A stretch of 64,000 nucleotides of DNA from NCBI RefSeq assembly GCF_014358075.1, contig NZ_JACONT010000007.1, positions 62,001-126,000 on the forward strand. The letters are read 5' to 3'. Source of the DNA: Sphingomonas albertensis (lineage in GTDB: Bacteria > Pseudomonadota > Alphaproteobacteria > Sphingomonadales > Sphingomonadaceae). The notes beneath the pieces were generated by a model. It ran no database searches, was not told where the DNA came from, and was given only the letters and a program-made list of their open reading frames with translations. The position numbers and the translations under genes are program-made. Of this stretch, positions 1 to 64,000 are shown piece by piece (the first letter of the stretch is position 1; every line of letters begins with the position of its first letter).

Positions 1-2
1 CG

Positions 3-116
3 GGCATCGGCGCCGCCGGTGGCGCAGGCGTCGCGGCGGCCACTGGTGGTAGCATCGAGAAGGGTGCGGCCGTTGGCGGTGCCGGTGGCGCGGTGGTCGG
101 CACGGTCGCCGACTGA
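3..116 (+). CDS. C-terminal end of a glycine-rich (glycine-zipper-like) protein, partial
   Basis: An open frame enters from the left edge and stops with TGA at 114-116. The 37 visible residues are almost entirely Gly, Ala and Val, with repeated GxGG steps (GAAGGAG, GGAGGAVVG), ending VAD. Such glycine-zipper segments are typical of small membrane-associated or outer-membrane lipoproteins of the YMGG/SlyB kind. The start and any signal peptide lie outside the window, so the family is an inference from composition only. Confidence 0.5.
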   Translation, partial: GIGAAGGAGVAAATGGSIEKGAAVGGAGGAVVGTVAD

Positions 117-194
117 TCGAGAACTTGGTGGGACATGCGGGAATATTGCCCCTGTCCCACCAAATTACGGCGTCCGACAGTTTGGTGAGCCATT

Positions 195-320
195 AATCCT
201 CCCCCGCCAGGGGGAGGAGGCACCGAAGGTGACGGAGGGGGAGGACGCGGAACAGAGGTTGCCCTCTCCTCCCCTCCGTCTGGCAAGAGCCAGCCACCTC
301 CCCCTAGCGGGGGAGGATTA
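195..320. repeat. GC-rich dispersed palindromic repeat, copy 1
   Basis: The element begins TAATCCTCCCCCGC and ends with the exact reverse complement GCGGGGGAGGATTA. The arms contain short internal hairpins (CCCCCGCCAGGGGG at the left) and a GACGGAGGGGGA / CTCCCCTCCGTC pair. A close relative lies at 16344-16471. It sits between the 3' end of the gene ending at 116 and the convergent gene at 346-684, where a folded transcript could act as a terminator. Confidence 0.75.
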
Positions 321-345
321 AACCAAACGCCTCAGACCGCTCGCC

Positions 346-684
346 TCAGACCGCGCGCATCCAGTGCGTGCGGGCGACCGTTCCGGTCAGCACTTTCGAC
401 CCGAACGCCTTAATGATCTTGGCGGCGTCGGCACTGTTCATCAGCACGACCCGCGTGCCCCCCGACGGCAGCGTCTCGATCGCGCTGATGATCGCTCCGT
501 GCTTCTTGCACATCGCAACGACCTGAGGCTGCTCGACGCTGACGTTCACCGCCCGCGAAATCGGCACGACCGTCTCGGAGACCTGCTTTGCGACGACCTG
601 CTTGTCGACGGCCGGCTTGTCTGCGCCCGTGGTCACGATGCGAGCGCCCCGGTTGCGATGTATGGATAGATCGTCATGCGGCAT
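346..684 (-). CDS. Hypothetical protein, 112 aa
   Basis: I do not recognise a family. The protein is small and basic, with no clear signal peptide or membrane segment. The middle (VEQPQVVAMCKKHGAIISAIETL, given here only in outline) and the C-terminal part (GGTRVVLMNSADAAKIIKAFG) look like one compact alternating strand/helix domain; the last residues are MRAV. I chose the ATG at 684. An in-frame TTG eight codons upstream (708) would give 120 aa, but neither start has a strong Shine-Dalgarno. It is transcribed towards the palindromic repeat at 195-320. Confidence 0.55.
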   Translation of the reverse strand: MPHDDLSIHRNRGARIVTTGADKPAVDKQVVAKQVSETVVPISRAVNVSVEQPQVVAMCKKHGAIISAIETLPSGGTRVVLMNSADAAKIIKAFGSKVLTGTVARTHWMRAV

Positions 685-793
685 TCCCGGCTCGGAGCGG
701 GAGCGCAAAGCATCTCTCAGTCGCAGCCTGCCCGTACGAAGCGCCGCGATGGATCCGTTATGCGCGCAATGCCCGGAAACGGCAATGGCCGCG

Positions 794-1420
794 CTACGCC
801 CGCACCCGCAACAGGGCCAGTCCGAAGCCGATGAAGATCCCGCCCGTCACCCGGTCGAACGCCCGCCGCAGCGCCGGTCGCGTCAGGTATCTGGCGAGCG
901 TCCGGCCGCCTGCCGCATAGATGCCGTACCAGATGCTCTCGACCACCGCGAAGGTCGCGACGAGGATCGCGAACTGCGGCGCCTGTGGCGATGCGCGATC
1001 GACGAATTGCGGGAGAAAGGCCGCGGCGAACAGCAACAGCTTGGGATTGCTGATGCCGATGACCAACCCGCCGCGGAACAGCCGGCGGGTGGAGACCGTC
1101 ACCGGCAGCGCGTCCGCGCCGACGTCGATCGGAGACCCTGCCCCGCGCCATGCCTTGATGCCGAGGAACACGAGATACGCGACCCCGGCATAGCGCAGCG
1201 CGTCGAACACGCGGGGCCATGCGGCCAGCAACGCGGATACGCCCGCCGCCGATGCCGCAAGCACGAGTATCAGTGCGGTCAGGCACCCCGCCATCGCCGC
1301 GATGCTGCGGCGCGCGCCGAACGCCACGCTGCGCGTCATGACGTGCAGCATATTGGGACCCGGCGTCCCGCACAGCAGGACGATCGCGATGACGAACAGC
1401 CACCATGCGTGGAGTGTCAT
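794..1420 (-). CDS. LysE/RhtB family amino-acid exporter
   Basis: A 208-residue inner-membrane protein of the LysE/RhtB superfamily, whose members export amino acids or their derivatives using the proton gradient. The N-terminus has the family signature CGTPGPNML at about residues 17-25, followed by a small-residue-rich second helix and the GISNPKLLLF motif near residue 120 that marks the second half of the fold. About six hydrophobic segments can be drawn, as expected, and the length is normal. The substrate cannot be told from sequence. It is monocistronic; a palindromic repeat lies upstream at 1543-1592. Confidence 0.88.
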   Translation of the reverse strand: MTLHAWWLFVIAIVLLCGTPGPNMLHVMTRSVAFGARRSIAAMAGCLTALILVLAASAAGVSALLAAWPRVFDALRYAGVAYLVFLGIKAWRGAGSPIDVGADALPVTVSTRRLFRGGLVIGISNPKLLLFAAAFLPQFVDRASPQAPQFAILVATFAVVESIWYGIYAAGGRTLARYLTRPALRRAFDRVTGGIFIGFGLALLRVRA

Positions 1421-1542
1421 GTCTGCCCCTGCCTCTCAAAGAACCGTAACTTAGCGACTATCAGCACGCCGGACGTGTTCGGTGTTTATCGTCTCGAAGC
1501 AAGAGAGCGGCCGCGTTCGAACGACGGTCCGCTCTTCCTTGT

Positions 1543-1592
1543 TCTCCCGCGAAGGCGGGAGCCCAGTCTGGATCCCCGCCTTCGCGGGGAAA
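1543..1592. repeat. Short palindromic repeat (CCCGCGAAGGCGGG type)
   Basis: Two facing arms, CTCCCGCGAAGGCGGGAG and CCCCGCCTTCGCGGGG, each a small hairpin, are joined by CCCAGTCTGGAT. This unit resembles the REP-like palindromes scattered through Sphingomonas intergenic DNA. It lies in the 283-bp space between the LysE-type gene and the flavin oxidoreductase; the rest of that space shows no gene. Confidence 0.7.
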
Positions 1593-1703
1593 CACGCTAC
1601 CCTTGCTCCCGGCCGATAAGTGCCACTCTGTTCAGCGCCCGAGACCTTGCGAAGCCGATACTATCGAAAAGTCGTCATCATCGATGTACGACGCCCCCTC
1701 GCC

Positions 1704-3107
1704 TCAATCCCCCGTAAGAATCCGATCGACCAGCTGCCCGACGCTCGGCACGAAGCCGTTCGAATAGAACGGGTCCTTCTTGAAATTATACGCCGCATGC
1801 CCCGCGAACATCAGGTTCTGGTCGATGTCGCCACCGTGCGCGATGTCCTGGAGCGTCTTCTGGATGCAGAAGCTGCGCGGATCGGCGAGGCGCCCGGTCG
1901 AGTTGGTCTCGGTATCCGCCCAGCTCGAGAACGAGCATTGCGACAGGCAGCCCATGCAGTCGGCCTGGTCCTTGCGGATCATGCCCTTCTCGGTCGGGCT
2001 GACGAACACGAGCGTGTTGTCGGGCGTCTTCAGCGCGTCGGTATAGCCTTCGCCGAACCACTGGCGTGCGCGCAGCAGGTCGTTGCGCGTGACCCAGAAA
2101 TTCTTGCCCTTCACGCCGACGTCGAGCTGGAAGACGTGATCGCCGGCCTCCTGCGTCGAGAACGCGATCTGGCGCTCGGACCGCGCCTCGAGCGAGCGCA
2201 GGAACGGATTGCGCACCGCCGACGAATAGAACCCGGTCGGCGAGAATTTGTGCAGCAGCACGTCGCCTTCCTCGATCTGGGTCAGCGCGTTCTTCCAACC
2301 CTCCGGGATCGGGCTCTCGCGCGTGAGCAACGGCCGCGTGCCGAACTGGAACGCGATCGTGCCGAGCTCGGGATTGTCGATCCAGTCGTTCCAGTCGCGC
2401 AGATACCAGACGCCGCCTGCCATCACGATCGGCACGTCGTCGCTGATGCCGCCCTCACGCATCACATCGCGCAGTTCCTTGACACGCGGATACGGGTCCT
2501 GCGGCTTCAACGGGTCCTCGGCGTTCGACAGGCCGTTGTGCCCGCCCGCGAGCCACGGATCCTCGTACACCACCGCAGCCAGCCACTCGGCCGCCTTCGA
2601 ATAGGCCCGCTTCCACAGCGCGCGGAAGGCGCGGCCGGAGCTGACGATCGGCAGATAGCTGACACCGTAGGACGCAGTGATCTCGGACAGCTTGTACGGC
2701 ATGCCCGCACCGCAGGTGACGCCGGCGACCTTGCCGCGCGTGCGCTCCAGCACGCCGTGCAGGATCCGCTGCGCGCCGCCCATTTCCCACAGCACGTTGA
2801 TGTTGATCGCGCCCTTGCCGTCGGCGATCTCATAGGCGCGCTCGACCTGCTGGACCGCACCCTCGATCGCGTACTGGACGAGTTCCTCGTGGCGGTCGCG
2901 CCGCGTCAGCGCCGCGTAGACCTGCGGGATGATCTTGCCGTCGGGATCGTAGCTGTCGGCGTTCACGGCCGAGACCGTGCCGATGCCCCCAGCTGCAGCC
3001 CAGGCGCCGGCCGAGGCGTGGTTGGTCGCAGCGACGCCCTTGCCGCCCTCAACCAGAGGCCAGACTTCCCGACCGTTATAGACGATAGGCTTCAGGCCCT
3101 TGAACAC
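1704..3107 (-). CDS. NAD(P)H-dependent flavin oxidoreductase (nitronate monooxygenase/YrpB-like superfamily)
   Basis: A 467-residue cytosolic enzyme with an FMN-binding TIM-barrel fold related to 2-nitropropane dioxygenase and YrpB. Support comes from the N-terminal glycine-rich NHASAGAWAAAGGIG segment, VTCGAGMPY near residue 136, and the phosphate-binding VMAGGVWYLRDW near residue 225. The C-terminal part is longer than in classical nitronate monooxygenases and carries a cysteine cluster (CMGCLSQC, then a further Cys in SFCIQK), which may bind metal. The GTG start at 3107 is preceded by GAGAGG seven bases upstream. The physiological substrate is unknown. Confidence 0.85.
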   Translation of the reverse strand: MFKGLKPIVYNGREVWPLVEGGKGVAATNHASAGAWAAAGGIGTVSAVNADSYDPDGKIIPQVYAALTRRDRHEELVQYAIEGAVQQVERAYEIADGKGAININVLWEMGGAQRILHGVLERTRGKVAGVTCGAGMPYKLSEITASYGVSYLPIVSSGRAFRALWKRAYSKAAEWLAAVVYEDPWLAGGHNGLSNAEDPLKPQDPYPRVKELRDVMREGGISDDVPIVMAGGVWYLRDWNDWIDNPELGTIAFQFGTRPLLTRESPIPEGWKNALTQIEEGDVLLHKFSPTGFYSSAVRNPFLRSLEARSERQIAFSTQEAGDHVFQLDVGVKGKNFWVTRNDLLRARQWFGEGYTDALKTPDNTLVFVSPTEKGMIRKDQADCMGCLSQCSFSSWADTETNSTGRLADPRSFCIQKTLQDIAHGGDIDQNLMFAGHAAYNFKKDPFYSNGFVPSVGQLVDRILTGD

Positions 3108-3176
3108 GACGTCACCTCTCCCGGAAAATACGGCCCCCTATATCGCAAGGACGCAGCGCGCGAGCAATATTAAGAC

Positions 3177-4325
3177 CTAGGTTAGTATATCGCCTAGTGC
3201 ACCGGGGCGGCCGAGCGCATCCTCGTACAGCGCGCGATAGCGGGCGATCATCACCGCCTCGTCGTACTCCGCCCGTGCCTTGGCCTGGTTCGCGGCGCCG
3301 ACCGACGCCCGCAGGGCCGGGTCCGCGACCAGCGCCTGCAACGCATCGCGCAGCCGCACCTCGTTGGCGATGTCGGTGACGAACGGCAGGTTCTCGGGCG
3401 AGACCATCCGCCTGATGTCGCCGACCGGATAGCTCGCGATCGGCAGGCCCGCCGCCATCGCCTCGACCACGGAGATCGGGAACTGCTCGCTCCGCGACGA
3501 CACCGCGAGCATGTCGAAATGGCCGATATACCGATAGGGTCGATCGAGGAAACCGGGCAGCACGAGCTTGTCCGCCATCCCCATCGCCGCGGCAGCTTGA
3601 AGGATGTTCGCGCGCTCCGGGCCCTCGCCGACGATCACGAGGCGCACCCGGCCCGAGACGCCACCGACCGCACGGACCAGCGCGGTGAGGTCCTTCACCT
3701 CGCGCAGGCCCGCCAGCGCGCCGATCACGACTTCCTTGGCGTTGCGCGTAAAACCGGGGATCGCCTTGGGCTCGGGCTTCTGCGCGTAATAGGCGGTGCC
3801 GATCCCGTTGACGATCCGGTGGACGCGCTCGCGCGGCTGTTTCCAGGTCTTCAGCGCGATGCCTTCGAGCACCTCCGAGGGCACCGCCAGCGCGTGCGCC
3901 GCGCCTAGCGCAAGCCGCCGATAGACGTTGCGCTCGATCTTGAGCCCGCCTGCCTCGTCGGCGTTGAACCCGTCCTCGTGATGGACGAGCGGCGGCGCGC
4001 CCTTACTGAACGCGCGCCGTGCCATCGCCCCGTCGATCGCGCCCCAGTTGTAGCTCAACACCAGATCGAACCGCCGCATATACTGCGCGATCGCCTCGTA
4101 GCGCTTGACCGAAGGCTTGCCCGTCAACGGCGGGGGATTCTGCGCGATCTCATAGCGAACGCCCTTCGCGATCGAATCCCGCGCACTCAACGCGTCGGGC
4201 ACGCCCGACACGATGGTGTGCTTCGCCCGATCCCCGAACGCGTTCATCAACCGAACCGCCCGCGCCTCCTTGCCGCCAAGGTCGAACGTGGAATGGAGGT
4301 GCAGGATGTTCACGGGAGCGGCCAT
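3177..4325 (-). CDS. Glycosyltransferase family 4 protein
   Basis: A 382-residue GT-B fold, retaining glycosyltransferase. The N-terminal Rossmann half opens with NILHLHSTFDLGGKEAR, the GG acceptor loop typical of GT4. The C-terminal half has VIVGEGPERANILQ and the E-x7-E motif in EQFPISVVEAMAAGLP (about residues 275-290), which positions the nucleotide-sugar donor. Length is normal. It is likely peripheral to the inner membrane and used in capsule, exopolysaccharide or LPS assembly, but no polysaccharide cluster surrounds it, so the donor and acceptor cannot be named. It is on the same strand as the flavin oxidoreductase, 69 bp upstream of it. Confidence 0.88.
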   Translation of the reverse strand: MAAPVNILHLHSTFDLGGKEARAVRLMNAFGDRAKHTIVSGVPDALSARDSIAKGVRYEIAQNPPPLTGKPSVKRYEAIAQYMRRFDLVLSYNWGAIDGAMARRAFSKGAPPLVHHEDGFNADEAGGLKIERNVYRRLALGAAHALAVPSEVLEGIALKTWKQPRERVHRIVNGIGTAYYAQKPEPKAIPGFTRNAKEVVIGALAGLREVKDLTALVRAVGGVSGRVRLVIVGEGPERANILQAAAAMGMADKLVLPGFLDRPYRYIGHFDMLAVSSRSEQFPISVVEAMAAGLPIASYPVGDIRRMVSPENLPFVTDIANEVRLRDALQALVADPALRASVGAANQAKARAEYDEAVMIARYRALYEDALGRPGALGDILT

Positions 4326-4457
4326 CGGCGTGCGATGCCGATTTCCGATGGCGGTTTCAAGAGAGCGCTGCGTCGCGCACTGCCGATGTCGTCCTCCCGC
4401 GGAACGCCCGCCGGGAAGAACGACATCGACAAGCCTGAGTCGCCGCCCCTTGGGCGA

Positions 4458-6899
4458 CTACCAGCTCAGCCCCGCCCGCGCGTAAAGATAGCGACCGTTG
4501 AACCCGAATGGCGAGTAATAGGGAAAGCCGATCACGCCGGTCACGTTGTTGGCGACGACCGTCGCATCGGGGTACACGTCGAACAGGTTGCTGACGCCCA
4601 AACCGAGTTGCGCGCCCTTGGTCGCCTGATAGCGAAGCTCCACATCGGTGATGAGATGCTTGCCGCTGTGCACGTCTGCGGCTTCGGTGGTGCCGGGCTG
4701 GTTGACGTCGCCGTAATAGGTGACGCGGGCGAGTGCCCCCAGTCGATCGAGCGACCAGTCGATCGATCCCGTCACCTTCTCGCCGGGGGTACCGTCTTCG
4801 AGCGTCAGGATACGGCTGCGCGCGAAGAGCACCGGCGCGGGGTTGAGCGTCGACGTCGAGGTCGGCACGCGCGTCACGTCGCTGTCGTTGATGTTGCCCG
4901 CGATCGTGAAGTCGAACGTCCCGGCCGCGTCGGTCGGCAGGCGATAATGTGCGACCGCGTCGATACCCTTGGTGGTGGAGGCGAGCCCGTTGATGAAGAA
5001 GCGCGCGGCGGTCGCACCCGATCCTGCAAGCAGACTGGTGATCTGTGCGTTGACCGCCGCAGACTGGGTCGCCGACGTCGTGATGTTCTCCGACAGGCCG
5101 ATCTGGTTGCGGATCCGGATCCTATAGGCATCGACGGTCAGGTCGAACCGACCGAAGCGAAAGACGGTGCCGACCGACAGGTTGGTCGATTTCTCGGGCT
5201 CGAGCGGCAGGCCGCCTAGCCGCGTCGCAACCGGGCTGACCGACGGGAAGGTGCCGGTCTGGATCGGGTTGCCGTTCTGGATGACGGTCGCGATCGACGT
5301 GAAATACTGCTGCTGGAGAGCAGGCGCGCGGAACCCGGTCGAGGCCGTGCCGCGGAGCGCGAACCAGGGTGCGAAGTCGTAGCGTGCCGAGATTTTGCCG
5401 GTAGCGGTGGTGCCGAAATCCGAATAATCCTCGCCGCGGCCAGCGAGCCCGACGAGCAGCTTGTCGGTCACCTGCGCTTCGAGATCGAGATAGACGCTGC
5501 CGTTGCGGCGATGACGATCGACTTCGTTGGCGGGCGAGAAGCCGCCGAACCCTTGCGCGCCGGGCGCCGCGTTCGCCGCCGCACCGGTGATCGTGCCGGC
5601 AACGGGATAATCGTACGACGCCCGTTCGCCCGCCTGAATCTGGAAACCTTCGCGGCGCCCTTCGAGGCCGAACGCGACGTTCAGGCCCTGCAGGACGTCG
5701 AGCTTGCGACTGACGTCGAGGCCCGCGACGAGCTGATCATAGACCAGCGCGCCGTCCGAGAAGTCCTTCGGGGTCGCGCTGCCATAGGCGTAGTTCGCCG
5801 AGTTCAGCGTACGGAAACCGATCTTGTTGCGGCCGTAGCTGACGTTCAGATCGACCGACCAGTCGGCGACCTCGCCCTTGATGCCGACCGCCGAGTTCAG
5901 ATCGCGCGATTTGGTGTTGATGATCGGCAGGAAGCCATCGGGGTAGCCGGCCAGCGCCGTCGTGGCACTGGCGAGCCGTGGAAACGCGGCACTGCGCGTG
6001 TCGCGGTCCTGATAGCCGAGCCAGCCGTACAGCTTCCACGAACCAGTCAGCGTCGTGCCGGCATTGGCGAAGATGCTGTACTGCTCGACGGCGGGATCGC
6101 CGAACCGGCCGGTCACGCGTGACGGCGTGACACGCGGGTCGAAATCGGCACGGTTGGTGGCCTGGCGGTTCAGATACTCGCCCGACACGGTCAGGAAGCC
6201 ATCTTCGCCGAAGCCGACGCCCTGCCACCCCGACACCGTCACGGCATGCTCGCCGTTCGTGCTGCGGCTGCCGCGCGCGGTATCGATGTCGGTGTTGTAG
6301 AAGCCGTAATTGACCGTCGCGCCGCCGCCCGACCTTGCCTCGCGCAGGCGCAGGTTGACGACGCCCGCGATCGCGTCGGAGCCATATTGTGCCGATGCAC
6401 CGTCACGCAGCACCTCGATCCGGTCTAGCGCGACGGTTGGAATGGTGTTCAAATCGACCGCCGCCGAGCCGCGACCGACCGAGCCTCCGACGTTGAGCAA
6501 CGCCGCAGTGTGCCCCCGCACGCCGTTGATCAACACCAGCGTCTGATCGGGCGACAGGCCGCGCAGCGTGGCCGGTCGGATCGCATCGGTGCCGTCGACG
6601 GCCGAGGGCCGCGGGAAGTCGATCGAGGGCGCGATCGCCGACAGCGCCGCACCGAGTTCGGTAGTCCCCTGCCGCTGAAGCGCTGCCGAACTCAGCACAT
6701 CGACCGGCGATGCGCTGTCGAGCCGCGAGCGACCGACAGACCGAGTCCCGGTGACGATGATGTCGTCCTGCGTATCGGGAAGCGCCGCCGCTGGGTCTGA
6801 GGCGGCGGGCAGCGGCGCATTCTGGGCATACGCGGCCTGGGCGCTGGCAAAGGCGAGAGTCGAGACGGCGAGCGTCAACGCGGTGCGATAGGCAGTCAT
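4458..6899 (-). CDS. TonB-dependent outer-membrane receptor
   Basis: An 813-residue TonB-dependent receptor. From the ATG at 6899 (CAGGGA about nine bases upstream) it has a signal peptide ending near SAQAAYAQ, a TonB-box-like DIIVTGTR at about residue 45, the plug motif LRGLSPDQTLVLINGVR at about 110, then a long beta-barrel region ending in a terminal aromatic (AGLSW). A start 23 codons earlier is open but would spoil the signal peptide. It is divergent from a secreted amidohydrolase and a carboxylesterase, the usual Sphingomonad arrangement in which the receptor imports what periplasmic enzymes process. The substrate is not identified. Confidence 0.93.
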   Translation of the reverse strand: MTAYRTALTLAVSTLAFASAQAAYAQNAPLPAASDPAAALPDTQDDIIVTGTRSVGRSRLDSASPVDVLSSAALQRQGTTELGAALSAIAPSIDFPRPSAVDGTDAIRPATLRGLSPDQTLVLINGVRGHTAALLNVGGSVGRGSAAVDLNTIPTVALDRIEVLRDGASAQYGSDAIAGVVNLRLREARSGGGATVNYGFYNTDIDTARGSRSTNGEHAVTVSGWQGVGFGEDGFLTVSGEYLNRQATNRADFDPRVTPSRVTGRFGDPAVEQYSIFANAGTTLTGSWKLYGWLGYQDRDTRSAAFPRLASATTALAGYPDGFLPIINTKSRDLNSAVGIKGEVADWSVDLNVSYGRNKIGFRTLNSANYAYGSATPKDFSDGALVYDQLVAGLDVSRKLDVLQGLNVAFGLEGRREGFQIQAGERASYDYPVAGTITGAAANAAPGAQGFGGFSPANEVDRHRRNGSVYLDLEAQVTDKLLVGLAGRGEDYSDFGTTATGKISARYDFAPWFALRGTASTGFRAPALQQQYFTSIATVIQNGNPIQTGTFPSVSPVATRLGGLPLEPEKSTNLSVGTVFRFGRFDLTVDAYRIRIRNQIGLSENITTSATQSAAVNAQITSLLAGSGATAARFFINGLASTTKGIDAVAHYRLPTDAAGTFDFTIAGNINDSDVTRVPTSTSTLNPAPVLFARSRILTLEDGTPGEKVTGSIDWSLDRLGALARVTYYGDVNQPGTTEAADVHSGKHLITDVELRYQATKGAQLGLGVSNLFDVYPDATVVANNVTGVIGFPYYSPFGFNGRYLYARAGLSW

Positions 6900-7251
6900 G
6901 CGGTAATCCCTGATAGTGGATCGTTCTGCGACGATCTCGGTACGTGATGAACGAACGGACGCATTCACCGGTCCCGATAGGTACCGAGCGCGCGGCCGAT
7001 AAGTGAAAAGAACGCGCGGCTAAATGCACGCGCTGCAACGTCCCATTCGGGATGCCTTTGCACCGCCAGCACGTCGCCGCCGCATGGTCGTCTCCATCCA
7101 AGATGACGATCATCCCCTATCGTGGTGGGAGTTCCCAGTCGATTGAGCTTTCGACCAAGCAATTTTTAGTTGGCGCACCGGAAGGATGGCACGGTCGGCG
7201 CTTGCCGAAACACCGCGGTTCGGCAAGCATGGGCGAAAGGGGAGAAACCAT
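6900..7251. other. Divergent intergenic region, receptor / amidohydrolase
   Basis: 352 bp without a supportable gene. It must hold the promoters for the receptor (minus) and for the amidohydrolase-esterase pair (plus). A short inverted repeat, GGTCCCGATAGGTACC, is visible near 6970-6985. I see no further structure that I would call. Confidence 0.4.
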
Positions 7252-8583
7252 ATGCTCAAGGCACTCTTGATCGGCCTGACCGCCACCGTTGCGCTGCCGC
7301 TCTACGCGCAGACGACACCTGCGCCGCAAACCCGGCCAGCCGCCGCCACGTATATCCAGGCCGGCACGCTGCTCGATCGGCCGGGCCAGCCGCCGCGCGG
7401 CAACACCACGATCATCGTCCGCGACGGCAAGGTCGCCGAATTGCGCGAGGGTTTCGTCGCGCCCGAGCAGGGCGCGACACTGGTCGACCTGCGCACCGCG
7501 TTCGTCATGCCGGGGCTGGTCGATATGCACGTCCACCTATGGGGTATCGGCGGCGATCCGATGCGGGCACGACTGGAGGCGCTGAACCGCGACCGGTTCG
7601 ACGACGAGATGACCGCCGTAGCGAACGCGCGCACGACGTTGAACGCCGGCTTCACCTCGGTCCGCGATCTCGGTGGCGACCCGCGCGGTATCCGTGCGCT
7701 GCGCGATGCGATCGACGCGGGGACGGTCGAGGGCCCGAGCATAACCAACGCGGGCGAGATGATCTCGGTGACCGGCGGCCATGGCGACGGCGGCAACGGG
7801 CTTGCCGAGGAGTTCGCCGACATGGTCCATGGCAAGGAGATCAATCTGTGCGACGGCCCCGACGATTGCCGACGCGCGGTACGGGCGCAGGTGGCGCTGG
7901 GCGCCCGCGTCATCAAATTCGCGGCCACCGGCGGTGTTCTCTCGAATGTGAGCGGTGGCCTCGGCCGCGCAATGACTCCGGACGAGATGCGCGCGATCAT
8001 CGAGACGGCGCATGCGCTGGGCCGCAAGGTCGCCGCGCATAGCCACGCGGCCGAGGGCACCAAGGCGGCGCTGGAAGCCGGCGTCGACTCGATCGAACAC
8101 GGCACGTTCCTCGACGAGGACACCATCCGGCTCTTCAAAGCCAAAGGCGCCTACCTCGTGCCGACCGAGATCGCGCCCGTCGCAGCGCTTGCACAGGCGC
8201 GCGGTGGCGCCTTGCCGCCAGCGACGATCGTCAAGGCCGAGGCTGCCGCCGCCGCCATGGCCGCCAGCCACCGCCGCGCTTATGCGGCCGGTGTGAAGGT
8301 CGCATTCGGCACCGACACCGGCGTATCGAAGCATGGCGACAACGCCACCGAGTTCGCGCTGATGGTGAGGAACGGCCTCACGCCGACCCAGGCGATCGCG
8401 GCCGCGACGACCGGCGCCGCCGACCTGCTCGGACGCGACGACATCGGCACGCTCGCCATCGGCAAGACCGCGGACATCATCGCCGTGCGGGGCTCGCCGC
8501 TCGAAGACGTAACCCGCCTCGAGCATGTCGACTTCGTGATGCACCGCGGCGCGATCGCAAAGGGTCCGCAACCCGGCACCTGA
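7252..8583 (+). CDS. Secreted metal-dependent amidohydrolase (imidazolonepropionase/Xaa-Pro dipeptidase-like)
   Basis: A 443-residue member of the amidohydrolase superfamily. The ATG at 7252 follows AAAGGGGAGAAACC and begins a signal peptide (MLKALLIGLTATVALPLYAQ), placing the enzyme in the periplasm. Metal ligands are visible: HVH in VDMHVHLWG (about residue 88), a lysine in VIKFAATGG likely to be carboxylated, AHSHAAEG, SIEHGTF, and the aspartate of FGTDTGV near 365. Family members hydrolyse dipeptides with C-terminal Pro, Arg or Lys, or cyclic amides; the exact substrate is not known. It lies 94 bp before a secreted esterase and divergent from a TonB receptor. Confidence 0.87.
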   Translation: MLKALLIGLTATVALPLYAQTTPAPQTRPAAATYIQAGTLLDRPGQPPRGNTTIIVRDGKVAELREGFVAPEQGATLVDLRTAFVMPGLVDMHVHLWGIGGDPMRARLEALNRDRFDDEMTAVANARTTLNAGFTSVRDLGGDPRGIRALRDAIDAGTVEGPSITNAGEMISVTGGHGDGGNGLAEEFADMVHGKEINLCDGPDDCRRAVRAQVALGARVIKFAATGGVLSNVSGGLGRAMTPDEMRAIIETAHALGRKVAAHSHAAEGTKAALEAGVDSIEHGTFLDEDTIRLFKAKGAYLVPTEIAPVAALAQARGGALPPATIVKAEAAAAAMAASHRRAYAAGVKVAFGTDTGVSKHGDNATEFALMVRNGLTPTQAIAAATTGAADLLGRDDIGTLAIGKTADIIAVRGSPLEDVTRLEHVDFVMHRGAIAKGPQPGT

Positions 8584-8677
8584 CTGCGGTTCCGGACGAT
8601 ACAATCGAACCGGTCGCCTTGGCAAATGCCCGCCGAACTGCGACCGTCGGCGTCAGACGATCGCGGAGAACGACGAC

Positions 8678-10249
8678 ATGCTACGGGCGGGATGGATTCT
8701 GGGGATCGGGCTGTGCGCAGCCCCAGCCGCGGCACAAAGCGTACGCGTCGAAGGCGGCACGCTCCAAGGTGTCCGCCTGACGACGTCGCAAGCCCCGGTC
8801 GATACCTATCGCGGCATCCCCTACGCGGCGCCGCCTGTCGGTGCGCTCAGGTGGCAGCCGCCCAAGCGTGCCGCGCGGTGGAGCGGCGTGCGGAAGGCGG
8901 ACGCATTCGGTGCACGCTGCATGCAGCAACCCTTGTTCGCCGACATGAAGTTCCGCTCGCCCGGCATCGCCGAGGATTGCCTGACGCTGAACATGTGGGC
9001 GCCGGCCGGCACGAAGCCCGGCGCGAAGCTTCCCGTGCTGTTCTACATCCATGGCGGCGGCGCGATCGCAGGCGATGGATCCGAACTCCGCTATGACGGT
9101 GCAGCACTGGCGCGGCAGGGCATCGTCGTCGTGACGATCAACTACCGGCTCGGCGCATTCGGCTTCCTCGCGACCAGCGACCTCGTCGCGGAATCGCCGA
9201 CGCACACCGCGGGCAATTACGGCCTGCTCGATCAGGCCGCCGCGCTCGCCTGGGTTCGTCGCAACGCCGCCGCATTCGGAGGCGACCCGGCGCACATCAC
9301 GATCGGTGGGGAAAGTGCCGGATCGATGTCGGTGAGCGTGCTGATGACCTCGCCGCTGACCCGCACGCAGTTCGCCGGCGCGATCGGCGAGAGCGGCGGG
9401 GTGATGCCGCCGAGCTTCCGCCCCAAGTCTCTGGCGCAGGCGACCGCGGATGGCGACGCGTTCGTTCGCGCGGCGGGTGCGAGCTCGATCGCAGACCTCC
9501 GCGCGATGCCGGCCGACGCACTGCTCGCCGCGCAGGGTACGCAGCGCCTCCGCGCGGACTTCATCGTCGACGGCCAGTTCCTCGCCGAGGCGCCGATCGA
9601 CACCTACGCGGCGGGACGAGCGGCGCGCGTGCCGTTGCTGGTCGGTTCGAATTCGCAGGAGGGCAGTTGGACCAGCGTCCTGAACGGCCAGCCGCCGACG
9701 GTCGCCAATTACCACGCCGGTATCGCCCGGCTTTACACCGATGCCGATGCCCTGTTCGCGCTATACCCCGCGCGGACCGATGCGGACGTGCCGGCCGCTG
9801 CGACCGCGCTGGCGAGCGACGCGTTCCTCGGCGCCTCGACCTGGAAGTGGTTCGACCTGCATCGCCGGACCCGGCAGCCGACCTATTACTACTATTTCTC
9901 GCATCCCCGGCCCGCGGCGTTGCCACCGCTGACCAATCCCGATGTCCCGCCGATCGGCGCGGTGCACAGTGCCGAGATCGAATACGCGCTCGGCAATCTC
10001 GATACGAACCCGGCCTATGCCTGGACGGCGGAGGATCGGCGCATAGCCGCCGTGTTCCAGGGTTATTTCGCGGCGTTCATCAAGACCGGCAACCCGAACG
10101 CGACCGGCCTGCCGACCTGGCCGGCCGCAGCGTCGGGCAATGCCGCGATCGTGCGGCAGACCGTCGACGTGCAGACGCGCGCCGAGCCGTTTGTCGATCA
10201 GGCGCGCTACGAGGCTGCGGTTCCCCTGCTCGAGAACCGCCGGCCCTGA
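8678..10249 (+). CDS. Secreted carboxylesterase/lipase family B (alpha/beta hydrolase)
   Basis: A 523-residue type-B carboxylesterase. It starts with a signal peptide (MLRAGWILGIGLCAAPAAAQ), followed by the family pattern DTYRGIPYAAPPVG near residue 45. The oxyanion hole is HGGGAIAGDG (about 125) and the nucleophile serine sits in GGESAGS (about 210). A catalytic histidine is expected in GAVHSAEIEYALGN. Length matches the family. It would cleave carboxylic esters in the periplasm. It follows the amidohydrolase on the same strand and probably shares its transcript, feeding products to the cell that also makes the divergent TonB receptor. Confidence 0.9.
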   Translation: MLRAGWILGIGLCAAPAAAQSVRVEGGTLQGVRLTTSQAPVDTYRGIPYAAPPVGALRWQPPKRAARWSGVRKADAFGARCMQQPLFADMKFRSPGIAEDCLTLNMWAPAGTKPGAKLPVLFYIHGGGAIAGDGSELRYDGAALARQGIVVVTINYRLGAFGFLATSDLVAESPTHTAGNYGLLDQAAALAWVRRNAAAFGGDPAHITIGGESAGSMSVSVLMTSPLTRTQFAGAIGESGGVMPPSFRPKSLAQATADGDAFVRAAGASSIADLRAMPADALLAAQGTQRLRADFIVDGQFLAEAPIDTYAAGRAARVPLLVGSNSQEGSWTSVLNGQPPTVANYHAGIARLYTDADALFALYPARTDADVPAAATALASDAFLGASTWKWFDLHRRTRQPTYYYYFSHPRPAALPPLTNPDVPPIGAVHSAEIEYALGNLDTNPAYAWTAEDRRIAAVFQGYFAAFIKTGNPNATGLPTWPAAASGNAAIVRQTVDVQTRAEPFVDQARYEAAVPLLENRRP

Positions 10250-10276
10250 CCGCGCGGGCTGGCGTCGCGCGGCGCG

Positions 10277-11389
10277 TCAGATCCGGTCGAGGAACACCGC
10301 GCCGGGCACCGTCTGCGTCTGGTCAGTGGCGGTCAGCCGGCCATCGCTCTCGATTTTGAAGATCGCGACCGTGCCGGACCGCTCGTTAGCGACCACCAAC
10401 TGCCGCTCCGCGTCGAGGAGCAGGAACGCGCGCGGCCAGTTGCCGCCGCTCGCGACGTGCTGGAGCGGGCTCGGCACGCCTGCGGAATCGAGCGCGAATA
10501 CGGCGATGCTGTTGTGCCCGCGGTTCGAGACGTAGATCCGCCGTCCGGCGCGGTCGACCGCGATATGCGCGGCCTGCGACGCACCGCGATGCCCGGCCGG
10601 CAGCGTCGAGACGCTGTGCCGCGTGACGAACCGCCCGTCCGCCCCTGCGTCTAGCATGATCAGCGTGTTCGCCATCTCGCAGACGACATAGGCGATCGGT
10701 CGCGTCGGATGGCGCGCGAGATGCCGCGGCCCGGCCCCCGCCGGCGCGCGCCATGCGACCACGGGCTCCGCGAGCGTCCGCGCGCGCGGATCGAAACGAT
10801 AGGCGAAGATCGCGTCCGCGCCGAGATCGACCGAATGCAGCCAGCGCCGATCCGGGCTGAATCCTACCCAATGCGCATGCGGTCCGTCCTGCCGGTCATG
10901 GTTCGGGCCGCTGCCGGTATGGCGGAACAGCGTCGGCTGGCTGGGCACGCCGGTCCGCTTGTCGAGTTGATAAAAGGCGACGCTGCCGCTGGAGTAATTG
11001 GCGATCGCGAGGCACGCGCTGGCCCGGTCGATCGCGACATAGCAGGGGTCGGCGCCAGCGGTCGGCACGATCCCACGCCGTGTCCAGCCCGGCGCGTAGG
11101 CCGCGATCTCGCCAGCCGCATTTTCGCGAACGAGGTAATAGGCACCGCCGGGGCCACCACCGGCGCCGAACGAGGCGTCCGCGATCCCGGGGATCGGCGT
11201 TCCGACCCGCCATCGGTCTTGGCGCGGATCATACGCGACCGGGTACAGGCCCTTGCCACCCTCGCGCGCGTACGTCCCGGCGATCAGCGTGATCGCACCC
11301 GATGAGGCGTGCTTGGCGACTGCCGGGAAGGCGATCGTTGCCGCCATCCCGGCAAGGGCGGACCGTCGTGTCGTCGTCCAGTCGGTCAT
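10277..11389 (-). CDS. Tat-exported lactonase, seven-bladed beta-propeller (6-phosphogluconolactonase-like)
   Basis: A 370-residue protein of the YkgB/Pgl-type lactonase family. The N-terminus TTRRSALAGMAATIAFPAVA is a twin-arginine signal, so it folds before export. Blade-like repeats follow, with signature stretches GAGPRHLARHP and HRGASQAAHIAVD that resemble the propeller lactonase motif. Because the protein is exported and its neighbour is gluconokinase, a sugar-lactone such as gluconolactone is a more likely substrate than the cytosolic 6-phospho form; that is inference. It converges on the carboxylesterase gene with 27 bp between. Confidence 0.87.
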   Translation of the reverse strand: MTDWTTTRRSALAGMAATIAFPAVAKHASSGAITLIAGTYAREGGKGLYPVAYDPRQDRWRVGTPIPGIADASFGAGGGPGGAYYLVRENAAGEIAAYAPGWTRRGIVPTAGADPCYVAIDRASACLAIANYSSGSVAFYQLDKRTGVPSQPTLFRHTGSGPNHDRQDGPHAHWVGFSPDRRWLHSVDLGADAIFAYRFDPRARTLAEPVVAWRAPAGAGPRHLARHPTRPIAYVVCEMANTLIMLDAGADGRFVTRHSVSTLPAGHRGASQAAHIAVDRAGRRIYVSNRGHNSIAVFALDSAGVPSPLQHVASGGNWPRAFLLLDAERQLVVANERSGTVAIFKIESDGRLTATDQTQTVPGAVFLDRI

Positions 11390-11721
11390 CGTCGGTCCTC
11401 GGCTAAAAGCGGCATCGATGGCGGTTCATGCGTCATGCCCAGCGCGGAGGCAACGCAGCGTGCGCCGAAGCGCGGCCATTGCTGACGAACACGCGCTCCG
11501 CGGGCCCTGGCGGTGACAAGGACCACGATACCGCGCGTATTCGCTCGCTGGGCGAGGATCATGAAACGGACTCCTGCATCGGTCGTTTCGAATAGTGCAT
11601 CCGTCCACCGCGGACGATCACGACCAAGGTCGTAATAGGCTACGCACTGCGTTTCCCGGATAGAGGGACCCGCGGCGCGCGTCTGATGATACGACCGAAC
11701 CCGTCCTGCCATGGAGAGCCC
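11390..11721. other. Intergenic region between lactonase and gluconokinase
   Basis: About 330 bp without a supportable gene. Open frames cross it on both strands but show no family resemblance or start signal. It should contain divergent promoters for the lactonase (minus) and the gluconokinase operon (plus). Confidence 0.4.
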
Positions 11722-12312
11722 GTGTCTTCCCTCGACGAAACAGTACGAATGCCATCCGCCGCAGCCTGTTATGCGATCGTCGTCATGGGGGTTAGCGGCA
11801 GTGGAAAATCGACGATCGGGGCCGCGTTGGCGGCACGTCTCGGATGCCAATTCCTCGAGGGAGACGCCTTCCATACGCCGCACAGCGTTGCGAAGATGCG
11901 GGCGGGGCAGCCACTCGACGACCAGGACCGCTGGCCCTGGCTCGACCGCGTCGCCGCCAGCTTGCGCGATACGGCCGATAGCGACGGCGTTGCGGTCGGG
12001 GCCTGCTCCGCGCTGAAGCGTATCTATCGCGATCGGCTGTCCAGGATGGCGGGTATCCCGCTGCTGTTCGTGTTCCTCGACACCACCGACCAGGACGAAC
12101 TGTCGCGGCGACTGGCGCATCGTTCGGGGCACTATATGCCCACCAGCCTCATCGCGAGCCAGCTCGACACCCTGGAAAAGCCGCAGCCCGATGAGCGTGC
12201 CCTTACCCTCGCCGCCGGTCTGTCGCCCGATCGGGCCTGCGACGTCGCGCTGGACTGGATTCTGCGCGAGAGACCTGTCCACGACGAAGAGCGCCTCGGG
12301 AGGGCTGTCTAA
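11722..12312 (+). CDS. gntK: Gluconokinase
   Basis: A cytosolic kinase that phosphorylates D-gluconate to 6-phosphogluconate for the Entner-Doudoroff or pentose phosphate route (family EC 2.7.1.12). The Walker A loop is GVSGSGKST, followed by FLEGDAFHTPHSVAKMRAG and DRWPWLDR, the substrate-binding signatures of bacterial GntK, and VGACSALKRIYRD. I chose the GTG at 11722 because GGAG lies seven bases before it, giving 196 aa; ATGs at 11686 and 11749 are alternatives, the latter closest to usual family length. Its stop overlaps the ATG of the next gene (TAATG). Confidence 0.9.
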   Translation: MSSLDETVRMPSAAACYAIVVMGVSGSGKSTIGAALAARLGCQFLEGDAFHTPHSVAKMRAGQPLDDQDRWPWLDRVAASLRDTADSDGVAVGACSALKRIYRDRLSRMAGIPLLFVFLDTTDQDELSRRLAHRSGHYMPTSLIASQLDTLEKPQPDERALTLAAGLSPDRACDVALDWILRERPVHDEERLGRAV

Positions 12313-13406
12313 TGGAACTCGGAAGACGTGATCTGCTCGTTGCGGCGGCGACGCTGGCGGCGACGTCGAGCGCAGCCTGCGCTGCGCCTCCGCGCAAGCT
12401 CGGCTATGCGATCGTCGGGCTCGGGTATTACGGGCTCGAGACGATTCTGCCGCAGTTCGTCAATTGTGAGCATTCGCGGGTGACCGCGCTGGTCAGCGGC
12501 GACCGGACCAAGGCGCTTGGGGCCGCAGCGAAATACGACGTGCCCGAGCGGTCGATCTATACCTATGCCGACTTCGATCGCATCCGCGACAATCCCGACG
12601 TCGATATCGTCTATGTCTGCCTGCCCAATTCGATGCACGCCGATTACACCATCCGCGCGGCCAAGGCCGGCAAGCACGTGATGTGCGAGAAGCCGATGGC
12701 GATCTCGGTCGCCGAGTGCGAGGCGATGATCCGCGCGTGCAAGGCCGCGAGCAAGAAGCTGATGATCGGCTATCGCTGCCATTTCGAACCGTTCAATCTG
12801 GAGGCGATGCGGCTCGCGAAGTCCGGCGCGGCGGGCAAGATCCGGTATGTCCGTTCGGAGCACGGCTTCGTCCAGCGCGACCCGGACAAGTGGCGCCTGA
12901 AGCGCGCGATGGCAGGCGGCGGGTCGCTGATGGACATGGGCATCTACAGCCTCCAAGCCGCGCGCTACATGACCGGCGAGGAGCCGATCGCGGTCACCGC
13001 ACGCGAATCGACCGATCGCCGCGATCCGCGATTTCGCGAGGTCGAGGACATGATCGAATGGACGCTGGAATTTCCGTCTGGCGCGATCGCAGGGTGCCAG
13101 TCGATGTACAGCGCCAACCAGAACCACATCCTGCTGATGGGAGACAAGGGTCGCGTCGAGTTGGAACCCGCGACGCGCTATGACGGTAATAAGATGTGGA
13201 CCGGACGCGACGGTCGCGAGACTACGATCACCAGCCCCCCGCCCGGCCCCGGCAAGACGCAGTTCGCGGGGCAGCTCGATCATCTGGCGGAATGCATTCT
13301 CGACGGACGCGAGCCTATCGTTTCCGGTGAGGAAGGCCTGCGCGACATGCGGATCGTCGAGGCGATCTATCGCTCCGTCCGCGAAGGCCGGACGGTGAAG
13401 CTGTGA
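12312..13406 (+). CDS. Gfo/Idh/MocA family oxidoreductase with Tat-type leader
   Basis: A 364-residue NAD(P)-dependent oxidoreductase of the glucose-fructose oxidoreductase family. It begins MELGRRDLLVAAATLAATSSA, a twin-arginine-like leader as in Zymomonas GFOR, then a Rossmann motif (AIVGLGYYG), the conserved CEKPMA at about residue 123, and the C-terminal fold with GGGSLMDMGIY near 205. These enzymes oxidise or reduce sugars, inositols or their acids. It overlaps gluconokinase by one base and the cupin gene by one base, so the three are translationally coupled. The substrate is probably a sugar that yields a lactone or gluconate. Confidence 0.9.
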   Translation: MELGRRDLLVAAATLAATSSAACAAPPRKLGYAIVGLGYYGLETILPQFVNCEHSRVTALVSGDRTKALGAAAKYDVPERSIYTYADFDRIRDNPDVDIVYVCLPNSMHADYTIRAAKAGKHVMCEKPMAISVAECEAMIRACKAASKKLMIGYRCHFEPFNLEAMRLAKSGAAGKIRYVRSEHGFVQRDPDKWRLKRAMAGGGSLMDMGIYSLQAARYMTGEEPIAVTARESTDRRDPRFREVEDMIEWTLEFPSGAIAGCQSMYSANQNHILLMGDKGRVELEPATRYDGNKMWTGRDGRETTITSPPPGPGKTQFAGQLDHLAECILDGREPIVSGEEGLRDMRIVEAIYRSVREGRTVKL

Positions 13407-13897
13407 TGCGGTCGTTGCTCGTCGCTGCGGTGGCGTTCGTTTCAGCCTCTGCCCTGCCCGCGCAGACCGCGACCGATCCGACGAGCTTTGCCGCATCGGC
13501 GGATGTTCGCGCACGGGTCGTTAAGCTCGAAAAGACGATGAAGCCGGGCCAGGGGTTCGCCATGGCTTCGCTGGTGGAGGCGGATGGGACAAGCGCCGCG
13601 CTCGAATATTGGAAGGCGCCGGGCAAGCCTGCGGTACACCCCGACGAGGCTGAATATGCGACGGTGATGGCGGGATCGGGGACGCTGGTCTCGGGCGGCA
13701 CGCTGGTCGCGCCGAAGCTGCGCTTTGCGGGGCTCGTCGAAGGTGACCGGATCGAGGGCGGGACGACGCGGAAGCTCGCGGTCGGGGACGTGTTCCTGAT
13801 CCCCGCGGGGGTGCCGCACTGGTTCGGCATTGACGGCAAGCTGGTCATGCTCGGGACGAAGATCAGGATGTCGGGTCAGCGGAAGCCCAGCCAGTAG
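13406..13897 (+). CDS. Periplasmic cupin-domain protein
   Basis: A 163-residue single-domain cupin. The ATG at 13406 overlaps the previous stop (TGATG), and the N-terminus MRSLLVAAVAFVSASALPAQ is a signal peptide. The two cupin motifs are seen as HPDEAEYATVMAGSG (about 74-88) and VFLIPAGVPHWF (about 131-142), giving candidate metal ligands His, Glu and His. Its role next to an exported sugar oxidoreductase and gluconokinase may be isomerase- or dioxygenase-like, but this is a guess. Its 3' end overlaps the convergent DUF979 gene by 22 bp. Confidence 0.82.
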   Translation: MRSLLVAAVAFVSASALPAQTATDPTSFAASADVRARVVKLEKTMKPGQGFAMASLVEADGTSAALEYWKAPGKPAVHPDEAEYATVMAGSGTLVSGGTLVAPKLRFAGLVEGDRIEGGTTRKLAVGDVFLIPAGVPHWFGIDGKLVMLGTKIRMSGQRKPSQ

Positions 13898-14817
13898 AGC
13901 AGGCCGATATTGACCGCGAGCAGCGGCAGCGCGGTCGGTATCTGCGCGCGGATGACGGCGTTCTTGTCCTTCAACTCGAGCAGCGCGGCGGGGACGAGAT
14001 TGAAGTTCGCCGCCATCGGCGTCATCAGCGTGCCGCAGAAGCCGCTGAGCATACCGATCGCGGCGACTACCGCCGGGTCGCCGCCGTAGTGGCGCACCAG
14101 CAGGGGGATGCCGATCGCCGCAGCCATGACGGGGAACGCCGCGAAGGCGTTGCCCATGACCATCGTGAACAGCGCCATGCCTAGCGTGTAGGCGAGGACT
14201 GCGCCGATCAGGCTGCCTTCGGGGATCGCGTGGCCGGCGAGCCCGCCGACGACGTCGCCGACGCCGGCCAACGCGAAGACCGCGCCGAGGCTCGCCAGCA
14301 TCTGCGGGAGGACGGCGGCCCAGCCGATCGCGTCCATCAGCCTGACGCCTTCCGCGAGCGGTGTCGCGATCCGGGGGCGGAACCAGAGCTGCATGGCGAC
14401 CAGCGCGATCAGGACGCCGCAGGTGAGTGCGACGAGCGTCGCCTGCTTCGGGTCGACGAGGCTAGGGACTGCGCGGAACAGGACGGTCCCGCCGAGTGCT
14501 GCGGCGGGGATGATCAGCGCGGGCAGGAATATACGGTTGCCGAGCCGTGCAGCTTCGGCGCGCCGTTCGCCGAGTGTGGTGGTGGCACGCCCGCCCCGCC
14601 CCATCGCACCCGATCCGGCAATCGCGACGAGGGCGAGGACGAGGACGCCGTTGCCGATGTCGCCCAGCTTTCCCCCTAGCAGGAAGCTGATCGCCAAAAC
14701 CGCGTAGAAGGCTCCGTTGCCGAAACGCTTCGGGTTGGTGCGGTCGGTCGCGCTCAGGATCGCGAACGCCGCGAACATCAGGCCGGCGACGCCGTAGATG
14801 AAGCCGGTGCCGATCAC
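13876..14817 (-). CDS. DUF979 family integral membrane protein
   Basis: A 313-residue, strongly hydrophobic protein with eight or more membrane helices, matching DUF979 in length and in segments such as FRPRIATPLAEG and MLSGFCGTLMTPMAANFN near the C-terminus. It starts at GTG 14817 and overlaps the stop of the DUF969 gene (GTGA), so the two subunits are translationally coupled. DUF969 and DUF979 proteins occur as a pair and are thought to form a transporter; the substrate is not established. The frame stays open upstream across the DUF969 gene, but that part is out of frame with the real partner and was excluded. Confidence 0.85.
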   Translation of the reverse strand: MIGTGFIYGVAGLMFAAFAILSATDRTNPKRFGNGAFYAVLAISFLLGGKLGDIGNGVLVLALVAIAGSGAMGRGGRATTTLGERRAEAARLGNRIFLPALIIPAAALGGTVLFRAVPSLVDPKQATLVALTCGVLIALVAMQLWFRPRIATPLAEGVRLMDAIGWAAVLPQMLASLGAVFALAGVGDVVGGLAGHAIPEGSLIGAVLAYTLGMALFTMVMGNAFAAFPVMAAAIGIPLLVRHYGGDPAVVAAIGMLSGFCGTLMTPMAANFNLVPAALLELKDKNAVIRAQIPTALPLLAVNIGLLYWLGFR

Positions 14818-15479
14818 TTGGCGGATCTCCGGGCGCGCCCCAGACGGCGATCGAGCAGCCAGAGGCGGAAGCCGTGGATCAGGAACGCGGCAATCGCGGT
14901 CGGGATCGCCCACATCGAGAGGTGGAGCGGCTGGATGACGATGCCGTAGCCCTCCAGCACGCCCTTCATCAGCAGGATCGAGCCGATCGCGATGAAGATG
15001 TCCTCGCCGAAGAACAGTCCGATGTTGTCGGTCGCCGCCGCCATTGCGGGGATGCGGTCGCCGCCGGGCGCGACGCCTTGCGCCTCGGCGGCGGCTTCGG
15101 CCATCGGGGCGACCAAAGGACGGACGCTCTGGGCCGGGCCGGCGATCGAGGTGAGGCCGAGTGCTGCGGTGAGTTGGCGGAACAGCAGATAGCCGATTAG
15201 CAGGCGCCCCACGGTCGCGCCCCTCAGCTTGGCGATAGCGAGGCGCGCACGTTCCTGAAGGCCGTGGCGTTCGAGCAGGCCGATCACCGGCAGGACGATG
15301 TAGATCACGGTAACGTAGCGGTTCTCGTTGAACGCCTTGCCGAACGCGGCGAGGATCGCGAGCGGTGCGATGCCGGCGGCCAGGCCAGTGACGAGCGCGG
15401 AGACGGCGACGACGAGCAGCGGATTGAACCGGAGCAGGAAGCCGGCGACGATCACCGCGATGCCGCACAGGACCAGCAT
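14814..15479 (-). CDS. DUF969 family integral membrane protein
   Basis: A 221-residue membrane protein with about five to six helices. The segment TDNIGLFFGEDIFIAIGS near residue 150 and PLHLSMWAIPTA near 185 are typical of DUF969. It is the first gene of a two-gene unit with DUF979 and is preceded by the metallo-beta-lactamase gene only 6 bp away, so all three may be co-transcribed. By analogy with paired membrane families it may form a permease for an organic acid or peptide derivative, which I cannot resolve from sequence. Confidence 0.85.
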   Translation of the reverse strand: MLVLCGIAVIVAGFLLRFNPLLVVAVSALVTGLAAGIAPLAILAAFGKAFNENRYVTVIYIVLPVIGLLERHGLQERARLAIAKLRGATVGRLLIGYLLFRQLTAALGLTSIAGPAQSVRPLVAPMAEAAAEAQGVAPGGDRIPAMAAATDNIGLFFGEDIFIAIGSILLMKGVLEGYGIVIQPLHLSMWAIPTAIAAFLIHGFRLWLLDRRLGRARRSAK

Positions 15480-15485
15480 CGCCGC

Positions 15486-16415
15486 TCAGCGTGCCTGCTT
15501 GGCGAGATCAGCGTCGAACGCGACCTTGGCCTTCGCGACAATCTTCGGGAGCAATGTGGGGTCGACGAACGCAGTGGTGTCACCGGCCTGGCGGCGCTTG
15601 CCGCGGGCGATTACATCGGCCAGTTCGGGATGCGACGGGAGGACGATGTCGGCGTGCAACGTGCCGAGCATCGCGATGCTGCGGCGGTAGTCGGCGACGA
15701 TGCAGGGATAGGCGCGGTTGCCGAGCAGGCGGTTGCCCGCGACGCTGACGCTGCACGGGAACACGACGTCGAGCGGGCGCGGCTTGGCGGGGATGCGCAT
15801 CGTCCAGGTCGTGCAGCCCGGCGTGTGCCCCGGTGTCGCGCGCGCGGTCAGCGTAGTGGTGCCGAGGGTCACCGTTTCGCCATCGCGTATGCCGCGATCG
15901 ACGTGCACTTTCGGGAAGCGGATGACGCCATAGTTGGTCTCGCCGGGCGGCGTACCGGTTTCGAGCGCGCGGACGTCGCGGATGCCGGCGACAACCCGCG
16001 CGCCGGTTGCACGCTTGAGCGCGGCTACACCCGCGGCGTGATCGAAATGGGCGTGGGTGACGAGGATCAGCTTCACGTCACGGGGGCGGACTCCGGCCTT
16101 GGCGATGTTGCGTTCGATCATCCCCGCATTCTGCGCGAGCGTGCCGTCGATCAGGATCGCGCCGGCGCTGGTCTTGATGAGGTAGGCGGCGATACCTTCG
16201 CTGCCGACATAGCTGATCGGGCCGGCGATCGGGAATGGCGCCTGTGGGCGCGTCCATGCGGGCGGGTCGGCCGCGCCCAGGAGGAGCGGTGCGCTGGCGG
16301 CGATCGCCAGTGCGCCGATCACCGACCGTGCGCGAGAGCTTAGCGATCCTCCCCCGCCAGGGGGAGGTGGCAGGCGTAGCCTGACGGAGGGGGCGGTAAG
16401 CGGTAACGTCTGCAT
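15486..16415 (-). CDS. Subclass B3-like metallo-beta-lactamase
   Basis: A 309-residue exported MBL-fold hydrolase. Zinc ligands are clear: HAHFDH at the HxHxDH position, the subclass B3 hallmark TPGHTPGCTTWTM, and LPSHPE supplying the last histidine. Family members hydrolyse beta-lactams with two zinc ions in the periplasm, though some do so weakly. I chose the ATG at 16415: GGAGG lies five bases before it. The resulting leader runs through a PPPPGGGG stretch encoded by a dispersed palindrome, then RARS and the hydrophobic core VIGALAIAASAPLLLG. A GTG at 16322 is a fallback start lacking positive charge. Activity is unproven. Confidence 0.85.
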   Translation of the reverse strand: MQTLPLTAPSVRLRLPPPPGGGGSLSSRARSVIGALAIAASAPLLLGAADPPAWTRPQAPFPIAGPISYVGSEGIAAYLIKTSAGAILIDGTLAQNAGMIERNIAKAGVRPRDVKLILVTHAHFDHAAGVAALKRATGARVVAGIRDVRALETGTPPGETNYGVIRFPKVHVDRGIRDGETVTLGTTTLTARATPGHTPGCTTWTMRIPAKPRPLDVVFPCSVSVAGNRLLGNRAYPCIVADYRRSIAMLGTLHADIVLPSHPELADVIARGKRRQAGDTTAFVDPTLLPKIVAKAKVAFDADLAKQAR

Positions 16416-16471
16416 CATTTCCTCCCCCTCCGACGCCTTTGGCGCCACCTCCCCCTTGCGGGGGAGGATCG
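16344..16471. repeat. GC-rich dispersed palindromic repeat, copy 2, overlapping the lactamase 5' end
   Basis: It begins CGATCCTCCCCCGC and ends GCGGGGGAGGATCG, perfect inverted ends matching the copy at 195-320, including CCCCCGCCAGGGGGAGG and a GACGGAGGGGG segment. Unlike copy 1 it reaches into a coding region: the Shine-Dalgarno, start codon and codons for the leader n-region of the metallo-beta-lactamase all lie inside it. Confidence 0.78.
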
Positions 16472-16489
16472 CAGACTTCCTCTTCTAGC

Positions 16490-16507
16490 TTATTCCCACT
16501 CGATTGT
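16490..16507 (-). other. guaA 3'-end remnant, candidate attachment site of the island
   Basis: On the minus strand these 18 bases read ACA ATC GAG TGG GAA TAA, i.e. TIEWE-stop, the conserved C-terminus of GMP synthase (GuaA). The codons before it (TCC CGA) do not continue as GuaA, which normally has Pro-Gly or Pro-Ala there. An isolated guaA tail is what integration at the guaA 3' end leaves at the far side of an island. Chromosome lies to the left and the accessory DNA to the right. Confidence 0.62.
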
Positions 16508-16719
16508 TCGGGATCCTGTAAACATTTGAAATCACGCTCGAAAATACTTTTTCACCTATGACTACCGACCGCAGGGCCGTCGAATAACTACGCTTTTGAT
16601 TTCATCCGAGAATTTCGGTATTTTCTGAATAAGAACCTTTCGAAGACAATCGGCAGCGTAGTCCGTTCCTGACGGCCGCAACACGCCTGCCGATCTTAGC
16701 ACGTCTAGCTAGAAAGCGG
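16508..16719. other. AT-richer island-end region, no gene
   Basis: About 210 bp that are visibly richer in A and T than the flanks (runs such as GAAAATACTTTTTC and TCGGTATTTTCTGAAT). No convincing open frame. It lies directly inside the candidate attachment core, where integrase arm-type sites are normally found. Confidence 0.4.
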
Positions 16720-17397
16720 TCATGCTGTAGCAATCCAACCGCGGAAGCTGAAACCGGCATAGAAGAGCGCTACATCGGAAAAGCCTGCCTGGCGGAGCAG
16801 TGCTTCGTCCTCGTCTGAAGACAGGATTGGCAGGTGCGAGATCATCGTTTCTGCAGAAGCCGACGCTTTTGCCAGATCGTGGCCGGCCCGATCTGCGAAG
16901 GCAATCGAGCGCGTCAGCCACGGTTTCAGGTCGCTTCCAGCTGGGCAGCTATGGTGCGCGACAATGAGGGGGGCAGACGGCTTCAGCCGTCGGCGTATGG
17001 CTTGCAGCACTTCCAGCCGGCTTTTGCGGTCGCAGAAGTGAAGGGTGAGCAGGCATGTCGCCCCGTCGAAGGGCCCCTGTGGGGCGTCGTCGATATAGCC
17101 CTGCCGCAAGATGACGCGTGAGTGCAGCGGTCCGAGGATTTCCCGCGCCAAATCGAGCATTTCCGCCGAAGGATCGATGCCGGTGAACCGCCAATCCGGC
17201 TGGGCACCGGCGAAAGCCTTGAGTTCCAGACCGCCACCAGCACCGTAAACCAGAATGTCAGCCGCCCGTGGCGCGCGTTCCGCGAGCAGAAGCATGGCCA
17301 TGCGGTGGAGATCCGCATAGCCTGGCACCCTGCGCGGCGTATCTTCGGCATAGCTGGCGATAGCGGCCCGATCGGTAAAGAGACGTACTGTGTCCAT
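16720..17397 (-). CDS. Class I SAM-dependent methyltransferase
   Basis: A 225-residue cytosolic methyltransferase. Motif I is VYGAGGGLELKAF (about residues 50-62) and the following acidic motif is FTGIDPSAEMLDLAREIL. FDGATCLLTLHF matches motif IV and LKPSAPLIVAHHS motif V/VI. The acceptor is unknown. It is the third gene of a minus-strand unit with an Rrf2 regulator and a thioredoxin-reductase-like flavoenzyme; only 3 bp separate it from the latter. Its 3' end is the first gene inside the candidate island boundary. In related clusters such methyltransferases often act on xenobiotics or thiols, but nothing here proves that. Confidence 0.85.
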   Translation of the reverse strand: MDTVRLFTDRAAIASYAEDTPRRVPGYADLHRMAMLLLAERAPRAADILVYGAGGGLELKAFAGAQPDWRFTGIDPSAEMLDLAREILGPLHSRVILRQGYIDDAPQGPFDGATCLLTLHFCDRKSRLEVLQAIRRRLKPSAPLIVAHHSCPAGSDLKPWLTRSIAFADRAGHDLAKASASAETMISHLPILSSDEDEALLRQAGFSDVALFYAGFSFRGWIATA

Positions 17398-17400
17398 GGT

Positions 17401-18294
17401 TCAGCCGAACACGAGCGAGCGATGCGCCGACGTCCCTGCCGTCACCCCGTCCGCGACGGCCCAGCTGACGCTGTGCGGCATCCGGGCAATGTCACCCGCT
17501 GCGTATAGGCCCGGAACGGATGTCATCTTGTCACCATCGGTGTGGATGACGGGACCAAGTGGGCCGTCATCAATCTCTACGCCCAGTTGCTGTGCCAGCG
17601 GGCTTGTGAAACAGGAGCGCGGCGCAATGTAGAGAGCGGCAATTGCGCTGCGACGCCCGTCAGCCATCTCGATGGCGGAAAGGCCCAAACCTTCGCCGAT
17701 CAATCCTGCGACAGGTGCGGTCTCAACCTTAACACCACGCGCGTGGAGCGTTGCCCTTTCTCCTTCGGCCAGTTCTGCACCGTTTAGATACAGCGTCGTT
17801 GGCCCCCACTCGGCGATCAGGCTGGCCTGATGCACCGACATCGGTGTGCGGTAGAGCACGCCCAGTAGCTCGTCGCTGAACTCGATCCCGTGGCAGTAGG
17901 GGCAATGCAGCACTGTCTTGCCCCAGCGCTCCGGCAGGCCGGGAAGATCGGGCAGTTCGTCACGCATGCCGAACGCGAGGATCAGCTTGCGTGCCACGAT
18001 CTCTTCGCCGCCAGCAAGACGCACCGAGAAGCCATCCTCATGGATCCGCGCCACGCTTGCTTCAGCCTCGATCAGTTCCACGGTGGGATAGGCCAGAAGC
18101 TGCTTGCGCGCGGTTGCCAGAATATGGCGCGGATCACTGCCGTCGTGCCCGAGGAAGCCGTGGGAAGCATCGGCGAACCGGTTGCGGGGCTTGCCGGTGT
18201 CGACAACCCTGACGTTCCGGCGTGCCCGCGCCAAATAAGTTGCGGCCGCCAGCCCGGCAAAACCGCCGCCGACTATGATGGCATCATGCTTCAT
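17401..18294 (-). CDS. NAD(P)/FAD-dependent oxidoreductase, thioredoxin-reductase-like
   Basis: A 297-residue flavoprotein with the thioredoxin reductase fold. The FAD motif is [20 protein letters not shown] at the N-terminus. A redox-active CPYCHG occurs at about residue 135, where TrxB has CATC, and the closing FAD-binding [15 protein letters not shown] is near 265. The CPYC version is typical of the group that includes dithiol oxidases and small TrxB-like enzymes, so it may not reduce thioredoxin. The ATG at 18294 is inside the end of the Rrf2 gene, an 11-bp overlap that suggests translational coupling. An ATG two codons earlier (18300) is possible. Confidence 0.87.
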
Positions 18295-18748
18295 GCGCAT
18301 TCTCCAGAGTGACGGCTCCGCCAAGATCGGAAAGGCGGGCGTGAAAGTCCTCGCTCAGCTGCGCCAGCGTGATTTCTCCGAACCAGTTCAGGAGCAGCGC
18401 CTCGGCTTCGTCAAAAGCCTGGCCCAAGGCGGCATTGACGGTCTGCTCGACGAGGCATCCAGGTGCGTCTGTGCGATTGCCCATAGCCAGCATTTCCGGC
18501 CGGCCCAGCGCATCATAGATCTCGCGGAGCGTGACTGCCTCGAAGTCCGCGGCAATCGTCCAGCCACCGCCATGCCCCTTCTCTGAACTAACGAAGCCCT
18601 GGTCACGCAGGCCGGCCATGATCCGGCGCACCACCACCGGATTGGTGTTCATGGCGCGGGCAAGCGTTTCGGAAGTCTGGGGCCCGGGCTGTTCAGCCAT
18701 GTGCAGCAGCACGTGGAGGACACCGGATAATCGGCTATCTCGTCTCAT
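18284..18748 (-). CDS. Rrf2 family transcriptional regulator
   Basis: A 154-residue winged-helix regulator: [39 protein letters not shown] (recognition helix and wing at about residues 28-52) and [24 protein letters not shown], the Rrf2 signature. Rrf2 proteins such as IscR and NsrR hold an Fe-S cluster with three cysteines; here only one cysteine (APGCLVEQ) is visible, so cluster binding is unlikely and a single-thiol redox switch is more plausible. It heads the operon with the CPYC flavoenzyme and the methyltransferase and probably represses it. Confidence 0.87.
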
Positions 18749-18937
18749 GTAACTTCATATGATGCGTGATCACCTGCACGTCAATGGTCGTGCTAGACAA
18801 GTGTAGCGGCTTCGCACTGGTTTTCGCGTTCAGGAGTCATGGGACCGTCCTGCCCGCAATTGTCGGCGCAGTCGGTCTCATTGGACGTTAGCGCTGGATG
18901 TTTCGGCCATCGATCTGGCTCTTAACGCATCTGGACT

Positions 18938-19561
18938 CTAGCTTTTCACTGGCGAAGAGCTTCCAGGCCGTTTGTCGATCATGAAGAACGGCAAAGCGTG
19001 ATGGACCACCCAACCGATGCTGATTGCGTACAGGATCGTCCCAACTCCAACCGTGCCGCCCAGCATCCAGCCGATGCCTAGCACCGCCAGTTCTATCGCA
19101 GTGCGCACGAGCTTGATCGGTAGCCTCAGGCGCTGGCAAAGGCCGGTCATCAGGCCGTCGCGCGGACCGGGACCGAGTCCTGCACCGATATAAGCGCCGC
19201 CAGCTATACCGTTGAGCAGAATGCCGAGGCCGAGCAGCGCAATCCGCGGTGCATGACCTTCCGGCGCCGGCATCAATGCGAGCGCTATGTCGGTAACGGT
19301 CCCGATCACCACGATGTTGAGCACGGTGCCCAGTCCCGGCCTCTGTCGCAATGGCCACCATAGCACGAGGACGACGAGCCCAACCAAGTTGACCGTCTGT
19401 CCAAAGCTGAGGCCGATTCGTGGCGCAACCCCCTGGTGCAGCACGTCCCATGGGTCGAGACCCAAATTGGCGCGGACCAGCATGGCCATGGAAATGCCAT
19501 ACAGACTCAACCCACCGAGGAGTTGCACGAGGCGAGCGAAGAGGCGATCATGATCGAACAT
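18938..19561 (-). CDS. YczE/YitT-like integral membrane protein
   Basis: A 207-residue protein with about five membrane helices. The conserved YczE features are present: GISMAMLVRANLGLDPWDVLHQG (shown in outline) with the LGxxPWDVL core at about residue 32, and GAGLGPGPRDGLMTGL near 125. Function of the family is unknown; a transport role is assumed. It is divergent from a MocR-type regulator with 61 bp between the start codons. That gene pairing is described for YczR/YczE in several phyla and supports the call. Confidence 0.85.
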   Translation of the reverse strand: MFDHDRLFARLVQLLGGLSLYGISMAMLVRANLGLDPWDVLHQGVAPRIGLSFGQTVNLVGLVVLVLWWPLRQRPGLGTVLNIVVIGTVTDIALALMPAPEGHAPRIALLGLGILLNGIAGGAYIGAGLGPGPRDGLMTGLCQRLRLPIKLVRTAIELAVLGIGWMLGGTVGVGTILYAISIGWVVHHALPFFMIDKRPGSSSPVKS

Positions 19562-19576
19562 GGCGCCAGATGAGCT

Positions 19577-19605
19577 AAAGTGGCGCCGTTACAAATATCC
19601 ACTTT
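19577..19605. promoter_or_regulatory. Inverted repeat in the YczE/MocR divergent promoter
   Basis: AAAGTGG (19577-19583) and CCACTTT (19599-19605) are perfect inverted copies with a 15-base spacer; a further TAGTGGCC lies at 19611-19618. The repeat occupies the centre of the 61-bp region between two divergent starts, the place where MocR/YczR proteins bind. The assignment as operator is inferred from position and symmetry. Confidence 0.5.
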
Positions 19606-19622
19606 GGTGATAGTGGCCTCTA

Positions 19623-21083
19623 ATGCTTCCGATCCGTCTTAGTTCTGGCTCCCTTTCACGCCTTCTCGGCCATTGGCGAGGAGAGGACACGCGGGAGGCA
19701 GCCTACCACTTGCTCGCGCGGGCGCTACGATTGCTGATTGTGGACGGTCGGATCGGACTGGGCGTGCGGCTCCCGGGGGAGCGCGAGCTTGCGCACGCGC
19801 TCGGTGTCAGCCGGACAACTTTGACGGCCGCTTATGGGCAGCTGCGAGAGGATGGCTATCTCCTGAGCCGACGAGGATCGGGGAGCGTCACGCAGCTCCC
19901 CGGCGGTCGCGATGCCGCCGTGGAGGCGGATGACAACGAAGGGGAAAATCCGTTCATCGACTGGACAGCGGCCGCCGTGCCTGCACCGGCCGGACTCTGG
20001 GAAGCTTATGAAGAAGCGTTGCGGCAGCTTCCCGCCTGGCTCTCGGGCATCGGCTATGAGGCCTTGGGTCTCCCCTGCCTACGAGAGGCGATCGCACGCG
20101 ACTATGAAAGACGCGGCTGTCCAACCCGGCCCGAGCAGATCATCGTGACGAGCGGCGCCCAAAATGGGCTCACGCTCGTCTTGCGTGCGCTGGCGGGACC
20201 CGGTGATCGCATCGCAGTCGATCATCCCACCTATCACAACGCCTTGGGCGCAATCTCGCGCAACTATTGCCAGCCGGTGCCGATCAGTCTCCCCGAAACG
20301 GGTTGGGATTTCGAAGCCCTGGATGCGGTTTTCCGTCAAGCCGGCCCCCGCTTTGCTTACCTGCTACCGGACTTTCACAACCCCACGGGACGGTTGATGG
20401 ACGAACCGGGGCGGCGGGAGTTGGTCTCAATCGCAGCGCGGACGCGGACGCCGTTGCTGATCGACGAAACTATGGTGGAAACGGGATTGGGAGCCACTGC
20501 GCCCGCACCAGTCGCGGCGCACGATCCCGACGGAGATATGATCATCAGCCTGGGCTCGGCGAGCAAACGTTACTGGGGCGGCCTGCGCATTGGATGGATT
20601 CGCGCGAGCGAGCAGCGCATCGCCGAGTTTGGCCGTCTGCGCGCAATCCTGGACATGGCGACGCCCGTGTTGGAGCAACTCGCCGTAACAGTGATGCTGA
20701 ACAGGGATCGCCGGACGGACGACCAACGCTCTCTCATGCGAGCGCGTTGCGACCGGCTGATCGCACTGCTTGCCGAGGCGTTGCCACATTGGCGCGCGTC
20801 TGTACCCGAGGGCGGACTGGCCCTTTGGGCGGAGCTGCCGCGCCCTGACGCATCTGCGCTCGCGGCAATGGCGCAAAGCCTGGGCGTGCGAATTGCTGCA
20901 GGACCGCGCTTCGCGGTCGACGGTGGGTTCGAGCGCTTCGTACGCCTGCCTTTCACCCTGACTGAGCCTGATCTGCAGCGCGCGGTACAGCGGCTCGCAC
21001 AAGCTGACCGGAGCCTGCATCGTCGAGCCGCGCGTGGCTTCGACAGCCCATTGTTGGCCGTGGAGGCGGACCGCATGATCTAA
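19623..21083 (+). CDS. MocR-type (GntR wHTH plus aminotransferase-fold) PLP-dependent regulator
   Basis: A 486-residue chimeric regulator. Residues 1-90 form a GntR winged helix (LGVRLPGERELAHALGVSRT then LREDGYLLSRRGSGS). From about residue 130 a class I aminotransferase fold follows, with the PLP lysine in GSASKRYWGGLRIGW near 315 and FHNPTGRLM near 245. Such proteins bind PLP and act as activators or repressors of a neighbouring gene. It is divergent from the YczE-type membrane gene and so fits the YczR subgroup. Confidence 0.9.
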   Translation: MLPIRLSSGSLSRLLGHWRGEDTREAAYHLLARALRLLIVDGRIGLGVRLPGERELAHALGVSRTTLTAAYGQLREDGYLLSRRGSGSVTQLPGGRDAAVEADDNEGENPFIDWTAAAVPAPAGLWEAYEEALRQLPAWLSGIGYEALGLPCLREAIARDYERRGCPTRPEQIIVTSGAQNGLTLVLRALAGPGDRIAVDHPTYHNALGAISRNYCQPVPISLPETGWDFEALDAVFRQAGPRFAYLLPDFHNPTGRLMDEPGRRELVSIAARTRTPLLIDETMVETGLGATAPAPVAAHDPDGDMIISLGSASKRYWGGLRIGWIRASEQRIAEFGRLRAILDMATPVLEQLAVTVMLNRDRRTDDQRSLMRARCDRLIALLAEALPHWRASVPEGGLALWAELPRPDASALAAMAQSLGVRIAAGPRFAVDGGFERFVRLPFTLTEPDLQRAVQRLAQADRSLHRRAARGFDSPLLAVEADRMI

Positions 21084-21273
21084 CGCGTGCGCGCCGAGAT
21101 CGCACGGCCCGCTGCGGGACCTTCGGAGAACTTCAGACCTTCCGGAACTCTAGACTTTCGAAAACTGGTTGGCCACGACGGGCGCACCGCTGTTGCGCGC
21201 CGCGCTCGCTTCGACGGAGACCTCCGTGTCCCTCCGGTAAGACCCAGGCTCCAGGAGCTGGCATATACGTGAC

Positions 21274-21298
21274 GGGCGGTGGGGGTCCCTCACCGCCC
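21274..21298 (+). terminator. Hairpin downstream of the MocR gene
   Basis: GGGCGGTG and CACCGCCC form an 8-bp stem with a nine-base loop, placed between the MocR gene (ends 21083) and the convergent MBL gene (ends 21354). No U-run follows, so factor-independent termination is uncertain. The rest of the 270-bp gap shows no gene. Confidence 0.45.
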
Positions 21299-21353
21299 GA
21301 TGCGAACATAGACCTTCATTGCGCAGTTAGCGGAAGAAATATCGACGCCGGTC

Positions 21354-22235
21354 TCACTCGCCCAGCGCCGCGAGGCGTTTGAGAGCGATGGGCTCTTGAC
21401 TGTCCGCCAGCATCCATGACGCGTACTCACCCCAATCCGCAACGGTTCCCGGCGATGCGTTTCGCAGACGACGGGCTTCCGAGCGGATGTGCGTTATGGC
21501 CGCGCGAAAGGCCTGCATCTCTTCACGCGACCGCTCGGGGCCGTCCACAAACCCGTGTCCCGGAATATAAAGGTGGGCCTTGAGCTCGAGCGCGCGCTGC
21601 AGGCTGGCTTCCCACTCTTTAGGGAACGCAGATCGCATCGGAGGGAACACCCGGTTCATGAAAACCTCGCTCATGAAGACCAGGTTCTGGTCCGGGACGC
21701 GCACGACCAGATCCGATGCGGTGTGGGCACGGCCGAGAAACAGGATATCCACCGCCCGATCGCCCAGATCAATAGACTTGACTTCCCCGATCGCACGCGG
21801 TCCGGTCTCGACCTTTCGGCCGCCGCTCCTGATCTGTGAGAGGCCATCGGGATGGACTACAAGTACGGTGTTCGCCGGGAGTGCTTCGGTCCCGCCGGTA
21901 TGATCCTCATGAACCGAACCGACCACCATCCACCGGACAGGCTTTTCGGTCACCGTGGCGACGGCCGCCAGCAGCGCCCGTGTCGCATCCGGCGATTCCT
22001 GGCCGTCGGCAATGAGCACGCCGTCAGAGCCCACGACGATCATGGATACTGTCGTGAAACCCGGCGCCCTCAGCGCTTCATAGGCATAGACGCTGCCCCC
22101 CAACGGCACGAGCCGGGGGAAGTCGGCAATACTGAGACCCCGCTCTACCGGGAAAGCGGTGCGGACCTGCGCATCTGCGGGAGACGACAAGCTGACAAGC
22201 ACGGTGGCGAGGGTTAAGGCAAGAAGTCGAAACAT
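21354..22235 (-). CDS. Exported MBL-fold hydrolase with an altered metal motif
   Basis: A 293-residue MBL-fold protein with a signal peptide (MFRLLALTLATVLVSLSSPADAQ in outline, cleavage after ADAQ). The usual HxHxDH motif appears as SVHEDHTGG, so the first zinc histidine is serine; later ligands GRAHTASD and IPGHGFVD are intact. It might bind one metal only or use a different ligand. It is divergent from a LysR regulator, beyond which a second MBL-fold gene lies. The substrate is unknown; the hydrolase architecture resembles periplasmic lactonase or lactamase relatives. Confidence 0.8.
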   Translation of the reverse strand: MFRLLALTLATVLVSLSSPADAQVRTAFPVERGLSIADFPRLVPLGGSVYAYEALRAPGFTTVSMIVVGSDGVLIADGQESPDATRALLAAVATVTEKPVRWMVVGSVHEDHTGGTEALPANTVLVVHPDGLSQIRSGGRKVETGPRAIGEVKSIDLGDRAVDILFLGRAHTASDLVVRVPDQNLVFMSEVFMNRVFPPMRSAFPKEWEASLQRALELKAHLYIPGHGFVDGPERSREEMQAFRAAITHIRSEARRLRNASPGTVADWGEYASWMLADSQEPIALKRLAALGE

Positions 22236-22321
22236 CAGGAGAGCTTCCTTTTGCGAAGTTGCATCAGACCGGGCGACGCAGGTTCGGGGCGCGATCGGGA
22301 GGTTCGTCAGGCATATGCCCG

Positions 22322-23233
22322 ATGAGTGATCCGGATCTGGACACCGGACTCCTGCGGGCTTTCGAGGCCTTGTACGCCCACCGGAATGTGACGCGGGCCG
22401 CCGAACAGCTTGGCATCGGCCAACCCGCCCTCTCCGCCCGGCTGACGCGGCTGCGCACCCTGTTCGGCGATACGTTGTTCACGCCATCGAGCACCGGGCG
22501 AGGCGTCGTTCCGACCGCGCGGGCGGATCAACTCGATCCGGGCGTCCGCGACCTGATCACGCGACTGGCTCGCCTCGGCGAGCCAGTGACGTTCGAGCCG
22601 ACGACGAGCGAGCGCACCTTCCGGCTGGCGCTCTACGAGAATCCCGCGGTCATGCTGATCCCGGATCTGGTCCGCAGGCTTCAGTCGACGGGTCCACACA
22701 TCCGGATCGCTGTGATCGCTCCGGATCCCGAGCGGATGTCCGAGGGCATGGAAGACGGCTCGATCGACATGTTTGTCGGATCGGGAAGGACGTCCAGCCT
22801 GTGGCTCAGCAGGACCCTTTTCGAAGAGCAATTCGTCGTCGCCCAGCGAGCCGGTCATCCGCGCGGCCGGGGGCCGCTTACGCTCGACGAATATTGTGCG
22901 CTGGATCACGTCCTCATCTCCGCTGAAGGCGGCGGCTTTTCCGGTCTCGTCGATGACACGCTGGCCATGACGAACCGGCGCCGGCGAGTGACCGTGTCGG
23001 TGCAAACCTACGCTTTGGCGCCGCTGATCGTCGCCAACAGCGACTGCCTGTGCACTCTTCCGCGCCGTTTCCTCGCGAAATATGCCGCCGCCATCGAGGT
23101 CATGGAGCCGCCGTTTGCGCTCAATGCCATCGGTCTCACCGCCTTCTGGCACCCCCGGCATCAGGAAGACGAGGGCCATGCCTGGTTGCGGGGGCAGATG
23201 TTCGCCGCCGCCCAGGAGCAGGGGCGAAGCTGA
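22322..23233 (+). CDS. LysR family transcriptional regulator
   Basis: A 303-residue regulator. The N-terminal wHTH is LLRAFEALYAHRNVTRAAEQLG... with LSARLTRLRTLFGDTLF, the helix region and wing at about residues 9-55. The C-terminal part is the periplasmic-binding-like effector domain, with the segment DMFVGSGR near 165. ATG at 22322 was preferred to an upstream in-frame start at 22259 because the protein then begins as other LysR proteins do. It stands between two minus-strand MBL genes, divergent from the first, so it probably regulates that one. Confidence 0.87.
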   Translation: MSDPDLDTGLLRAFEALYAHRNVTRAAEQLGIGQPALSARLTRLRTLFGDTLFTPSSTGRGVVPTARADQLDPGVRDLITRLARLGEPVTFEPTTSERTFRLALYENPAVMLIPDLVRRLQSTGPHIRIAVIAPDPERMSEGMEDGSIDMFVGSGRTSSLWLSRTLFEEQFVVAQRAGHPRGRGPLTLDEYCALDHVLISAEGGGFSGLVDDTLAMTNRRRRVTVSVQTYALAPLIVANSDCLCTLPRRFLAKYAAAIEVMEPPFALNAIGLTAFWHPRHQEDEGHAWLRGQMFAAAQEQGRS

Positions 23234-23252
23234 TGCCCGCCCCACTCCGCCC

Positions 23253-24218
23253 TCAGTCCCGGTCGACATATTCGGCCGGAACCCAGGCGTAGCCGTCCTT
23301 ATCCCGTCGGACGTGCCCGATACCGGGAAACGGCAGATGGGGCGCGGCAACGAGTGTGCGCTCTCGCGCGAACAGGTCGAACGCAGTCCGACGTACGGCA
23401 CTCGCCTGGTCCGGGACGACGTCGTAGACGATGGTCACGCCAGGGCGCGGAAACTGGACTGAGCTTACGTGCAGGGTGTCACCGATGAAGACCATGGCGT
23501 CCTTGCCGCTGCGCACAGTGAAGAACGCGGCCCCGGGCGTATGACCGGGATGTATAGCCGCAGTGATGCCCGGCAGGATTTCCTCGCCGTTTTCGAATGT
23601 CTTCAGCCGCCCTTGTGCCAGATACGGCCGAAGCGCTGTTTCTGCTTCGCTGAAATAGTGGTCCGCATAGCCCCGCCGTTCCGTGCCTTGCGCCCCGAGA
23701 AAGAAGTTGACGTCCGGCTTGCCGACGTGGATCACGGCGTTCGGGAAAACTGGATTCCCCTTGACCACGAGCCCGCCGGAATGGTCAGAATGTACATGGG
23801 TGATCAGGACGTGGCGGATCTGCGATGGGTCGACGCCGGCGACCGCCAGGCTGTGGACGAGCCGACCGCCATAGCCCGGACCGAACACTTCGCCTGCCCC
23901 GGCGTCGATCAGCACTAGACCCTCATGGGTTTCGAGCAGAAACGCGTTGATGGACGCTTCGACAGGGTTTTTTAGAAATGCTCTACCAAGCAGCTTGTCG
24001 ACTTCCTGCGGTGTGATCCCCAGCAGCAACTTGTGGAGGTCCTGCGGGACGGTTCCGTCGGACAAAGCCGTAACGCGCAGGTCTCCGAACCTGAATCGCT
24101 GAATGTCACCCGCCTGAGGTGCAGTAGACAGCGGGCGATTGGCCGTTTGAGCGATAGCGGGTGTGGATGTGATCGATAGGAGAAAGACGGCAGCGAAGAC
24201 AGTAGCGGTTCGGGTCAT
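23253..24218 (-). CDS. Exported MBL-fold metallo-hydrolase, lactonase-like
   Basis: A 321-residue MBL-fold hydrolase with a signal peptide (MTRTATVFAAVFLLSITSTPAIAQ in outline). The complete dinuclear motif THVHSDHSGG is at about residue 140, followed by HPGHTPGAAFF, GDTLHVSS and PHLPFPGIGH. This pattern is shared with the AHL-lactonase-like group (AidC/YtnP-type), so a quorum-signal or other lactone is a reasonable but unproven substrate. It converges on the LysR gene with 19 bp between. Confidence 0.85.
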   Translation of the reverse strand: MTRTATVFAAVFLLSITSTPAIAQTANRPLSTAPQAGDIQRFRFGDLRVTALSDGTVPQDLHKLLLGITPQEVDKLLGRAFLKNPVEASINAFLLETHEGLVLIDAGAGEVFGPGYGGRLVHSLAVAGVDPSQIRHVLITHVHSDHSGGLVVKGNPVFPNAVIHVGKPDVNFFLGAQGTERRGYADHYFSEAETALRPYLAQGRLKTFENGEEILPGITAAIHPGHTPGAAFFTVRSGKDAMVFIGDTLHVSSVQFPRPGVTIVYDVVPDQASAVRRTAFDLFARERTLVAAPHLPFPGIGHVRRDKDGYAWVPAEYVDRD

Positions 24219-24369
24219 CTAAAAAACTCTTCGATAATTGAAGAACCACAACTGGGAACATCAACTCGGAGTTTGAAATCGAAACCGACAATCGCCGCCA
24301 TCAGCCCGGTTGATCACAACCGCAGGACTATGATGCTGATCGACTCACGGTGCCCTCGAGCCAATGGCA

Positions 24370-24558
24370 TCCAGTCCTCCATCCCGCTTCAAACTCTCCA
24401 ACGAACGGGTTGGATACGACAAGTGCCGGTGTAGCCGCACACGCGTCGAGATCATGTTAGATCGTCTGAATGATGCGCGCCGCGTCGCCACTCGCTACTG
24501 TCGGTGCCAACCATCTTCTTGCCATCCCCTGGCTGCCACCGTCATCTTTCGGCTATGA
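24370..24558 (+). pseudogene. IS5-family transposase C-terminal remnant
   Basis: The translated stretch contains NERVGYDKCRCSRTRVEIML, DRLNDARRVATRYCRC and LAATVIFRL, which match the C-terminal end of IS5-family transposases (RIEIMFGRLKDWRRVATRYDRCP...LAATVIFWL). Between TRYCRC and LAATV the match jumps frame: PTIFL is found in another frame, so compensating indels are present. The N-terminal two thirds and the terminal inverted repeats are missing. It is an inactive fossil. Confidence 0.72.
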
Positions 24559-25021
24559 CCGATGAGTCTTGGTCCTGGGCCGAAGCCGGCGTTCGGCTAG
24601 ACGGTCTGCAGCGGCTCCGGTCGGCAAACCTTCGGCATGCGCCAAGTTCAGTACCTTCGTCGTCGTCTGCCGGACCCCTCTCGACGCGCTTCAGCGCGTT
24701 TGAGCGGTCGAACCGTTTGCCACGCTCGCCCACGGAAAGGACGCCGCCAGCATTCACCACGTAATCCGGGCAGTATGTAATGCCACGCTCCTGAAGACGG
24801 GCGTCCTGCCTCGGGTCGCTGAGCTGATTGTTGGCAGCGCCAGCGATGACGCTTGCTCTGATTACCGGGATGGTCCGAGGATTGAGGACAGCGTCCAAGG
24901 CGCACGGTGAATAAACATCGCCTCCGCGACCATATGCCGACCCAGCGCCGACTGTTGCGGCCTTCTGCAGCATTCGCGCGACACGCGCCGGACAGCCGGC
25001 CAGGCCGACCTGCGTGGTCAT
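24553..25021 (-). pseudogene. Broken leucine/Glu-Leu-Phe-Val dehydrogenase-like gene
   Basis: On the minus strand, from an ATG at 25021, VGLAGCPARVARMLQKA resembles the Rossmann loop, then GGDVYSPCALDAVLN, VIAGAANNQL and ITYCPDYVVNAGGVLSV are the conserved C-terminal region of leucine dehydrogenase. The last part continues only after a frameshift, in another frame, as AHAEGLPTGAAADRLAERR before the TAG at 24553. The N-terminal substrate domain and the segment after the Rossmann loop are missing. The gene cannot make a working enzyme. Confidence 0.72.
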
Positions 25022-25483
25022 TGCGCGCCGTTTCTTCTTAACACTAGGAAGTGAGCTCGCCACTCGATGTGATCAACGGTGTTGCGCATCCAGCCGTCAG
25101 GCAGCGCATCGGTCGAACAGCAAGGCCGCGCCGTTGCGCCTGCCACGCATTGTACGATGCATCATGTCATCCTAAAGTTCCGACAGCGAGGACCCTTCGC
25201 GCGGAGTGACGAACCGAGCGGGAATGAATCGGAAAGGGGAATTCGTTGATGTCGAGGGTCCCAGCTTACGCGGTGCGATCGATCTGCGCCTTGCGAACAG
25301 GTGTGTCCGACCTGATGGACATGATCTATATTGGGATGGTGGGCATGGGCGCAGACTCCTTACCCCGTTACGACACCGGCGCGGCGCTGCGGCTTCACTG
25401 TAAAATACCGGCAAGTACAGGTCTGACGCGGCGCAACGCGGATCGGCGGGCGCATGGTGTCGGCGTGCGACTGCGGATGCCGA
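25022..25483. other. Intergenic region before the sigma-factor gene
   Basis: About 460 bp between the pseudogene and the FecI-type sigma gene. Open frames such as 25246-25494 (plus) show no recognisable domain and no ribosome binding site. It should carry the promoter for the sigma/anti-sigma/receptor operon; I cannot point to a box with confidence. Confidence 0.35.
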
Positions 25484-26050
25484 ATGTCGAATAGTGGACT
25501 TCTTGGAATTCTCGCTGAAACGCGCGAGGCCTTGCTGCGCTTTCTTCAGTTACGCGGCGCGTCTTTGGCCGACGCCGAAGACATCCTTCAGGAGGTGCAC
25601 TTGAAACTGCTGGCCCAAAGTCTAGGGCCGGTCACGGAGCCGCGCGCCTATCTGTATAAAATGGCCAGTAACGGTTTTTCGCTGTCTCGTCGCACCGCCG
25701 ACCGTCGCGCGCGCCGCGAAGACGATTGGGCGGGGGTCCATGGGGGCAATGACGCGGAAGTGAACAATCGGCCCACGATCGAGACCGCCCTCATTGCCCG
25801 TGAGCAGCTTGCTATCTTGCAGCGGGTTCTGGATGGGCTACCGGAACGCACGCGGATGATTTTCAAGCGCTTTCGGATCGATGGCGAGACGCAACGCGGG
25901 ATAGCTGAGGATCTCGGGATCAGCGTGAGCGCGGTGGAGAAGCATCTCGCGCGAGCCTATGCGGAAATCGCGACCGCAAAGCTGCGCCTTGATGCGGATA
26001 GTATCGTTCCCCGGCATCTCAACGTCCAAAGAGGGCGTCATGGCAACTGA
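25484..26050 (+). CDS. FecI-type ECF RNA polymerase sigma factor
   Basis: A 188-residue extracytoplasmic-function sigma factor. Region 2 is seen in RGASLADAEDILQEVHLKLL (about residues 23-43) and the -10 binding PRAYLYKMASNGF; region 4 is LPERTRMIFKRFRIDGETQRGIAEDLGISVSAVEKHL in outline, near residues 118-155, with the helix-turn-helix GIAEDLGISVSAVEKHL. It would direct RNA polymerase to the downstream receptor genes. It is co-transcribed with fecR-like and receptor genes: the next start is 11 bp inside its own 3' end. The ATG at 25484 has only a weak Shine-Dalgarno. Confidence 0.88.
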   Translation: MSNSGLLGILAETREALLRFLQLRGASLADAEDILQEVHLKLLAQSLGPVTEPRAYLYKMASNGFSLSRRTADRRARREDDWAGVHGGNDAEVNNRPTIETALIAREQLAILQRVLDGLPERTRMIFKRFRIDGETQRGIAEDLGISVSAVEKHLARAYAEIATAKLRLDADSIVPRHLNVQRGRHGN

Positions 26051-27005
26051 GGCACAGGACATCATTCAGGCGCGCGCCATCGAATGGCACATTCGTCTTC
26101 GTAACGGAGGTGACGATGCCTGGGAGGACTTCGCCGCTTGGCTGGCCGAAGATCCGCAACACGCGGAGGCCTATGATGCGATCGAGCGTGTAGATCATGC
26201 CATCGAACCGCTGCTGCCCGACCTGGTTTTCCGTGAAGCTGCGAATGACAGTGACGAACTCGCCACACCGCTATCGCGTCCGACGCGCCGCTGGTTTCTG
26301 AGCGGAGGAGCGCTAGCGGCGGCGATTGTCGCGGCGTTCGCGCTCGGGCCGTCGCTGATATCGAGCCGTTACAACGTGGTAACCGGGCCGGGCGAGCGCC
26401 GGACCGTCGCGCTTGATCCCGGTACGCAGGTCGTGATGAATGGATCGACGCGCATGACTTTCGATAGCAAGGACGCGCGCTTTGCCGAGTTGGCGCAGGG
26501 CGAGGCGTTGTTCCGAATTCGCCATGACAGCGTACATCCGTTCGTGCTCAAGCTCGGCGAAAACCGTGTCGAAGACGCAGGAACAGTGTTCAATGTCGTG
26601 CGGAGCCCAAGCGAAGTGCGGGTCGCCGTGGCGGAAGGCAAGGTGATCTACAATCCCGATCGCGACCGGATCGTACTCGATCCCGGGCAGGTGCTGGCGG
26701 ACCGAGATGGCTCCACTCGCATTCGCGTCACGCGCGTGCCCGTTCAGGGAGTCGGATCTTGGGAGAAGGGAGGGCTCAGCTACACGGGAGACCCCATGTC
26801 GCAGGTTGCGGGCGATCTGTCGCGGGCGCTCGGCGTGCGCATCATCGTGGCGCCGTCTGTTACGGACCGCCCCTTCTCGGGATCGATTGTTCTCAATGGG
26901 AAAGGACCCGAACAGGTTAGGCGCCTCGAACGTGCCCTGAACGTGCGACTGGAACAAGGGCCCGAGGGCTGGACAATGAAGCCTGCGGACGGTGCGGGGC
27001 GTTAG
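26040..27005 (+). CDS. FecR-type anti-sigma/transmembrane regulator
   Basis: A 321-residue inner-membrane protein. The cytoplasmic N-terminus has the FecR motif EWHIRLRNGGDDAWEDFAAWL and DPQHAEAYDAIE at residues 15-55, a single membrane helix follows at about residues 85-103 (GGALAAAIVAAFALGP), and the periplasmic FecR domain contains VTGPGERRTVALDPGTQV. Family members carry the receptor's signal to the ECF sigma factor. It overlaps the sigma gene by 11 bp and the receptor gene by 14 bp, as in FecIRA-type operons. Confidence 0.88.
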   Translation: MATEAQDIIQARAIEWHIRLRNGGDDAWEDFAAWLAEDPQHAEAYDAIERVDHAIEPLLPDLVFREAANDSDELATPLSRPTRRWFLSGGALAAAIVAAFALGPSLISSRYNVVTGPGERRTVALDPGTQVVMNGSTRMTFDSKDARFAELAQGEALFRIRHDSVHPFVLKLGENRVEDAGTVFNVVRSPSEVRVAVAEGKVIYNPDRDRIVLDPGQVLADRDGSTRIRVTRVPVQGVGSWEKGGLSYTGDPMSQVAGDLSRALGVRIIVAPSVTDRPFSGSIVLNGKGPEQVRRLERALNVRLEQGPEGWTMKPADGAGR

Positions 27006-29349
27006 ATGGGCGACGGCGCTGATCGCCGTTGCGGGCAGCCTTGTGAGCGCCGACGAAGCCGGCGCAGAGACTTTCGATGTACCCGCAGGACGGCTGGGTG
27101 AAGTCGCGGCGGCATTAGGAAGCCAAGCTGGAATTACCATAACAGTCACGGATCCCGGCATTGCCGTCCGGCGGTCGCCCGGTGTGCGCGGCCGGCATTC
27201 GGTGCGCGCGGCATTGGCCCGAGCTTTGCGTGGTACCGGCACGGAGGGCCTGTTTTATGACGCGGTGACCGTGAGGATTGTCAGCAAACGCGTCGTGCCG
27301 CCCCGGCCGAGCAAGCCCAGGCCGGGGCCGGTCGGGAAACCGCCGGAGGTTCAGCAGGGCCCGGTGGAAATCGTCGTCACCGCGAGCAAACAGGACAATA
27401 CTCTCAATACCTATCCCGGCACCGCCATGGTCATCGAGTTCCGGCCGGACTGGCTTGCGAGGAACGGCGCGGAGGGAACCGGAGCCATCGCGAAAATCCT
27501 TCCAGCGCTCGCTTCGACGAATCTCGGACCGGGGCGAGACAAGTTGTTTGTCCGGGGTATAGCCGACAGTAGTTTCAATGGCCCCACCCAAGCGACGGTG
27601 AGCCAATATCTCGGCAATGTGCGGCTGAACTACAACGCGCCCGATCCGGATCTCAATCTCTATGACATGAAGCGGGTCGAGGTGCTGGCGGGCCCCCAGG
27701 GAACGCTCTACGGCGGGGGCTCGCTCGGCGGCGTCATCCGTCTGGTGCCGAGCATTCCCGATGGCGCCAATGCCAGCGCTACGGCAGCCGCAGGCCTTAG
27801 CACAACAGGGTCCGGCGGCATCGGCGCGGACGCCGCCGCGATGATCAATCTTCCGATCAGCGGCGATCGTATTGCCGTTCGTGCCGTCGTCCACGCCGCT
27901 CGCGAGGCAGGCTACATCGACGATCCATCGCGCGATCTCAAGAACATCAACAGCACCCGAAAATATGGGGCGCGTTTGGTCTGGCGATTTTCCGATATCG
28001 CCGGGTGGACCGTCGATCTGGGTGGTGTGTTCCAGAACATCGTGAGCCGTGACGGGCAGTATGTGCTGCATGGAGACCCGCCGCTCACGCGCGCTAACGT
28101 CCTGTCCCAGCCTTTCCGCAACGACTATCGCTTGGTCTATCTCGATGTCCGCCGGGCAATCGGAAGCGCCGAACTGGTCTCGACGACCTCTGTGGTCCGG
28201 CACGATCTGTCATCGGTCTTCGATGCGACCGGGCATGCCGGCTCCCTGTCGCCCGCGAAATTCGAGGAGAGGAGCGATATTACCCTTATAGCGCATGAGA
28301 CCCGCATCGCGGGAGGCGCGCGCGATAGATCATGGGTCGCAGGGCTTGGCGCCCTCCATGATGTCAGTCGGATTACGCGCACGCTAGGGACGCCCGATGC
28401 GCCCGCGCCGCTCGCGGGTGTCCGCAACCTTCAGGCCGAGTTTTCCCTGTTCGGCCAAGCCTCGCAGCCGGTTGGTCGGAGGCTGGTGGCGACTGTTGGC
28501 GGACGGCTCACCATCGCGGGCAGTGCCGGGCAAGCGCTTGGCGGAAAAGGTCAGTTTCCGGAGGAAGTGTTCCGCAACAAGGTCCGCTTCTCACCCACGA
28601 TCGCACTCGACTGGCGCCCGGCGGGGCGGCTGACGGGTTTTCTGCGTTATCAGCAGGGATATCGAGCAGGGGGGCTGGCCGCTTCGTCTGGCTCGACGAA
28701 TGAAAGCCGCCGGTTCGAGGCTGACGACCTCACGCAGATTGAATTGGGCGTGCGCTGGGGCAAGGTCTACGATCCATTGTCGGTGCGCGCGGCGCTGTTT
28801 CTTGCCGAATGGAACCATATACAGGCCGACCTGATCGGCGGCTCGGGCCTGCCGTACACGGCCAATATTGGCAACGGCCGGATCTATGGGTTGGATGGGG
28901 AAATCAGGTGGCGGCTTTCACCGGACGTAACGGTAACGGCGGCCGCATTTCTTAACGACAGCAGGCTGCGCACTGAACCTGTGATGGCCGGCGAAGAGCA
29001 TAATGCCTTGCCCAACATCGCGCGCGATGGCGTGCGCGTCGGGTTTGAAGCGCGAACGGACATCGCTCCCGGGATCAATCTGACAGGCGACGCATCCATG
29101 CGTTATGTCGGCAAGTCCCAACTCGGCCCGGGCCCGCTTCTCGGCGTTTCGCAGGGGGAGTATCTGGTCGCGGAAATGGGCGGCCGCCTCGCGTTCGGCA
29201 ACATCGGCATTTCGCTCGACATATCGAATCTTGGCGACGTGCGAGCCAACACTTTCGCCTACGGCAATCCCTACGGCCTGGGCCAGCGTGATCAGGTAAC
29301 GCCGCTCCGGCCCCGAACCATCAGGCTGGGGATTGATACTCGCTTCTGA
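26992..29349 (+). CDS. TonB-dependent receptor with N-terminal STN signalling domain
   Basis: A 785-residue outer-membrane receptor starting at GTG 26992. After a short leader (ending SADEAGAE) comes a secretin/TonB N-terminal (STN) domain, FDVPAGRLGEVAAALGSQAGI, about residues 28-95, which in FecA contacts FecR. The TonB box region is VEIVVTASKQ near 125, and plug motifs include LFVRGIADSSFNGPT and GPQGTLYGGGSLGGVIRLV. The barrel ends in the terminal phenylalanine of GIDTRF. The substrate (iron chelate or other) is unknown. A hairpin at 29393-29410 may end the transcript. Confidence 0.92.
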   Translation: MRGVRWATALIAVAGSLVSADEAGAETFDVPAGRLGEVAAALGSQAGITITVTDPGIAVRRSPGVRGRHSVRAALARALRGTGTEGLFYDAVTVRIVSKRVVPPRPSKPRPGPVGKPPEVQQGPVEIVVTASKQDNTLNTYPGTAMVIEFRPDWLARNGAEGTGAIAKILPALASTNLGPGRDKLFVRGIADSSFNGPTQATVSQYLGNVRLNYNAPDPDLNLYDMKRVEVLAGPQGTLYGGGSLGGVIRLVPSIPDGANASATAAAGLSTTGSGGIGADAAAMINLPISGDRIAVRAVVHAAREAGYIDDPSRDLKNINSTRKYGARLVWRFSDIAGWTVDLGGVFQNIVSRDGQYVLHGDPPLTRANVLSQPFRNDYRLVYLDVRRAIGSAELVSTTSVVRHDLSSVFDATGHAGSLSPAKFEERSDITLIAHETRIAGGARDRSWVAGLGALHDVSRITRTLGTPDAPAPLAGVRNLQAEFSLFGQASQPVGRRLVATVGGRLTIAGSAGQALGGKGQFPEEVFRNKVRFSPTIALDWRPAGRLTGFLRYQQGYRAGGLAASSGSTNESRRFEADDLTQIELGVRWGKVYDPLSVRAALFLAEWNHIQADLIGGSGLPYTANIGNGRIYGLDGEIRWRLSPDVTVTAAAFLNDSRLRTEPVMAGEEHNALPNIARDGVRVGFEARTDIAPGINLTGDASMRYVGKSQLGPGPLLGVSQGEYLVAEMGGRLAFGNIGISLDISNLGDVRANTFAYGNPYGLGQRDQVTPLRPRTIRLGIDTRF

Positions 29350-29392
29350 GTAAGCCGTCGTGAAAAATGCGATGAGCGTCGTGGATCGGGCG

Positions 29393-29410
29393 CTCCGCGT
29401 GACCGCGGAG
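29393..29410 (+). terminator. Strong hairpin downstream of the STN receptor
   Basis: CTCCGCG and CGCGGAG form a perfect 7-bp stem with the four-base loop TGAC, 44 bp after the receptor stop. A T-containing stretch (CTTTGG) follows rather than a full U-run. It lies before the next gene, whose Shine-Dalgarno AGGAG is at 29521-29525. Confidence 0.45.
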
Positions 29411-29534
29411 GCTCGCTTTGGTTCGCAGGGCCGGCGTCACGCAATTCTTTGGTGGTTGGAGAGTTTGCTCCGCATTTTTTTGATGAGGTTGTGTTCGATC
29501 GTCGGTGTCTCAGGGCTGAAAGGAGAAAGCCCTG

Positions 29535-29981
29535 ATGTCCGATCAAGCGCTCACGAACATCGAACTGGTAGTGATCGGACTCGCCCGCGCCGACCCAGTT
29601 TCCAGCTGTGTGCCGCGTCGCAGTCTCGTCCGGCGGATCTTCGGGGGGCACGTCCACCAGCCGCTCGCAGCGCCGCGGCTCGAGGCACTGCGACGTTACG
29701 CGATACTTCGTCGCGTGCATGGTGCCGCCTTGGCCGAGGCGGAGCACGTAAAGTTGCGTCTGGCTGGCTTCGACGATCCGCAGATAAGTGAAATCAACCG
29801 CCTGGTTAGCGAACAGGATCCCGCGGAGGCTGCTTCGCACAAGTGCACGCCTGTCCCGTACGAGCATTCCGAGGTGCGTAACCGCGCCCCCGATCCAGCG
29901 ATTGCCTCCAAGGCACCCATAGCCGGGCGCATCACCCGCGCACCGGTCGATATCCTCGACCCCCAAGAAGCGAGCAAAGTA
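29535..29981 (+). other. Small-protein domain in frame with, and upstream of, a MipA gene
   Basis: An ATG at 29535 with AGGAG nine bases before it opens a frame that has no stop before the MipA signal peptide at 29982. Its first ~95 residues carry IELVVIGLARADP, PLAAPRLEALRRYAILRR and FDDPQISEINRLV. The same domain is encoded at 34401-34691 beside the other MipA gene in this window. Residues about 96-149 are low in similarity to it. Either the frame makes a fusion with an internal signal peptide, which would be odd, or two proteins are made from overlapping starts. I list it separately for that reason. Confidence 0.55.
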
Positions 29982-30785
29982 ATGCGATATTCTTCTATTA
30001 AATATGCTTCTCCACTTGCGCCAATCGCGCTTCTAGTCGCTGTCTCCTCGCCCACCGTTGTACAAGCGCAGGACAGTTACGGCTCCAACGTTGCCAGGGA
30101 AGCGACTTCCGACAACCATATCACCATCGGGATCGGCGGCGCGGCGCTTCCGGAATTCCAAGGCTCGAAAGATTATTTCATCCAACCGCTTCCTGTGGTG
30201 GACATTAAACAGGGACATTTCTTCCTGCGCCTTGGCGACGGCATCGGCGTCAATGTGGTCGACACTCCCGAATTTCAGGCCGGTTTCAGCATTACCCCGG
30301 TGCGCGGCTATGACGCCGACAAGGTCCCCAAGGGCGTTGGCAAGCTTGGCACCAGTATCGGTGGGCGCGGATTCGTTTCAGGGACTGTTGGCGGTTTCGT
30401 GGGGACGCTGGCTGTCACCGCCCCATTCACCGGCGACGCTAAAGGCATGTTCGTGGACGGAGAAATCAGCTACCCGGTGCGTGTCACCGATCGGCTTCTC
30501 GTTGTTCCCGGCGTTCGTGCCACATGGGCGGACAAGAAATATCTGACCAGTTATTTCGGGGTGAACGCCCAACAGGCAGCGGCTTCTGGTCTTCCCCAGT
30601 ACAAGCCCTCGAGCGGTCTTCAGGACGTGGGCGCCACGCTGGCGGTCAAATATCGTCTGACGGATCATATTAGCTTTGTCGGTTCCGCGCTGATGACGCG
30701 CAACCTTGACCGCGTCATGGACAGCCCGTTCACCGAACGCCGCTGGCAGCCGGTCGGAATTCTAGGCGTGGCGTACACTTTCTGA
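29982..30785 (+). CDS. MipA/OmpV family outer-membrane protein
   Basis: A 267-residue outer-membrane protein. The ATG at 29982 begins a signal peptide (MRYSSIKYASPLAPIALLVA, cleaved near VVQAQ). The MipA/OmpV domain follows with GIGGAALPEFQGSKDYFIQP, LGDGIGVNVV and the C-terminal beta strand ending GVAYTF. MipA scaffolds murein synthases; OmpV-like proteins also bind host or environmental ligands, so the role here is uncertain. The ribosome binding site at this ATG is weak and the frame is open upstream to 29535, so translation may be coupled to the small domain ahead. It lies after the FecIRA-like operon. Confidence 0.82.
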   Translation: MRYSSIKYASPLAPIALLVAVSSPTVVQAQDSYGSNVAREATSDNHITIGIGGAALPEFQGSKDYFIQPLPVVDIKQGHFFLRLGDGIGVNVVDTPEFQAGFSITPVRGYDADKVPKGVGKLGTSIGGRGFVSGTVGGFVGTLAVTAPFTGDAKGMFVDGEISYPVRVTDRLLVVPGVRATWADKKYLTSYFGVNAQQAAASGLPQYKPSSGLQDVGATLAVKYRLTDHISFVGSALMTRNLDRVMDSPFTERRWQPVGILGVAYTF

Positions 30786-31163
30786 CAGGAGGGAAAGAAG
30801 GGGTGCCTTCTGACCCCGTGAAAACCGTCGTGCGTCGTAGCCGCGCAGCACTTGCGCGGCGATCGCCGCATCGCCGGCTTCTGTTCGCGTGCCCGAAGGC
30901 ACTCCCATTATGGTGGGTGACGCTATGGTTGATTGGCTTGGTCATTCTCATCAGAGTCGGTGTCTTCGCGGCAAAGGAAACGGGTTCCGTGCTCATCGGC
31001 TTGATGAGCAGCTGCATGACTTTCCTTGTGGCGGCTTCCATCTGGTCATCGCTCACCTCGCGACGCTGATAGCCCGGGGAGTTACGATACCCCCTCTGAC
31101 CTCGACAACGCTCAGGCTGCTGGTGGTACTAGTGATGTTCACGCTCCACCGACAATCGGGAAA
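30786..31163. other. Intergenic region between MipA and TetR genes
   Basis: About 380 bp. A GTG-started frame at 30803-31069 (plus) would encode 88 residues with a hydrophobic stretch (LWWVTLWLIGLVILIRVGVF), which could be a small membrane protein. It lacks a good Shine-Dalgarno and I recognise no family, so I do not call it a gene. Other frames here look like noise. Confidence 0.3.
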
Positions 31164-31805
31164 TTAAGGAATAGCCGGTGGTTCGCCCTGATCGGCGCGT
31201 GAAACCAATGGCAGAAATATCTGGTCGAGCACGATGAAGATGAAATCGTCTGAAATACCGTCATTCGTCATGATTGCTTGATGGCGAAGGAGATCCTGAG
31301 GCAGCGACGCGATATGCGGCGTGAGTTTGCAGGAATCTATCTCACCGCGACCAATGCCTCGTTGTATAATTGCGTTCATTGGGCCGTCATCAACGATCCG
31401 TGATCGGAGAACGGCGATATTCCGCCCTTCTCGCGCCAGATCTTCGCTCATTGCGAGTATGATCTGAACAACCATTGGTGTGCTCCGGTCCGCAAGCTGG
31501 CGCAATAACAGTGCAAGCTCGTCTCTTAGGTTGGCGAGATCCGGCACGTCGACAGGGTGTAAGGCAAAATGACGGATTAGTGCTGCGGCAACGAGATCTG
31601 CCCGACTCTTCCACCGTCGGTGCAAAACCGGACGACTTGTACCGGAGCGCCTCGCTACCGCTTCGAGGGTGAGGCTCGAGTAGCCGCTTTCCGTCAACTC
31701 TGCCCACGTGGAGGCCAAGATAGCTTCCTCAAGCGACTTGCCGCGCCGACGTGAATCGTCCCGGCTTGCACTTTGCAGTTTGTCCCCTGACATGCCGCTC
31801 GTCAT
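31164..31805 (-). CDS. TetR/AcrR family transcriptional regulator
   Basis: A 213-residue regulator. The N-terminal helix-turn-helix is clear: EAILASTWAELTESGYSSLTLEAVARRSGTSRPVLHRRWKSRADLVAAAL in outline (about residues 27-76). The C-terminal ligand-binding domain is all helical with no specific signature. It has no divergent or adjacent partner that names its target: the nearest genes are a MipA gene (convergent) and a monooxygenase on the same strand 425 bp away. An ATG five codons inside (31793) is an alternative start. Confidence 0.87.
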   Translation of the reverse strand: MTSGMSGDKLQSASRDDSRRRGKSLEEAILASTWAELTESGYSSLTLEAVARRSGTSRPVLHRRWKSRADLVAAALIRHFALHPVDVPDLANLRDELALLLRQLADRSTPMVVQIILAMSEDLAREGRNIAVLRSRIVDDGPMNAIIQRGIGRGEIDSCKLTPHIASLPQDLLRHQAIMTNDGISDDFIFIVLDQIFLPLVSRADQGEPPAIP

Positions 31806-32229
31806 TAAATACCTCGTGGCAACTAGACACGTTCACGCTCACCCGCGCGGGCGGAGGCATGCCTAGGCCATTCCCCACCGAGGGGGAAATATGGAGACGG
31901 TACTGAGGAGAGAACTTAGCGGCGCGGCGTTGTTTGACTTGAAGGGGTTTGGCCAGGCCTGTGATTCCCCGTTCAATCGTGTGATCAATTCGTTGACAGG
32001 TACGTCGGTAGCGTCACGACCACACAAGCCCGACAGTTCCCGCGGGGTGGTGCGAGTAAATAGTATCGATGCTGACCGCGACGTTCTCAGCAACAGTGAT
32101 GAGAAAATCCCGAGTACCGTCTAAGAAGGGTCGCGGAAAAGCAGCTTCATGATCAAGAACTGACTTATTGCGATCCCAATCGTCACGTGAAAGTGCGTCT
32201 GGTGAGAGGCGCCGTCCAACTGAAAACGT
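31806..32229. other. Intergenic region downstream of the monooxygenase
   Basis: About 420 bp. A small inverted repeat TTCCCC/GGGGGAA lies at 31871-31888. On the minus strand the monooxygenase frame stays open for 71 codons past its TGA (32229 to 32016) and reads protein-like, for example DFLITVAENVAVSIDTIY, but there is no start codon in it. No gene is called. Confidence 0.35.
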
Positions 32230-33750
32230 TCACGCGCTCGTCGATGAGGGCCGGTCAACGAACACCAAGCCGACTTTCTTGAGATAGGTTTCTAGCGCGC
32301 CGCCTTCGTCGGAGCCGAAGATCGCGCCCACATAACCATCAGGCCGCACCAGCACCCACTCGCCAGGTGCAAGGCCATAGGCGTCGCGTAGATGGCCGCC
32401 ATCGTCTGAAAGCTCGTGTCGGGCCCCGACGTGATGGATGTGGAGGTCGCTTCTGGGTGCTGCGATTTCGTGGGTCGTTTCATAGCCAATCAGACTCCAG
32501 TGAGCGCCGGTGAACAGATCGAAAAGGCGTCGAGGACAACCGGCTGCTCCGCGCAGCGGCGCGTCCGGCGCCCGGTCGCCAGGGAGAAGGATGGCAGACC
32601 GGGAGGACGGCTCGAAGGTGAGCGCCGATTCCGGATAGCCAATGTCGAGTTGATGGACTTCGCGTCCGCGGCGCATGGAGCCGCGCTTCTGCGCTTCGAG
32701 CAGCCGGGTTGAGAGCCCCAGCATTTCTTCTGCCACCGGCCGCCGCTCTTCTTCATAGGTATCGAGCAGCTTATCAGGCGCGCCGCCCAGCACCGCCGCC
32801 AGCTTCCAGCCAAGATTGTAAGCATCCTGAACACTCGTATTGAGACCCTGCCCGCCCGTTGGCGGGTGGACATGAGCTGCATCGCCGATCAGGAATATGC
32901 GGTCGACGCGGTAGCGATCCGCCAGACGAGCGCTCATCGTGTAGGCTGAGGCCCACGACACCGACTGAACATGAATATCGTCGCGTCCGGATCGCTCCAC
33001 CACCATGGCGTTGAGCGCATCGATGGAGAGGTCGACGTCGCCTTCCGGCGGGATCGCAGCCTGGATTTGGAACAGATCGGTCCCGGCTAGCGGGCATAGC
33101 GACATCAACCGCCGCATGTCGCCGGAATTATACTGGTGCCACGCATCGCGGTTCAACCCCACCAGATCGACATCGGCCACCATCGCACGCGCGCCCAGTG
33201 TCTTGCCGAGGAAATCAATGCCGAGCGCGTTGCGGATGGAACTGCGCCCACCGTCGGCCGCGATCAGGTACTGAACACGGACTAGTTCTTCACCTTGAAG
33301 ACCGAGAATTCGCGCCACGACGCCATCCCTTTCCTGCTCAAAGCCAAGCAGCTCGAACCCGAACTCAACGCGGCCGCCGAGCTCGGCGAGGCGCTCGCGC
33401 AGCAGTCGCTCTGTCAGAAACTGCGGAAGCATGAGGGGAATGTGGTAGGGTTCGGAAGGCGTGGGCGGCTCGACTTCGAAGGGCTCATCCGTATGGGTGC
33501 CATCATCGTGATACTTGCGAGGCGGCGGATAGGTGCCGCCCATGGCAACGAGCCGGTCGAGCACCCCGAGATCCTCGAATACTTCCTGTGATCGCGGCTG
33601 GATGCCTTTGCCGCGCGAGCCGGCGAACGGACGCTCCAGCTTCTCGATCAGCCGGAACGGCACGCCCCGTCTCGCGAGGTCAACCGCGAGGGTCAGGCCG
33701 GCTGCGCCGGCCCCGCAAATCAGGACCGCAGGCTGGCTTCGCTCTTCCAT
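32230..33750 (-). CDS. FAD-dependent aromatic-ring monooxygenase (PheA/TfdB/MhpA-like)
   Basis: A 506-residue class A flavoprotein monooxygenase that would hydroxylate an aromatic ring using NAD(P)H and oxygen. The FAD GxGxxG motif is ICGAGAAGLTLAVDLARRG at residues 10-28, the DG motif is ADGGRSSIRNALGI at about 175, and the GD motif is FLIGDAAHVHPPTGGQGLNT near 300. The C-terminal thioredoxin-like extension is short. The ATG at 33750 has GGAGG six bases upstream. It is divergent from a MarR regulator, the usual arrangement for control by aromatic compounds. The substrate is not identified. Confidence 0.9.
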   Translation of the reverse strand: MEERSQPAVLICGAGAAGLTLAVDLARRGVPFRLIEKLERPFAGSRGKGIQPRSQEVFEDLGVLDRLVAMGGTYPPPRKYHDDGTHTDEPFEVEPPTPSEPYHIPLMLPQFLTERLLRERLAELGGRVEFGFELLGFEQERDGVVARILGLQGEELVRVQYLIAADGGRSSIRNALGIDFLGKTLGARAMVADVDLVGLNRDAWHQYNSGDMRRLMSLCPLAGTDLFQIQAAIPPEGDVDLSIDALNAMVVERSGRDDIHVQSVSWASAYTMSARLADRYRVDRIFLIGDAAHVHPPTGGQGLNTSVQDAYNLGWKLAAVLGGAPDKLLDTYEEERRPVAEEMLGLSTRLLEAQKRGSMRRGREVHQLDIGYPESALTFEPSSRSAILLPGDRAPDAPLRGAAGCPRRLFDLFTGAHWSLIGYETTHEIAAPRSDLHIHHVGARHELSDDGGHLRDAYGLAPGEWVLVRPDGYVGAIFGSDEGGALETYLKKVGLVFVDRPSSTSA

Positions 33751-33761
33751 TCGAACCTCCA

Positions 33762-33780
33762 ATATGTATAATACACATAT
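33762..33780. promoter_or_regulatory. Candidate MarR operator over a -10 element
   Basis: ATATGTAT and ACACATAT are near-perfect inverted arms separated by three bases, and the centre contains TATAAT (33767-33772), a consensus -10. The site lies in the 47 bp between the divergent monooxygenase and marR starts, so binding would cover both promoters. A second small palindrome, GTGC-ATAAC-GCAC, lies inside marR at 33813-33825. Confidence 0.6.
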
Positions 33781-33797
33781 CAAGGAGGGTCTGATGG

Positions 33798-34295
33798 ATG
33801 TCAACAAAGAAAGTGCATAACGCACATATTAGGGCGTTGCTTCCCTCGCTACATGCGTCGCTGCTCGAAATTGTAACCGTGCTGAACAGGCCGGAAAGGG
33901 ACGACGAATTACTGGCGTTGGCGGGCCTGACGCTTGAGCGTGCGCTCTTCCCTCTGCTCGTCTTCGTCGAGCGAAAGGGGCCAATCGGGGTGGTCGATCT
34001 GGCCGGCAGGATTGGCCGCGATTACACCACCGTCAGTCGCCAGGTTGCGCGACTGGAAGAACTCGGCCTCGTCGAGCGTCGTGCCGGGTCGGCGGACAAG
34101 CGCGTGCGCGAGGCGATCATCACACCGAAAGGAAAGTCGGCGACCGACGCTCTCGATGCCGCCCGCGAGATTATGGCGCTAGGCTTGTTCCACGAGTGGT
34201 CTCGCGAGGATCTCGACGAGTTGGTGCGGCTCATGGAGAAACTTGCCGAGGGCATGGCCAAAGAACCGGCACGGTCTAACCTGTCCGCCAACTGA
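33798..34295 (+). CDS. MarR family transcriptional regulator
   Basis: A 165-residue winged-helix repressor. The recognition region is GVVDLAGRIGRDYTTVSRQVARLEELGLVERRAGSADKRVREAIITPKG in outline (about residues 58-110), including the DKR wing typical of MarR. AGGAGGG lies eight bases before the ATG at 33798. It is divergent from the FAD monooxygenase, with a palindrome in between, and probably represses it until an aromatic ligand binds. Confidence 0.9.
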   Translation: MSTKKVHNAHIRALLPSLHASLLEIVTVLNRPERDDELLALAGLTLERALFPLLVFVERKGPIGVVDLAGRIGRDYTTVSRQVARLEELGLVERRAGSADKRVREAIITPKGKSATDALDAAREIMALGLFHEWSREDLDELVRLMEKLAEGMAKEPARSNLSAN

Positions 34296-34400
34296 TCTTC
34301 GATGTAGGATCGCTTGTTCCTAACGCGGATCGAGGGGCGCAAGTTCGTGACTGCCCTCGCGCTCCTCGACCCGAGCGTATAGATGGAGCGACGCTGGCCG

Positions 34401-34691
34401 CTAATTTTCGAGGCTGCGTGACAACCAATCGATCTGAACCTTCGAAAATCCGCGTGCTAATGCCGCGGTGACCTCCGCTTCTGGATAGCGATCCCGTCGG
34501 CGCAACGCGATCACGAGAAGCCGAAGGGCTTCCAATCGCGGATCGGCCAGCGAGTTAGGCGCGGTAATGCCGAATAGCCATGCGATCGCTCTAATCTTCG
34601 GCCCCATCTTCCTGGTCAAAGGGTCGCATCTGGCGACGCCAATTACGGCGAGCTCAAGATCTTCAAACAATGGGGATGTGGGGTGTGTCAC
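34401..34691 (-). CDS. Uncharacterised small protein paired with MipA, 96 aa
   Basis: I know no family for it. The GTG at 34691 has GGGAGG five bases upstream; an ATG at 34748 would add 19 residues. The sequence has LELAVIGVARCDP near the start, LADPRLEALRLLVIALRRRD in the middle and FSKVQIDWLSRSL at the end, which could be a small helical, possibly helix-turn-helix fold. The N-terminal domain encoded at 29535 shows the same three blocks. It is the last gene of the RND-MipA transcription unit, after a long-stem hairpin at 34758-34802. Confidence 0.6.
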   Translation of the reverse strand: MTHPTSPLFEDLELAVIGVARCDPLTRKMGPKIRAIAWLFGITAPNSLADPRLEALRLLVIALRRRDRYPEAEVTAALARGFSKVQIDWLSRSLEN

Positions 34692-34757
34692 ACCGACCTC
34701 CCGAGTCCGGGGCCTGTGATCGAATGGCAATCCATTCTGCTGAACCATGAAGGTGCC

Positions 34758-34802
34758 GCACGTCGGGCGCTTCCCGGGGGCAGAGTGCAGCGCCCGACGT
34801 GC
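34758..34802 (-). terminator. 13-bp stem hairpin between MipA and the small gene
   Basis: GCACGTCGGGCGC (34758-34770) and GCGCCCGACGTGC (34790-34802) are perfect inverted copies with a 19-base loop. On the minus strand it directly follows the MipA stop at 34817 and precedes the small gene start at 34691. No U-run is present, so it may attenuate or stabilise the transcript rather than end it. Confidence 0.55.
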
Positions 34803-34816
34803 GACATGGGCCGGCT

Positions 34817-35710
34817 CTAAAGGCCGAACTTGTAAGTCAGTCCGAGACCGACGGTTGCCTGGTTTCTCGATCCGCGATCTTTGACGAGGGGGGCCCGAGC
34901 GGCGTCTCCGGTGAGTCGGTCAAAGCCCATCAGGAATGCGCCCGAAATTCGTTCCGTGAGAGGGACGTGGGCGCTCAGGCCGAAACCGGCAGATAACAGG
35001 CCGCCGTTGGCGTCATATTGACGCAAACCGGAGCGGCTGGACTGGATCGCCGTCACACCAAAATATGTCTGATTATACTTGTCGTCGACGGCGGTCACCC
35101 GAGGCCCCATCGCAATCCTGATGGGCTGCGCGTTTGAGGCCGAGGACAGGGGAATGGCTGCTACATAGTGGAGGCCCAAGGTCGCGATTAAACCCTGCCC
35201 GCCGCTCAGCGCCTGACGGACGTCGAGCTTGGCCGCGAAGTTGCCGCTCTGATAGCCGACATATCCGCCCGCTTCGGCCGTCGCCTCGATCTTGCCCAGT
35301 CCCCTTAGCGCGTCCGTGCCGTCGCCGGCGATCTTGAAAATGCTGTTGCCGTTCTCACGGCGGCCTTGGCGAAAGCCGATAGTTGGGCCGACACGCCATC
35401 CGCCGCTCCGGATGACGTCATATCCAAGACCATCCTGCATGGAGAAAAAGGCGCGGTCATAGCGGACCTGAATGTTGGGGCCCGCGATGAGCTGGTAGTC
35501 CTTCGACCCAAGGAACGCGGGCGTATAGGCCGAGAACAAGCCGATCTCCACCTCTCTGTCGTTCCTGGGCTCGTCGATAAGCCGATCGACGAGCTGTGTC
35601 GGATCGGGTTCTGGAGTGGCGATTTGCGCGTGCGCCCCAAACGGTGCCGCGAGAGCCGGGAGCATGAGGTACGCCAGGATGCGAGGAGAACGACGAAGCG
35701 AGTAAGACAT
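34817..35710 (-). CDS. MipA/OmpV family outer-membrane protein, second copy
   Basis: A 297-residue outer-membrane protein. A signal peptide runs from MSYSLRRSPRILAYLMLPAL to FGAHAQ. The MipA/OmpV domain has GLFSAYTPAFLGSKDYQLIAGP and SMQDGLGYDVI, and the protein ends in a beta strand, GLTYKFGL. Unlike the copy at 29982 it carries an extra N-terminal acidic linker (PEPDPTQLVDRLIDEP). GGAAGG lies nine bases before the ATG. It begins 33 bp after the RND transporter gene on the same strand, so it is probably co-transcribed with the efflux operon. Confidence 0.85.
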   Translation of the reverse strand: MSYSLRRSPRILAYLMLPALAAPFGAHAQIATPEPDPTQLVDRLIDEPRNDREVEIGLFSAYTPAFLGSKDYQLIAGPNIQVRYDRAFFSMQDGLGYDVIRSGGWRVGPTIGFRQGRRENGNSIFKIAGDGTDALRGLGKIEATAEAGGYVGYQSGNFAAKLDVRQALSGGQGLIATLGLHYVAAIPLSSASNAQPIRIAMGPRVTAVDDKYNQTYFGVTAIQSSRSGLRQYDANGGLLSAGFGLSAHVPLTERISGAFLMGFDRLTGDAARAPLVKDRGSRNQATVGLGLTYKFGL

Positions 35711-35743
35711 AGTGGTATTCCTTCCAGCTAGGCAGGCACGGGG

Positions 35744-38700
35744 TCAGGTGTCCGCAGATGCCGTTGGCGGCGTGTGGACTGAGGCAGGTTCAGACGGCGA
35801 GGCAGGATCTTGGCTGTGCTGAAGCCAGCGTCGTAGGCGGCGCTCGAAGCCGTGGACGTAGCTAAACACGACGGGGACCACGAGCAGGCTGAGCGCCGTC
35901 GATGTCAGAAGACCGCCGATTACGGCGACTGCCATGGGCCGGCGAAAGCTTGAATCCGCGCCAAGACCGAGGACAATCGGTATCATCCCCGCGATCATCG
36001 CCACGGTGGTCATCACGATTGGCCGGGCGCGCTTGTGGCAGGCGTCGATCAGGGCGTCAGGAAGCGTCAAGCCGCGCTCACGGATACCGACGATCGCGTA
36101 TTCGACCAAAAGGATGGAGTTCTTGGTGACGATCCCCATCAGCATGATCAGGCCGATCATCGCTGGCAGGCCAAGTTCGCTGTCGAAGACGAGCAATCCG
36201 AAGAAAGCGCCGCCGATCGAGAGCGGGATCGCCGACAGTATGGTGATCGGCTGTACGAAATCCTTGAACAGCAGGACCAGCACACAATACACGCACAGGA
36301 TCCCGATCAGGATCGCCATGATGAATCCGCCGCTTAGCTCCGCTTGCAGCTCGGCGTCGCCGGTCTGGATCAGCTTTACACTTGACGGGAGGCTTTTGGC
36401 CACCGGCAGTTCGTGCGCGGCCGTCGTGGCGGCGCCGAGCGCCATGCCGCCAAGGTCCGCGCCGATGGTGACATAGCGCTGGCGATCGTAGCGATCGATC
36501 TGAGCCGGGCCGCTCTCCAGGGAAAGGGACGCGACGCTTGCGAGGGGCACCGGGCCCTCGCGGCCGTTCACGCGCATGTTGGCGATCGTCGACAGGTCCT
36601 GCCGGGCGGCGTCGGAAATTCGTGCTCGGATATAAATCTGGCGCGTGTCGGCGTTGAGCCGCGCGACGAGGGGATCGAAGTCACCCGCCGTGGCGATACG
36701 GATGGTGTCGCCAATAGCAGCCGTGGTTACGCCCTGTTCGGCCGCCCGGCGCGCGTCCGGCCGGATCACCAACTCGGGGCGCTCTAGGCTCGCTGTCGAG
36801 GTGATGTTCGATAGTTGCGGAATTCCGCGCAACTGACGCTCAAAGCTCTTCGCGCTTGCCGTAAGCGCCTGTGCGTTGTCGCTGGCCAGGATGAGTGAAA
36901 GCTTTTCGCCCAGTCCGCCACCGCCGACGGAAAAGCGGGCTCCCGGCACCTGCACGAGGCGGGAACGCACCGCGTTCTCGATGTCGCTCTGCCCGTCCCG
37001 TTCACCGCGCGGCCCGAGCTTCAGGGTCAGGGCGCCACGCCGAACCTCGCCGGCTTGCTGGGCACCGCGACCCGCTTCCTGGGCGTCGCCGACCGTGATG
37101 AAGGCCTTTTCGGCTCCGTCAATACCGGCGATCGCTTTACGCGCCGCCTCGCCGACGCCGAGCGTGCGCTGCAAGGAGCTTCCGGGCGGCAGCTCGAACG
37201 TAATGGTTGTGTAGCCTACGTCCGAGGCGGGAATGAACCCCGTCGGAATGAACGGTACAAGCGCACCCGATGCGATCAGGAAGGCGACAGCCGCTGCCAT
37301 CGTCGCACGGCGGTGCCCCAGGCACCAGCGAATCGCCGCCAGGTAGCGGGTCATTATCCAGCTGTCCGGGGTTTCGCGTGCCGGCTGGGGTTTGAGCAGA
37401 TAGGCCGCCATCATCGGCGTCAGCAATCGTGCGACGAGCAACGATGACAGCACCGCTATGACCGCCGTCCAGCCGAATTGCTTGAACAGCATGCCGGGGA
37501 TGCCCTGCATCATGGCGGTCGGCGCGAAGACGGCGACAATGCTCATCGTCGTGGCGATGACGGCGAGGGCGATCTCGGTGACCGCGTCTTCGGCCGCCTT
37601 GATCCGCGACTTGCCCATGTGGCGATGCCGCTCGATGTTCTCGATCTCGACGATGGCGTCGTCGACGAGGATGCCGACGACGATCGCGAGTGCGAGCAGC
37701 GTCAGGATGTCGAGGGAAAAGCCGAGCCAGGCCATCGCGGCGAACGTCGGCAGGATCGATAGCGGAAGCGCTGTGGCGGCAACGAGCGTGGCACGCCAGT
37801 CGCGCAGAAAGAACCAGACTACGAGGACGGCGAGTAACGCGCCTTCGTAGAGCATGTCCATCGAGCCGTTATACTGTTCCCGGGTGTACTCGACGTTGTC
37901 GGTGACAAGTTGGAATGAGAGCGACGGATGCGTGGCAGCGAGGGCATCAAGCGTTTTCTGGACCTGCTCGGCGATCTTGGTCTCGTCGAAGCCCTTGGCC
38001 CGGTAGATCTGAAAGCCCACCACGGGCTGGCCGTCGAGCATGGCGATCTGCGTGCGTTCGGCTATGCCGTCGCGTACAGTCGCCACCTGATCCAGACGAA
38101 CCTGCCGCCCGCCCGCCAGCGCAATGGGAAGCGCATCGAGTTCGGAGGCGTGCCGGATGGTGGCGATGGTGCGGACCGACTGCTCGTCCCCGCCAAGTTG
38201 GGTGCGACCGCCCGACGATTGCTGCTCAACCTCGCGCAGGGCGCGCGAGACCTCCGCCGCCGTAACCCCGAGACTGGCGAGCCGCACGGGGTCGACTTCG
38301 ATCCGGACCTCCCGCTGGACGCCGCCGACACGGGCGAACCGACCGACGCCCGGCACGCCGAGCACCGCCTTGCCGATGCTATCGTCAACAAACCAGGACA
38401 GCGCCTCCTCATCCATCTGAGGCGCAGCGACCGCATAGACCAGCATGACGTTCGCGCCGCTGCGCACTGCGGTAACTACAGGCTCACGCAGATCGGCGGG
38501 CAGATCAGAGCGGACCCCGTCGATTGCGTCTTTGGTTTCTATGAGCGCGTCGGAAAGGTTCTTCTCCAAGAGGAACTCGACCGAGATCGCCACGCTGCCG
38601 TCGGTGATGGAGGTTCGCAGATGCTTGACCCCGGTGACACTGGACAGTGCATCCTCGACGCGCCGCGCGACCTCGGTTTCAAGCTGCGCCGGCGCGGCTC

Positions 38701-38857
38701 CCGGGAGTGCCAGCTTGACGTCCACCGTCGGCATGTCGACGTCCGGCAAGTTCTGCACGCGAAGCTGGTTGAACCCCACGACGCCGGCGAGCGACAGAAG
38801 GATGAACAGCAGGATCGAGGGAATAGGATTGCGAATTGACCAAGTGGCGAAATTCAT
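35744..38857 (-). CDS. RND efflux transporter, HAE1/AcrB-like inner-membrane pump
   Basis: A 1037-residue resistance-nodulation-division pump. It starts with a membrane helix (IPSILLFILLSLAGVVGF) and has the duplicated twelve-helix layout with two large periplasmic loops. The proton-relay pair of aspartates sits in VGILVDDAIVEIENIE near residue 405, matching AcrB D407/D408. It belongs to the drug/lipid HAE1 group rather than to metal CzcA pumps as far as the motif shows. It forms an operon with the adaptor and outer-membrane channel, overlapping the adaptor stop by 4 bp. Substrates are unknown. Confidence 0.93.
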   Translation of the reverse strand: MNFATWSIRNPIPSILLFILLSLAGVVGFNQLRVQNLPDVDMPTVDVKLALPGAAPAQLETEVARRVEDALSSVTGVKHLRTSITDGSVAISVEFLLEKNLSDALIETKDAIDGVRSDLPADLREPVVTAVRSGANVMLVYAVAAPQMDEEALSWFVDDSIGKAVLGVPGVGRFARVGGVQREVRIEVDPVRLASLGVTAAEVSRALREVEQQSSGGRTQLGGDEQSVRTIATIRHASELDALPIALAGGRQVRLDQVATVRDGIAERTQIAMLDGQPVVGFQIYRAKGFDETKIAEQVQKTLDALAATHPSLSFQLVTDNVEYTREQYNGSMDMLYEGALLAVLVVWFFLRDWRATLVAATALPLSILPTFAAMAWLGFSLDILTLLALAIVVGILVDDAIVEIENIERHRHMGKSRIKAAEDAVTEIALAVIATTMSIVAVFAPTAMMQGIPGMLFKQFGWTAVIAVLSSLLVARLLTPMMAAYLLKPQPARETPDSWIMTRYLAAIRWCLGHRRATMAAAVAFLIASGALVPFIPTGFIPASDVGYTTITFELPPGSSLQRTLGVGEAARKAIAGIDGAEKAFITVGDAQEAGRGAQQAGEVRRGALTLKLGPRGERDGQSDIENAVRSRLVQVPGARFSVGGGGLGEKLSLILASDNAQALTASAKSFERQLRGIPQLSNITSTASLERPELVIRPDARRAAEQGVTTAAIGDTIRIATAGDFDPLVARLNADTRQIYIRARISDAARQDLSTIANMRVNGREGPVPLASVASLSLESGPAQIDRYDRQRYVTIGADLGGMALGAATTAAHELPVAKSLPSSVKLIQTGDAELQAELSGGFIMAILIGILCVYCVLVLLFKDFVQPITILSAIPLSIGGAFFGLLVFDSELGLPAMIGLIMLMGIVTKNSILLVEYAIVGIRERGLTLPDALIDACHKRARPIVMTTVAMIAGMIPIVLGLGADSSFRRPMAVAVIGGLLTSTALSLLVVPVVFSYVHGFERRLRRWLQHSQDPASPSEPASVHTPPTASADT

Positions 38858-39996
38858 GAGCGTGCGCCCTGAGCAGCACGCTTAGTGAGCTTCGCAGGAG
38901 CCGTGGGCGGGAGACGAACGACATCGCCATCGTTGAGAAAGCCCGCCCCCTGGACCACGACGCGAGCGCCCACTGCGAGACCGCTCAAGATTTCGACCGC
39001 ATCACCGCGGCGCCGGCCGATGGTGACGGCCTGAAGCGACGCGCGGGGCGCCGCTTCAGGCCGCCCGAGCTTCAAAACATAATAACGCCCGTCGCGGATC
39101 ACGACGCTCTGCGCCGGGACGGTGATCGCAGGCGTTTCAGCCATTTCGATCCGCCCATTGGCGTACATCCCAGCTCGTGCGCGGCTGCCTCCGACGATAT
39201 CGGCATAGGCGATGCCGAGGCGGGAACGCTCGTCCAGGATCGGTGCAGTCTGCCGCACCGTTGCGGCGGAATGTGTCCCGTCGGGCAATTCTAGCATGAT
39301 CTTCTGCCCGGGAATCACGCGCGCCAGTTGCGGGGCGGTCAGCTCGCCTCGCCATTCCAGACGCTCTTGACGGATCAGGCGGAAGAACTCCTGACCTGCC
39401 GGCGCGACGGCACCCAGGGTGGCGGTGCGAGCGCTGATGATGCCATCGTCAGGCGCGACAACGCTAGTGTAGCGTAACTGCAGACGCTTCGCGGCAAGCC
39501 CCGCAGCCGCAGTCCTAGCCTCTGTCACAAACTGGAGGACATCTTGATCGCTGACGGCGCCGCTCGCCTGCAGGCTGAGCGCCCGCTGTCGATTGGCTTC
39601 GGCCTGATCGTAGCCGGCGCGTAACTGGGCTTCTTCGGCATTGAGGAGCGCGGGGTCGAGACGGGCAAGGAGCTGCCCGCGGCGCACCCGGTCGCCGACA
39701 TTCACCCGAACGTCGATCAGCTGATAACCGCCGATCTGCGTGCCGATGCTCGCCTCCTGCCATGGCGCGATCGCGCCGGACGCCTCGACGGTCATGGGCC
39801 AGAGCTCACGGCGAGCAGTCGCTTCAGTGACGGTCAAGGCGGCCGCTGGCTTGGCGGCCGTCGTCGGGGCAGAGGGTTCGCCCGTGATGGTGACGACAGC
39901 GACGCCGGTTGCTATCAGCAGCGCGGCGCCTGCGGCGCTATAAATGACCAGCCGCCGGACCGGAGAACCCCCTAATTTGAAAGGTAGATTGGTCAT
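38854..39996 (-). CDS. RND efflux periplasmic adaptor subunit
   Basis: A 380-residue membrane-fusion protein. One N-terminal anchor helix (LVIYSAAGAALLIATGVAVVT, outline) is followed by a lipoyl domain split around the hairpin: IGGYQLIDVRVNVGDRVRRGQLLARLD and APDDGIISARTATLGAVAPAGQ. The coiled-coil hairpin lies between them (about residues 115-160), then a beta-barrel and the membrane-proximal domain ending GFLNDGDVVRL. It links the pump to the outer-membrane channel. Both gene junctions overlap by 4 bp (ATGA type), so expression is tightly coupled. Confidence 0.92.
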   Translation of the reverse strand: MTNLPFKLGGSPVRRLVIYSAAGAALLIATGVAVVTITGEPSAPTTAAKPAAALTVTEATARRELWPMTVEASGAIAPWQEASIGTQIGGYQLIDVRVNVGDRVRRGQLLARLDPALLNAEEAQLRAGYDQAEANRQRALSLQASGAVSDQDVLQFVTEARTAAAGLAAKRLQLRYTSVVAPDDGIISARTATLGAVAPAGQEFFRLIRQERLEWRGELTAPQLARVIPGQKIMLELPDGTHSAATVRQTAPILDERSRLGIAYADIVGGSRARAGMYANGRIEMAETPAITVPAQSVVIRDGRYYVLKLGRPEAAPRASLQAVTIGRRRGDAVEILSGLAVGARVVVQGAGFLNDGDVVRLPPTAPAKLTKRAAQGARS

Positions 39997-41552
39997 CGCC
40001 GTTGCGCGCCGCCTTGATCAGATTGGGAGGTTATGGTGTCGGGCCCTGTCAGGTCCGCAGCCTGCAAGCTGACTTGGCCGCCCGCAGCGCGAACCAGCGC
40101 GACCCAGGCCTGGGCGCGATCGCGGGCGGCCGCTATTGCGCTCTCCAGTGCCCTGTTGAACTGTCGCCGTGAGTCCTCAAGTTCGAACATGTCGGTCGCG
40201 CCGGCGCGCCAGCGCGCTTCGTTCGCGCGCAAGGCAATCCCGGCGGCGTCCACGGCCTGCCGGGAGGTAATGACCCGCTGCTGCGCCGACTGCTGGCCGG
40301 CGAGCGCGTCCTCGACATCCCGCGTCGCCGCGCGAACGGCGCCGCGAAGCGCTTCGGTTGCCTCGCGGTAGCGCGCCTGCGCGCCGCGAACATTTGCTGC
40401 GCCTGCCCCGCCGTCGAAGAGTGGGCCGGACAGCTCCGCGCCTGCTGACCAAGTATCGAAGCTGCTGGCGGACCCCAGCACCCGAATCCAGTTGCCGGTA
40501 AGGAGCCCGACAAGATCAATCCGGGGCAGCCGATCAGCGCGGGCCACTCCGATTTCCGCCCAACGGGCAGCCGCCTCGCGTTCGGCGGCCACGACGTTCG
40601 GGTGCTGAAGAAGGATGGCGGCAGGTAAGGCAAGCGTGAGGGGCGGAGGCTCCGGGATGATCGTGCCCGCATCCACGTCCGGAATCGGCGCTAACCTGCT
40701 TGTTTGGGTCTGCGTAGAAGGCAGGACCGCGATCCTGATTTCCGGAGCCCCCACGAGCATTCGGATGGCTGATGCGTCACGGCCGCCCAGTGCGACCAGT
40801 TCATTGACCAAGCGCGCGCACGCTTCCTGCTGGGCGACCCGATTGGTGCGCGCCGCTGCAATATTGCTGGCCGCGTTGGCGGCTTCGATCGGCGCGACAT
40901 TCCCGAGTGACAACCGTTCGCGCATCACTGCGAGTTCGAGTTCGCGGGCTGCGATGTCCCGGTTTCGAACGGCGAGCGAGAAATTGCAGGCCCGCAGCCG
41001 CAGAACAGCGTCCGCTATCTGGCCCGATAGCGAAAGCCGAGCCTGCTCGGCATCAGCGGTTCGCGCGCCGAGGCGACCCTCGGCAGCACGCGTGGTTTCC
41101 TTGAGGCGCCCCCAGAGATCCAGTTCCCAGCCAAGGCTGGCGCCGGACGCCGCGATGCTCTGCATGGTCGTGGCGCCGCCGCTGCCGGTCTGAGCGCCGC
41201 CCACCCGCGCGCGAGTTGCGCTTCCATTGGCCGAAATCTGCGGCAGGCGCTGTGCATCGGACACACGCGCCGTCGCTTGGGCCTGCTGTATTCGGGCGAT
41301 CGCCTGCCCGAGCGTCGGATTGTCGATAAGAGCGGCGTCTACCAGCGTGTCGATCGCTGGGTCACCCAACGTTTTCCACCAGCCATGGATCACGGTGTCG
41401 GATGCGGACGATGTCGATGCTGGCTGTGCGCCGTTGTCCCATGCGGAGGCCACGCTCAACCTGAGCTTTTGGTACGCCGGTTGAGTCGCGCAGCCCGTCA
41501 ATAACATCGGTATCAGAGCCAGCGCCGGGACAACGCTTAAGCGCCACCGCAT
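39993..41552 (-). CDS. NodT-family outer-membrane efflux lipoprotein (TolC/OprM-like)
   Basis: A 519-residue outer-membrane channel subunit. I chose the ATG at 41552 because the protein then starts with a lipoprotein signal, MRWRLSVVPALALIPMLLTGC, where Cys is the lipidation site. An ATG at 41630 lies inside an operator palindrome, and another at 41579 is also open. Two OEP repeats follow, each with long helical segments and conserved SLGWELDLWGRLKE and DTWSAGAELSGPLFDGG. It completes the three-part RND efflux system and is the first gene of that operon. Confidence 0.88.
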   Translation of the reverse strand: MRWRLSVVPALALIPMLLTGCATQPAYQKLRLSVASAWDNGAQPASTSSASDTVIHGWWKTLGDPAIDTLVDAALIDNPTLGQAIARIQQAQATARVSDAQRLPQISANGSATRARVGGAQTGSGGATTMQSIAASGASLGWELDLWGRLKETTRAAEGRLGARTADAEQARLSLSGQIADAVLRLRACNFSLAVRNRDIAARELELAVMRERLSLGNVAPIEAANAASNIAAARTNRVAQQEACARLVNELVALGGRDASAIRMLVGAPEIRIAVLPSTQTQTSRLAPIPDVDAGTIIPEPPPLTLALPAAILLQHPNVVAAEREAAARWAEIGVARADRLPRIDLVGLLTGNWIRVLGSASSFDTWSAGAELSGPLFDGGAGAANVRGAQARYREATEALRGAVRAATRDVEDALAGQQSAQQRVITSRQAVDAAGIALRANEARWRAGATDMFELEDSRRQFNRALESAIAAARDRAQAWVALVRAAGGQVSLQAADLTGPDTITSQSDQGGAQRR

Positions 41553-41618
41553 CGCTTGGCTGATGCCGATCGCCGGCATTCTCGTGAGCCGCAAAAAAGC
41601 GCCTCGCTCGTCATTTAA

Positions 41619-41638
41619 TAGAGCGATCATTCGCTCTA
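41619..41638. promoter_or_regulatory. Candidate TetR operator 1 before the efflux operon
   Basis: TAGAGCGA (41619-41626) and TCGCTCTA (41631-41638) are perfect inverted arms with a four-base spacer. The site lies upstream of the efflux operon, 67 bp before the chosen start of the channel gene. Perfect symmetry and position next to a TetR gene suggest an operator. Confidence 0.65.
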
Positions 41639-41670
41639 ACTATCGAGACCTAACGACGGCGGCAAGCGCT

Positions 41671-41690
41671 AATAGAGCATTCGCTCTATT
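41671..41690. promoter_or_regulatory. Candidate TetR operator 2 before the efflux operon
   Basis: AATAGAGC and GCTCTATT are perfect inverted 8-base arms with the four-base spacer ATTC. It shares the TAGAGC/GCTCTA half sites with operator 1 but with a shorter distance between them. The two together span about 70 bp before the efflux genes. Confidence 0.65.
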
Positions 41691-41827
41691 TTACGTTTGA
41701 GGAGCTGTGCCGTCTCGGACGCTTGCACGCGCGGCAACCTCCACGGCAGATAGGCGCAGCGGACAGTGTTATCCCGTATGGATCGGGTCTCGGCTTGAGC
41801 GGGGGCTTAGCGCCCGCGCTGAGCGAA

Positions 41828-42427
41828 TCACACTTTCTGCGTGTCCGAGGCCGGCGCCAAATAGCGGACTAACATGGTCTGAAGCGCCCTGGTCGCTTCC
41901 TGCACGTCCAGTTTCGGATCGCGCAGATACAAGGTCTTCGACCCATCGATGATGCTGATGAGAAGGGACGCCGTGACATGCCGGTCCAGCGTGGGATCAA
42001 TCGTGCCCGCTGCCTGCCCTTTCTCAAGCAGATCGGCGAGAAGTGAATGCACGCCTTTTGTGTGATCTTGCAAAGCCTTTGCCATCGGGGGACTGCGATT
42101 GGCCTCGGCTAATGCTTCCAGCAAGAGCGCTGGATGGCCCGATCGTGTGACTTTCATCTCGCCAAAAAGGGTGCTGAGCACGTCTGCTCCTTCGGCACGT
42201 TTGGCAAAGCGTGCAGCGGCTTCTTCAAGGCGAGCCTCAATCATCGCACCGACGATCGCCTCCTTACTGGTAAAATAGTGGTAGAGGTGACCGGGACTGA
42301 TACGGGCCTCTGCGCAGATGCTCGAGATGCTTGCGCCCTTCAATCCGTCACGCACGAAGCAGCGCTCCGCCGCGTCTAGAATCTCCCGTCGTTTTTCCTC
42401 GTGCTTGACGGGATCGAGCTTGCGCAT
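41828..42427 (-). CDS. TetR/AcrR family regulator of the efflux operon
   Basis: A 199-residue repressor. The N-terminal helix-turn-helix is REILDAAERCFVRDGLKGASISSICAEARISPGHLYHYFTSKEAI in outline (residues 14-58), with the tail motif LYHYFTSKEAIVGAM usual for TetR. The C-terminal domain would bind a small molecule. It is on the same strand as the RND operon, which begins about 275 bp downstream at the chosen start, and two palindromes lie in that gap. A third, imperfect palindrome lies before its own start, suggesting autoregulation. Confidence 0.9.
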   Translation of the reverse strand: MRKLDPVKHEEKRREILDAAERCFVRDGLKGASISSICAEARISPGHLYHYFTSKEAIVGAMIEARLEEAAARFAKRAEGADVLSTLFGEMKVTRSGHPALLLEALAEANRSPPMAKALQDHTKGVHSLLADLLEKGQAAGTIDPTLDRHVTASLLISIIDGSKTLYLRDPKLDVQEATRALQTMLVRYLAPASDTQKV

Positions 42428-42444
42428 AATTGCCTTCTTAAAAA

Positions 42445-42460
42445 TAGAATGATCAATCTA
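42445..42460. promoter_or_regulatory. Imperfect palindrome upstream of the TetR gene
   Basis: TAGAATGATCAATCTA has outer TAGA/TCTA arms and a central TGATCA. It lies 18 bp before the TetR start codon. The outer bases resemble the two operators before the efflux operon, so autoregulation is plausible. Confidence 0.4.
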
Positions 42461-42530
42461 TCAATCTTCGGCTGGGTAGCAAGTCCGAGCTGAGGGCTCG
42501 ACCTTTGTGCGAACGATCACAATCAGACCG

Positions 42531-43421
42531 TCAGATCATGGGAAGCGGCGGTCCCTCCCGCATTGCTAACGCATCCTGTTTGGGCGAGCGTTCGAACCTC
42601 CGCGCATATTCGCGACTGAACTGGGAGATACTCTCGTAGCCGACAGCTTGCGCCGTCCGCGTCACGTCGTTGCCCTTGGAAAGCAACTGCCGTGCAGCCT
42701 GCAGCCGCAACGCCTTTTGATACTGAAGCGGGCTCGTAGCCGTGGCCAACCTGAAATGCCGGTTGAAGGCTGGAACGCTCATTGCGGCGACTTCAGCGAG
42801 GGTCTTAACGCGGACAGGCTGATCGAAGTGGGAGCGTAGCCAGTCCACGGCTTTACGGATCTGCGCCAGACTGCCCTCCTCCCAAACAAACTGCCGCAGC
42901 AGGCCGCCGTGCGCACTCTGCAACAGGCGGTACAGCAGCTCTCGCTCCCGTGGTCTTGCCAGCGCAGCGATATCACCGGGGGCGTCCAACAGCGCCAAAT
43001 GCTGGTTCCATGCCTCAAGAAGGTCGGGCGCTTCATCCGCCACGCTGAAGCTAGACGGCTCTGGCATTGGCGGCGATGGAGGCAAATCTGTCAGTAATTC
43101 GGCGAGCAGCACGGGATCTACGGTGAGCCCAACCGCTACATACGGCTCTCGCCTTGCTGTCTCGTACAGGCACCGCGTCGCAGGTAGTTCGACCAGTGAT
43201 GCAAATGATCGTCCGGGATCCTGTTCCAACTCCCGGTTGCCGATCGCGAGCCGCTTGGTTCCTTGAAGCACCAAACAGAACCCCGGCCCGCACATCGTGC
43301 TCTCCGGATCGCCGGTGCCGCGCGAGATTGCAACGCTTACGCGCGGAATGGGGGTCGTCATCCGCGACTCGGTGAAATGGCACAACACGCGCTCACGCAT
43401 TCGTTCGAGCAAGTTCTGCAT
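42531..43421 (-). CDS. AraC family transcriptional regulator
   Basis: A 296-residue regulator. The N-terminal half has the cupin-like AraC_N pattern (MCGPGFCLVLQGTKRLAIG, near residue 45). The C-terminal half holds two helix-turn-helix motifs: VKTLAEVAAMSVPAFNRHFRLATATSPLQYQKALRL and GNDVTRTAQAVGYESISQFSREYARRF in outline, residues about 210-275. It is divergent from an MDR-type oxidoreductase gene, the usual target of this regulator group, with 212 bp between. Confidence 0.9.
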   Translation of the reverse strand: MQNLLERMRERVLCHFTESRMTTPIPRVSVAISRGTGDPESTMCGPGFCLVLQGTKRLAIGNRELEQDPGRSFASLVELPATRCLYETARREPYVAVGLTVDPVLLAELLTDLPPSPPMPEPSSFSVADEAPDLLEAWNQHLALLDAPGDIAALARPRERELLYRLLQSAHGGLLRQFVWEEGSLAQIRKAVDWLRSHFDQPVRVKTLAEVAAMSVPAFNRHFRLATATSPLQYQKALRLQAARQLLSKGNDVTRTAQAVGYESISQFSREYARRFERSPKQDALAMREGPPLPMI

Positions 43422-43559
43422 AGGTCAAAGCTACCAGGACGCGTGCAAACGCACAAGCCATCGATCCGATTAGGCAAGGATTGGATCAGATTTCACGTTC
43501 CTTACGATCAGTAAATCCGGCATGCGCAGAACGGGCAGGCAACAGCATCAATTAGAGGA

Positions 43560-43583
43560 AGTGCTTCTGCCGACGAGTGCTTC
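43560..43583 (+). promoter_or_regulatory. Direct repeat in the AraC/oxidoreductase intergenic region
   Basis: AGTGCTTC occurs at 43560-43567 and again at 43576-43583, sixteen bases apart. Direct repeats of this spacing are typical of AraC-type sites. The location is 51 bp upstream of the oxidoreductase ATG. Operator function is inferred. Confidence 0.35.
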
Positions 43584-43633
43584 CAGACGTCGCCCCTAAT
43601 CTGACGCGGCTACGAATTTCAGGAGCAACTAAG

Positions 43634-44641
43634 ATGAGAGCTATGATCCTTGATGCGCCTGGAGGCCTCGATCGCATTCGTCTCGCGCAGATCGAAGACG
43701 CGCACGCGCCGAGCGCGAAGGAGGTGCGCGTGCGGATGAAAGCGAGTTGCATAAACTATCACGATTACGGGGTAGCGAGTGGCCGGTCGCCGACAGAAGA
43801 TGGTCGCATCCTGCTGGCGGACGGAGCAGGAATCGTCGAAGCGGTGGGAAGCGAGGTAACGGACTTCGAACTCGGTAACGCCGTGCTGACCTGCATTTTC
43901 CCACAATGGCGTTCGGGACCGCCTCAGGTCGCCGATTTCTCACAGACTCCGGGCGACGGCGTGAACGGGGTCGCACGCGACATGTTCACCGCGTCGACCG
44001 ACCTATTCACCCGGGCGCCACGGGGTTACAGCATGACGGAGGCAGCGACCGTGACAACCGCCGGCGTTACTGCATGGCGAGCGTTGCTGGTGAACGGCCC
44101 CCTCAAGGCCGGTGAAACAGTGCTGGTGCAGGGTTCGGGGGGCGTCTCGCTCTACGCGCTGCAAATCGCCAAGGCGGTTGGTGCCAGAGTCATCGCGACA
44201 TCCTCGTCGCCCGACAAGCTCGCTCGGCTGCGCGGGCTTGGTGCGGACCATGTCATCAACTACCGCGACGAGCCCGAATGGGGGCGCCTTGCTTACGAAT
44301 GGGCCGGTGGTAAGGGGGCCGACCACGTCATCGACGTTGGCGGGCCGGCTACGCTGCCGCAGTCGATCGAGGCCGTAAAGATCGGTGGCCATGTCGCTAT
44401 GATCGGGATTCTCAGCGGCACGGAGGCCGCGATCCCGATGATCCCGGTGTTCGCCAAGCAGGTTCGGCTCCAGGGCTGTCTCAACGGCAGCTGGCAGGAC
44501 CAGTCGGACCTAGTTGAGTTTCTGGCTACTAATGAAATCCGGCCGATCATCGATCGCAGCTTCAGGCTCGAGGAGCTTGCAAATGCGTTCCGGTATGAGG
44601 AGTCCGGTGCGCATTTTGGCAAGATCGTTCTCGAGATCTGA
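43634..44641 (+). CDS. Zinc-independent MDR-family alcohol/quinone oxidoreductase
   Basis: A 335-residue medium-chain reductase. The NAD(P) motif is VLVQGSGGVSLYALQIAKAVGARVIATSSS (outline, about 160-190). Near the N-terminus are KASCINYHDYGVASG and the short linker GAGIVEAVGSEV, but the catalytic and structural zinc cysteines of classical alcohol dehydrogenases are not visible, which points to the quinone oxidoreductase group. The ATG at 43634 follows AGGAG with eight bases between. It is divergent from an AraC regulator and followed 3 bp later by a LysR gene. Confidence 0.87.
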   Translation: MRAMILDAPGGLDRIRLAQIEDAHAPSAKEVRVRMKASCINYHDYGVASGRSPTEDGRILLADGAGIVEAVGSEVTDFELGNAVLTCIFPQWRSGPPQVADFSQTPGDGVNGVARDMFTASTDLFTRAPRGYSMTEAATVTTAGVTAWRALLVNGPLKAGETVLVQGSGGVSLYALQIAKAVGARVIATSSSPDKLARLRGLGADHVINYRDEPEWGRLAYEWAGGKGADHVIDVGGPATLPQSIEAVKIGGHVAMIGILSGTEAAIPMIPVFAKQVRLQGCLNGSWQDQSDLVEFLATNEIRPIIDRSFRLEELANAFRYEESGAHFGKIVLEI

Positions 44642-44644
44642 AGC

Positions 44645-45544
44645 ATGTCTTTCGACATAATCGCGCTCCGATACGCGGTTCTCACGGCGGACACCCTAAG
44701 CTTTGCGCGCGCAGCCGCGCAAGAAGGAGTCAAACAAGCGACACTTAGCAAACGTATTGCGTCCTTGGAGAGCCGCCTCGGCCTGAACCTTTTCGAACGT
44801 TCAACTCGTGGAGCAGTCCCGACCGAGACAGGTGCAGGTTTTCTCGATGTCGCTCGGCGGATTTTGTTCGACCTTGAAGCCTTGCAGGCGAATGGGCGGG
44901 CAATTGGGGCCGGTCATGGTGGAAAACTAGGAATTGGCTTCTCAACCTCGCTGGCCGCAGGAAATATGCGCGCCCTGATCGTGGATTTTGTTCACGATTT
45001 CCCGCAATTACGCCTCCTCAACATCGAGGGTGATCGCTGTCGTCTGGCACAGGCGCTCCATGCGCGCTCGATTGACTTCGCCGTGATTAGCGGAGACGTC
45101 CCCGAGATCGGCTTGAAGCGCCGCGCGATGTGGAGCGAGCGCATCATGGTCATGCTCCATGACGAGCATATGCTAGCGCAAAAGGATCGTGTTTATTGGT
45201 CAGACCTTCGGGCAGAGCGCTTCATTCTTCCGCGACAAGGCTCCGGGACCGACCTTGCCGATCTGGTCCGGGCCCGCCTCGGCGAGCCCGGCTGGCAGCC
45301 GGATGTCGAGACACAAGAGGTTAGCCGGGAGAACGTCGCGAACTTCGTTCCGATCGGACGCTATGTAACGCTCACAACAGACACTGTGCTCGGTCGCGTG
45401 CTGCCCGGCGTTGTGCTGCGAGAAATCCACGAGCTGTCCGCGCACATCAGCCACATTTCCTACGCCGGATATTGGCGCAGCGACAATTCGAGCCCGGCGC
45501 TCGCGCGCTTGCTCAAGCTTGTTGGCGACCGCTATCCGCCTTGA
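44645..45544 (+). CDS. LysR family transcriptional regulator
   Basis: A 299-residue regulator. The wHTH is RYAVLTADTLSFARAAAQEGVKQATLSKRIASLESRLGLNLFERS (outline, residues 8-55), with a LysR effector-binding domain after it, for example IDFAVISGDVPEIG. It starts 3 bp after the oxidoreductase and probably shares its message. Its final 13 bases overlap the 3' end of the convergent DUF2274 gene of the conjugation module, so cargo and transfer genes meet here. Confidence 0.9.
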   Translation: MSFDIIALRYAVLTADTLSFARAAAQEGVKQATLSKRIASLESRLGLNLFERSTRGAVPTETGAGFLDVARRILFDLEALQANGRAIGAGHGGKLGIGFSTSLAAGNMRALIVDFVHDFPQLRLLNIEGDRCRLAQALHARSIDFAVISGDVPEIGLKRRAMWSERIMVMLHDEHMLAQKDRVYWSDLRAERFILPRQGSGTDLADLVRARLGEPGWQPDVETQEVSRENVANFVPIGRYVTLTTDTVLGRVLPGVVLREIHELSAHISHISYAGYWRSDNSSPALARLLKLVGDRYPP

Positions 45545-45759
45545 GCCTGGCGGCCTTTCTTGAAGCCGCGATCGGTAGCCATGAAGCGGGCGAGCATCGG
45601 CGCGACCAGTCTTGCGGGTTCGATCGGCTTCGGCTCACCAGTTTCGTGAGCCAGTGCCTCACCATACGCCATCAAATTGCGATAGACCGGTGCCGGGAGG
45701 TCGATGGTCAACTTCACGGGGCGCTCTTCGACGATCCGTCCCAGCTTGAGTCCGCTCAT
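45532..45759 (-). CDS. DUF2274 family protein of the trb operon
   Basis: A 75-residue protein typical of the gene directly after trbI in this transfer-operon type. It begins MSGLKLGRIVEERPVKLTIDLPAPVY and ends with a basic tail, KKGRQAQGG. The ATG at 45759 overlaps the trbI stop (ATGA pattern). The role is unknown; being last in the trb operon it may be a small mating-pair accessory or regulator with a ribbon-like fold. It ends 13 bp inside the convergent LysR gene. Confidence 0.82.
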   Translation of the reverse strand: MSGLKLGRIVEERPVKLTIDLPAPVYRNLMAYGEALAHETGEPKPIEPARLVAPMLARFMATDRGFKKGRQAQGG

Positions 45760-47003
45760 TGCATATCTCTCCACGGTGCGAGAGCAAGGTCGCGGCTGAC
45801 CAGCACACGTACCGGAAATCCCGCTCGAATGGTCAGGGTGGGTGATACATTGAGCTGGCGGCGGACAATTTCCTGGCCTGCTTGGTTTAGCGTGGTCTGG
45901 CCGCCCTGACGCAGCGCCCGAACCAGATCATCGTCGCTATCGGTTCCCAGCTCGGCGCCGAAGCTCAGCAAGGTCGAGAGACCCGCGGCCTTGGCCAGCC
46001 CGCCCCAATGCTCATCGACCTTGTCCTCCAGTCCGCCGAACCCGGCGGCGTCTCCAGTGGGTTGGCGCTCGAGCACGATCGAGCGTCCATCGGGCAAGAT
46101 CAGCCGCGTCCAGGCGAGCAGCACCCGGCGCTGGCCGAAGCCGACCTGATCATCATAGTCCGCGATCAGGCGCGACCCCTGCGGGACCAGGAGGATGCGC
46201 CCGGTTGGGCTGTCGTAGACATTCTCGGTAACCTGCGCGGTGATCTGGCCGGGAAGATCGGATCGCAGGCCGGTGATCAGCGCTGCGGAAATGACGCTGC
46301 CTGCCTGGAGCACATAGGGAGACGCGGGCGGCGCCAGCCGCTCAGCGCTGATGGTGCGCCGATCGGTATCGCCATTGAGGAAAGCCCGGCGGGCGCTGCC
46401 GGACGAGGCCGCTGGCGCAGATGCGGGCGCCGCCGGCGGCGCGCCAAGCGCCAGCGAGGGGAGACCCATGGCCGGCCCAGCGTTCGGCGACCCGGCGCCG
46501 CGACCCGAGGCGCTCTGACCGCCTAGAAACACGCCGCTGGTTCGCGCAGTGTCGCGTTCCTGAAGGGCGCGCTGCCGCGCCGCCTCGGCCGCAGTCTGGG
46601 CCGGCGTCGGCGGTGCAGCGGCGGGTCCGCCCATCGGCGGCGGAGGCACTGCCTCACCGCGTTGCTGTGCGCTGACGATCGGCCGGCCGAGATCGCCCGG
46701 GAGCGGCGGTCCAAGCTGGGGAACGTCGCCATAGTCTTTGGGCGCGCTGGTGATCGCCTCGGCCGTCGTGCGGCTGTCAGTGTTGTAAAGTTCCTCAGCC
46801 GTTTTTTCAGACGGCGGCTGCAGCGCGTAGATCAATGCGCCGCCGATCCCAACGCCGGCCACCGTGCCCATCACGGCGAGCGCCTTGCGCGATAGCCGCA
46901 TGACGCGCGGCGGATCGCCGCGCAGACGCAGGTCCGGCGGCGGCGCGTCCCGCGCGGGAGGATCGGCCTCCCCTACCTCCCGGTCAGGCACAATGTCGCT
47001 CAT
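45756..47003 (-). CDS. trbI: TrbI, VirB10-like conjugal transfer core protein
   Basis: A 415-residue type IV secretion core subunit that spans inner and outer membranes. A single N-terminal membrane helix (ALAVMGTVAGVGIGGALIYAL, outline) follows a proline-rich cytoplasmic leader. A long proline-rich periplasmic linker comes next, then the VirB10 C-terminal domain with QAGSVISAALITGLRSDLPG, LLVPQGSRLIADYDD and GRSIVLERQPTGD. The GQAGRF-like end SRDLALAPW is present. It overlaps trbG and DUF2274 by 4 bp each. Confidence 0.95.
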   Translation of the reverse strand: MSDIVPDREVGEADPPARDAPPPDLRLRGDPPRVMRLSRKALAVMGTVAGVGIGGALIYALQPPSEKTAEELYNTDSRTTAEAITSAPKDYGDVPQLGPPLPGDLGRPIVSAQQRGEAVPPPPMGGPAAAPPTPAQTAAEAARQRALQERDTARTSGVFLGGQSASGRGAGSPNAGPAMGLPSLALGAPPAAPASAPAASSGSARRAFLNGDTDRRTISAERLAPPASPYVLQAGSVISAALITGLRSDLPGQITAQVTENVYDSPTGRILLVPQGSRLIADYDDQVGFGQRRVLLAWTRLILPDGRSIVLERQPTGDAAGFGGLEDKVDEHWGGLAKAAGLSTLLSFGAELGTDSDDDLVRALRQGGQTTLNQAGQEIVRRQLNVSPTLTIRAGFPVRVLVSRDLALAPWRDMQ

Positions 47004-48058
47004 CGCCGATCCCTCCCGTCGGTGCGCTCGATGCGCACGCGCTGCTCGGATCGCTTGTCGCCGAGCTTGAGCTCGGCCGCTCCGAACAACCGGTCGACGA
47101 TGATGTGCCGGCCGGAGACGCGGTAGTTCACCAGCTCGCCTTGACCACTGGCGCCGATGACGAAGAGCGGCGGCATTTCGCCCTGGCCGATGCCGGCCGG
47201 AAACTCGATGAACACCTGGCGGCCGTCGTCGAAAGCTCGCAGCGGCCGCCAGGGCGGGTCGTCCCCCTGGATCCTGTAGCGGAAATTGAGCGCGGCGATG
47301 TCGAGGCCCGTAGCGACGGGCGCCGCCGCTTGCGCCGCCGCATTCGATCCACGCAGCGCAATCAGCCGATCAGCGGGATAGGTCCAGCTCACCGACGCCA
47401 TCCAGGTCGCGCGCGTCGCTTTCAGCTCGAGATGGTAAGTACGCCGGTCGGTATTGATGATGAGGTTGGTGGTAAGGTCCGGCCGCGTCGGCTTCACCAG
47501 GATATGCACCCGCGCGGCCGGGCCGGCGCCGCTTATCGTGTCGCCGATGATCCAGCGCACCGTGTCGCCGGCCGCCACCGGCCCTGGCCCGACCAGCCGC
47601 TCGCCTTCCTGCAGCGCGATATCGGTGACCTGCCCGGGCGCGGCGTAGACTTGATAGAGCGCGCCGTCGCTCCACGGGTAAAGCTGCATCGCGTTGAGAA
47701 AGCCATTGCGGACTGGTTCGATGCGAGCGGCGGCGTTTGCTTCGCCGACCCGGATGCGCGGATCGCCCGCCTCAGGCGGGGGCGGCGTCTCGTCGATGGG
47801 CTTCAGCTGACCGGGCAACGGCAGCGGCTGCGGGATCGCGACCACCTCGACCGCATTGGGTGGTGGCGGCGGCGCCTCCACCGCGGCCACGGGCGGCGCG
47901 TCGTAGGCGATGGCCGGGGGCTTTTCGCCTCGACTGGCGCAGGCAGCCAGCGTGCTTGCGGACATCAACAGCGCCAGGCCCACGGATTTACGGAAATGTG
48001 GGGTTACGGATTGGCGTGAATGGGCATCGGCGGAGATCCGCCTGGCGGTGGCGGTCAT
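47000..48058 (-). CDS. trbG: TrbG, VirB9-like conjugal transfer protein
   Basis: A 352-residue exported core protein of the type IV secretion system. The ATG at 48058 overlaps the trbF stop (ATGA). A lipoprotein-like leader (LLMSASTLAACAS) precedes a Pro-rich linker and the VirB9/CagX domain, with YQVYAAPGQVTDIALQEGERLV, DTVRWIIGDT and the TTNLIINTDRRTYHLEL core, then the C-terminal beta domain ending VDRLFGAAELKLGD. The frame is open far upstream (to 49330) but that part is non-coding noise and was excluded. Confidence 0.95.
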   Translation of the reverse strand: MTATARRISADAHSRQSVTPHFRKSVGLALLMSASTLAACASRGEKPPAIAYDAPPVAAVEAPPPPPNAVEVVAIPQPLPLPGQLKPIDETPPPPEAGDPRIRVGEANAAARIEPVRNGFLNAMQLYPWSDGALYQVYAAPGQVTDIALQEGERLVGPGPVAAGDTVRWIIGDTISGAGPAARVHILVKPTRPDLTTNLIINTDRRTYHLELKATRATWMASVSWTYPADRLIALRGSNAAAQAAAPVATGLDIAALNFRYRIQGDDPPWRPLRAFDDGRQVFIEFPAGIGQGEMPPLFVIGASGQGELVNYRVSGRHIIVDRLFGAAELKLGDKRSEQRVRIERTDGRDRR

Positions 48059-48744
48059 TGAGACAACTCCTTCGACCAGTTGATAGCGTTGACAAACAGG
48101 CCCAGCGGATTCTTGCGGAGCTGGTCCGGGGTGCGCGGGGGCTGGACCACGACGGTGACGATCGCCGACCAGCGTTCGGTCGCGGCGAGGCTGCCGTCCT
48201 GATAGCGGCGCTCGGTCCAGCCGATGCGAAAGCTGTCGGGGGATGCGCGGACCACACTGGAGACGTCGACGGCGACCTGGACCTTGCCGACCTGCGCGAA
48301 CGGGTCGTTCGCGCGAGCATAGTCGTTGAGCGCCAGGGCGCCGCGATCGGTCGTGAACTCGTAGGCGCGCAGCCAGTTCTGGCGCACGATGATTGGATCG
48401 GCCGGGATCGAGCGGACCTGCTCGATGAAGCGGGCGAGATGGAACGCGACCTGCGGATCGGACGGGCGATAGTCGGCGGTGGCTGGCTCGACGGCGCGCG
48501 CTTCGCCGAGCTTGTCGACCTCGACCACCCACGGGACGATGTGGCCGCGCGCCGATTGCCAGACCAGGCCGGCGGTCAGGCCGCCCGACAGCGCCAGCGT
48601 GCCGAAGAATGCTAGGCGCCAGTTCCTGGCCTGGACGCGGGTCGAACCGATGCGGTCGTCCCAGACCTGAGCGGCGCGCTGATAGGGCGTCTCGGGCTCG
48701 GGGGTCTTGCCGTAGCGAACATTGGGGCGTCGAAACATCTTCAT
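48055..48744 (-). CDS. trbF: TrbF, VirB8-like conjugal transfer protein
   Basis: A 229-residue inner-membrane protein. After a short cytoplasmic N-terminus, one membrane helix (LAFFGTLALSGGLTAGLVW, residues about 45-63) anchors the VirB8 periplasmic domain: VVEVDKLGEARAVEPA, FIEQVRSIPADPIIVRQNWLRAYEF and WSAIVTVVVQPPRTPDQLRKNPLGLFV. VirB8 proteins organise assembly of the channel. It lies 15 bp after trbL and overlaps trbG by 4 bp. Confidence 0.95.
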   Translation of the reverse strand: MKMFRRPNVRYGKTPEPETPYQRAAQVWDDRIGSTRVQARNWRLAFFGTLALSGGLTAGLVWQSARGHIVPWVVEVDKLGEARAVEPATADYRPSDPQVAFHLARFIEQVRSIPADPIIVRQNWLRAYEFTTDRGALALNDYARANDPFAQVGKVQVAVDVSSVVRASPDSFRIGWTERRYQDGSLAATERWSAIVTVVVQPPRTPDQLRKNPLGLFVNAINWSKELSQ

Positions 48745-48759
48745 AGGCCTTTCTGGGGA

Positions 48760-50067
48760 TCAATCCTTCTGGCTGACGTCGACGGCGGCGCCGGAGCCGC
48801 CGCCGTCGCCACCGCGCAGGGTATGGGCAGCGACGGTCGCGCCATGCGTAACGGCCTGGCGCTGGCGCATCGCCTTGGCCCAGGCGGGTGGCCCGGAGGG
48901 GCTGCGCGAATCCGGCGCAGGTCCGCCGGAGATCGTGCCGCCCGTACCGGTGAGGGCCGACCGGCCACCCTGGCGGAAGCTGTCTCGCATCGCGCTGGCG
49001 GCACGGCGCAGCGGCGACATGGCCGCGCTTCCGGCCGCCTGGCCGACAGCGCTCATGCCGCCAGCTACTGCACCGGCGCCGGTCTTGCCGGCGGAGCCGA
49101 GCGCATAGGCGCCGCTGGCGGCGCCCGCCACACGGGAGCCGCCGGTGGCTGCGCCGGCGAAGGCGCTGGCACCCGCCCCGGCAGCAAGTTTGGCTCCGGC
49201 GACGCCGCCGGCGAGGACGCCGCCTGCGGCGAGCGCCGTTCCGGCAGCGGCGCCAGCGCCGAGCTGGGGGCCGCCGGAGACGATACCGTTGGCGATGCCG
49301 GGGCCGAAGATGCCGAGGCCGAGCAGACAAAGTGAGGCCAGGACGATGGTCATCGCGTCCTCGATCGTCGGCGTGGCGCCGCCGAAGCCGGCGGTGAACT
49401 CGTCGAACAGGGTCGAGCCGATGCCGATGATGACGGCGAGGACCAGCACCTTCACACCCGACGAGATGACATGACCGAGCACGCGCTCGGCCATGAAGGC
49501 GGTCTTGCCGAACAGGCCGAACGGAATGAGCACGAAGCCGCAGAGTGTCGCCAGCTTGAACTCGATCAGGGTGATGAAGAGCTGGATGGACAGAATGAAG
49601 AAGGCCAGGATCACGAACAGCCAGGCGATCAGCAGCACGACGATCTGGATGAAATTCTCGAAGAAGGCGACATAGCCCATCAGGCCGGAGATCGATTCCA
49701 GGATAGGCTGGCCCGCGTCGAGCCCGACCTGGGCGACGCGGCCCGGACGCAGCAGCTCAGCGGTGGTGAACCCGGTGCCGGAAGCCTTGAGGCCGAGCCC
49801 GGCGAAGCTTTCGAAGACGATGCGTGCCAGGCTGTTCCAGTTGCCGATGATGTAGGCGAAGATGCCGACGAACAGGGTTTTCTTGACCAGCCGGGCGATG
49901 ATGTCGTCGCCTTCGCCCCACGTCCAGAACAGGGCGGCCAGCGTCACGTCGATGACGATCAGGGTGGTGGCGATGAACGCCACTTCGCCGCCGAGCAGAC
50001 CAAAGCCGCTGTCGATGTAGCTGGTGAACACTTCGAGGAAGCGATCGACGACGCCGGTGCCGCCCAT
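48760..50067 (-). CDS. trbL: TrbL, VirB6-like polytopic conjugal transfer protein
   Basis: A 435-residue inner-membrane protein. It starts MGGTGVVDRFLEVFTSYIDSG at the ATG at 50067. Several membrane helices fill residues 25-270, with the TrbL pattern FIQIVVLLIAWLFVILAFFILS and GLFGKTAFMAERVLGHVISSGVK. The C-terminal third is a flexible, low-complexity Gly/Ala/Ser tail (rich in AAAGGTALAAG), ending near HTLRGGDGGGSG. That tail is common in TrbL and varies between elements. Confidence 0.93.
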   Translation of the reverse strand: MGGTGVVDRFLEVFTSYIDSGFGLLGGEVAFIATTLIVIDVTLAALFWTWGEGDDIIARLVKKTLFVGIFAYIIGNWNSLARIVFESFAGLGLKASGTGFTTAELLRPGRVAQVGLDAGQPILESISGLMGYVAFFENFIQIVVLLIAWLFVILAFFILSIQLFITLIEFKLATLCGFVLIPFGLFGKTAFMAERVLGHVISSGVKVLVLAVIIGIGSTLFDEFTAGFGGATPTIEDAMTIVLASLCLLGLGIFGPGIANGIVSGGPQLGAGAAAGTALAAGGVLAGGVAGAKLAAGAGASAFAGAATGGSRVAGAASGAYALGSAGKTGAGAVAGGMSAVGQAAGSAAMSPLRRAASAMRDSFRQGGRSALTGTGGTISGGPAPDSRSPSGPPAWAKAMRQRQAVTHGATVAAHTLRGGDGGGSGAAVDVSQKD

Positions 50068-50069
50068 GG

Positions 50070-50396
50070 TCAATTCTCCTTGGGCGAGGCCCCATTGGTG
50101 GCTGGCGCAGCGCCATCGGCGATGCGGGCGGCGGGCCTAGCGCCGGAGCTAAGAAACCGTCGACGGTTCTCACCCCAGGCGCGCAGGCAGTTTGGATCGG
50201 TGGCTCCGGCTTGCCCCAGCATCTGGCAGCGCTGGAGCTCGGCCATCAGCGGATCTGCCGAAGCCGCCGCCGGCCGCGCCACCCGCGTTTCGTCCCGGCC
50301 AGCCTCGGGGTCGCGGCTGAGCTCGATCGCCGTCATGGTGATCGCGACCGCGACGAATATGACGGCGCCGATCCGGGCGAGGAGCTTGGTGTCCAT
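50070..50396 (-). CDS. trbK: TrbK-like putative entry exclusion protein
   Basis: A 108-residue protein in the place of trbK between trbJ and trbL. It has a single N-terminal helix (LLARIGAVIFVAVAITMTAIEL) and, further on, a Cys-containing region, QRCQMLGQAGATDPNCLRAWGENRRRFL, that matches the TrbK-alt family (two cysteines). Entry exclusion proteins stop redundant transfer into a cell that already carries the element. The ATG at 50396 lies 4 bp from the trbJ stop. Confidence 0.82.
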   Translation of the reverse strand: MDTKLLARIGAVIFVAVAITMTAIELSRDPEAGRDETRVARPAAASADPLMAELQRCQMLGQAGATDPNCLRAWGENRRRFLSSGARPAARIADGAAPATNGASPKEN

Positions 50397-50400
50397 CGGA

Positions 50401-51144
50401 TCAGTCGTGGAACATGCGCGCGTTGCCGGGCACATAGCCGGTGCGCGGTATCAGGAAGCGGCGCAGCTGTTCCTGCGCCTGGGCGGCTGCGCGCTGGGCC
50501 ATGTCGAGCGATTGCGCCCGCCCCTGCGCCGCGACCAGCGCGGTGAGGTCGGCGAGTTGCCGCGATTGCAGGGCGATGAGTTGGTTTCCCGCCTGCGCGG
50601 CCTGCAGCGCGCCGTCGGCGGACTGACTGGCGGTGACGAGCCGGTCCATCGTCTGGCGCGACCCGTCGATATTGCCGACCACGCCCGCCTGGACCTTCAA
50701 CGCATCCTCGAATGCGGCGACACTGTTCTGCCAGCGGCTCTTGGCGTCGTCGACCAATGCCCGGTCCGATCCGGTCAGATTGGTCCCGCGGTATTTCTGC
50801 TCGAAAAGCTGGTCGACCTGTTGGACATCGTAGGCAAGCCGCTGCGCCTGGCCGAGCAGCTGTTGTGTACGCTGGAACTGGCCCTGCAACTCCGAGAGCT
50901 GATTGAGCGGCAGCGAGGTCAAGTTACGCCCCTGGTTAATGAGCGAGGTCGCTTCATTCTGCAGCGACTGGATTTGGTTGTTGATCTGCTCCAGTGCGCG
51001 GGCGGCCGAGAGCACGTTCTGCGCATAGTTGGTCGGATCGTAGACGATGCCGCTGAACTGCGCTTGGGCGGGCGCTGAGACGGTCGCGACCGACAAGGCG
51101 GCGGCGGCCGCGAGCAGCGTGCGGCGAAGGATATGGGGCTTCAT
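50401..51144 (-). CDS. trbJ: TrbJ, VirB5-like conjugal transfer protein
   Basis: A 247-residue exported protein, likely a minor pilus or adhesin component. The signal peptide ends near SAPAQAQ, then FSGIVYDPTNYAQNVLSAARALEQINNQI, the TrbJ signature. Long amphipathic helices rich in Gln follow. The ATG at 51144 overlaps the trbE stop (ATGA). The upstream in-frame stretch from 51357 is not real. Confidence 0.93.
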   Translation of the reverse strand: MKPHILRRTLLAAAAALSVATVSAPAQAQFSGIVYDPTNYAQNVLSAARALEQINNQIQSLQNEATSLINQGRNLTSLPLNQLSELQGQFQRTQQLLGQAQRLAYDVQQVDQLFEQKYRGTNLTGSDRALVDDAKSRWQNSVAAFEDALKVQAGVVGNIDGSRQTMDRLVTASQSADGALQAAQAGNQLIALQSRQLADLTALVAAQGRAQSLDMAQRAAAQAQEQLRRFLIPRTGYVPGNARMFHD

Positions 51145-53576
51145 GGGGTTGGTTCCTCTTGCGCGGAAGGGAGGAGATCGGCCGCCCAGCCGGCTCCGCG
51201 CGCGCGCAGCCAGGCGGCCGCGAAACGGTCGCGGCCATGCTCGCCGACAAGTTCGGCGATGCGGGTTTGATCGGATTTGGCGGACGCGGCGACGAAGGCC
51301 ATCGCCACTTCGCCGAGGCCCAGCTCGAACAGCCGGTTGCCGGGCCGCGACTGGCAATAATAGTCGCGCTTGGGCGTCGCCCGGCTGAGGATCTCGATCT
51401 GCCGGTCGTTCAATCCGAACCGGCGGTAGATGGCCGCGATCTGTGGTTCGAACGCCCGCTCATTCGGCAAGAACAGGCGGGTCGGGCAGCTTTCGATGAT
51501 AGCGGGCGCGATGGTGCTGGTCTCGATATCGGCCAGGCTCTGGGTGGCGAACACCACGCTGGCGTTCTTCTTGCGCAGCGTCTTGAGCCATTCGCGCAGC
51601 TGCGCGGTGAAGGCGGGGCTGTCGAGGACAAGCCAGCCCTCGTCGATGATAATGAGGGTCGGCGATCCATCGAGCCGGCCTTCGATCCGGTGGAACAGGT
51701 AGGACAGCACGGCGGCCGCCGAGCCGGCGCCGACAAGCCCCTCGGTCTCAAAGGCCTGGAGGTCGGCGTCCCCGAGCCGCTCGGACTCGGCATCGAGCAG
51801 CCGGCCCCAGGGTCCGCCGACGCAATAGGGCTGCAGCGCCTGTTTTAGGGGCTGCGACTGGAGGAGGAGGGCGAGGCCCGTCAGCGTGCGTTCGGCCACA
51901 GGTGCGGAAGCCAGCGAAGTCAGCGCCGACCAGAGATGCTCCTTAGCGGCCGGATCGACGGGAAGCCCTTCGCCGGCCAGGATCGCGGCCAGCCACTCGG
52001 CGGCCCAGGCGCGTTCGGCCGGGTCGTCGATGCGGGCCAGCGGTTGAAGCTGGACGCCGTCACCGGCGCCCTCGTCGAGGCTGCTACCGAGATCCTGCCA
52101 GTCGCCGCCGCAGGCGATGGCGGCGGCGCGGATCGAGCCGCCGAAGTCAAAGGCGAAGATCTGCGCGCCCTCGTAGCGGCGAAACTGCAGCGCCATCAGC
52201 GCCAGCAGCACCGACTTGCCGGCGCCGGTCGGGCCGACGACGAGCGTGTGGCCGACGTCGCCGACGTGAAGAGAGAACCGGAACGGGGTCGAGCCTTCGG
52301 TCTTGCCATACAGCAAGGGGGGCTGCCCGAAATGCTCGTCCCGTTCCGGCCCCGCCCATACCGCCGAAAGCGGAATCATATGGGCGAGATTGAGGGTGGA
52401 AACCGGCGGCTGCCGGACATTGGCATAGACATGGCCGGGCAAGCTGCCGAGCCAGGCTTCCACCGCATTCATGCCTTCCGCGATCACGGTGAAGTCGCGG
52501 CCCTGGATGACCTTCTCGACCAGCCGCAGCTTTTCGGCGGCGATATTGGGATCGCGGTCCCAGACCGTCACCGTGGCGGTGACATAGGCCTGGCCGATCA
52601 GGTCCGAGCCCAGTTCCTGCAGCGCCAGGTCGGCGTCGGCCGCCTTGTTCGAGGCGTCATTGTCGACCAGCGCCGACGCCTCGTTCGTCATCACCTCCTT
52701 GAGGATGGCGGCGACCGACTTGCGCTTGGCGAACCATTGCCGGCGGATGCGCGAGAGGAGCTTGGTCGCGTCAGTCTTGTCGAGCATCACCGCGCGGGTC
52801 GCCCAGCGGTAGGGGAAGGCCAACCGGTTGAGTTCGTCGAGCAAGCCAGGGAATGTCGCTGTCGGGAAGCCGAAGATGGTCAGCGTGCGCAGATAGGCTG
52901 AGCCAAGGCGTGGCTCGAGTCCGCCGGTAAGCGGTTCGTCGGCCAGCAGCGCATCGAGGTGCATCGGCGTCTCGGGCACGCGCACGCGCTGGCGCTTGGT
53001 CGAGACCGTCGAATGGAGATAGGTCAGGGTCTCGGCGTCGTCCAGCCATTCGATCTCGGGCACGAAGCCTTCCAGCAACTGCACCAGCCGGTCGGACCGA
53101 TCCGTGAAGCTCTTGACCTGCTCCCATGGATCGACCCCGGTGCGCGCGCGGCCCTCATAGAGCCAGCCCTCGGCGCGTGTGGCGTCCTCGGCGGGCGGCA
53201 TCCACAGCAGCGTCAGATAATAGCCGCTTTCGAAATGGGCGCCTTCCTCCTTGAACTGCTCGCGGCGTTCACGGTCGACCAGGGCGGAGACGGGATCGGG
53301 GAAGACGCTGTTGGGGTAGGTCAGCGCCGGCACGCGCTGCGCCTCGACGAAGACCGCCCAACCCGAGCCGAGACGGCGCAACGCGCCATTGAGGCGCGCG
53401 GTCGTCGCGACCAGTTCAGCGGGCGTGGCGGAATCAAGATCGGGGCCACGAAAGCGCGCGGTTCGCTGTAGCGAGCCGTCCTTGTTGAGGACGACGCCGT
53501 CGGCGACGAGCCCCGCCCAGGGCAGGAAGTCGGGGAGCGACGCGGCGTTGCCGCGATATTCGCGCAAGCTCATCAT
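51141..53576 (-). CDS. trbE: TrbE, VirB4-like ATPase of the conjugation channel
   Basis: An 811-residue ATPase that energises pilus assembly and substrate transfer. The start region reads MMSLREYRGNAASLPDFLPWAGLV, and a start one codon later is equally possible. The P-loop is VVGPTGAGKSVLLALMAL near residue 450, and the Walker B region is TLIIIDEGWLVLD about 640. It fits the VirB4/TrbE length. It starts 5 bp after the trbD stop and its stop overlaps trbJ. Confidence 0.95.
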   Translation of the reverse strand: MMSLREYRGNAASLPDFLPWAGLVADGVVLNKDGSLQRTARFRGPDLDSATPAELVATTARLNGALRRLGSGWAVFVEAQRVPALTYPNSVFPDPVSALVDRERREQFKEEGAHFESGYYLTLLWMPPAEDATRAEGWLYEGRARTGVDPWEQVKSFTDRSDRLVQLLEGFVPEIEWLDDAETLTYLHSTVSTKRQRVRVPETPMHLDALLADEPLTGGLEPRLGSAYLRTLTIFGFPTATFPGLLDELNRLAFPYRWATRAVMLDKTDATKLLSRIRRQWFAKRKSVAAILKEVMTNEASALVDNDASNKAADADLALQELGSDLIGQAYVTATVTVWDRDPNIAAEKLRLVEKVIQGRDFTVIAEGMNAVEAWLGSLPGHVYANVRQPPVSTLNLAHMIPLSAVWAGPERDEHFGQPPLLYGKTEGSTPFRFSLHVGDVGHTLVVGPTGAGKSVLLALMALQFRRYEGAQIFAFDFGGSIRAAAIACGGDWQDLGSSLDEGAGDGVQLQPLARIDDPAERAWAAEWLAAILAGEGLPVDPAAKEHLWSALTSLASAPVAERTLTGLALLLQSQPLKQALQPYCVGGPWGRLLDAESERLGDADLQAFETEGLVGAGSAAAVLSYLFHRIEGRLDGSPTLIIIDEGWLVLDSPAFTAQLREWLKTLRKKNASVVFATQSLADIETSTIAPAIIESCPTRLFLPNERAFEPQIAAIYRRFGLNDRQIEILSRATPKRDYYCQSRPGNRLFELGLGEVAMAFVAASAKSDQTRIAELVGEHGRDRFAAAWLRARGAGWAADLLPSAQEEPTP

Positions 53577-53581
53577 GACGA

Positions 53582-53851
53582 TCAGACCCGCATCCAGTTG
53601 GGGTAGCGGAGGTGGCGGCGGGCGACGTCGACGAACTGGGCGTCGCGCCGCGCCGCCCAGACCGCGAGCAGATGGCCGATCGCCCAGATGGCCAGGCCGG
53701 CGATCCACAGCCGCAGCCCCAGCCCGATCGCGCCGGCGAGCGTCCCGTTGACGATGGCGATGGACCGCGGCGCGCCGCCGAGCAGGATCGGCTCGGTCAG
53801 CGCACGGTGAACCGGGGCCATATAGCCGGGGATCGTCTCGCCATTTTCCAT
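53582..53851 (-). CDS. trbD: TrbD, VirB3-like conjugal transfer protein
   Basis: An 89-residue inner-membrane protein. The N-terminal PGYMAPVHRALTEPILLGGAPR is the TrbD/VirB3 pattern, followed by one or two membrane helices (IVNGTLAGAIGLGLRLWIAG...AIWAIGHLLAVWAARRD). The ATG at 53851 overlaps the trbC stop (TGATG). VirB3 works with VirB4 at the inner membrane. The longer open frame to 54220 is not coding. Confidence 0.93.
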   Translation of the reverse strand: MENGETIPGYMAPVHRALTEPILLGGAPRSIAIVNGTLAGAIGLGLRLWIAGLAIWAIGHLLAVWAARRDAQFVDVARRHLRYPNWMRV

Positions 53852-54207
53852 CAGACCAGCGCCCCGCCGCCGAAGCTGAAGAAGCTCAGGAAGAAGGAAC
53901 TGGCGGCGAACGTGATCGACAGGCCGAAGACAATCTGGATCAGCTTGCGCGCGCCGCCCGAGGTGTCGCCGAACGCAAGGGTCAGACCGGTGATGATGAT
54001 GATCATCACGGCGATGATCTTGGCCACCGGCCCTTCGATCGATTCCAGGATGCTCTGCAGCGGCGCTTCCCACGGCATCGAGGAGCCGGCGGCGCGCGCG
54101 GGGGCCGCGTAGAGCAGCGCCATGACCGCGGCGGTGCCGGCGAGCCGAAGCTGGTTCAAGGACAAGACCGGAAGGCCGCGCCGGCACGCTGTCCAGACAG
54201 GGGTCAT
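53851..54207 (-). CDS. trbC: TrbC, VirB2-like pilin
   Basis: A 118-residue prepilin. A long leader (LSLNQLRLAGTAAVMALLYAAPARA, cleavage near ARAAG) is followed by two membrane helices, ILESIEGPVAKIIAVMIIIITGLTLAFGD and KLIQIVFGLSITFAASSFFLSFF, separated by a short loop. This is the VirB2 layout. In the related IncP system the pilin is cyclised by TraF-type peptidases, and a traF gene exists in this element. Start and stop are coupled to trbB and trbD. Confidence 0.93.
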   Translation of the reverse strand: MTPVWTACRRGLPVLSLNQLRLAGTAAVMALLYAAPARAAGSSMPWEAPLQSILESIEGPVAKIIAVMIIIITGLTLAFGDTSGGARKLIQIVFGLSITFAASSFFLSFFSFGGGALV

Positions 54208-55172
54208 GATGCATCTCCATGGGGGTTGAGGAAAAAGTCGCCGCGGGCGTCGAGCCCGTCGACCTGGGCGAGTTCGGCGAGCCGGCGCTCGGAACCGCGT
54301 CCCGAGAGAACGGCGATAAGGTTGATGGTTTCAGCGATCAGCGCGCGCGGCACGGTGACGACCGCCTCCTGAATGAGTTGCTCCATCCGGCGCAGCGCGC
54401 CGAGCGCCGAGCCGGCGTGGATGGTGCCGATGCCGCCGGGATGACCGGTGCCCCACGCCTTGAGCAGGTCGAGCGCCTCGGCGCCGCGCACCTCGCCGAT
54501 GGGGATGCGATCGGGGCGCAGGCGCAACGAGGAGCGGACCAGATCGGACAAGGAGGCGACGCCGTCCTTGGTGCGCAGGGCGACGAGGTTCGGCGCGGCG
54601 CATTGTAGTTCGCGCGTATCCTCGATCAGGACGACGCGGTCGGATGTCTTGGCGACTTCGGCCAAGAGTGCATTGGTGAGCGTGGTCTTGCCCGTCGATG
54701 TGCCGCCGGCGACGAGGATGTTCTTGCGGTCGACGACGGCCTGGCGGAGCAGTTCGGCATGGCCCTCCGACATGATGCCCGCCGCGACATAGTCGTCGAG
54801 CGTGAACACCGCGACAGCGGGCTTGCGGATGGCGAAGGTCGGCGCGACCGCAACCGGCGGGAGCAGCCCCTCGAACCGTTCGCCGGTTTCGGGGAGCTCG
54901 GCGGAGACCCGCGGGCTGCCCGCATGCACCTCGGCGCCGATGTGGTGCGCGACCAGGCGTATGATGCGCTCGCCGTCCAGAGGCGATAGCATCTCGCCGG
55001 TGTCGGCCAGGCCCGACCCGAGCCGGTCCACCCACAGGCGCCCGTCCGGATTGAGCATCACTTCGACGATGGCGGGATCTTCCAGCCAGCCGGCGATGGC
55101 TGGACCGAGCGCCGTGCGAAGCATCCGCGCGCCGCGCGCGCTGGCCTCGGATCGGATTGCATGAATGCTCAC
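54204..55172 (-). CDS. trbB: TrbB, VirB11-like conjugal transfer ATPase
   Basis: A 322-residue hexameric traffic ATPase. Walker A is [15 protein letters not shown] near residue 155, then the Asp box in [11 protein letters not shown] and the His box in [18 protein letters not shown]. It starts at GTG 55172. Its gene is first in the trb operon and is separated from copG by about 500 bp, which is longer than the coupled junctions elsewhere in the operon. The stop overlaps trbC. Confidence 0.95.
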
Positions 55173-55461
55173 TTGGCGGCCCTCACGAGCAGCGGCGTCA
55201 CATGCGCCGTCGCCCGGGGGTTATTAAGAGAGCCACAAAAGCGCTAATCGCAACAAGCGTTTGCGCTGATCGTAGCGTGGCGCAGAAAGACAAAGAGACG
55301 GCGGGGTAAGCTGACGGGTCACGATCTGAAATCGCGTGCGATCTCGTCGGCACAGCCAGGACCTGTGTTTGTTGCAGCGCGTCGCCCGCGAATCGCATCT
55401 GCTTCAAGAGCAGGATCAGATTTAGTATGGCTGTCTCGGCCGATGCAGCGAGGTGCCCGCC
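55173..55461. other. Spacer upstream of trbB
   Basis: About 290 bp between the trbB start and a small opposite-strand ORF. It probably contains a promoter for the trb operon on the minus strand and one for the small ORF on the plus strand, which has TAGTAT near 55423 as a possible -10. I see no other feature. Confidence 0.35.
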
Positions 55462-55626
55462 ATGTACGACGTGTCCAAGGCCATTGAAGCCGCAGCGCGT
55501 GCCCTTTGTCGGTTGAACAACATCCCTGACAACACTCAGTTCGAAGGCAGGCCGATGTGGATGAGTTATCTGCCTGAAGCCAAGGCCGCTGTTGAGGCGG
55601 CGATGCCGTTTCTTATGGATGGCTGA
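55462..55626 (+). CDS. Small protein of 54 aa on the opposite strand between copG and trbB
   Basis: A short ORF with an ATG at 55462 and TGA at 55624-55626. The translated residues include VSKAIEAAARALCRLNN, FEGRPMWMSYLPEAKAAVEAA and MPFLMDG. It is amphipathic, acidic-to-neutral, with a pattern (ARALC...FEGxPMWxSYLPEAxA) that seems to recur in sphingomonad small proteins, but I do not know its function. It is the only plus-strand gene in the transfer module. AGG lies about ten bases before the start. Confidence 0.6.
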   Translation: MYDVSKAIEAAARALCRLNNIPDNTQFEGRPMWMSYLPEAKAAVEAAMPFLMDG

Positions 55627-55679
55627 TGGCTGTACCGAAAAGTCTGCGCGCGACTGGTTCGTGCTCAGATGGGATTTGC

Positions 55680-56114
55680 TCAGGCGTCGCTGATCGAGTC
55701 AGCACCGGCCACGTCCTTGGTGAGTTCATCGCCGAGCCGCGGGCCCAGTTCGAGCCGCCGACTGAGGGCCTCGACAAATCCCTGATAGCGTTCGCGGCCC
55801 ATCGCTTGGGCCGCCGCCAGCGCGGTGTCCGGCAATGGCGCGTTGTTGGTGAGCCAGAAGCGCACGAACAGCGCCAGCGCCTCGTTCGACAAATCGATGT
55901 TCCAGGCGATGCGGTCGGCTTGGCGGGACAGCCGGTCGAGCCGGCGGACCAGCGCGGCTTCAAGCCGCTCCGATCCATCGGGCGAAAGGAAGGACGCGAT
56001 CGCCGTCTCGACCACCTGCGCCTGGCTGATCCGTTTGCGCCCGGCGTAGTCGGCGAGCTGCGATGACAGGGCGGGCGGCAGCCGAAAGGTGTGCTTGATC
56101 CGGTTGGCGGTCAT
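55680..56114 (-). CDS. CopG-type ribbon-helix-helix regulator
   Basis: A 144-residue DNA-binding protein. The ribbon-helix-helix motif is RIKHTFRLPPALSSQLADYAGRKRISQAQVVETAIASFL in outline, residues 5-43. The C-terminal region is helical and may oligomerise. It sits between traG and the trb operon and overlaps the traG stop by 4 bp, so it likely controls transfer genes. In relatives of this element it is the standard copG-type neighbour. Confidence 0.85.
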   Translation of the reverse strand: MTANRIKHTFRLPPALSSQLADYAGRKRISQAQVVETAIASFLSPDGSERLEAALVRRLDRLSRQADRIAWNIDLSNEALALFVRFWLTNNAPLPDTALAAAQAMGRERYQGFVEALSRRLELGPRLGDELTKDVAGADSISDA

Positions 56115-58087
56115 ATCTGGATTCCGTCACCCGGATCGAGCGAGGCCCGCTGTGCTGTGTTGCCCATTTGGTCCTGCAGGCGTCGGTTCCGCGCCGCGTC
56201 GGCGTCGGCATCGCCGCCGTCGCCGAAACTGAATTCGCGCGGCGGTCGCGCCGGCTTCGGTGCAATATCCTCATGGCGCTGTAGCTCGGGCTCGCGCCGG
56301 ATGCCGCCATTGGCAAGATCCTGATCGGCGCTGGCTTTTGGAACCGGCGCGACACCGGTCATCGGCGCGAGACCGCTCCAGTCGTCGCGCGGCGGCTTGG
56401 ATGGTGCAGTGACCTGCGGGGGCTTCATGATCCGCTCCTGCAGCCGACGATCCTCATAGTAGCGGGCCTTCTTGCCGCGGATCGGCTGAACCCCCGACAC
56501 CATGACGATCTCATCGGTCGGAGGCAGCTGCATCACCTCGCCGGGCGTCAGCAGCTGACGGGCCGTCTCCGAGCGCGACACCATCAGATGGCCCAGCCAC
56601 GGTGATAGCCTGTGGCCGGCGTAGTTCTTCATCGCCCGCATTTCGGTCGCGGTGCCGAGCGCATCCGAGACCCGTTTGGCCGTGCGTTCGTCGTTGGTGG
56701 CGAAACTTACGCGGACATGGCAGTTGTCGAGGATGGCGTTGTTCGGCCCATAGGCCTTCTCGATCTGGTTGAGGCTCTGGGCGATCAAAAACGCCTTCAG
56801 CCCGTAGCCAGCCATGAAGGCGAGCGCCGACTCGAAAAAGTCGAGGCGGCCGAGCGCCGGGAATTCATCGAGCATCAGCAAGACCCGATGGCGCTTGGCC
56901 TTGGGCGTCAGCTCCTCGGTCAGGCGGCGGCCGACCTGGTTGAGCACCAACCGGATCAGCGGCTTGGTGCGACTGATGTCTGACGGCGGCACGACGAGGT
57001 AGAGCGTGACCGGGCGAGCGCCATCAACGAGGTCGGCGATCCGCCAGTCGCAGCGCCGGGTGACCTGAGCGACGACGGGATCGCGATAGAGCCCGAGGAA
57101 CGACATGGCGGTCGACAGGACCCCCGATCGCTCATTCTCTGATTTGTTGAGCAACTCGCGGGCAGCCGAGGCGACGACGGGGTGGACGCCGGCTTCACCC
57201 AGATGCGGCGTCGACATCATAGCCGCCAGGGTCGCCTCGATCGAGCGGCGCGGGTCTGACAGGAAGGCCGCCACGCCGGCCAGGGTCTTGTCGGCTTCGG
57301 CATAAAGGACATGGAGGATCGCGCCGACCAGCAGGGCGTGGCTGGTCTTCTCCCAGTGGTTTCGCTTCTCCAGCGAGCCTTCCGGATCGACCAGCACGTC
57401 GGCGACGTTCTGCACGTCGCGAACCTCCCATTCTCCGCGGCGAACCTCGAGCAGCGGATTGTAGGCAGCGGAGGCGACATTGGTGGGATCGAACAGCAGC
57501 ACGCGGCCGATCTTCGCGCGAAAGCCGGCCGTCAGCCCCCAGTTCTCGCCTTTGATGTCATGTACGATGCAGCTCCCCGGCCAGGTCAACAGCGATGGCA
57601 CAACCAGGCCGACGCCCTTGCCGCTGCGGGTCGGCGCGAAGCACAACACATGCTCGGGACCGTCGTGCCGCAGATAGCGAACGCCCAGCTTGCCAAGCAC
57701 CACGCCATCGTCGCCCAGCAGACCGGCCACTCGCGCCTCTCGGATTGTGGCCCAACGCGCGGAGCCGAAGGTCTGGGCGTTCTTCGCTTCGCGCGCCCGC
57801 CAGACGGACATTGCGATGGCGACGATGATGGCGGCGAAGCCGCTAGACGCGGCGATATAGCTGCTGGTCAGGAATATGTGGGGCGCATAGGCGTCGTAGG
57901 AAAACCACCACCAGAAGAAGGCTGGCGGTGGGTAAAGCCGATAGTCGCCGACAATGAACCAGGGCGGTCCGAGTTGCGCTTGATAGCCAAGCGCCGCGGC
58001 CGTCCATTGTGTCGCTCCCCACACGCCCAGCAGGACAATGATTGCGACGATGAGCAGCTGGCCCCAGAGGATCTTGGTTGCGGACAC
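56111..58087 (-). CDS. traG: TraG, VirD4-like type IV coupling protein
   Basis: A 658-residue coupling ATPase that links the relaxosome to the channel. Two N-terminal membrane helices (ILWGQLLIVAIIVLLGVWG; IFLTSSYIAASSGFAAIIVAIAM) precede the Walker A APTRSGKGVGLVVPSLL near residue 158 and Walker B LLMLDEFPALGRLDFFES near 395. The C-terminal region is proline- and charge-rich. It starts with GTG at 58087 with AAGGAGAG upstream. It is followed by copG with overlap. Confidence 0.95.
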   Translation of the reverse strand: MSATKILWGQLLIVAIIVLLGVWGATQWTAAALGYQAQLGPPWFIVGDYRLYPPPAFFWWWFSYDAYAPHIFLTSSYIAASSGFAAIIVAIAMSVWRAREAKNAQTFGSARWATIREARVAGLLGDDGVVLGKLGVRYLRHDGPEHVLCFAPTRSGKGVGLVVPSLLTWPGSCIVHDIKGENWGLTAGFRAKIGRVLLFDPTNVASAAYNPLLEVRRGEWEVRDVQNVADVLVDPEGSLEKRNHWEKTSHALLVGAILHVLYAEADKTLAGVAAFLSDPRRSIEATLAAMMSTPHLGEAGVHPVVASAARELLNKSENERSGVLSTAMSFLGLYRDPVVAQVTRRCDWRIADLVDGARPVTLYLVVPPSDISRTKPLIRLVLNQVGRRLTEELTPKAKRHRVLLMLDEFPALGRLDFFESALAFMAGYGLKAFLIAQSLNQIEKAYGPNNAILDNCHVRVSFATNDERTAKRVSDALGTATEMRAMKNYAGHRLSPWLGHLMVSRSETARQLLTPGEVMQLPPTDEIVMVSGVQPIRGKKARYYEDRRLQERIMKPPQVTAPSKPPRDDWSGLAPMTGVAPVPKASADQDLANGGIRREPELQRHEDIAPKPARPPREFSFGDGGDADADAARNRRLQDQMGNTAQRASLDPGDGIQI

Positions 58088-58283
58088 GGGACTCTCCTTC
58101 GGGAAGGATGTCGGTCTGCGCGTGACTAGAATTCAAGCGCGATCAAACGTGCAGAACGGGCCATCGCGCCGTAGCGTGCAAAGACAGGCGATAGAGTAGA
58201 GGGGCCGATCGCCGCTGATCACGCTTTGATTACGAAGTCGGTAACGCAGCCACCACCCGCGCGCGGGCCAATGCCCAAGATCG

Positions 58284-59981
58284 TCAATCTTGGGGCAGCC
58301 AGAATGCGAGCATGCGTCGTGTCTCACCCGTCTTGCGACGGCGTTGCCAGTTCGGACTGCGCGACAGGAACTGGAAGGGATCACGATTTTCGCGCGCCGC
58401 CTCATCGAGATAGGCCCGCCAACGATAGTGGCTATAAGTCTGCATCGCATTGATCGCGTAGTGCATGGCGATGCCGCTATGCCCACGAATGACGAGGAAG
58501 TTCTCGTCGTTCTTCTCGCTGGCCGACTTCGAAAAATTGTGTGAGCCCGTGACCACGATGGGGTCATCGCTAAATGGATCGATCACCAGCACCTTGGAAT
58601 GGGTGATCGCGTGGCCGATGCTTTGGCGAAACTCGGCTGCGGTGCCCTCTACCGCCCACTCGCCCACTGTCTTCCCAACGCCCGAAGCTTGAGCTGCGTC
58701 CAGGAAGAAGTCCTCGGGGCTTTGTTTCAGCAATTTGAACTCTTCGAGCCCTGCGCCGGTAAATCGGGTCGCAACGCCGCGCACATAGAGGTCCTTCTGC
58801 GCCTGCATTTCCAGCAATGTGCGGACGGGTTCGTTGCCGGGCTGGAACATGACGAAGAAGATGCCTTGCTTCGCACCCTTGACGAGTTCGACCAGCGCCT
58901 CGGTATCGATTTGGCTTGAGAAGGGAGAGAACCAGCAGTCGACCAGCGCGCTTCCGAGCGGCAGCCCGTGCAGAGGTTCGTCATTCGACGCACGAAGTTC
59001 GTCGGTGATGTCGTCGCCAGCCTCGGCGAGCAGCGAGAATTGCGCTTCGAAGTGCGCTGCAAGATCGCCGTTCTCCAGCATGATGCCGTTGTTCAACTGC
59101 GTGCAAAGACCCGTGGGGGTCCAGTTGGTGCTTCCGGTCCAGACTTTTTCAGGAATGAAGTCGTCGCCGGCGCGGCGCCCGATCACGACGAATTTGTTGT
59201 GCGCCAAGCCATCAGGCGCGAGAAACCGGTCATGAACAACGCACTCGGCGTCGTTGAGCGTCGTCCGGGCTTCCTCATTCTGGTCCTCGCCCCGCTCGTC
59301 GACGCTGCCGTTAGCGAGCACGATGTGCGCGCGTGGTCCGATCGCGGCCAGGGCATCGATAAGCTCTTCGTCATCCAGCTCGTAAAGCGCCGCATGAAGT
59401 TCGAGATCCGCAGTCTCCTCAACCTCCTTCATCATCTCGAGCATGCACGCGCGCAGCGTTCCGCCAAGAAACGCACGGGCTTCGCGATCGACTTGCTCGC
59501 TGACGACGACGGCGGTCGCCTTGAGTTCCTGAAGCGTGATCCCCTTTCGCTTCATGTAGCGGGCCATGAACTGGGAAAGCACATAGCCGCGATTGAAGTG
59601 AACGCTGACGCCGTCGCCGCAGTCGGCGCTCAAGGTCAGCATCGGCGACCAGTCGCTCGCTGGCCCGTCCTCGAGTTCGCCATCCGCTCCCACGGTCCGT
59701 GCGACGATGCGGTACGCGATCTGGTCGCCAAGGTCCGCGGCATGGTCCGTCCAGTCGTAGCGTTGAAACGGCCACTGCTGGGACGACCGCGCCGTCAGTT
59801 GGTTGCCGTCCGCATCCGTCTCCACATCGTCTTCGAAACCGACGCGATTGGAGAGGTACTTGGGCGGATTGTCCCCCCGCTTGCATTCAATGGCGAAGCC
59901 CAGGCACTGCGGAATATCCGCATCGTGGTTCCAGACGAGATGAACATCGTCCGCGTTGGAGCAAACCTTGAGCGCGATCAT
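58284..59981 (-). CDS. Phospholipase-D-like domain protein carried between traG and relaxase
   Basis: A 565-residue protein. Residues 1-120 look like a beta-rich accessory domain (AYRIVARTVG...WSPMLTLS is fibronectin-like). Two PLD catalytic motifs follow: LAHNKFVVIG at about 260, where the usual aspartate is glycine, with GSTNW after it, and THSKVLVIDP at about 461 with GSHNFSKSAS after it. PLD-family enzymes are phosphodiesterases acting on lipids or nucleic acids; some are antiphage nucleases. It is not part of the usual transfer set and is flanked by non-coding gaps (109 and 196 bp), so it is cargo. A hairpin overlaps its stop (58274-58294). Confidence 0.82.
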   Translation of the reverse strand: MIALKVCSNADDVHLVWNHDADIPQCLGFAIECKRGDNPPKYLSNRVGFEDDVETDADGNQLTARSSQQWPFQRYDWTDHAADLGDQIAYRIVARTVGADGELEDGPASDWSPMLTLSADCGDGVSVHFNRGYVLSQFMARYMKRKGITLQELKATAVVVSEQVDREARAFLGGTLRACMLEMMKEVEETADLELHAALYELDDEELIDALAAIGPRAHIVLANGSVDERGEDQNEEARTTLNDAECVVHDRFLAPDGLAHNKFVVIGRRAGDDFIPEKVWTGSTNWTPTGLCTQLNNGIMLENGDLAAHFEAQFSLLAEAGDDITDELRASNDEPLHGLPLGSALVDCWFSPFSSQIDTEALVELVKGAKQGIFFVMFQPGNEPVRTLLEMQAQKDLYVRGVATRFTGAGLEEFKLLKQSPEDFFLDAAQASGVGKTVGEWAVEGTAAEFRQSIGHAITHSKVLVIDPFSDDPIVVTGSHNFSKSASEKNDENFLVIRGHSGIAMHYAINAMQTYSHYRWRAYLDEAARENRDPFQFLSRSPNWQRRRKTGETRRMLAFWLPQD

Positions 59982-60090
59982 AGCTGTTCCCCCACCGACG
60001 CTCTTCGCTTGGGCGTCTCCTAGTCTACCTGAGATAGCGCCGTTCCATGACTTGCGCGCGACACGATTTCGGCTTGGTGCCTCTCAGCAG

Positions 60091-61845
60091 CTACATCGCA
60101 AGGCCACGCGATCTCCCAATCGTCCAGTCAACACCGCCGCCTGGCGTCATCGTTCCGGTGACATGCTGGCCGAGATGCTGGTCGAGCGCGGGACGCCAGG
60201 GCACAAGCTGGAACCCCAGCCCATCGCCGATCATCGCGAACCGGCCAGAGGAAAGATTGACCCGCTCGCGATAGGCCCCCGTGACATATTCGCCCGGCGC
60301 CGAGGGACGATGTTGTAGTCCGGTCCGAGCGCTGATCGTTTGCGCCGCTTCGGCCAACTCGCGGCGCCCCAAGGTGTCGAGGAGATCGCGCGCGAAGATG
60401 ACGGCCTGACCCTGCCGGCGCGCGAGACCTTCGCCGACCAGATGATCGACGCGCGCGGCCATCGCGTCGCGCACCTCAGACCCGAACGCCGCGCCCGTCA
60501 CGACCGGCTCCCGCGCTACGTTCTGGCGGTCCAGCCAGGTCGCGCCGCTGGCTGTAATTTGCGCCTCGATGGGTAAATCTGAGCGAGTCGCAAGGGACAG
60601 GCGGGTCTGGCCCTTGGCGTCCTGCCAGGACCGAAGCTCGACGATGGCGCCGGGTTTGGCGTCACCGGTCATCTCGAGGTCGCCGAACCTCAAATGATGC
60701 GTGCGCCCGTCGACGCCCTCAATTATCGCGTAGCCCGTGCCCGCCAGCTCGTCATGCAACCCGCGCCCGACGAGACGGCCGAGAACCGGATCGGACGGCG
60801 CATCCCCGTGCAGTGCGAACCCGCCCGGATCGGGCATGCGTCCCACATCAGCAAACGCGCGGTGCATCGACTTGATGATATCGCTGCGCACGGCGAGGTC
60901 GCGCAGCGTCGGCTCCATCCCCGGCTTCAAGTTCCAGCAGGCCGGGCCGATCCGGTCCGCCAGGCCGAGCTGTTCGAGCTTGGCGGCGCGGCCGAGCATA
61001 AGCGTCCGGCGAGCCGGGTCGGTCTCGCCTGGCATTGGCTGGAGATTGACGATTCCGCTGGCTTCATCGGCGTGCCGCTGCAGACTGCGATCGAGACTGG
61101 TCCAGCGCTCCGCACCGACTTCGCGACTCAACGCCCTATGGATCTCCTGCTCGCTGCGCGGACCCAGCTCAAGCGTCACGCGCTCCTCGGCGCGTCCTCG
61201 CATGCCTTCCTTGATATAGTCGCGATCGATGACGAGGTCGGTGCCGTCGGCCGCCCGTCCGCGCACCAGCACATGGATGTGCGGATTGTCGGTGTTCCAG
61301 TGATCAACAGCGACCCAGTCGAGCTCGGTCCCGAGATCGCGCGCCATGTCGGTCATCAGCTCGCGGGTGAACGCGCGCAGGTCCTGCATTTCGCCTGCAT
61401 CCTCCGGCGAGACGATGAACCGGAAGTGATGGCGGTCGCCCTCGCACCGTTCGGCGAAGGCGTCGCGATCGGCTGTCTCCGACCGGGCATCGAACATGGC
61501 GGCGTCGCGGCCGTCGCGGGTGACACCATCGCGCTCGAGATAGGCGACATGACGCGCGATCGGCGCCGCCCTGAACCGTGCGCCAGTGTGACGCACCACA
61601 CGGGCCATAATGACGACCCGCCGCTGGCCTGGCGCGCGTCGCCCGGCGAAGGCCGCCGCCCGGCCCCGGCCGCGATGCCCTGTCCCGCTGCTGCGCTTGC
61701 CGCCCGCGCCGCGGTGCGTGTAGCCGGCCCGCATCGCCGCCCGCCTGACCTGGGCGGCGAGCTTTTGGCTTTTCCGAGCCGAGCCCGCTCCCTTGTCCCG
61801 GCTCTTTCCCGGCCGAACCCGGAACTCGCTGTCGTCCCGTTCCAT
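60091..61845 (-). CDS. Relaxase/mobilisation nuclease with DUF3363 domain (VirD2-like)
   Basis: A 584-residue relaxase that would nick the element at oriT and pilot the strand into the recipient. A basic N-terminal region (RKSQKLAAQVRRAAMRAG) is followed by VAYLERDGVTRDG and the relaxase signature HWNTDNPHIHVLVRG near residue 195, giving the His triad; the candidate active Tyr is further upstream. The DUF3363 region follows, with the C-terminal half from about residue 260. I chose the ATG at 61845; GGGGGA lies about ten bases before it. Gene order after it is PLD protein and traG. Confidence 0.9.
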   Translation of the reverse strand: MERDDSEFRVRPGKSRDKGAGSARKSQKLAAQVRRAAMRAGYTHRGAGGKRSSGTGHRGRGRAAAFAGRRAPGQRRVVIMARVVRHTGARFRAAPIARHVAYLERDGVTRDGRDAAMFDARSETADRDAFAERCEGDRHHFRFIVSPEDAGEMQDLRAFTRELMTDMARDLGTELDWVAVDHWNTDNPHIHVLVRGRAADGTDLVIDRDYIKEGMRGRAEERVTLELGPRSEQEIHRALSREVGAERWTSLDRSLQRHADEASGIVNLQPMPGETDPARRTLMLGRAAKLEQLGLADRIGPACWNLKPGMEPTLRDLAVRSDIIKSMHRAFADVGRMPDPGGFALHGDAPSDPVLGRLVGRGLHDELAGTGYAIIEGVDGRTHHLRFGDLEMTGDAKPGAIVELRSWQDAKGQTRLSLATRSDLPIEAQITASGATWLDRQNVAREPVVTGAAFGSEVRDAMAARVDHLVGEGLARRQGQAVIFARDLLDTLGRRELAEAAQTISARTGLQHRPSAPGEYVTGAYRERVNLSSGRFAMIGDGLGFQLVPWRPALDQHLGQHVTGTMTPGGGVDWTIGRSRGLAM

Positions 61846-61917
61846 TGGGTCAGTTCCCCCGACCGAAACACGGCGACGGCGCGGCGCACGTTGATTTTGC
61901 TGCGGTTTTGGGGGCAA

Positions 61918-61947
61918 GCGCCGTCTCGCCTATCCGCGAGACGGCGC
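61918..61947. other. Strong inverted repeat upstream of the relaxase; oriT or terminator candidate
   Basis: GCGCCGTCTCGC (61918-61929) and GCGAGACGGCGC (61936-61947) form a perfect 12-bp stem with the six-base loop CTATCC. It lies in the 255-bp gap between the lytic transglycosylase gene and the relaxase gene. Such a repeat next to the relaxase could be an oriT hairpin, or a terminator for the genes upstream. No U-run follows on either strand. The rest of the gap holds no gene. Confidence 0.5.
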
Positions 61948-62100
61948 AAATTCTCCTTACTAACCAACCACATGCGCCCCGTCCGACGGCGGCGCTTTTA
62001 TCTTGCCATCGCCTTCTCTTCCCGCCTTTCAAAGCCCCCAAAATCCCCTTCTGCCGCCCAACCTTCGCCAGACTACGCAAATCTGCGATCTGCCCGCTCA

Positions 62101-62817
62101 TCAGCGCCGATCCCCGGAAAGAGGGACGAAGAGGCCGTTGGTTGGTCGTGCGAGTTGCACGACCTGCGTCGAAGGAAGGGCGTCCGATGGTGGACCGGAC
62201 GCCGCTTCAACTGCAGGTTCGCCGGCGCTCCAGCGGCCGGCGAACAGGGTCGCGCGCGTCCAGGCGAGTGGATCGGGCGCTGTGATAGACCTTGCCGTCA
62301 CGACGCCGCCCACTGCCGGCGAAAGACGCGCGAGATAGGCGCGGGTTTCGAGCGGCAACGGTGGGCCGGCGAGATGCGCTTCGTATCGTCCGGGCCCTGC
62401 ATTGTAGGCGGCGAGAAAGCCAGGCGAGCCGTATCGGTCGTACATTTCGCGTAGATAAGCGGTGCCGGCCAGGATGTTGTCGCGCGGATCGTAAGCATTC
62501 GGTCCCAGGCCATATCGCGCGCGAAGATCGGCGTAGGTGCCGGGCATGACCTGCATCAAACCCATCGCGCCCTTGACCGAGGTGGCGTCCAGATCGCCAG
62601 CGGATTCGACCCCCATGACGGCGTAGATCCAGGCTTCCGGAACGCCGAACCGCTGCGAGGCTTCGGCGATATGGGTGGCGATGGGATCGACACGCGGCGG
62701 CGACTCGGCGACCGTTTGAGCGACTGCCGAACTGGTGATCGGGAGCAATCCATGCAGCGCCACGACCATGACAATGGCCGCGGCGCTGCGGAAAGCCACG
62801 CGACGATAGCCGCGCAC
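62101..62817 (-). CDS. Lytic transglycosylase, VirB1-like
   Basis: A 238-residue exported peptidoglycan lyase that opens the wall for the channel. The GTG start at 62817 gives a leader VRGYRRVAFRSAAAIVMVVAL. The SLT domain shows the catalytic Glu in YAVMGVESAGDLDATSVKGAMGLMQVMPGTY (outline), with GTAYLREMYDRYGSPGFLAAYNAGPGRY. The C-terminal tail after about residue 165 is less conserved. It is located as expected at the front of the transfer genes, 3 bp from the DUF736 stop. Confidence 0.93.
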   Translation of the reverse strand: MRGYRRVAFRSAAAIVMVVALHGLLPITSSAVAQTVAESPPRVDPIATHIAEASQRFGVPEAWIYAVMGVESAGDLDATSVKGAMGLMQVMPGTYADLRARYGLGPNAYDPRDNILAGTAYLREMYDRYGSPGFLAAYNAGPGRYEAHLAGPPLPLETRAYLARLSPAVGGVVTARSITAPDPLAWTRATLFAGRWSAGEPAVEAASGPPSDALPSTQVVQLARPTNGLFVPLSGDRR

Positions 62818-62819
62818 GA

Positions 62820-63176
62820 TCAGCTCCGCTCTTCGGACTTGGCCGCGCCGCCTTCGCGCTTGCTCGGGCGGTTCCAGACCAGGTGGTGCGCAGCCTCATC
62901 TGCGCCCGAACGGAAGAGATTGGCGCGCAGCGGCTGCACGAAGGACGGACAGTCCAGCTGCACCGCGACATAGGGACCGGCACGCTCGCCGGTGCGGTCC
63001 CAACCCGCGCCGATCTCCGGCCCTTCGCCATCAGAGCCGAGGTGGATGCGGTAGTTCGGCGCGCCTTCGGTGTCGCTGGCTTCGACAGGAAGGAGCGCCA
63101 GTTCGAAGTCGAGCGTGATCGTCGTGACACGGCCGGTAAAGCCGCTGGTGGTGCGTGTGAATTCGCCGATTTGCAT
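62820..63176 (-). CDS. DUF736 family protein
   Basis: A 118-residue protein of the DUF736 family, a small beta-rich protein often found in the transfer regions of proteobacterial elements. It begins MQIGEFTRTTSGFTGRV and has the typical GPYVAVQLDCPSF and LRANLF segments. The ATG at 63176 has AGGAG six bases upstream. The C-terminus is charged. The role is unknown; it may belong to the core regulation or coupling apparatus. Confidence 0.88.
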   Translation of the reverse strand: MQIGEFTRTTSGFTGRVTTITLDFELALLPVEASDTEGAPNYRIHLGSDGEGPEIGAGWDRTGERAGPYVAVQLDCPSFVQPLRANLFRSGADEAAHHLVWNRPSKREGGAAKSEERS

Positions 63177-63205
63177 GGTCATCTCCTGTCGTTGCGTTGG
63201 GGGAA

Positions 63206-63760
63206 TCACTGCCGTCGATCGGCAGCGGCGCGGTCGCTGGGCGACCTTGGGCGCGGCGGATCGGTCCAGAGCGGTGTCGCTCGACCGAGAACGGAAGTTG
63301 CGGGAAGCGGCCCAAAATAGCGGCCGTCGAGACTGTCGGGCGCGTCCGGGTTCATCAGGAACAGCTCGCCCGGGGTGATCTCGCGGCAGCCGGACCAGAA
63401 CGGCAGCAAGCGACCGCGGCGATCCTGTTCACGCGCCAGCCCAACGCGCCGCCCATCGATGGTGACGACGACACCAATGCGGCAGACACGCTGGCCCGGC
63501 ATGGCGGCGACATGCTTGAGCAGCGGCACGCCTTTGGGCAGATAGCCGCCGTCGGCGAGGAAGCCGGCGAGCGGTTCTGGCGGCGATACGGCGACCAGTT
63601 CGCCGAGCCGCCGGTCCCCGCCTGGACTGATCGTATAGAGGCCAGTCGGAACGCTCGCGGTCGCGTTCCACATCAGCCGCGGCAGCGTGTTGATGAACGC
63701 GGTCACCGCGATCACGCCCGCCGTGCCGAGCGTCACTTGCAGCCAGCGCCGCCGGGTCAC
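63206..63760 (-). CDS. traF: TraF, S26-family conjugative transfer signal peptidase
   Basis: A 184-residue membrane serine peptidase of the signal peptidase I/TraF family, which processes the pilin precursor. One N-terminal helix (WLQVTLGTAGVIAVTAFINTLP) leads to the catalytic serine in NATASVPTGLYT near residue 36 and the lysine in PLLKHVAAMPGQRVC near 82. EITPGELFLMNPDAPDSLDGRYFGPLP is the conserved C-terminal block. It starts at GTG 63760, overlapping the DUF2840 stop (GTGA). Confidence 0.92.
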   Translation of the reverse strand: MTRRRWLQVTLGTAGVIAVTAFINTLPRLMWNATASVPTGLYTISPGGDRRLGELVAVSPPEPLAGFLADGGYLPKGVPLLKHVAAMPGQRVCRIGVVVTIDGRRVGLAREQDRRGRLLPFWSGCREITPGELFLMNPDAPDSLDGRYFGPLPATSVLGRATPLWTDPPRPRSPSDRAAADRRQ

Positions 63761-64000
63761 GATTGCACCGCGTGGCGCAAGAGCCAGGCCGCGTGACGGT
63801 CGCGGCCGTAGGCGCGCGGCGTGTCTCCGACCGACAGCCGATTGTGGACATGCCGCCAGTAATCGGGGGCGACATCCACCGGATCGATGCCGGTCGTCTC
63901 GACCCCATCGATCGCCGCGAACACGCGCTGGACCTTCGGCCAGCCATGGATGCGCAGCAGGATATCGCCGCCCGGCTCGACGAACGGAACGGTCGAATAA
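63757..64000 (-). CDS. DUF2840 family protein, C-terminal part
   Basis: Only the last 80 codons or so are inside the window; the gene runs in from the right edge. It shows FVEPGGDILLRIHGWPKVQRVFAAIDGVE (outline) and YWRHVHNRLSVGDTPRAYGRDRHAAWLLRH, which fits DUF2840, the usual partner of traF in this type of element. Its TGA stop at 63757 overlaps the traF GTG by one codon step (GTGA). The function is unknown. Confidence 0.82.
   Translation of the reverse strand, partial: YSTVPFVEPGGDILLRIHGWPKVQRVFAAIDGVETTGIDPVDVAPDYWRHVHNRLSVGDTPRAYGRDRHAAWLLRHAVQS

Follow-up and report, generated by a model that had tools for sequence, protein, structure and literature searches.

A stray guaA 3' end as the very probable attachment site of a large integrated element in Sphingomonas albertensis

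The 3' ends of guaA genes are established integration targets (PMC9376610, PMC7775301, PMC8627217, PMC9973854), and guaA islands have been described by Song et al. (2012), as cited in PMC7775301. According to the available text of these sources, GIsul2 lies at the guaA 3' end with the core GAGTGGGA, and its integrase-driven excision and integration have been shown (PMC9376610). ICERspD18B of Rheinheimera, a 28.5-kb ICE encoding an integrase, a relaxase, a T4SS and replication or partitioning proteins, was transferred into the 3' end of guaA of E. coli, a transfer that was demonstrated (PMC7775301). The backbone of the Mesorhizobium rlxS-trb ICEs (ICEMlSymR7A-like) is described as comprising trbBCDEJLFGI, traG, rlxS, traF, an excisionase gene and DUF736; the non-symbiosis ICEs of that genus carry a Rep initiator too, some ICEs are located at guaA, and the phylogeny of the backbone is not strictly tied to the site of integration (PMC8627217). 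Tripartite ICEs, in which three regions are joined by three integrases (IntS, IntM and IntG), include a guaA-specific enzyme, IntG (PMC9973854).

The window analyzed here, a stretch of 64,000 nucleotides, corresponds to C69:62001-126000 in a draft genome that comprises 4.05 Mb and 80 contigs. From 16507 down to 16490, its minus strand encodes T I E W E followed by a stop (ACAATCGAGTGGGAATAA), beginning with ACA and ending with TAA. The features at this boundary, together with the integrase found on a second contig, C2, are as follows.

13876..15479, minus strand: DUF979 gene and its neighbor, chromosomal flank downstream of the lactamase gene, conserved in siblings
15486..16448, minus strand: subclass B3 metallo-beta-lactamase gene, with the likely start inside the longest ORF (15486-16322 scanned)
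16490..16507, minus strand: TIEWE-stop, with TAA read as the ancestral guaA stop and ACA as element derived; the sibling empty site reads guaA...ATCGAGTGGGAATAAgctag
16492..16504, minus strand: attR crossover interval, 13 bp ATCGAGTGGGAAT, holding the published guaA-island core GAGTGGGA
16505..16579, minus strand: element-side arm of attR, 75 bp
C2:35716-36972: tyrosine integrase of 418 aa, ~295 bp after guaA, with arm-binding, central and catalytic domains

A whole-genome search with a GMP synthase C-terminal model found one guaA, on C2, and no guaA gene behind the TIEWE-stop of the window, confirming the earlier note's reading of 16490-16507 as an orphan gene end. That note had also expected an intact guaA followed by a tyrosine integrase farther to the right; both were found, on C2 rather than on C69, because C69 ends 5.6 kb past the window. 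The degenerate 15-mer core ATCGANTGGGANTRA has exactly two copies in the 4.05-Mb genome, while the reversed control of this pattern has none. One copy is the end of the intact guaA (C2:35407-35421, plus strand), the other lies at C69:78490-78504 on the minus strand (window 16490-16504), and their orientation relative to each other is that predicted for the ends of an element. The two guaA 3' ends align over the core as direct repeats of ATCGAGTGGGAAT, with GAGTGGGA within them, at C2:35407-35419 and C69:78492-78504. The bases just outside differ as expected, with ACG preceding the core at guaA and ACA preceding that of the window; what is duplicated from guaA is the 13-bp repeat, and the threonine codon ACA belongs to the element arm, outside the duplication. 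When 11 attR arms of guaA elements are compared, the window's own arm among them, 16 positions are identical in at least nine; the window arm matches 12 of these.

In all five siblings fetched (G058, G024, G127, G018 and G061), the C2 genes upstream of guaA, guaA itself, the lactamase gene and the next C69 genes are contiguous, so that guaA directly adjoins the lactamase gene with no element between them, as had been anticipated. No ICE backbone genes were matched in 40 kb of each sibling, and the sole match to a C2 element gene, in G061, was a TonB-receptor paralogue of 32% identity. Where the same 18 bp occur beside the same neighbors without an island, they are simply the end of a whole guaA, that is, attB. 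Since the sibling empty site is contiguous, the window core is assigned as the attR of an element in guaA: we consider it very probable that 16492-16504 is the attR of an ICE integrated into the chromosome at the 3' end of guaA. The earlier note had called this core the far attachment site of a conjugative element, a proposal now supported by the two cores and the empty site. The stray guaA end would be the footprint of a large inserted DNA element, one that is probably self-transferring. Integration at a tRNA gene was rejected as an explanation, the 64-kb window containing no tRNA gene.

The flank to the left of the core is chromosomal. The lactamase gene scored 312.9 bits against NF033105 (cut-off 240), and in 13/13 genomes whose copy is at least 84% identical, it follows guaA within 1 kb on the same strand. 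The spacing is within ~65 bp in 11 of these and ~980 bp in G070 and G034. Since this gene is conserved beside guaA in relatives, it is intrinsic and not carried by the element. Repeats of the CCTCCCCC type, which are probably the dispersed palindromes seen by the earlier reader, occur at 2.74 and 9.68 per 10 kb in the chromosome parts of C69 and C2, respectively, and at 0 and 0.39 per 10 kb in the corresponding element parts.

The sibling comparison also bears on the guaA stop codon. In G058, the 48 bases after the core are those of the window except for one, and the original chromosomal continuation past the core is TAAGCTAG... It follows that the ancestral guaA stop was TAA, despite the TGA present in the sibling G092, that the TGA now terminating the intact guaA on C2 was brought by the element, and that the crossover fell within the 13 bp ATCGAGTGGGAAT (16492-16504). 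Judged from these sequences, guaA ended in TAA before the integration and in TGA after it. By analogy with known families, the integrase would recombine the attP of the element with attB at the guaA end, inside the 13-bp identity. The element would thereby resupply the last guaA codons together with a TGA in place of the ancestral TAA, and the original tail of guaA would be carried to the far end of the element; the guaA protein sequence would be kept because the last codons and the stop are resupplied. Joining the left half of attR to the right half of attL gives ACAATCGAGTGGGAATGATT as the inferred attP.

To the right of the core, the window contains the trb conjugative element that the earlier note had recognized. 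Gene calls came from simple ORF scoring, and family scans (Pfam/NCBIfam for the window cargo) cover part of the C2 genes.

16508..64000, no strand: element DNA in the window, running on to C69:131623, 5,623 bp beyond the window, and then presumably to C2
16720..45544, no strand: cargo between attR and the trb operon, ~29 kb
45532..55172, minus strand: trb mating-pair-formation operon, with TrbI, TrbL and TrbE assigned by family model
56111..58087, minus strand: TraG coupling protein (NF010450, 1197.4 bits, cut-off 674)
58284..59981, minus strand: PLD-domain protein of 565 aa between traG and rlxS
60091..61845, minus strand: RlxS-like relaxase (NF041267 best match, 555 bits, below the cut-off of 850)
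63206..63760, minus strand: TraF-like peptidase (TIGR02771, 82.5 bits, below the cut-off of 100.25)

TrbE and TrbL scored over their curated cut-offs, the TrbI match is below its own, and the remaining trb gene names in this operon are presumed from synteny. The relaxase is the only match in the source genome and is 41-74% identical to relaxases found at the same position in the ICEs compared. C69 also encodes ParA (NF041546, 272.5 bits, over the curated cut-off), RepA (RPA PF10134, 290 bits) and, near its end, a DUF736 gene (101 bits). The element carries traG, an RlxS-like relaxase, TraF, ParA, RepA and the trb operon, and so is predicted to be an ICE. When the trb region was used to query a plasmid collection, no place covering 80% was found, and 122 records gave partial matches. 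traG and rlxS are adjacent in the ICE of G046, and several kilobases separate them in G140 and G048; this gap may be a cargo hot spot, perhaps for defense genes.

The ~29-kb cargo encodes a methyltransferase, a thioredoxin-reductase-like protein, Rrf2 and MocR-like regulators, two metallohydrolases, a sigma factor/FecR/TonB receptor set, two MipA proteins, an FAD monooxygenase, RND efflux genes, AraC, an alcohol dehydrogenase and LysR. At 21354-24218, a LysR gene is flanked by the two metallohydrolase genes, the second of which resembles AidB-type quorum-quenching lactonases (183 bits, below the cut-off of 360). The FAD-dependent monooxygenase (PRK06184 family, 713.8 bits, cut-off 476) and the RND efflux genes lie at 32230-41579. 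On C2, the integrase is followed by ~74 kb of cargo, including GGDEF/EAL proteins, an M48 peptidase, MFS and Na+/H+ transporters, an ABC system with DUF3526, TonB receptors, a resolvase-domain protein (C2:98108-98698) and, at the far end, an AbiEi/AbiEii pair (L070:15843-17362, C2:108843-110362). The guaA ICEs of G091 and G113 contain homologues of this pair, likewise on that side of the backbone.

The element would thus comprise C2 beyond guaA and C69 to the right of 16490, a join that we infer from conserved gene order and that gives a length of 76,327 + 53,134 = 129,461 bp plus a short gap (~129.5 kb). The order would be guaA, the integrase, ~74 kb of cargo with the AbiE pair at its far end and a DUF932-like gene, followed by DUF736, an excisionase-like gene, RepA, ParA, TraF, RlxS, TraG, trbB-I, ~29 kb of cargo and attR. 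The ends of the two contigs share no 20-mer, and a small piece is likely missing between them. The last C2 gene (C2:110870-111697, plus strand), which we take to be DUF932-like although NCBIfam gives only a weak TIGR03299 match, is 87% identical over 276/279 residues to a gene of the G046 ICE; there, this gene and the homologue of the last C69 gene point the same way, 310 bp apart. The same gene order results from the tail-to-tail join of C2 and C69 that attL and attR require. A homologue of the last C2 gene was found in G046 and in none of the other relatives searched, including G248, and direct evidence for the join comes from this one relative. A single contig of G248 carries guaA, the integrase, cargo, a homologue of the C69-end gene, DUF736, RepA, ParA, RlxS, TraG, trb and a second core; this ~91-kb element has the order and strand of the source element, minus the last C2 gene.

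The integrase belongs to a clade that is tied to guaA. Among the matches listed, integrases of at least 57% identity occur at 13 places in 12/151 same-genus genomes, the source genome included, and other full-length same-genus matches are at most 36% identical. Eleven of the 13 places are ~300 bp after guaA; the remaining two are an integrase 11.5 kb from guaA in G144 and a second copy 70 kb along in G096. G073 retains an integrase fragment beside guaA (82% identical over 87 residues). In a family-wide sample, the integrase was matched at E values up to 1e-100 in 33/397 genomes, and the core lies 286-318 bp before it in 28 of the 30 genomes searched for a core; G262 and G157 have partial integrase matches only, with the core 301 and 782 bp, respectively, before the matched part. 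KPPxTIEWE is found just upstream of the integrase at 75/80 named genome loci. As for the others, L241 reads PGTIEWE despite being cut by a contig end, the sequences of L187 and L224 begin too near the integrase, L230 has unrelated sequence upstream, and L175 has a TIEWE core without guaA before it, as at a tandem junction. Tandem elements at guaA are suggested in G113 (L156-L160), G096 (L161-L164), G144 (L269-L270) and G349 (L280-L282), the signs being att cores in excess of two, an additional integrase or a distance of 11.5 kb between guaA and the integrase. In G487 (C1:2027626-2173391), the 146 kb between two cores hold an integrase and a TrbE interrupted by two in-frame stops, possibly a larger, decaying guaA ICE.

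Such tandems bear on whether C2 and C69 belong together. An integrase island on C2 and a separate trb ICE on C69 could stand side by side at guaA, with the middle core undetected at the contig break, and the window core would still be attR. The gene at the end of C2 argues against this, since in G046 it belongs to the ICE backbone, beside the homologue of the C69-end gene, and G248 has the same order on one contig. Moreover, no second tyrosine integrase was found on C69 or on C2 beyond guaA, and no third core in the draft genome, matches inside the joined element being chance-like ones with two mismatches. Weighing on the other side the suggested tandems of G113, G096, G144 and G349, the position of the contig break inside the element and the finding of the contig-linking gene in one relative only (G046), we regard a tandem arrangement as distinctly unlikely. 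The version in which C69 holds a separate ICE with its own integrase was rejected, as no tyrosine integrase was found on C69.

It is less probable again, to the point of being very doubtful, that the region is one part of a tripartite ICE, with the guaA site (IntG) as one of three integration sites. The guaA core is present at both ends, whereas tripartite regions would have other bounding sites; the halves are joined by conserved gene order, the element has one full integrase, and complete one-piece relatives exist. These points are set against the use of guaA and the rlxS/trb/DUF736 backbones reported for Mesorhizobium tripartite ICEs in the available text of PMC8627217 and PMC9973854, and against the further integrase genes on other contigs of the source genome. 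We attach almost no probability to an element-free origin of the 18 bp, whether by chance or as what is left of a duplicated guaA. The sequence is short, but a chance match is excluded by the two core copies in 4.05 Mb and the zero for the reversed control; the sibling empty site refutes this explanation, and the attR arm is partly conserved.

For the reading as a single ICE at guaA, relatives provide complete elements with two bounding cores on one contig. Weighing against it are the contig break at the C2-C69 join, the rarer backbone orientation of the source element, the tRNA-Lys site of the G046 ICE and the sub-cut-off scores of TrbI, RlxS and TraF. The guaA ICEs differ in how the backbone is placed. 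The source element has its conjugation genes pointing away from the integrase, the less common layout, found in 3/15 of the guaA ICEs scored: TrbE is on the integrase strand in the source element, G248 and G349, versus the opposite strand in 12. In six of the latter (G107, G091, G113, G096, G140 and G048), gene-by-gene comparison places the trb operon on the integrase side, pointing to the integrase, and the coordinates of the integrase, TrbE and cores show the same for G151, G188, G202, G433, G487 and G157. The count was drawn from 42 genomes; in the others no TrbE could be assigned to the stretch from the integrase to the following core or the end of the contig. It leaves out G233 because its TrbE is beyond the second core, and it includes G151 with no second core found, TrbE in pieces in G202 and G157, the TrbE with two stops of G487 and a G349 TrbE just 61% identical to that of the source. 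At 20/80 of the named loci, trb genes lie no farther than 10 kb from the integrase and in every case on the strand opposite to it, in a 10-kb view that is blind to elements with long cargo after the integrase and may in part duplicate the genomes already counted. The idea that the inverted backbone is unique to the source element was dropped, G248 and G349 being arranged likewise. Inversion via repeats near the element ends was also considered; the joined element has no exact inverted repeat longer than 17 bp, and none that is convincing.

The backbone of the G046 ICE, the closest among those compared gene by gene, is located at tRNA-Lys with the integrase on the trb side, and thus the recombination module and the backbone appear to have been exchanged independently, in line with the loose association of backbone and site in Mesorhizobium, as far as described in PMC8627217. 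It is conceivable, and we advance this tentatively as a possibility short of the probable, that the occurrence of the integrase/att module with the rlxS-trb backbone in both orientations reflects a portable recombination module that was repeatedly inverted or independently captured, the long cargo here having built up on both sides of the backbone.

The analysis accounts for a fragment that could be mistaken for a damaged housekeeping gene, places one end of a large mobile element to within 13 bp and connects two contigs of the draft genome. ICE biology gains a large guaA ICE and a group of relatives that combine related integrases with related backbones in two orientations, which allows module exchange to be followed on a tree.

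Integration at guaA, this core and this backbone have already been published, and the element is a further example of them. ICERspD18B, a gammaproteobacterial element, shares the guaA target, and its 20-bp direct repeat as described, ACAATNGAGTGGGAATNNTT, fits the inferred attP ACAATCGAGTGGGAATGATT; it differs in being 28.5 kb long with demonstrated transfer, versus ~129.5 kb for the element described here, known from sequence alone. GIsul2 is likewise at the guaA 3' end with the core GAGTGGGA; unlike the present element, it is ~15 kb long, and a complete conjugation set is not described for it in the available text of PMC9376610. Integrases 57% identical to that of the source element are found on enterobacterial and Acinetobacter plasmids. 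The Mesorhizobium rlxS-trb ICEs, as far as they are described, have the same backbone set, the relaxase here being RlxS-like, and in some cases the guaA site, but belong to another genus and carry other cargo. Among the ICEs compared gene by gene, that of G046, from the same genus, has the closest backbone (TrbE 84%, RlxS 74%) but is flanked by a 24-bp repeat at its tRNA-Lys site and has a different integrase. The guaA ICEs of G107, G091, G113 and G096 (same genus) and of G248 (same family) are alike in integrase clade, site and backbone; in the first four the backbone is the opposite way round to that of the source element, whereas G248 has the source orientation.
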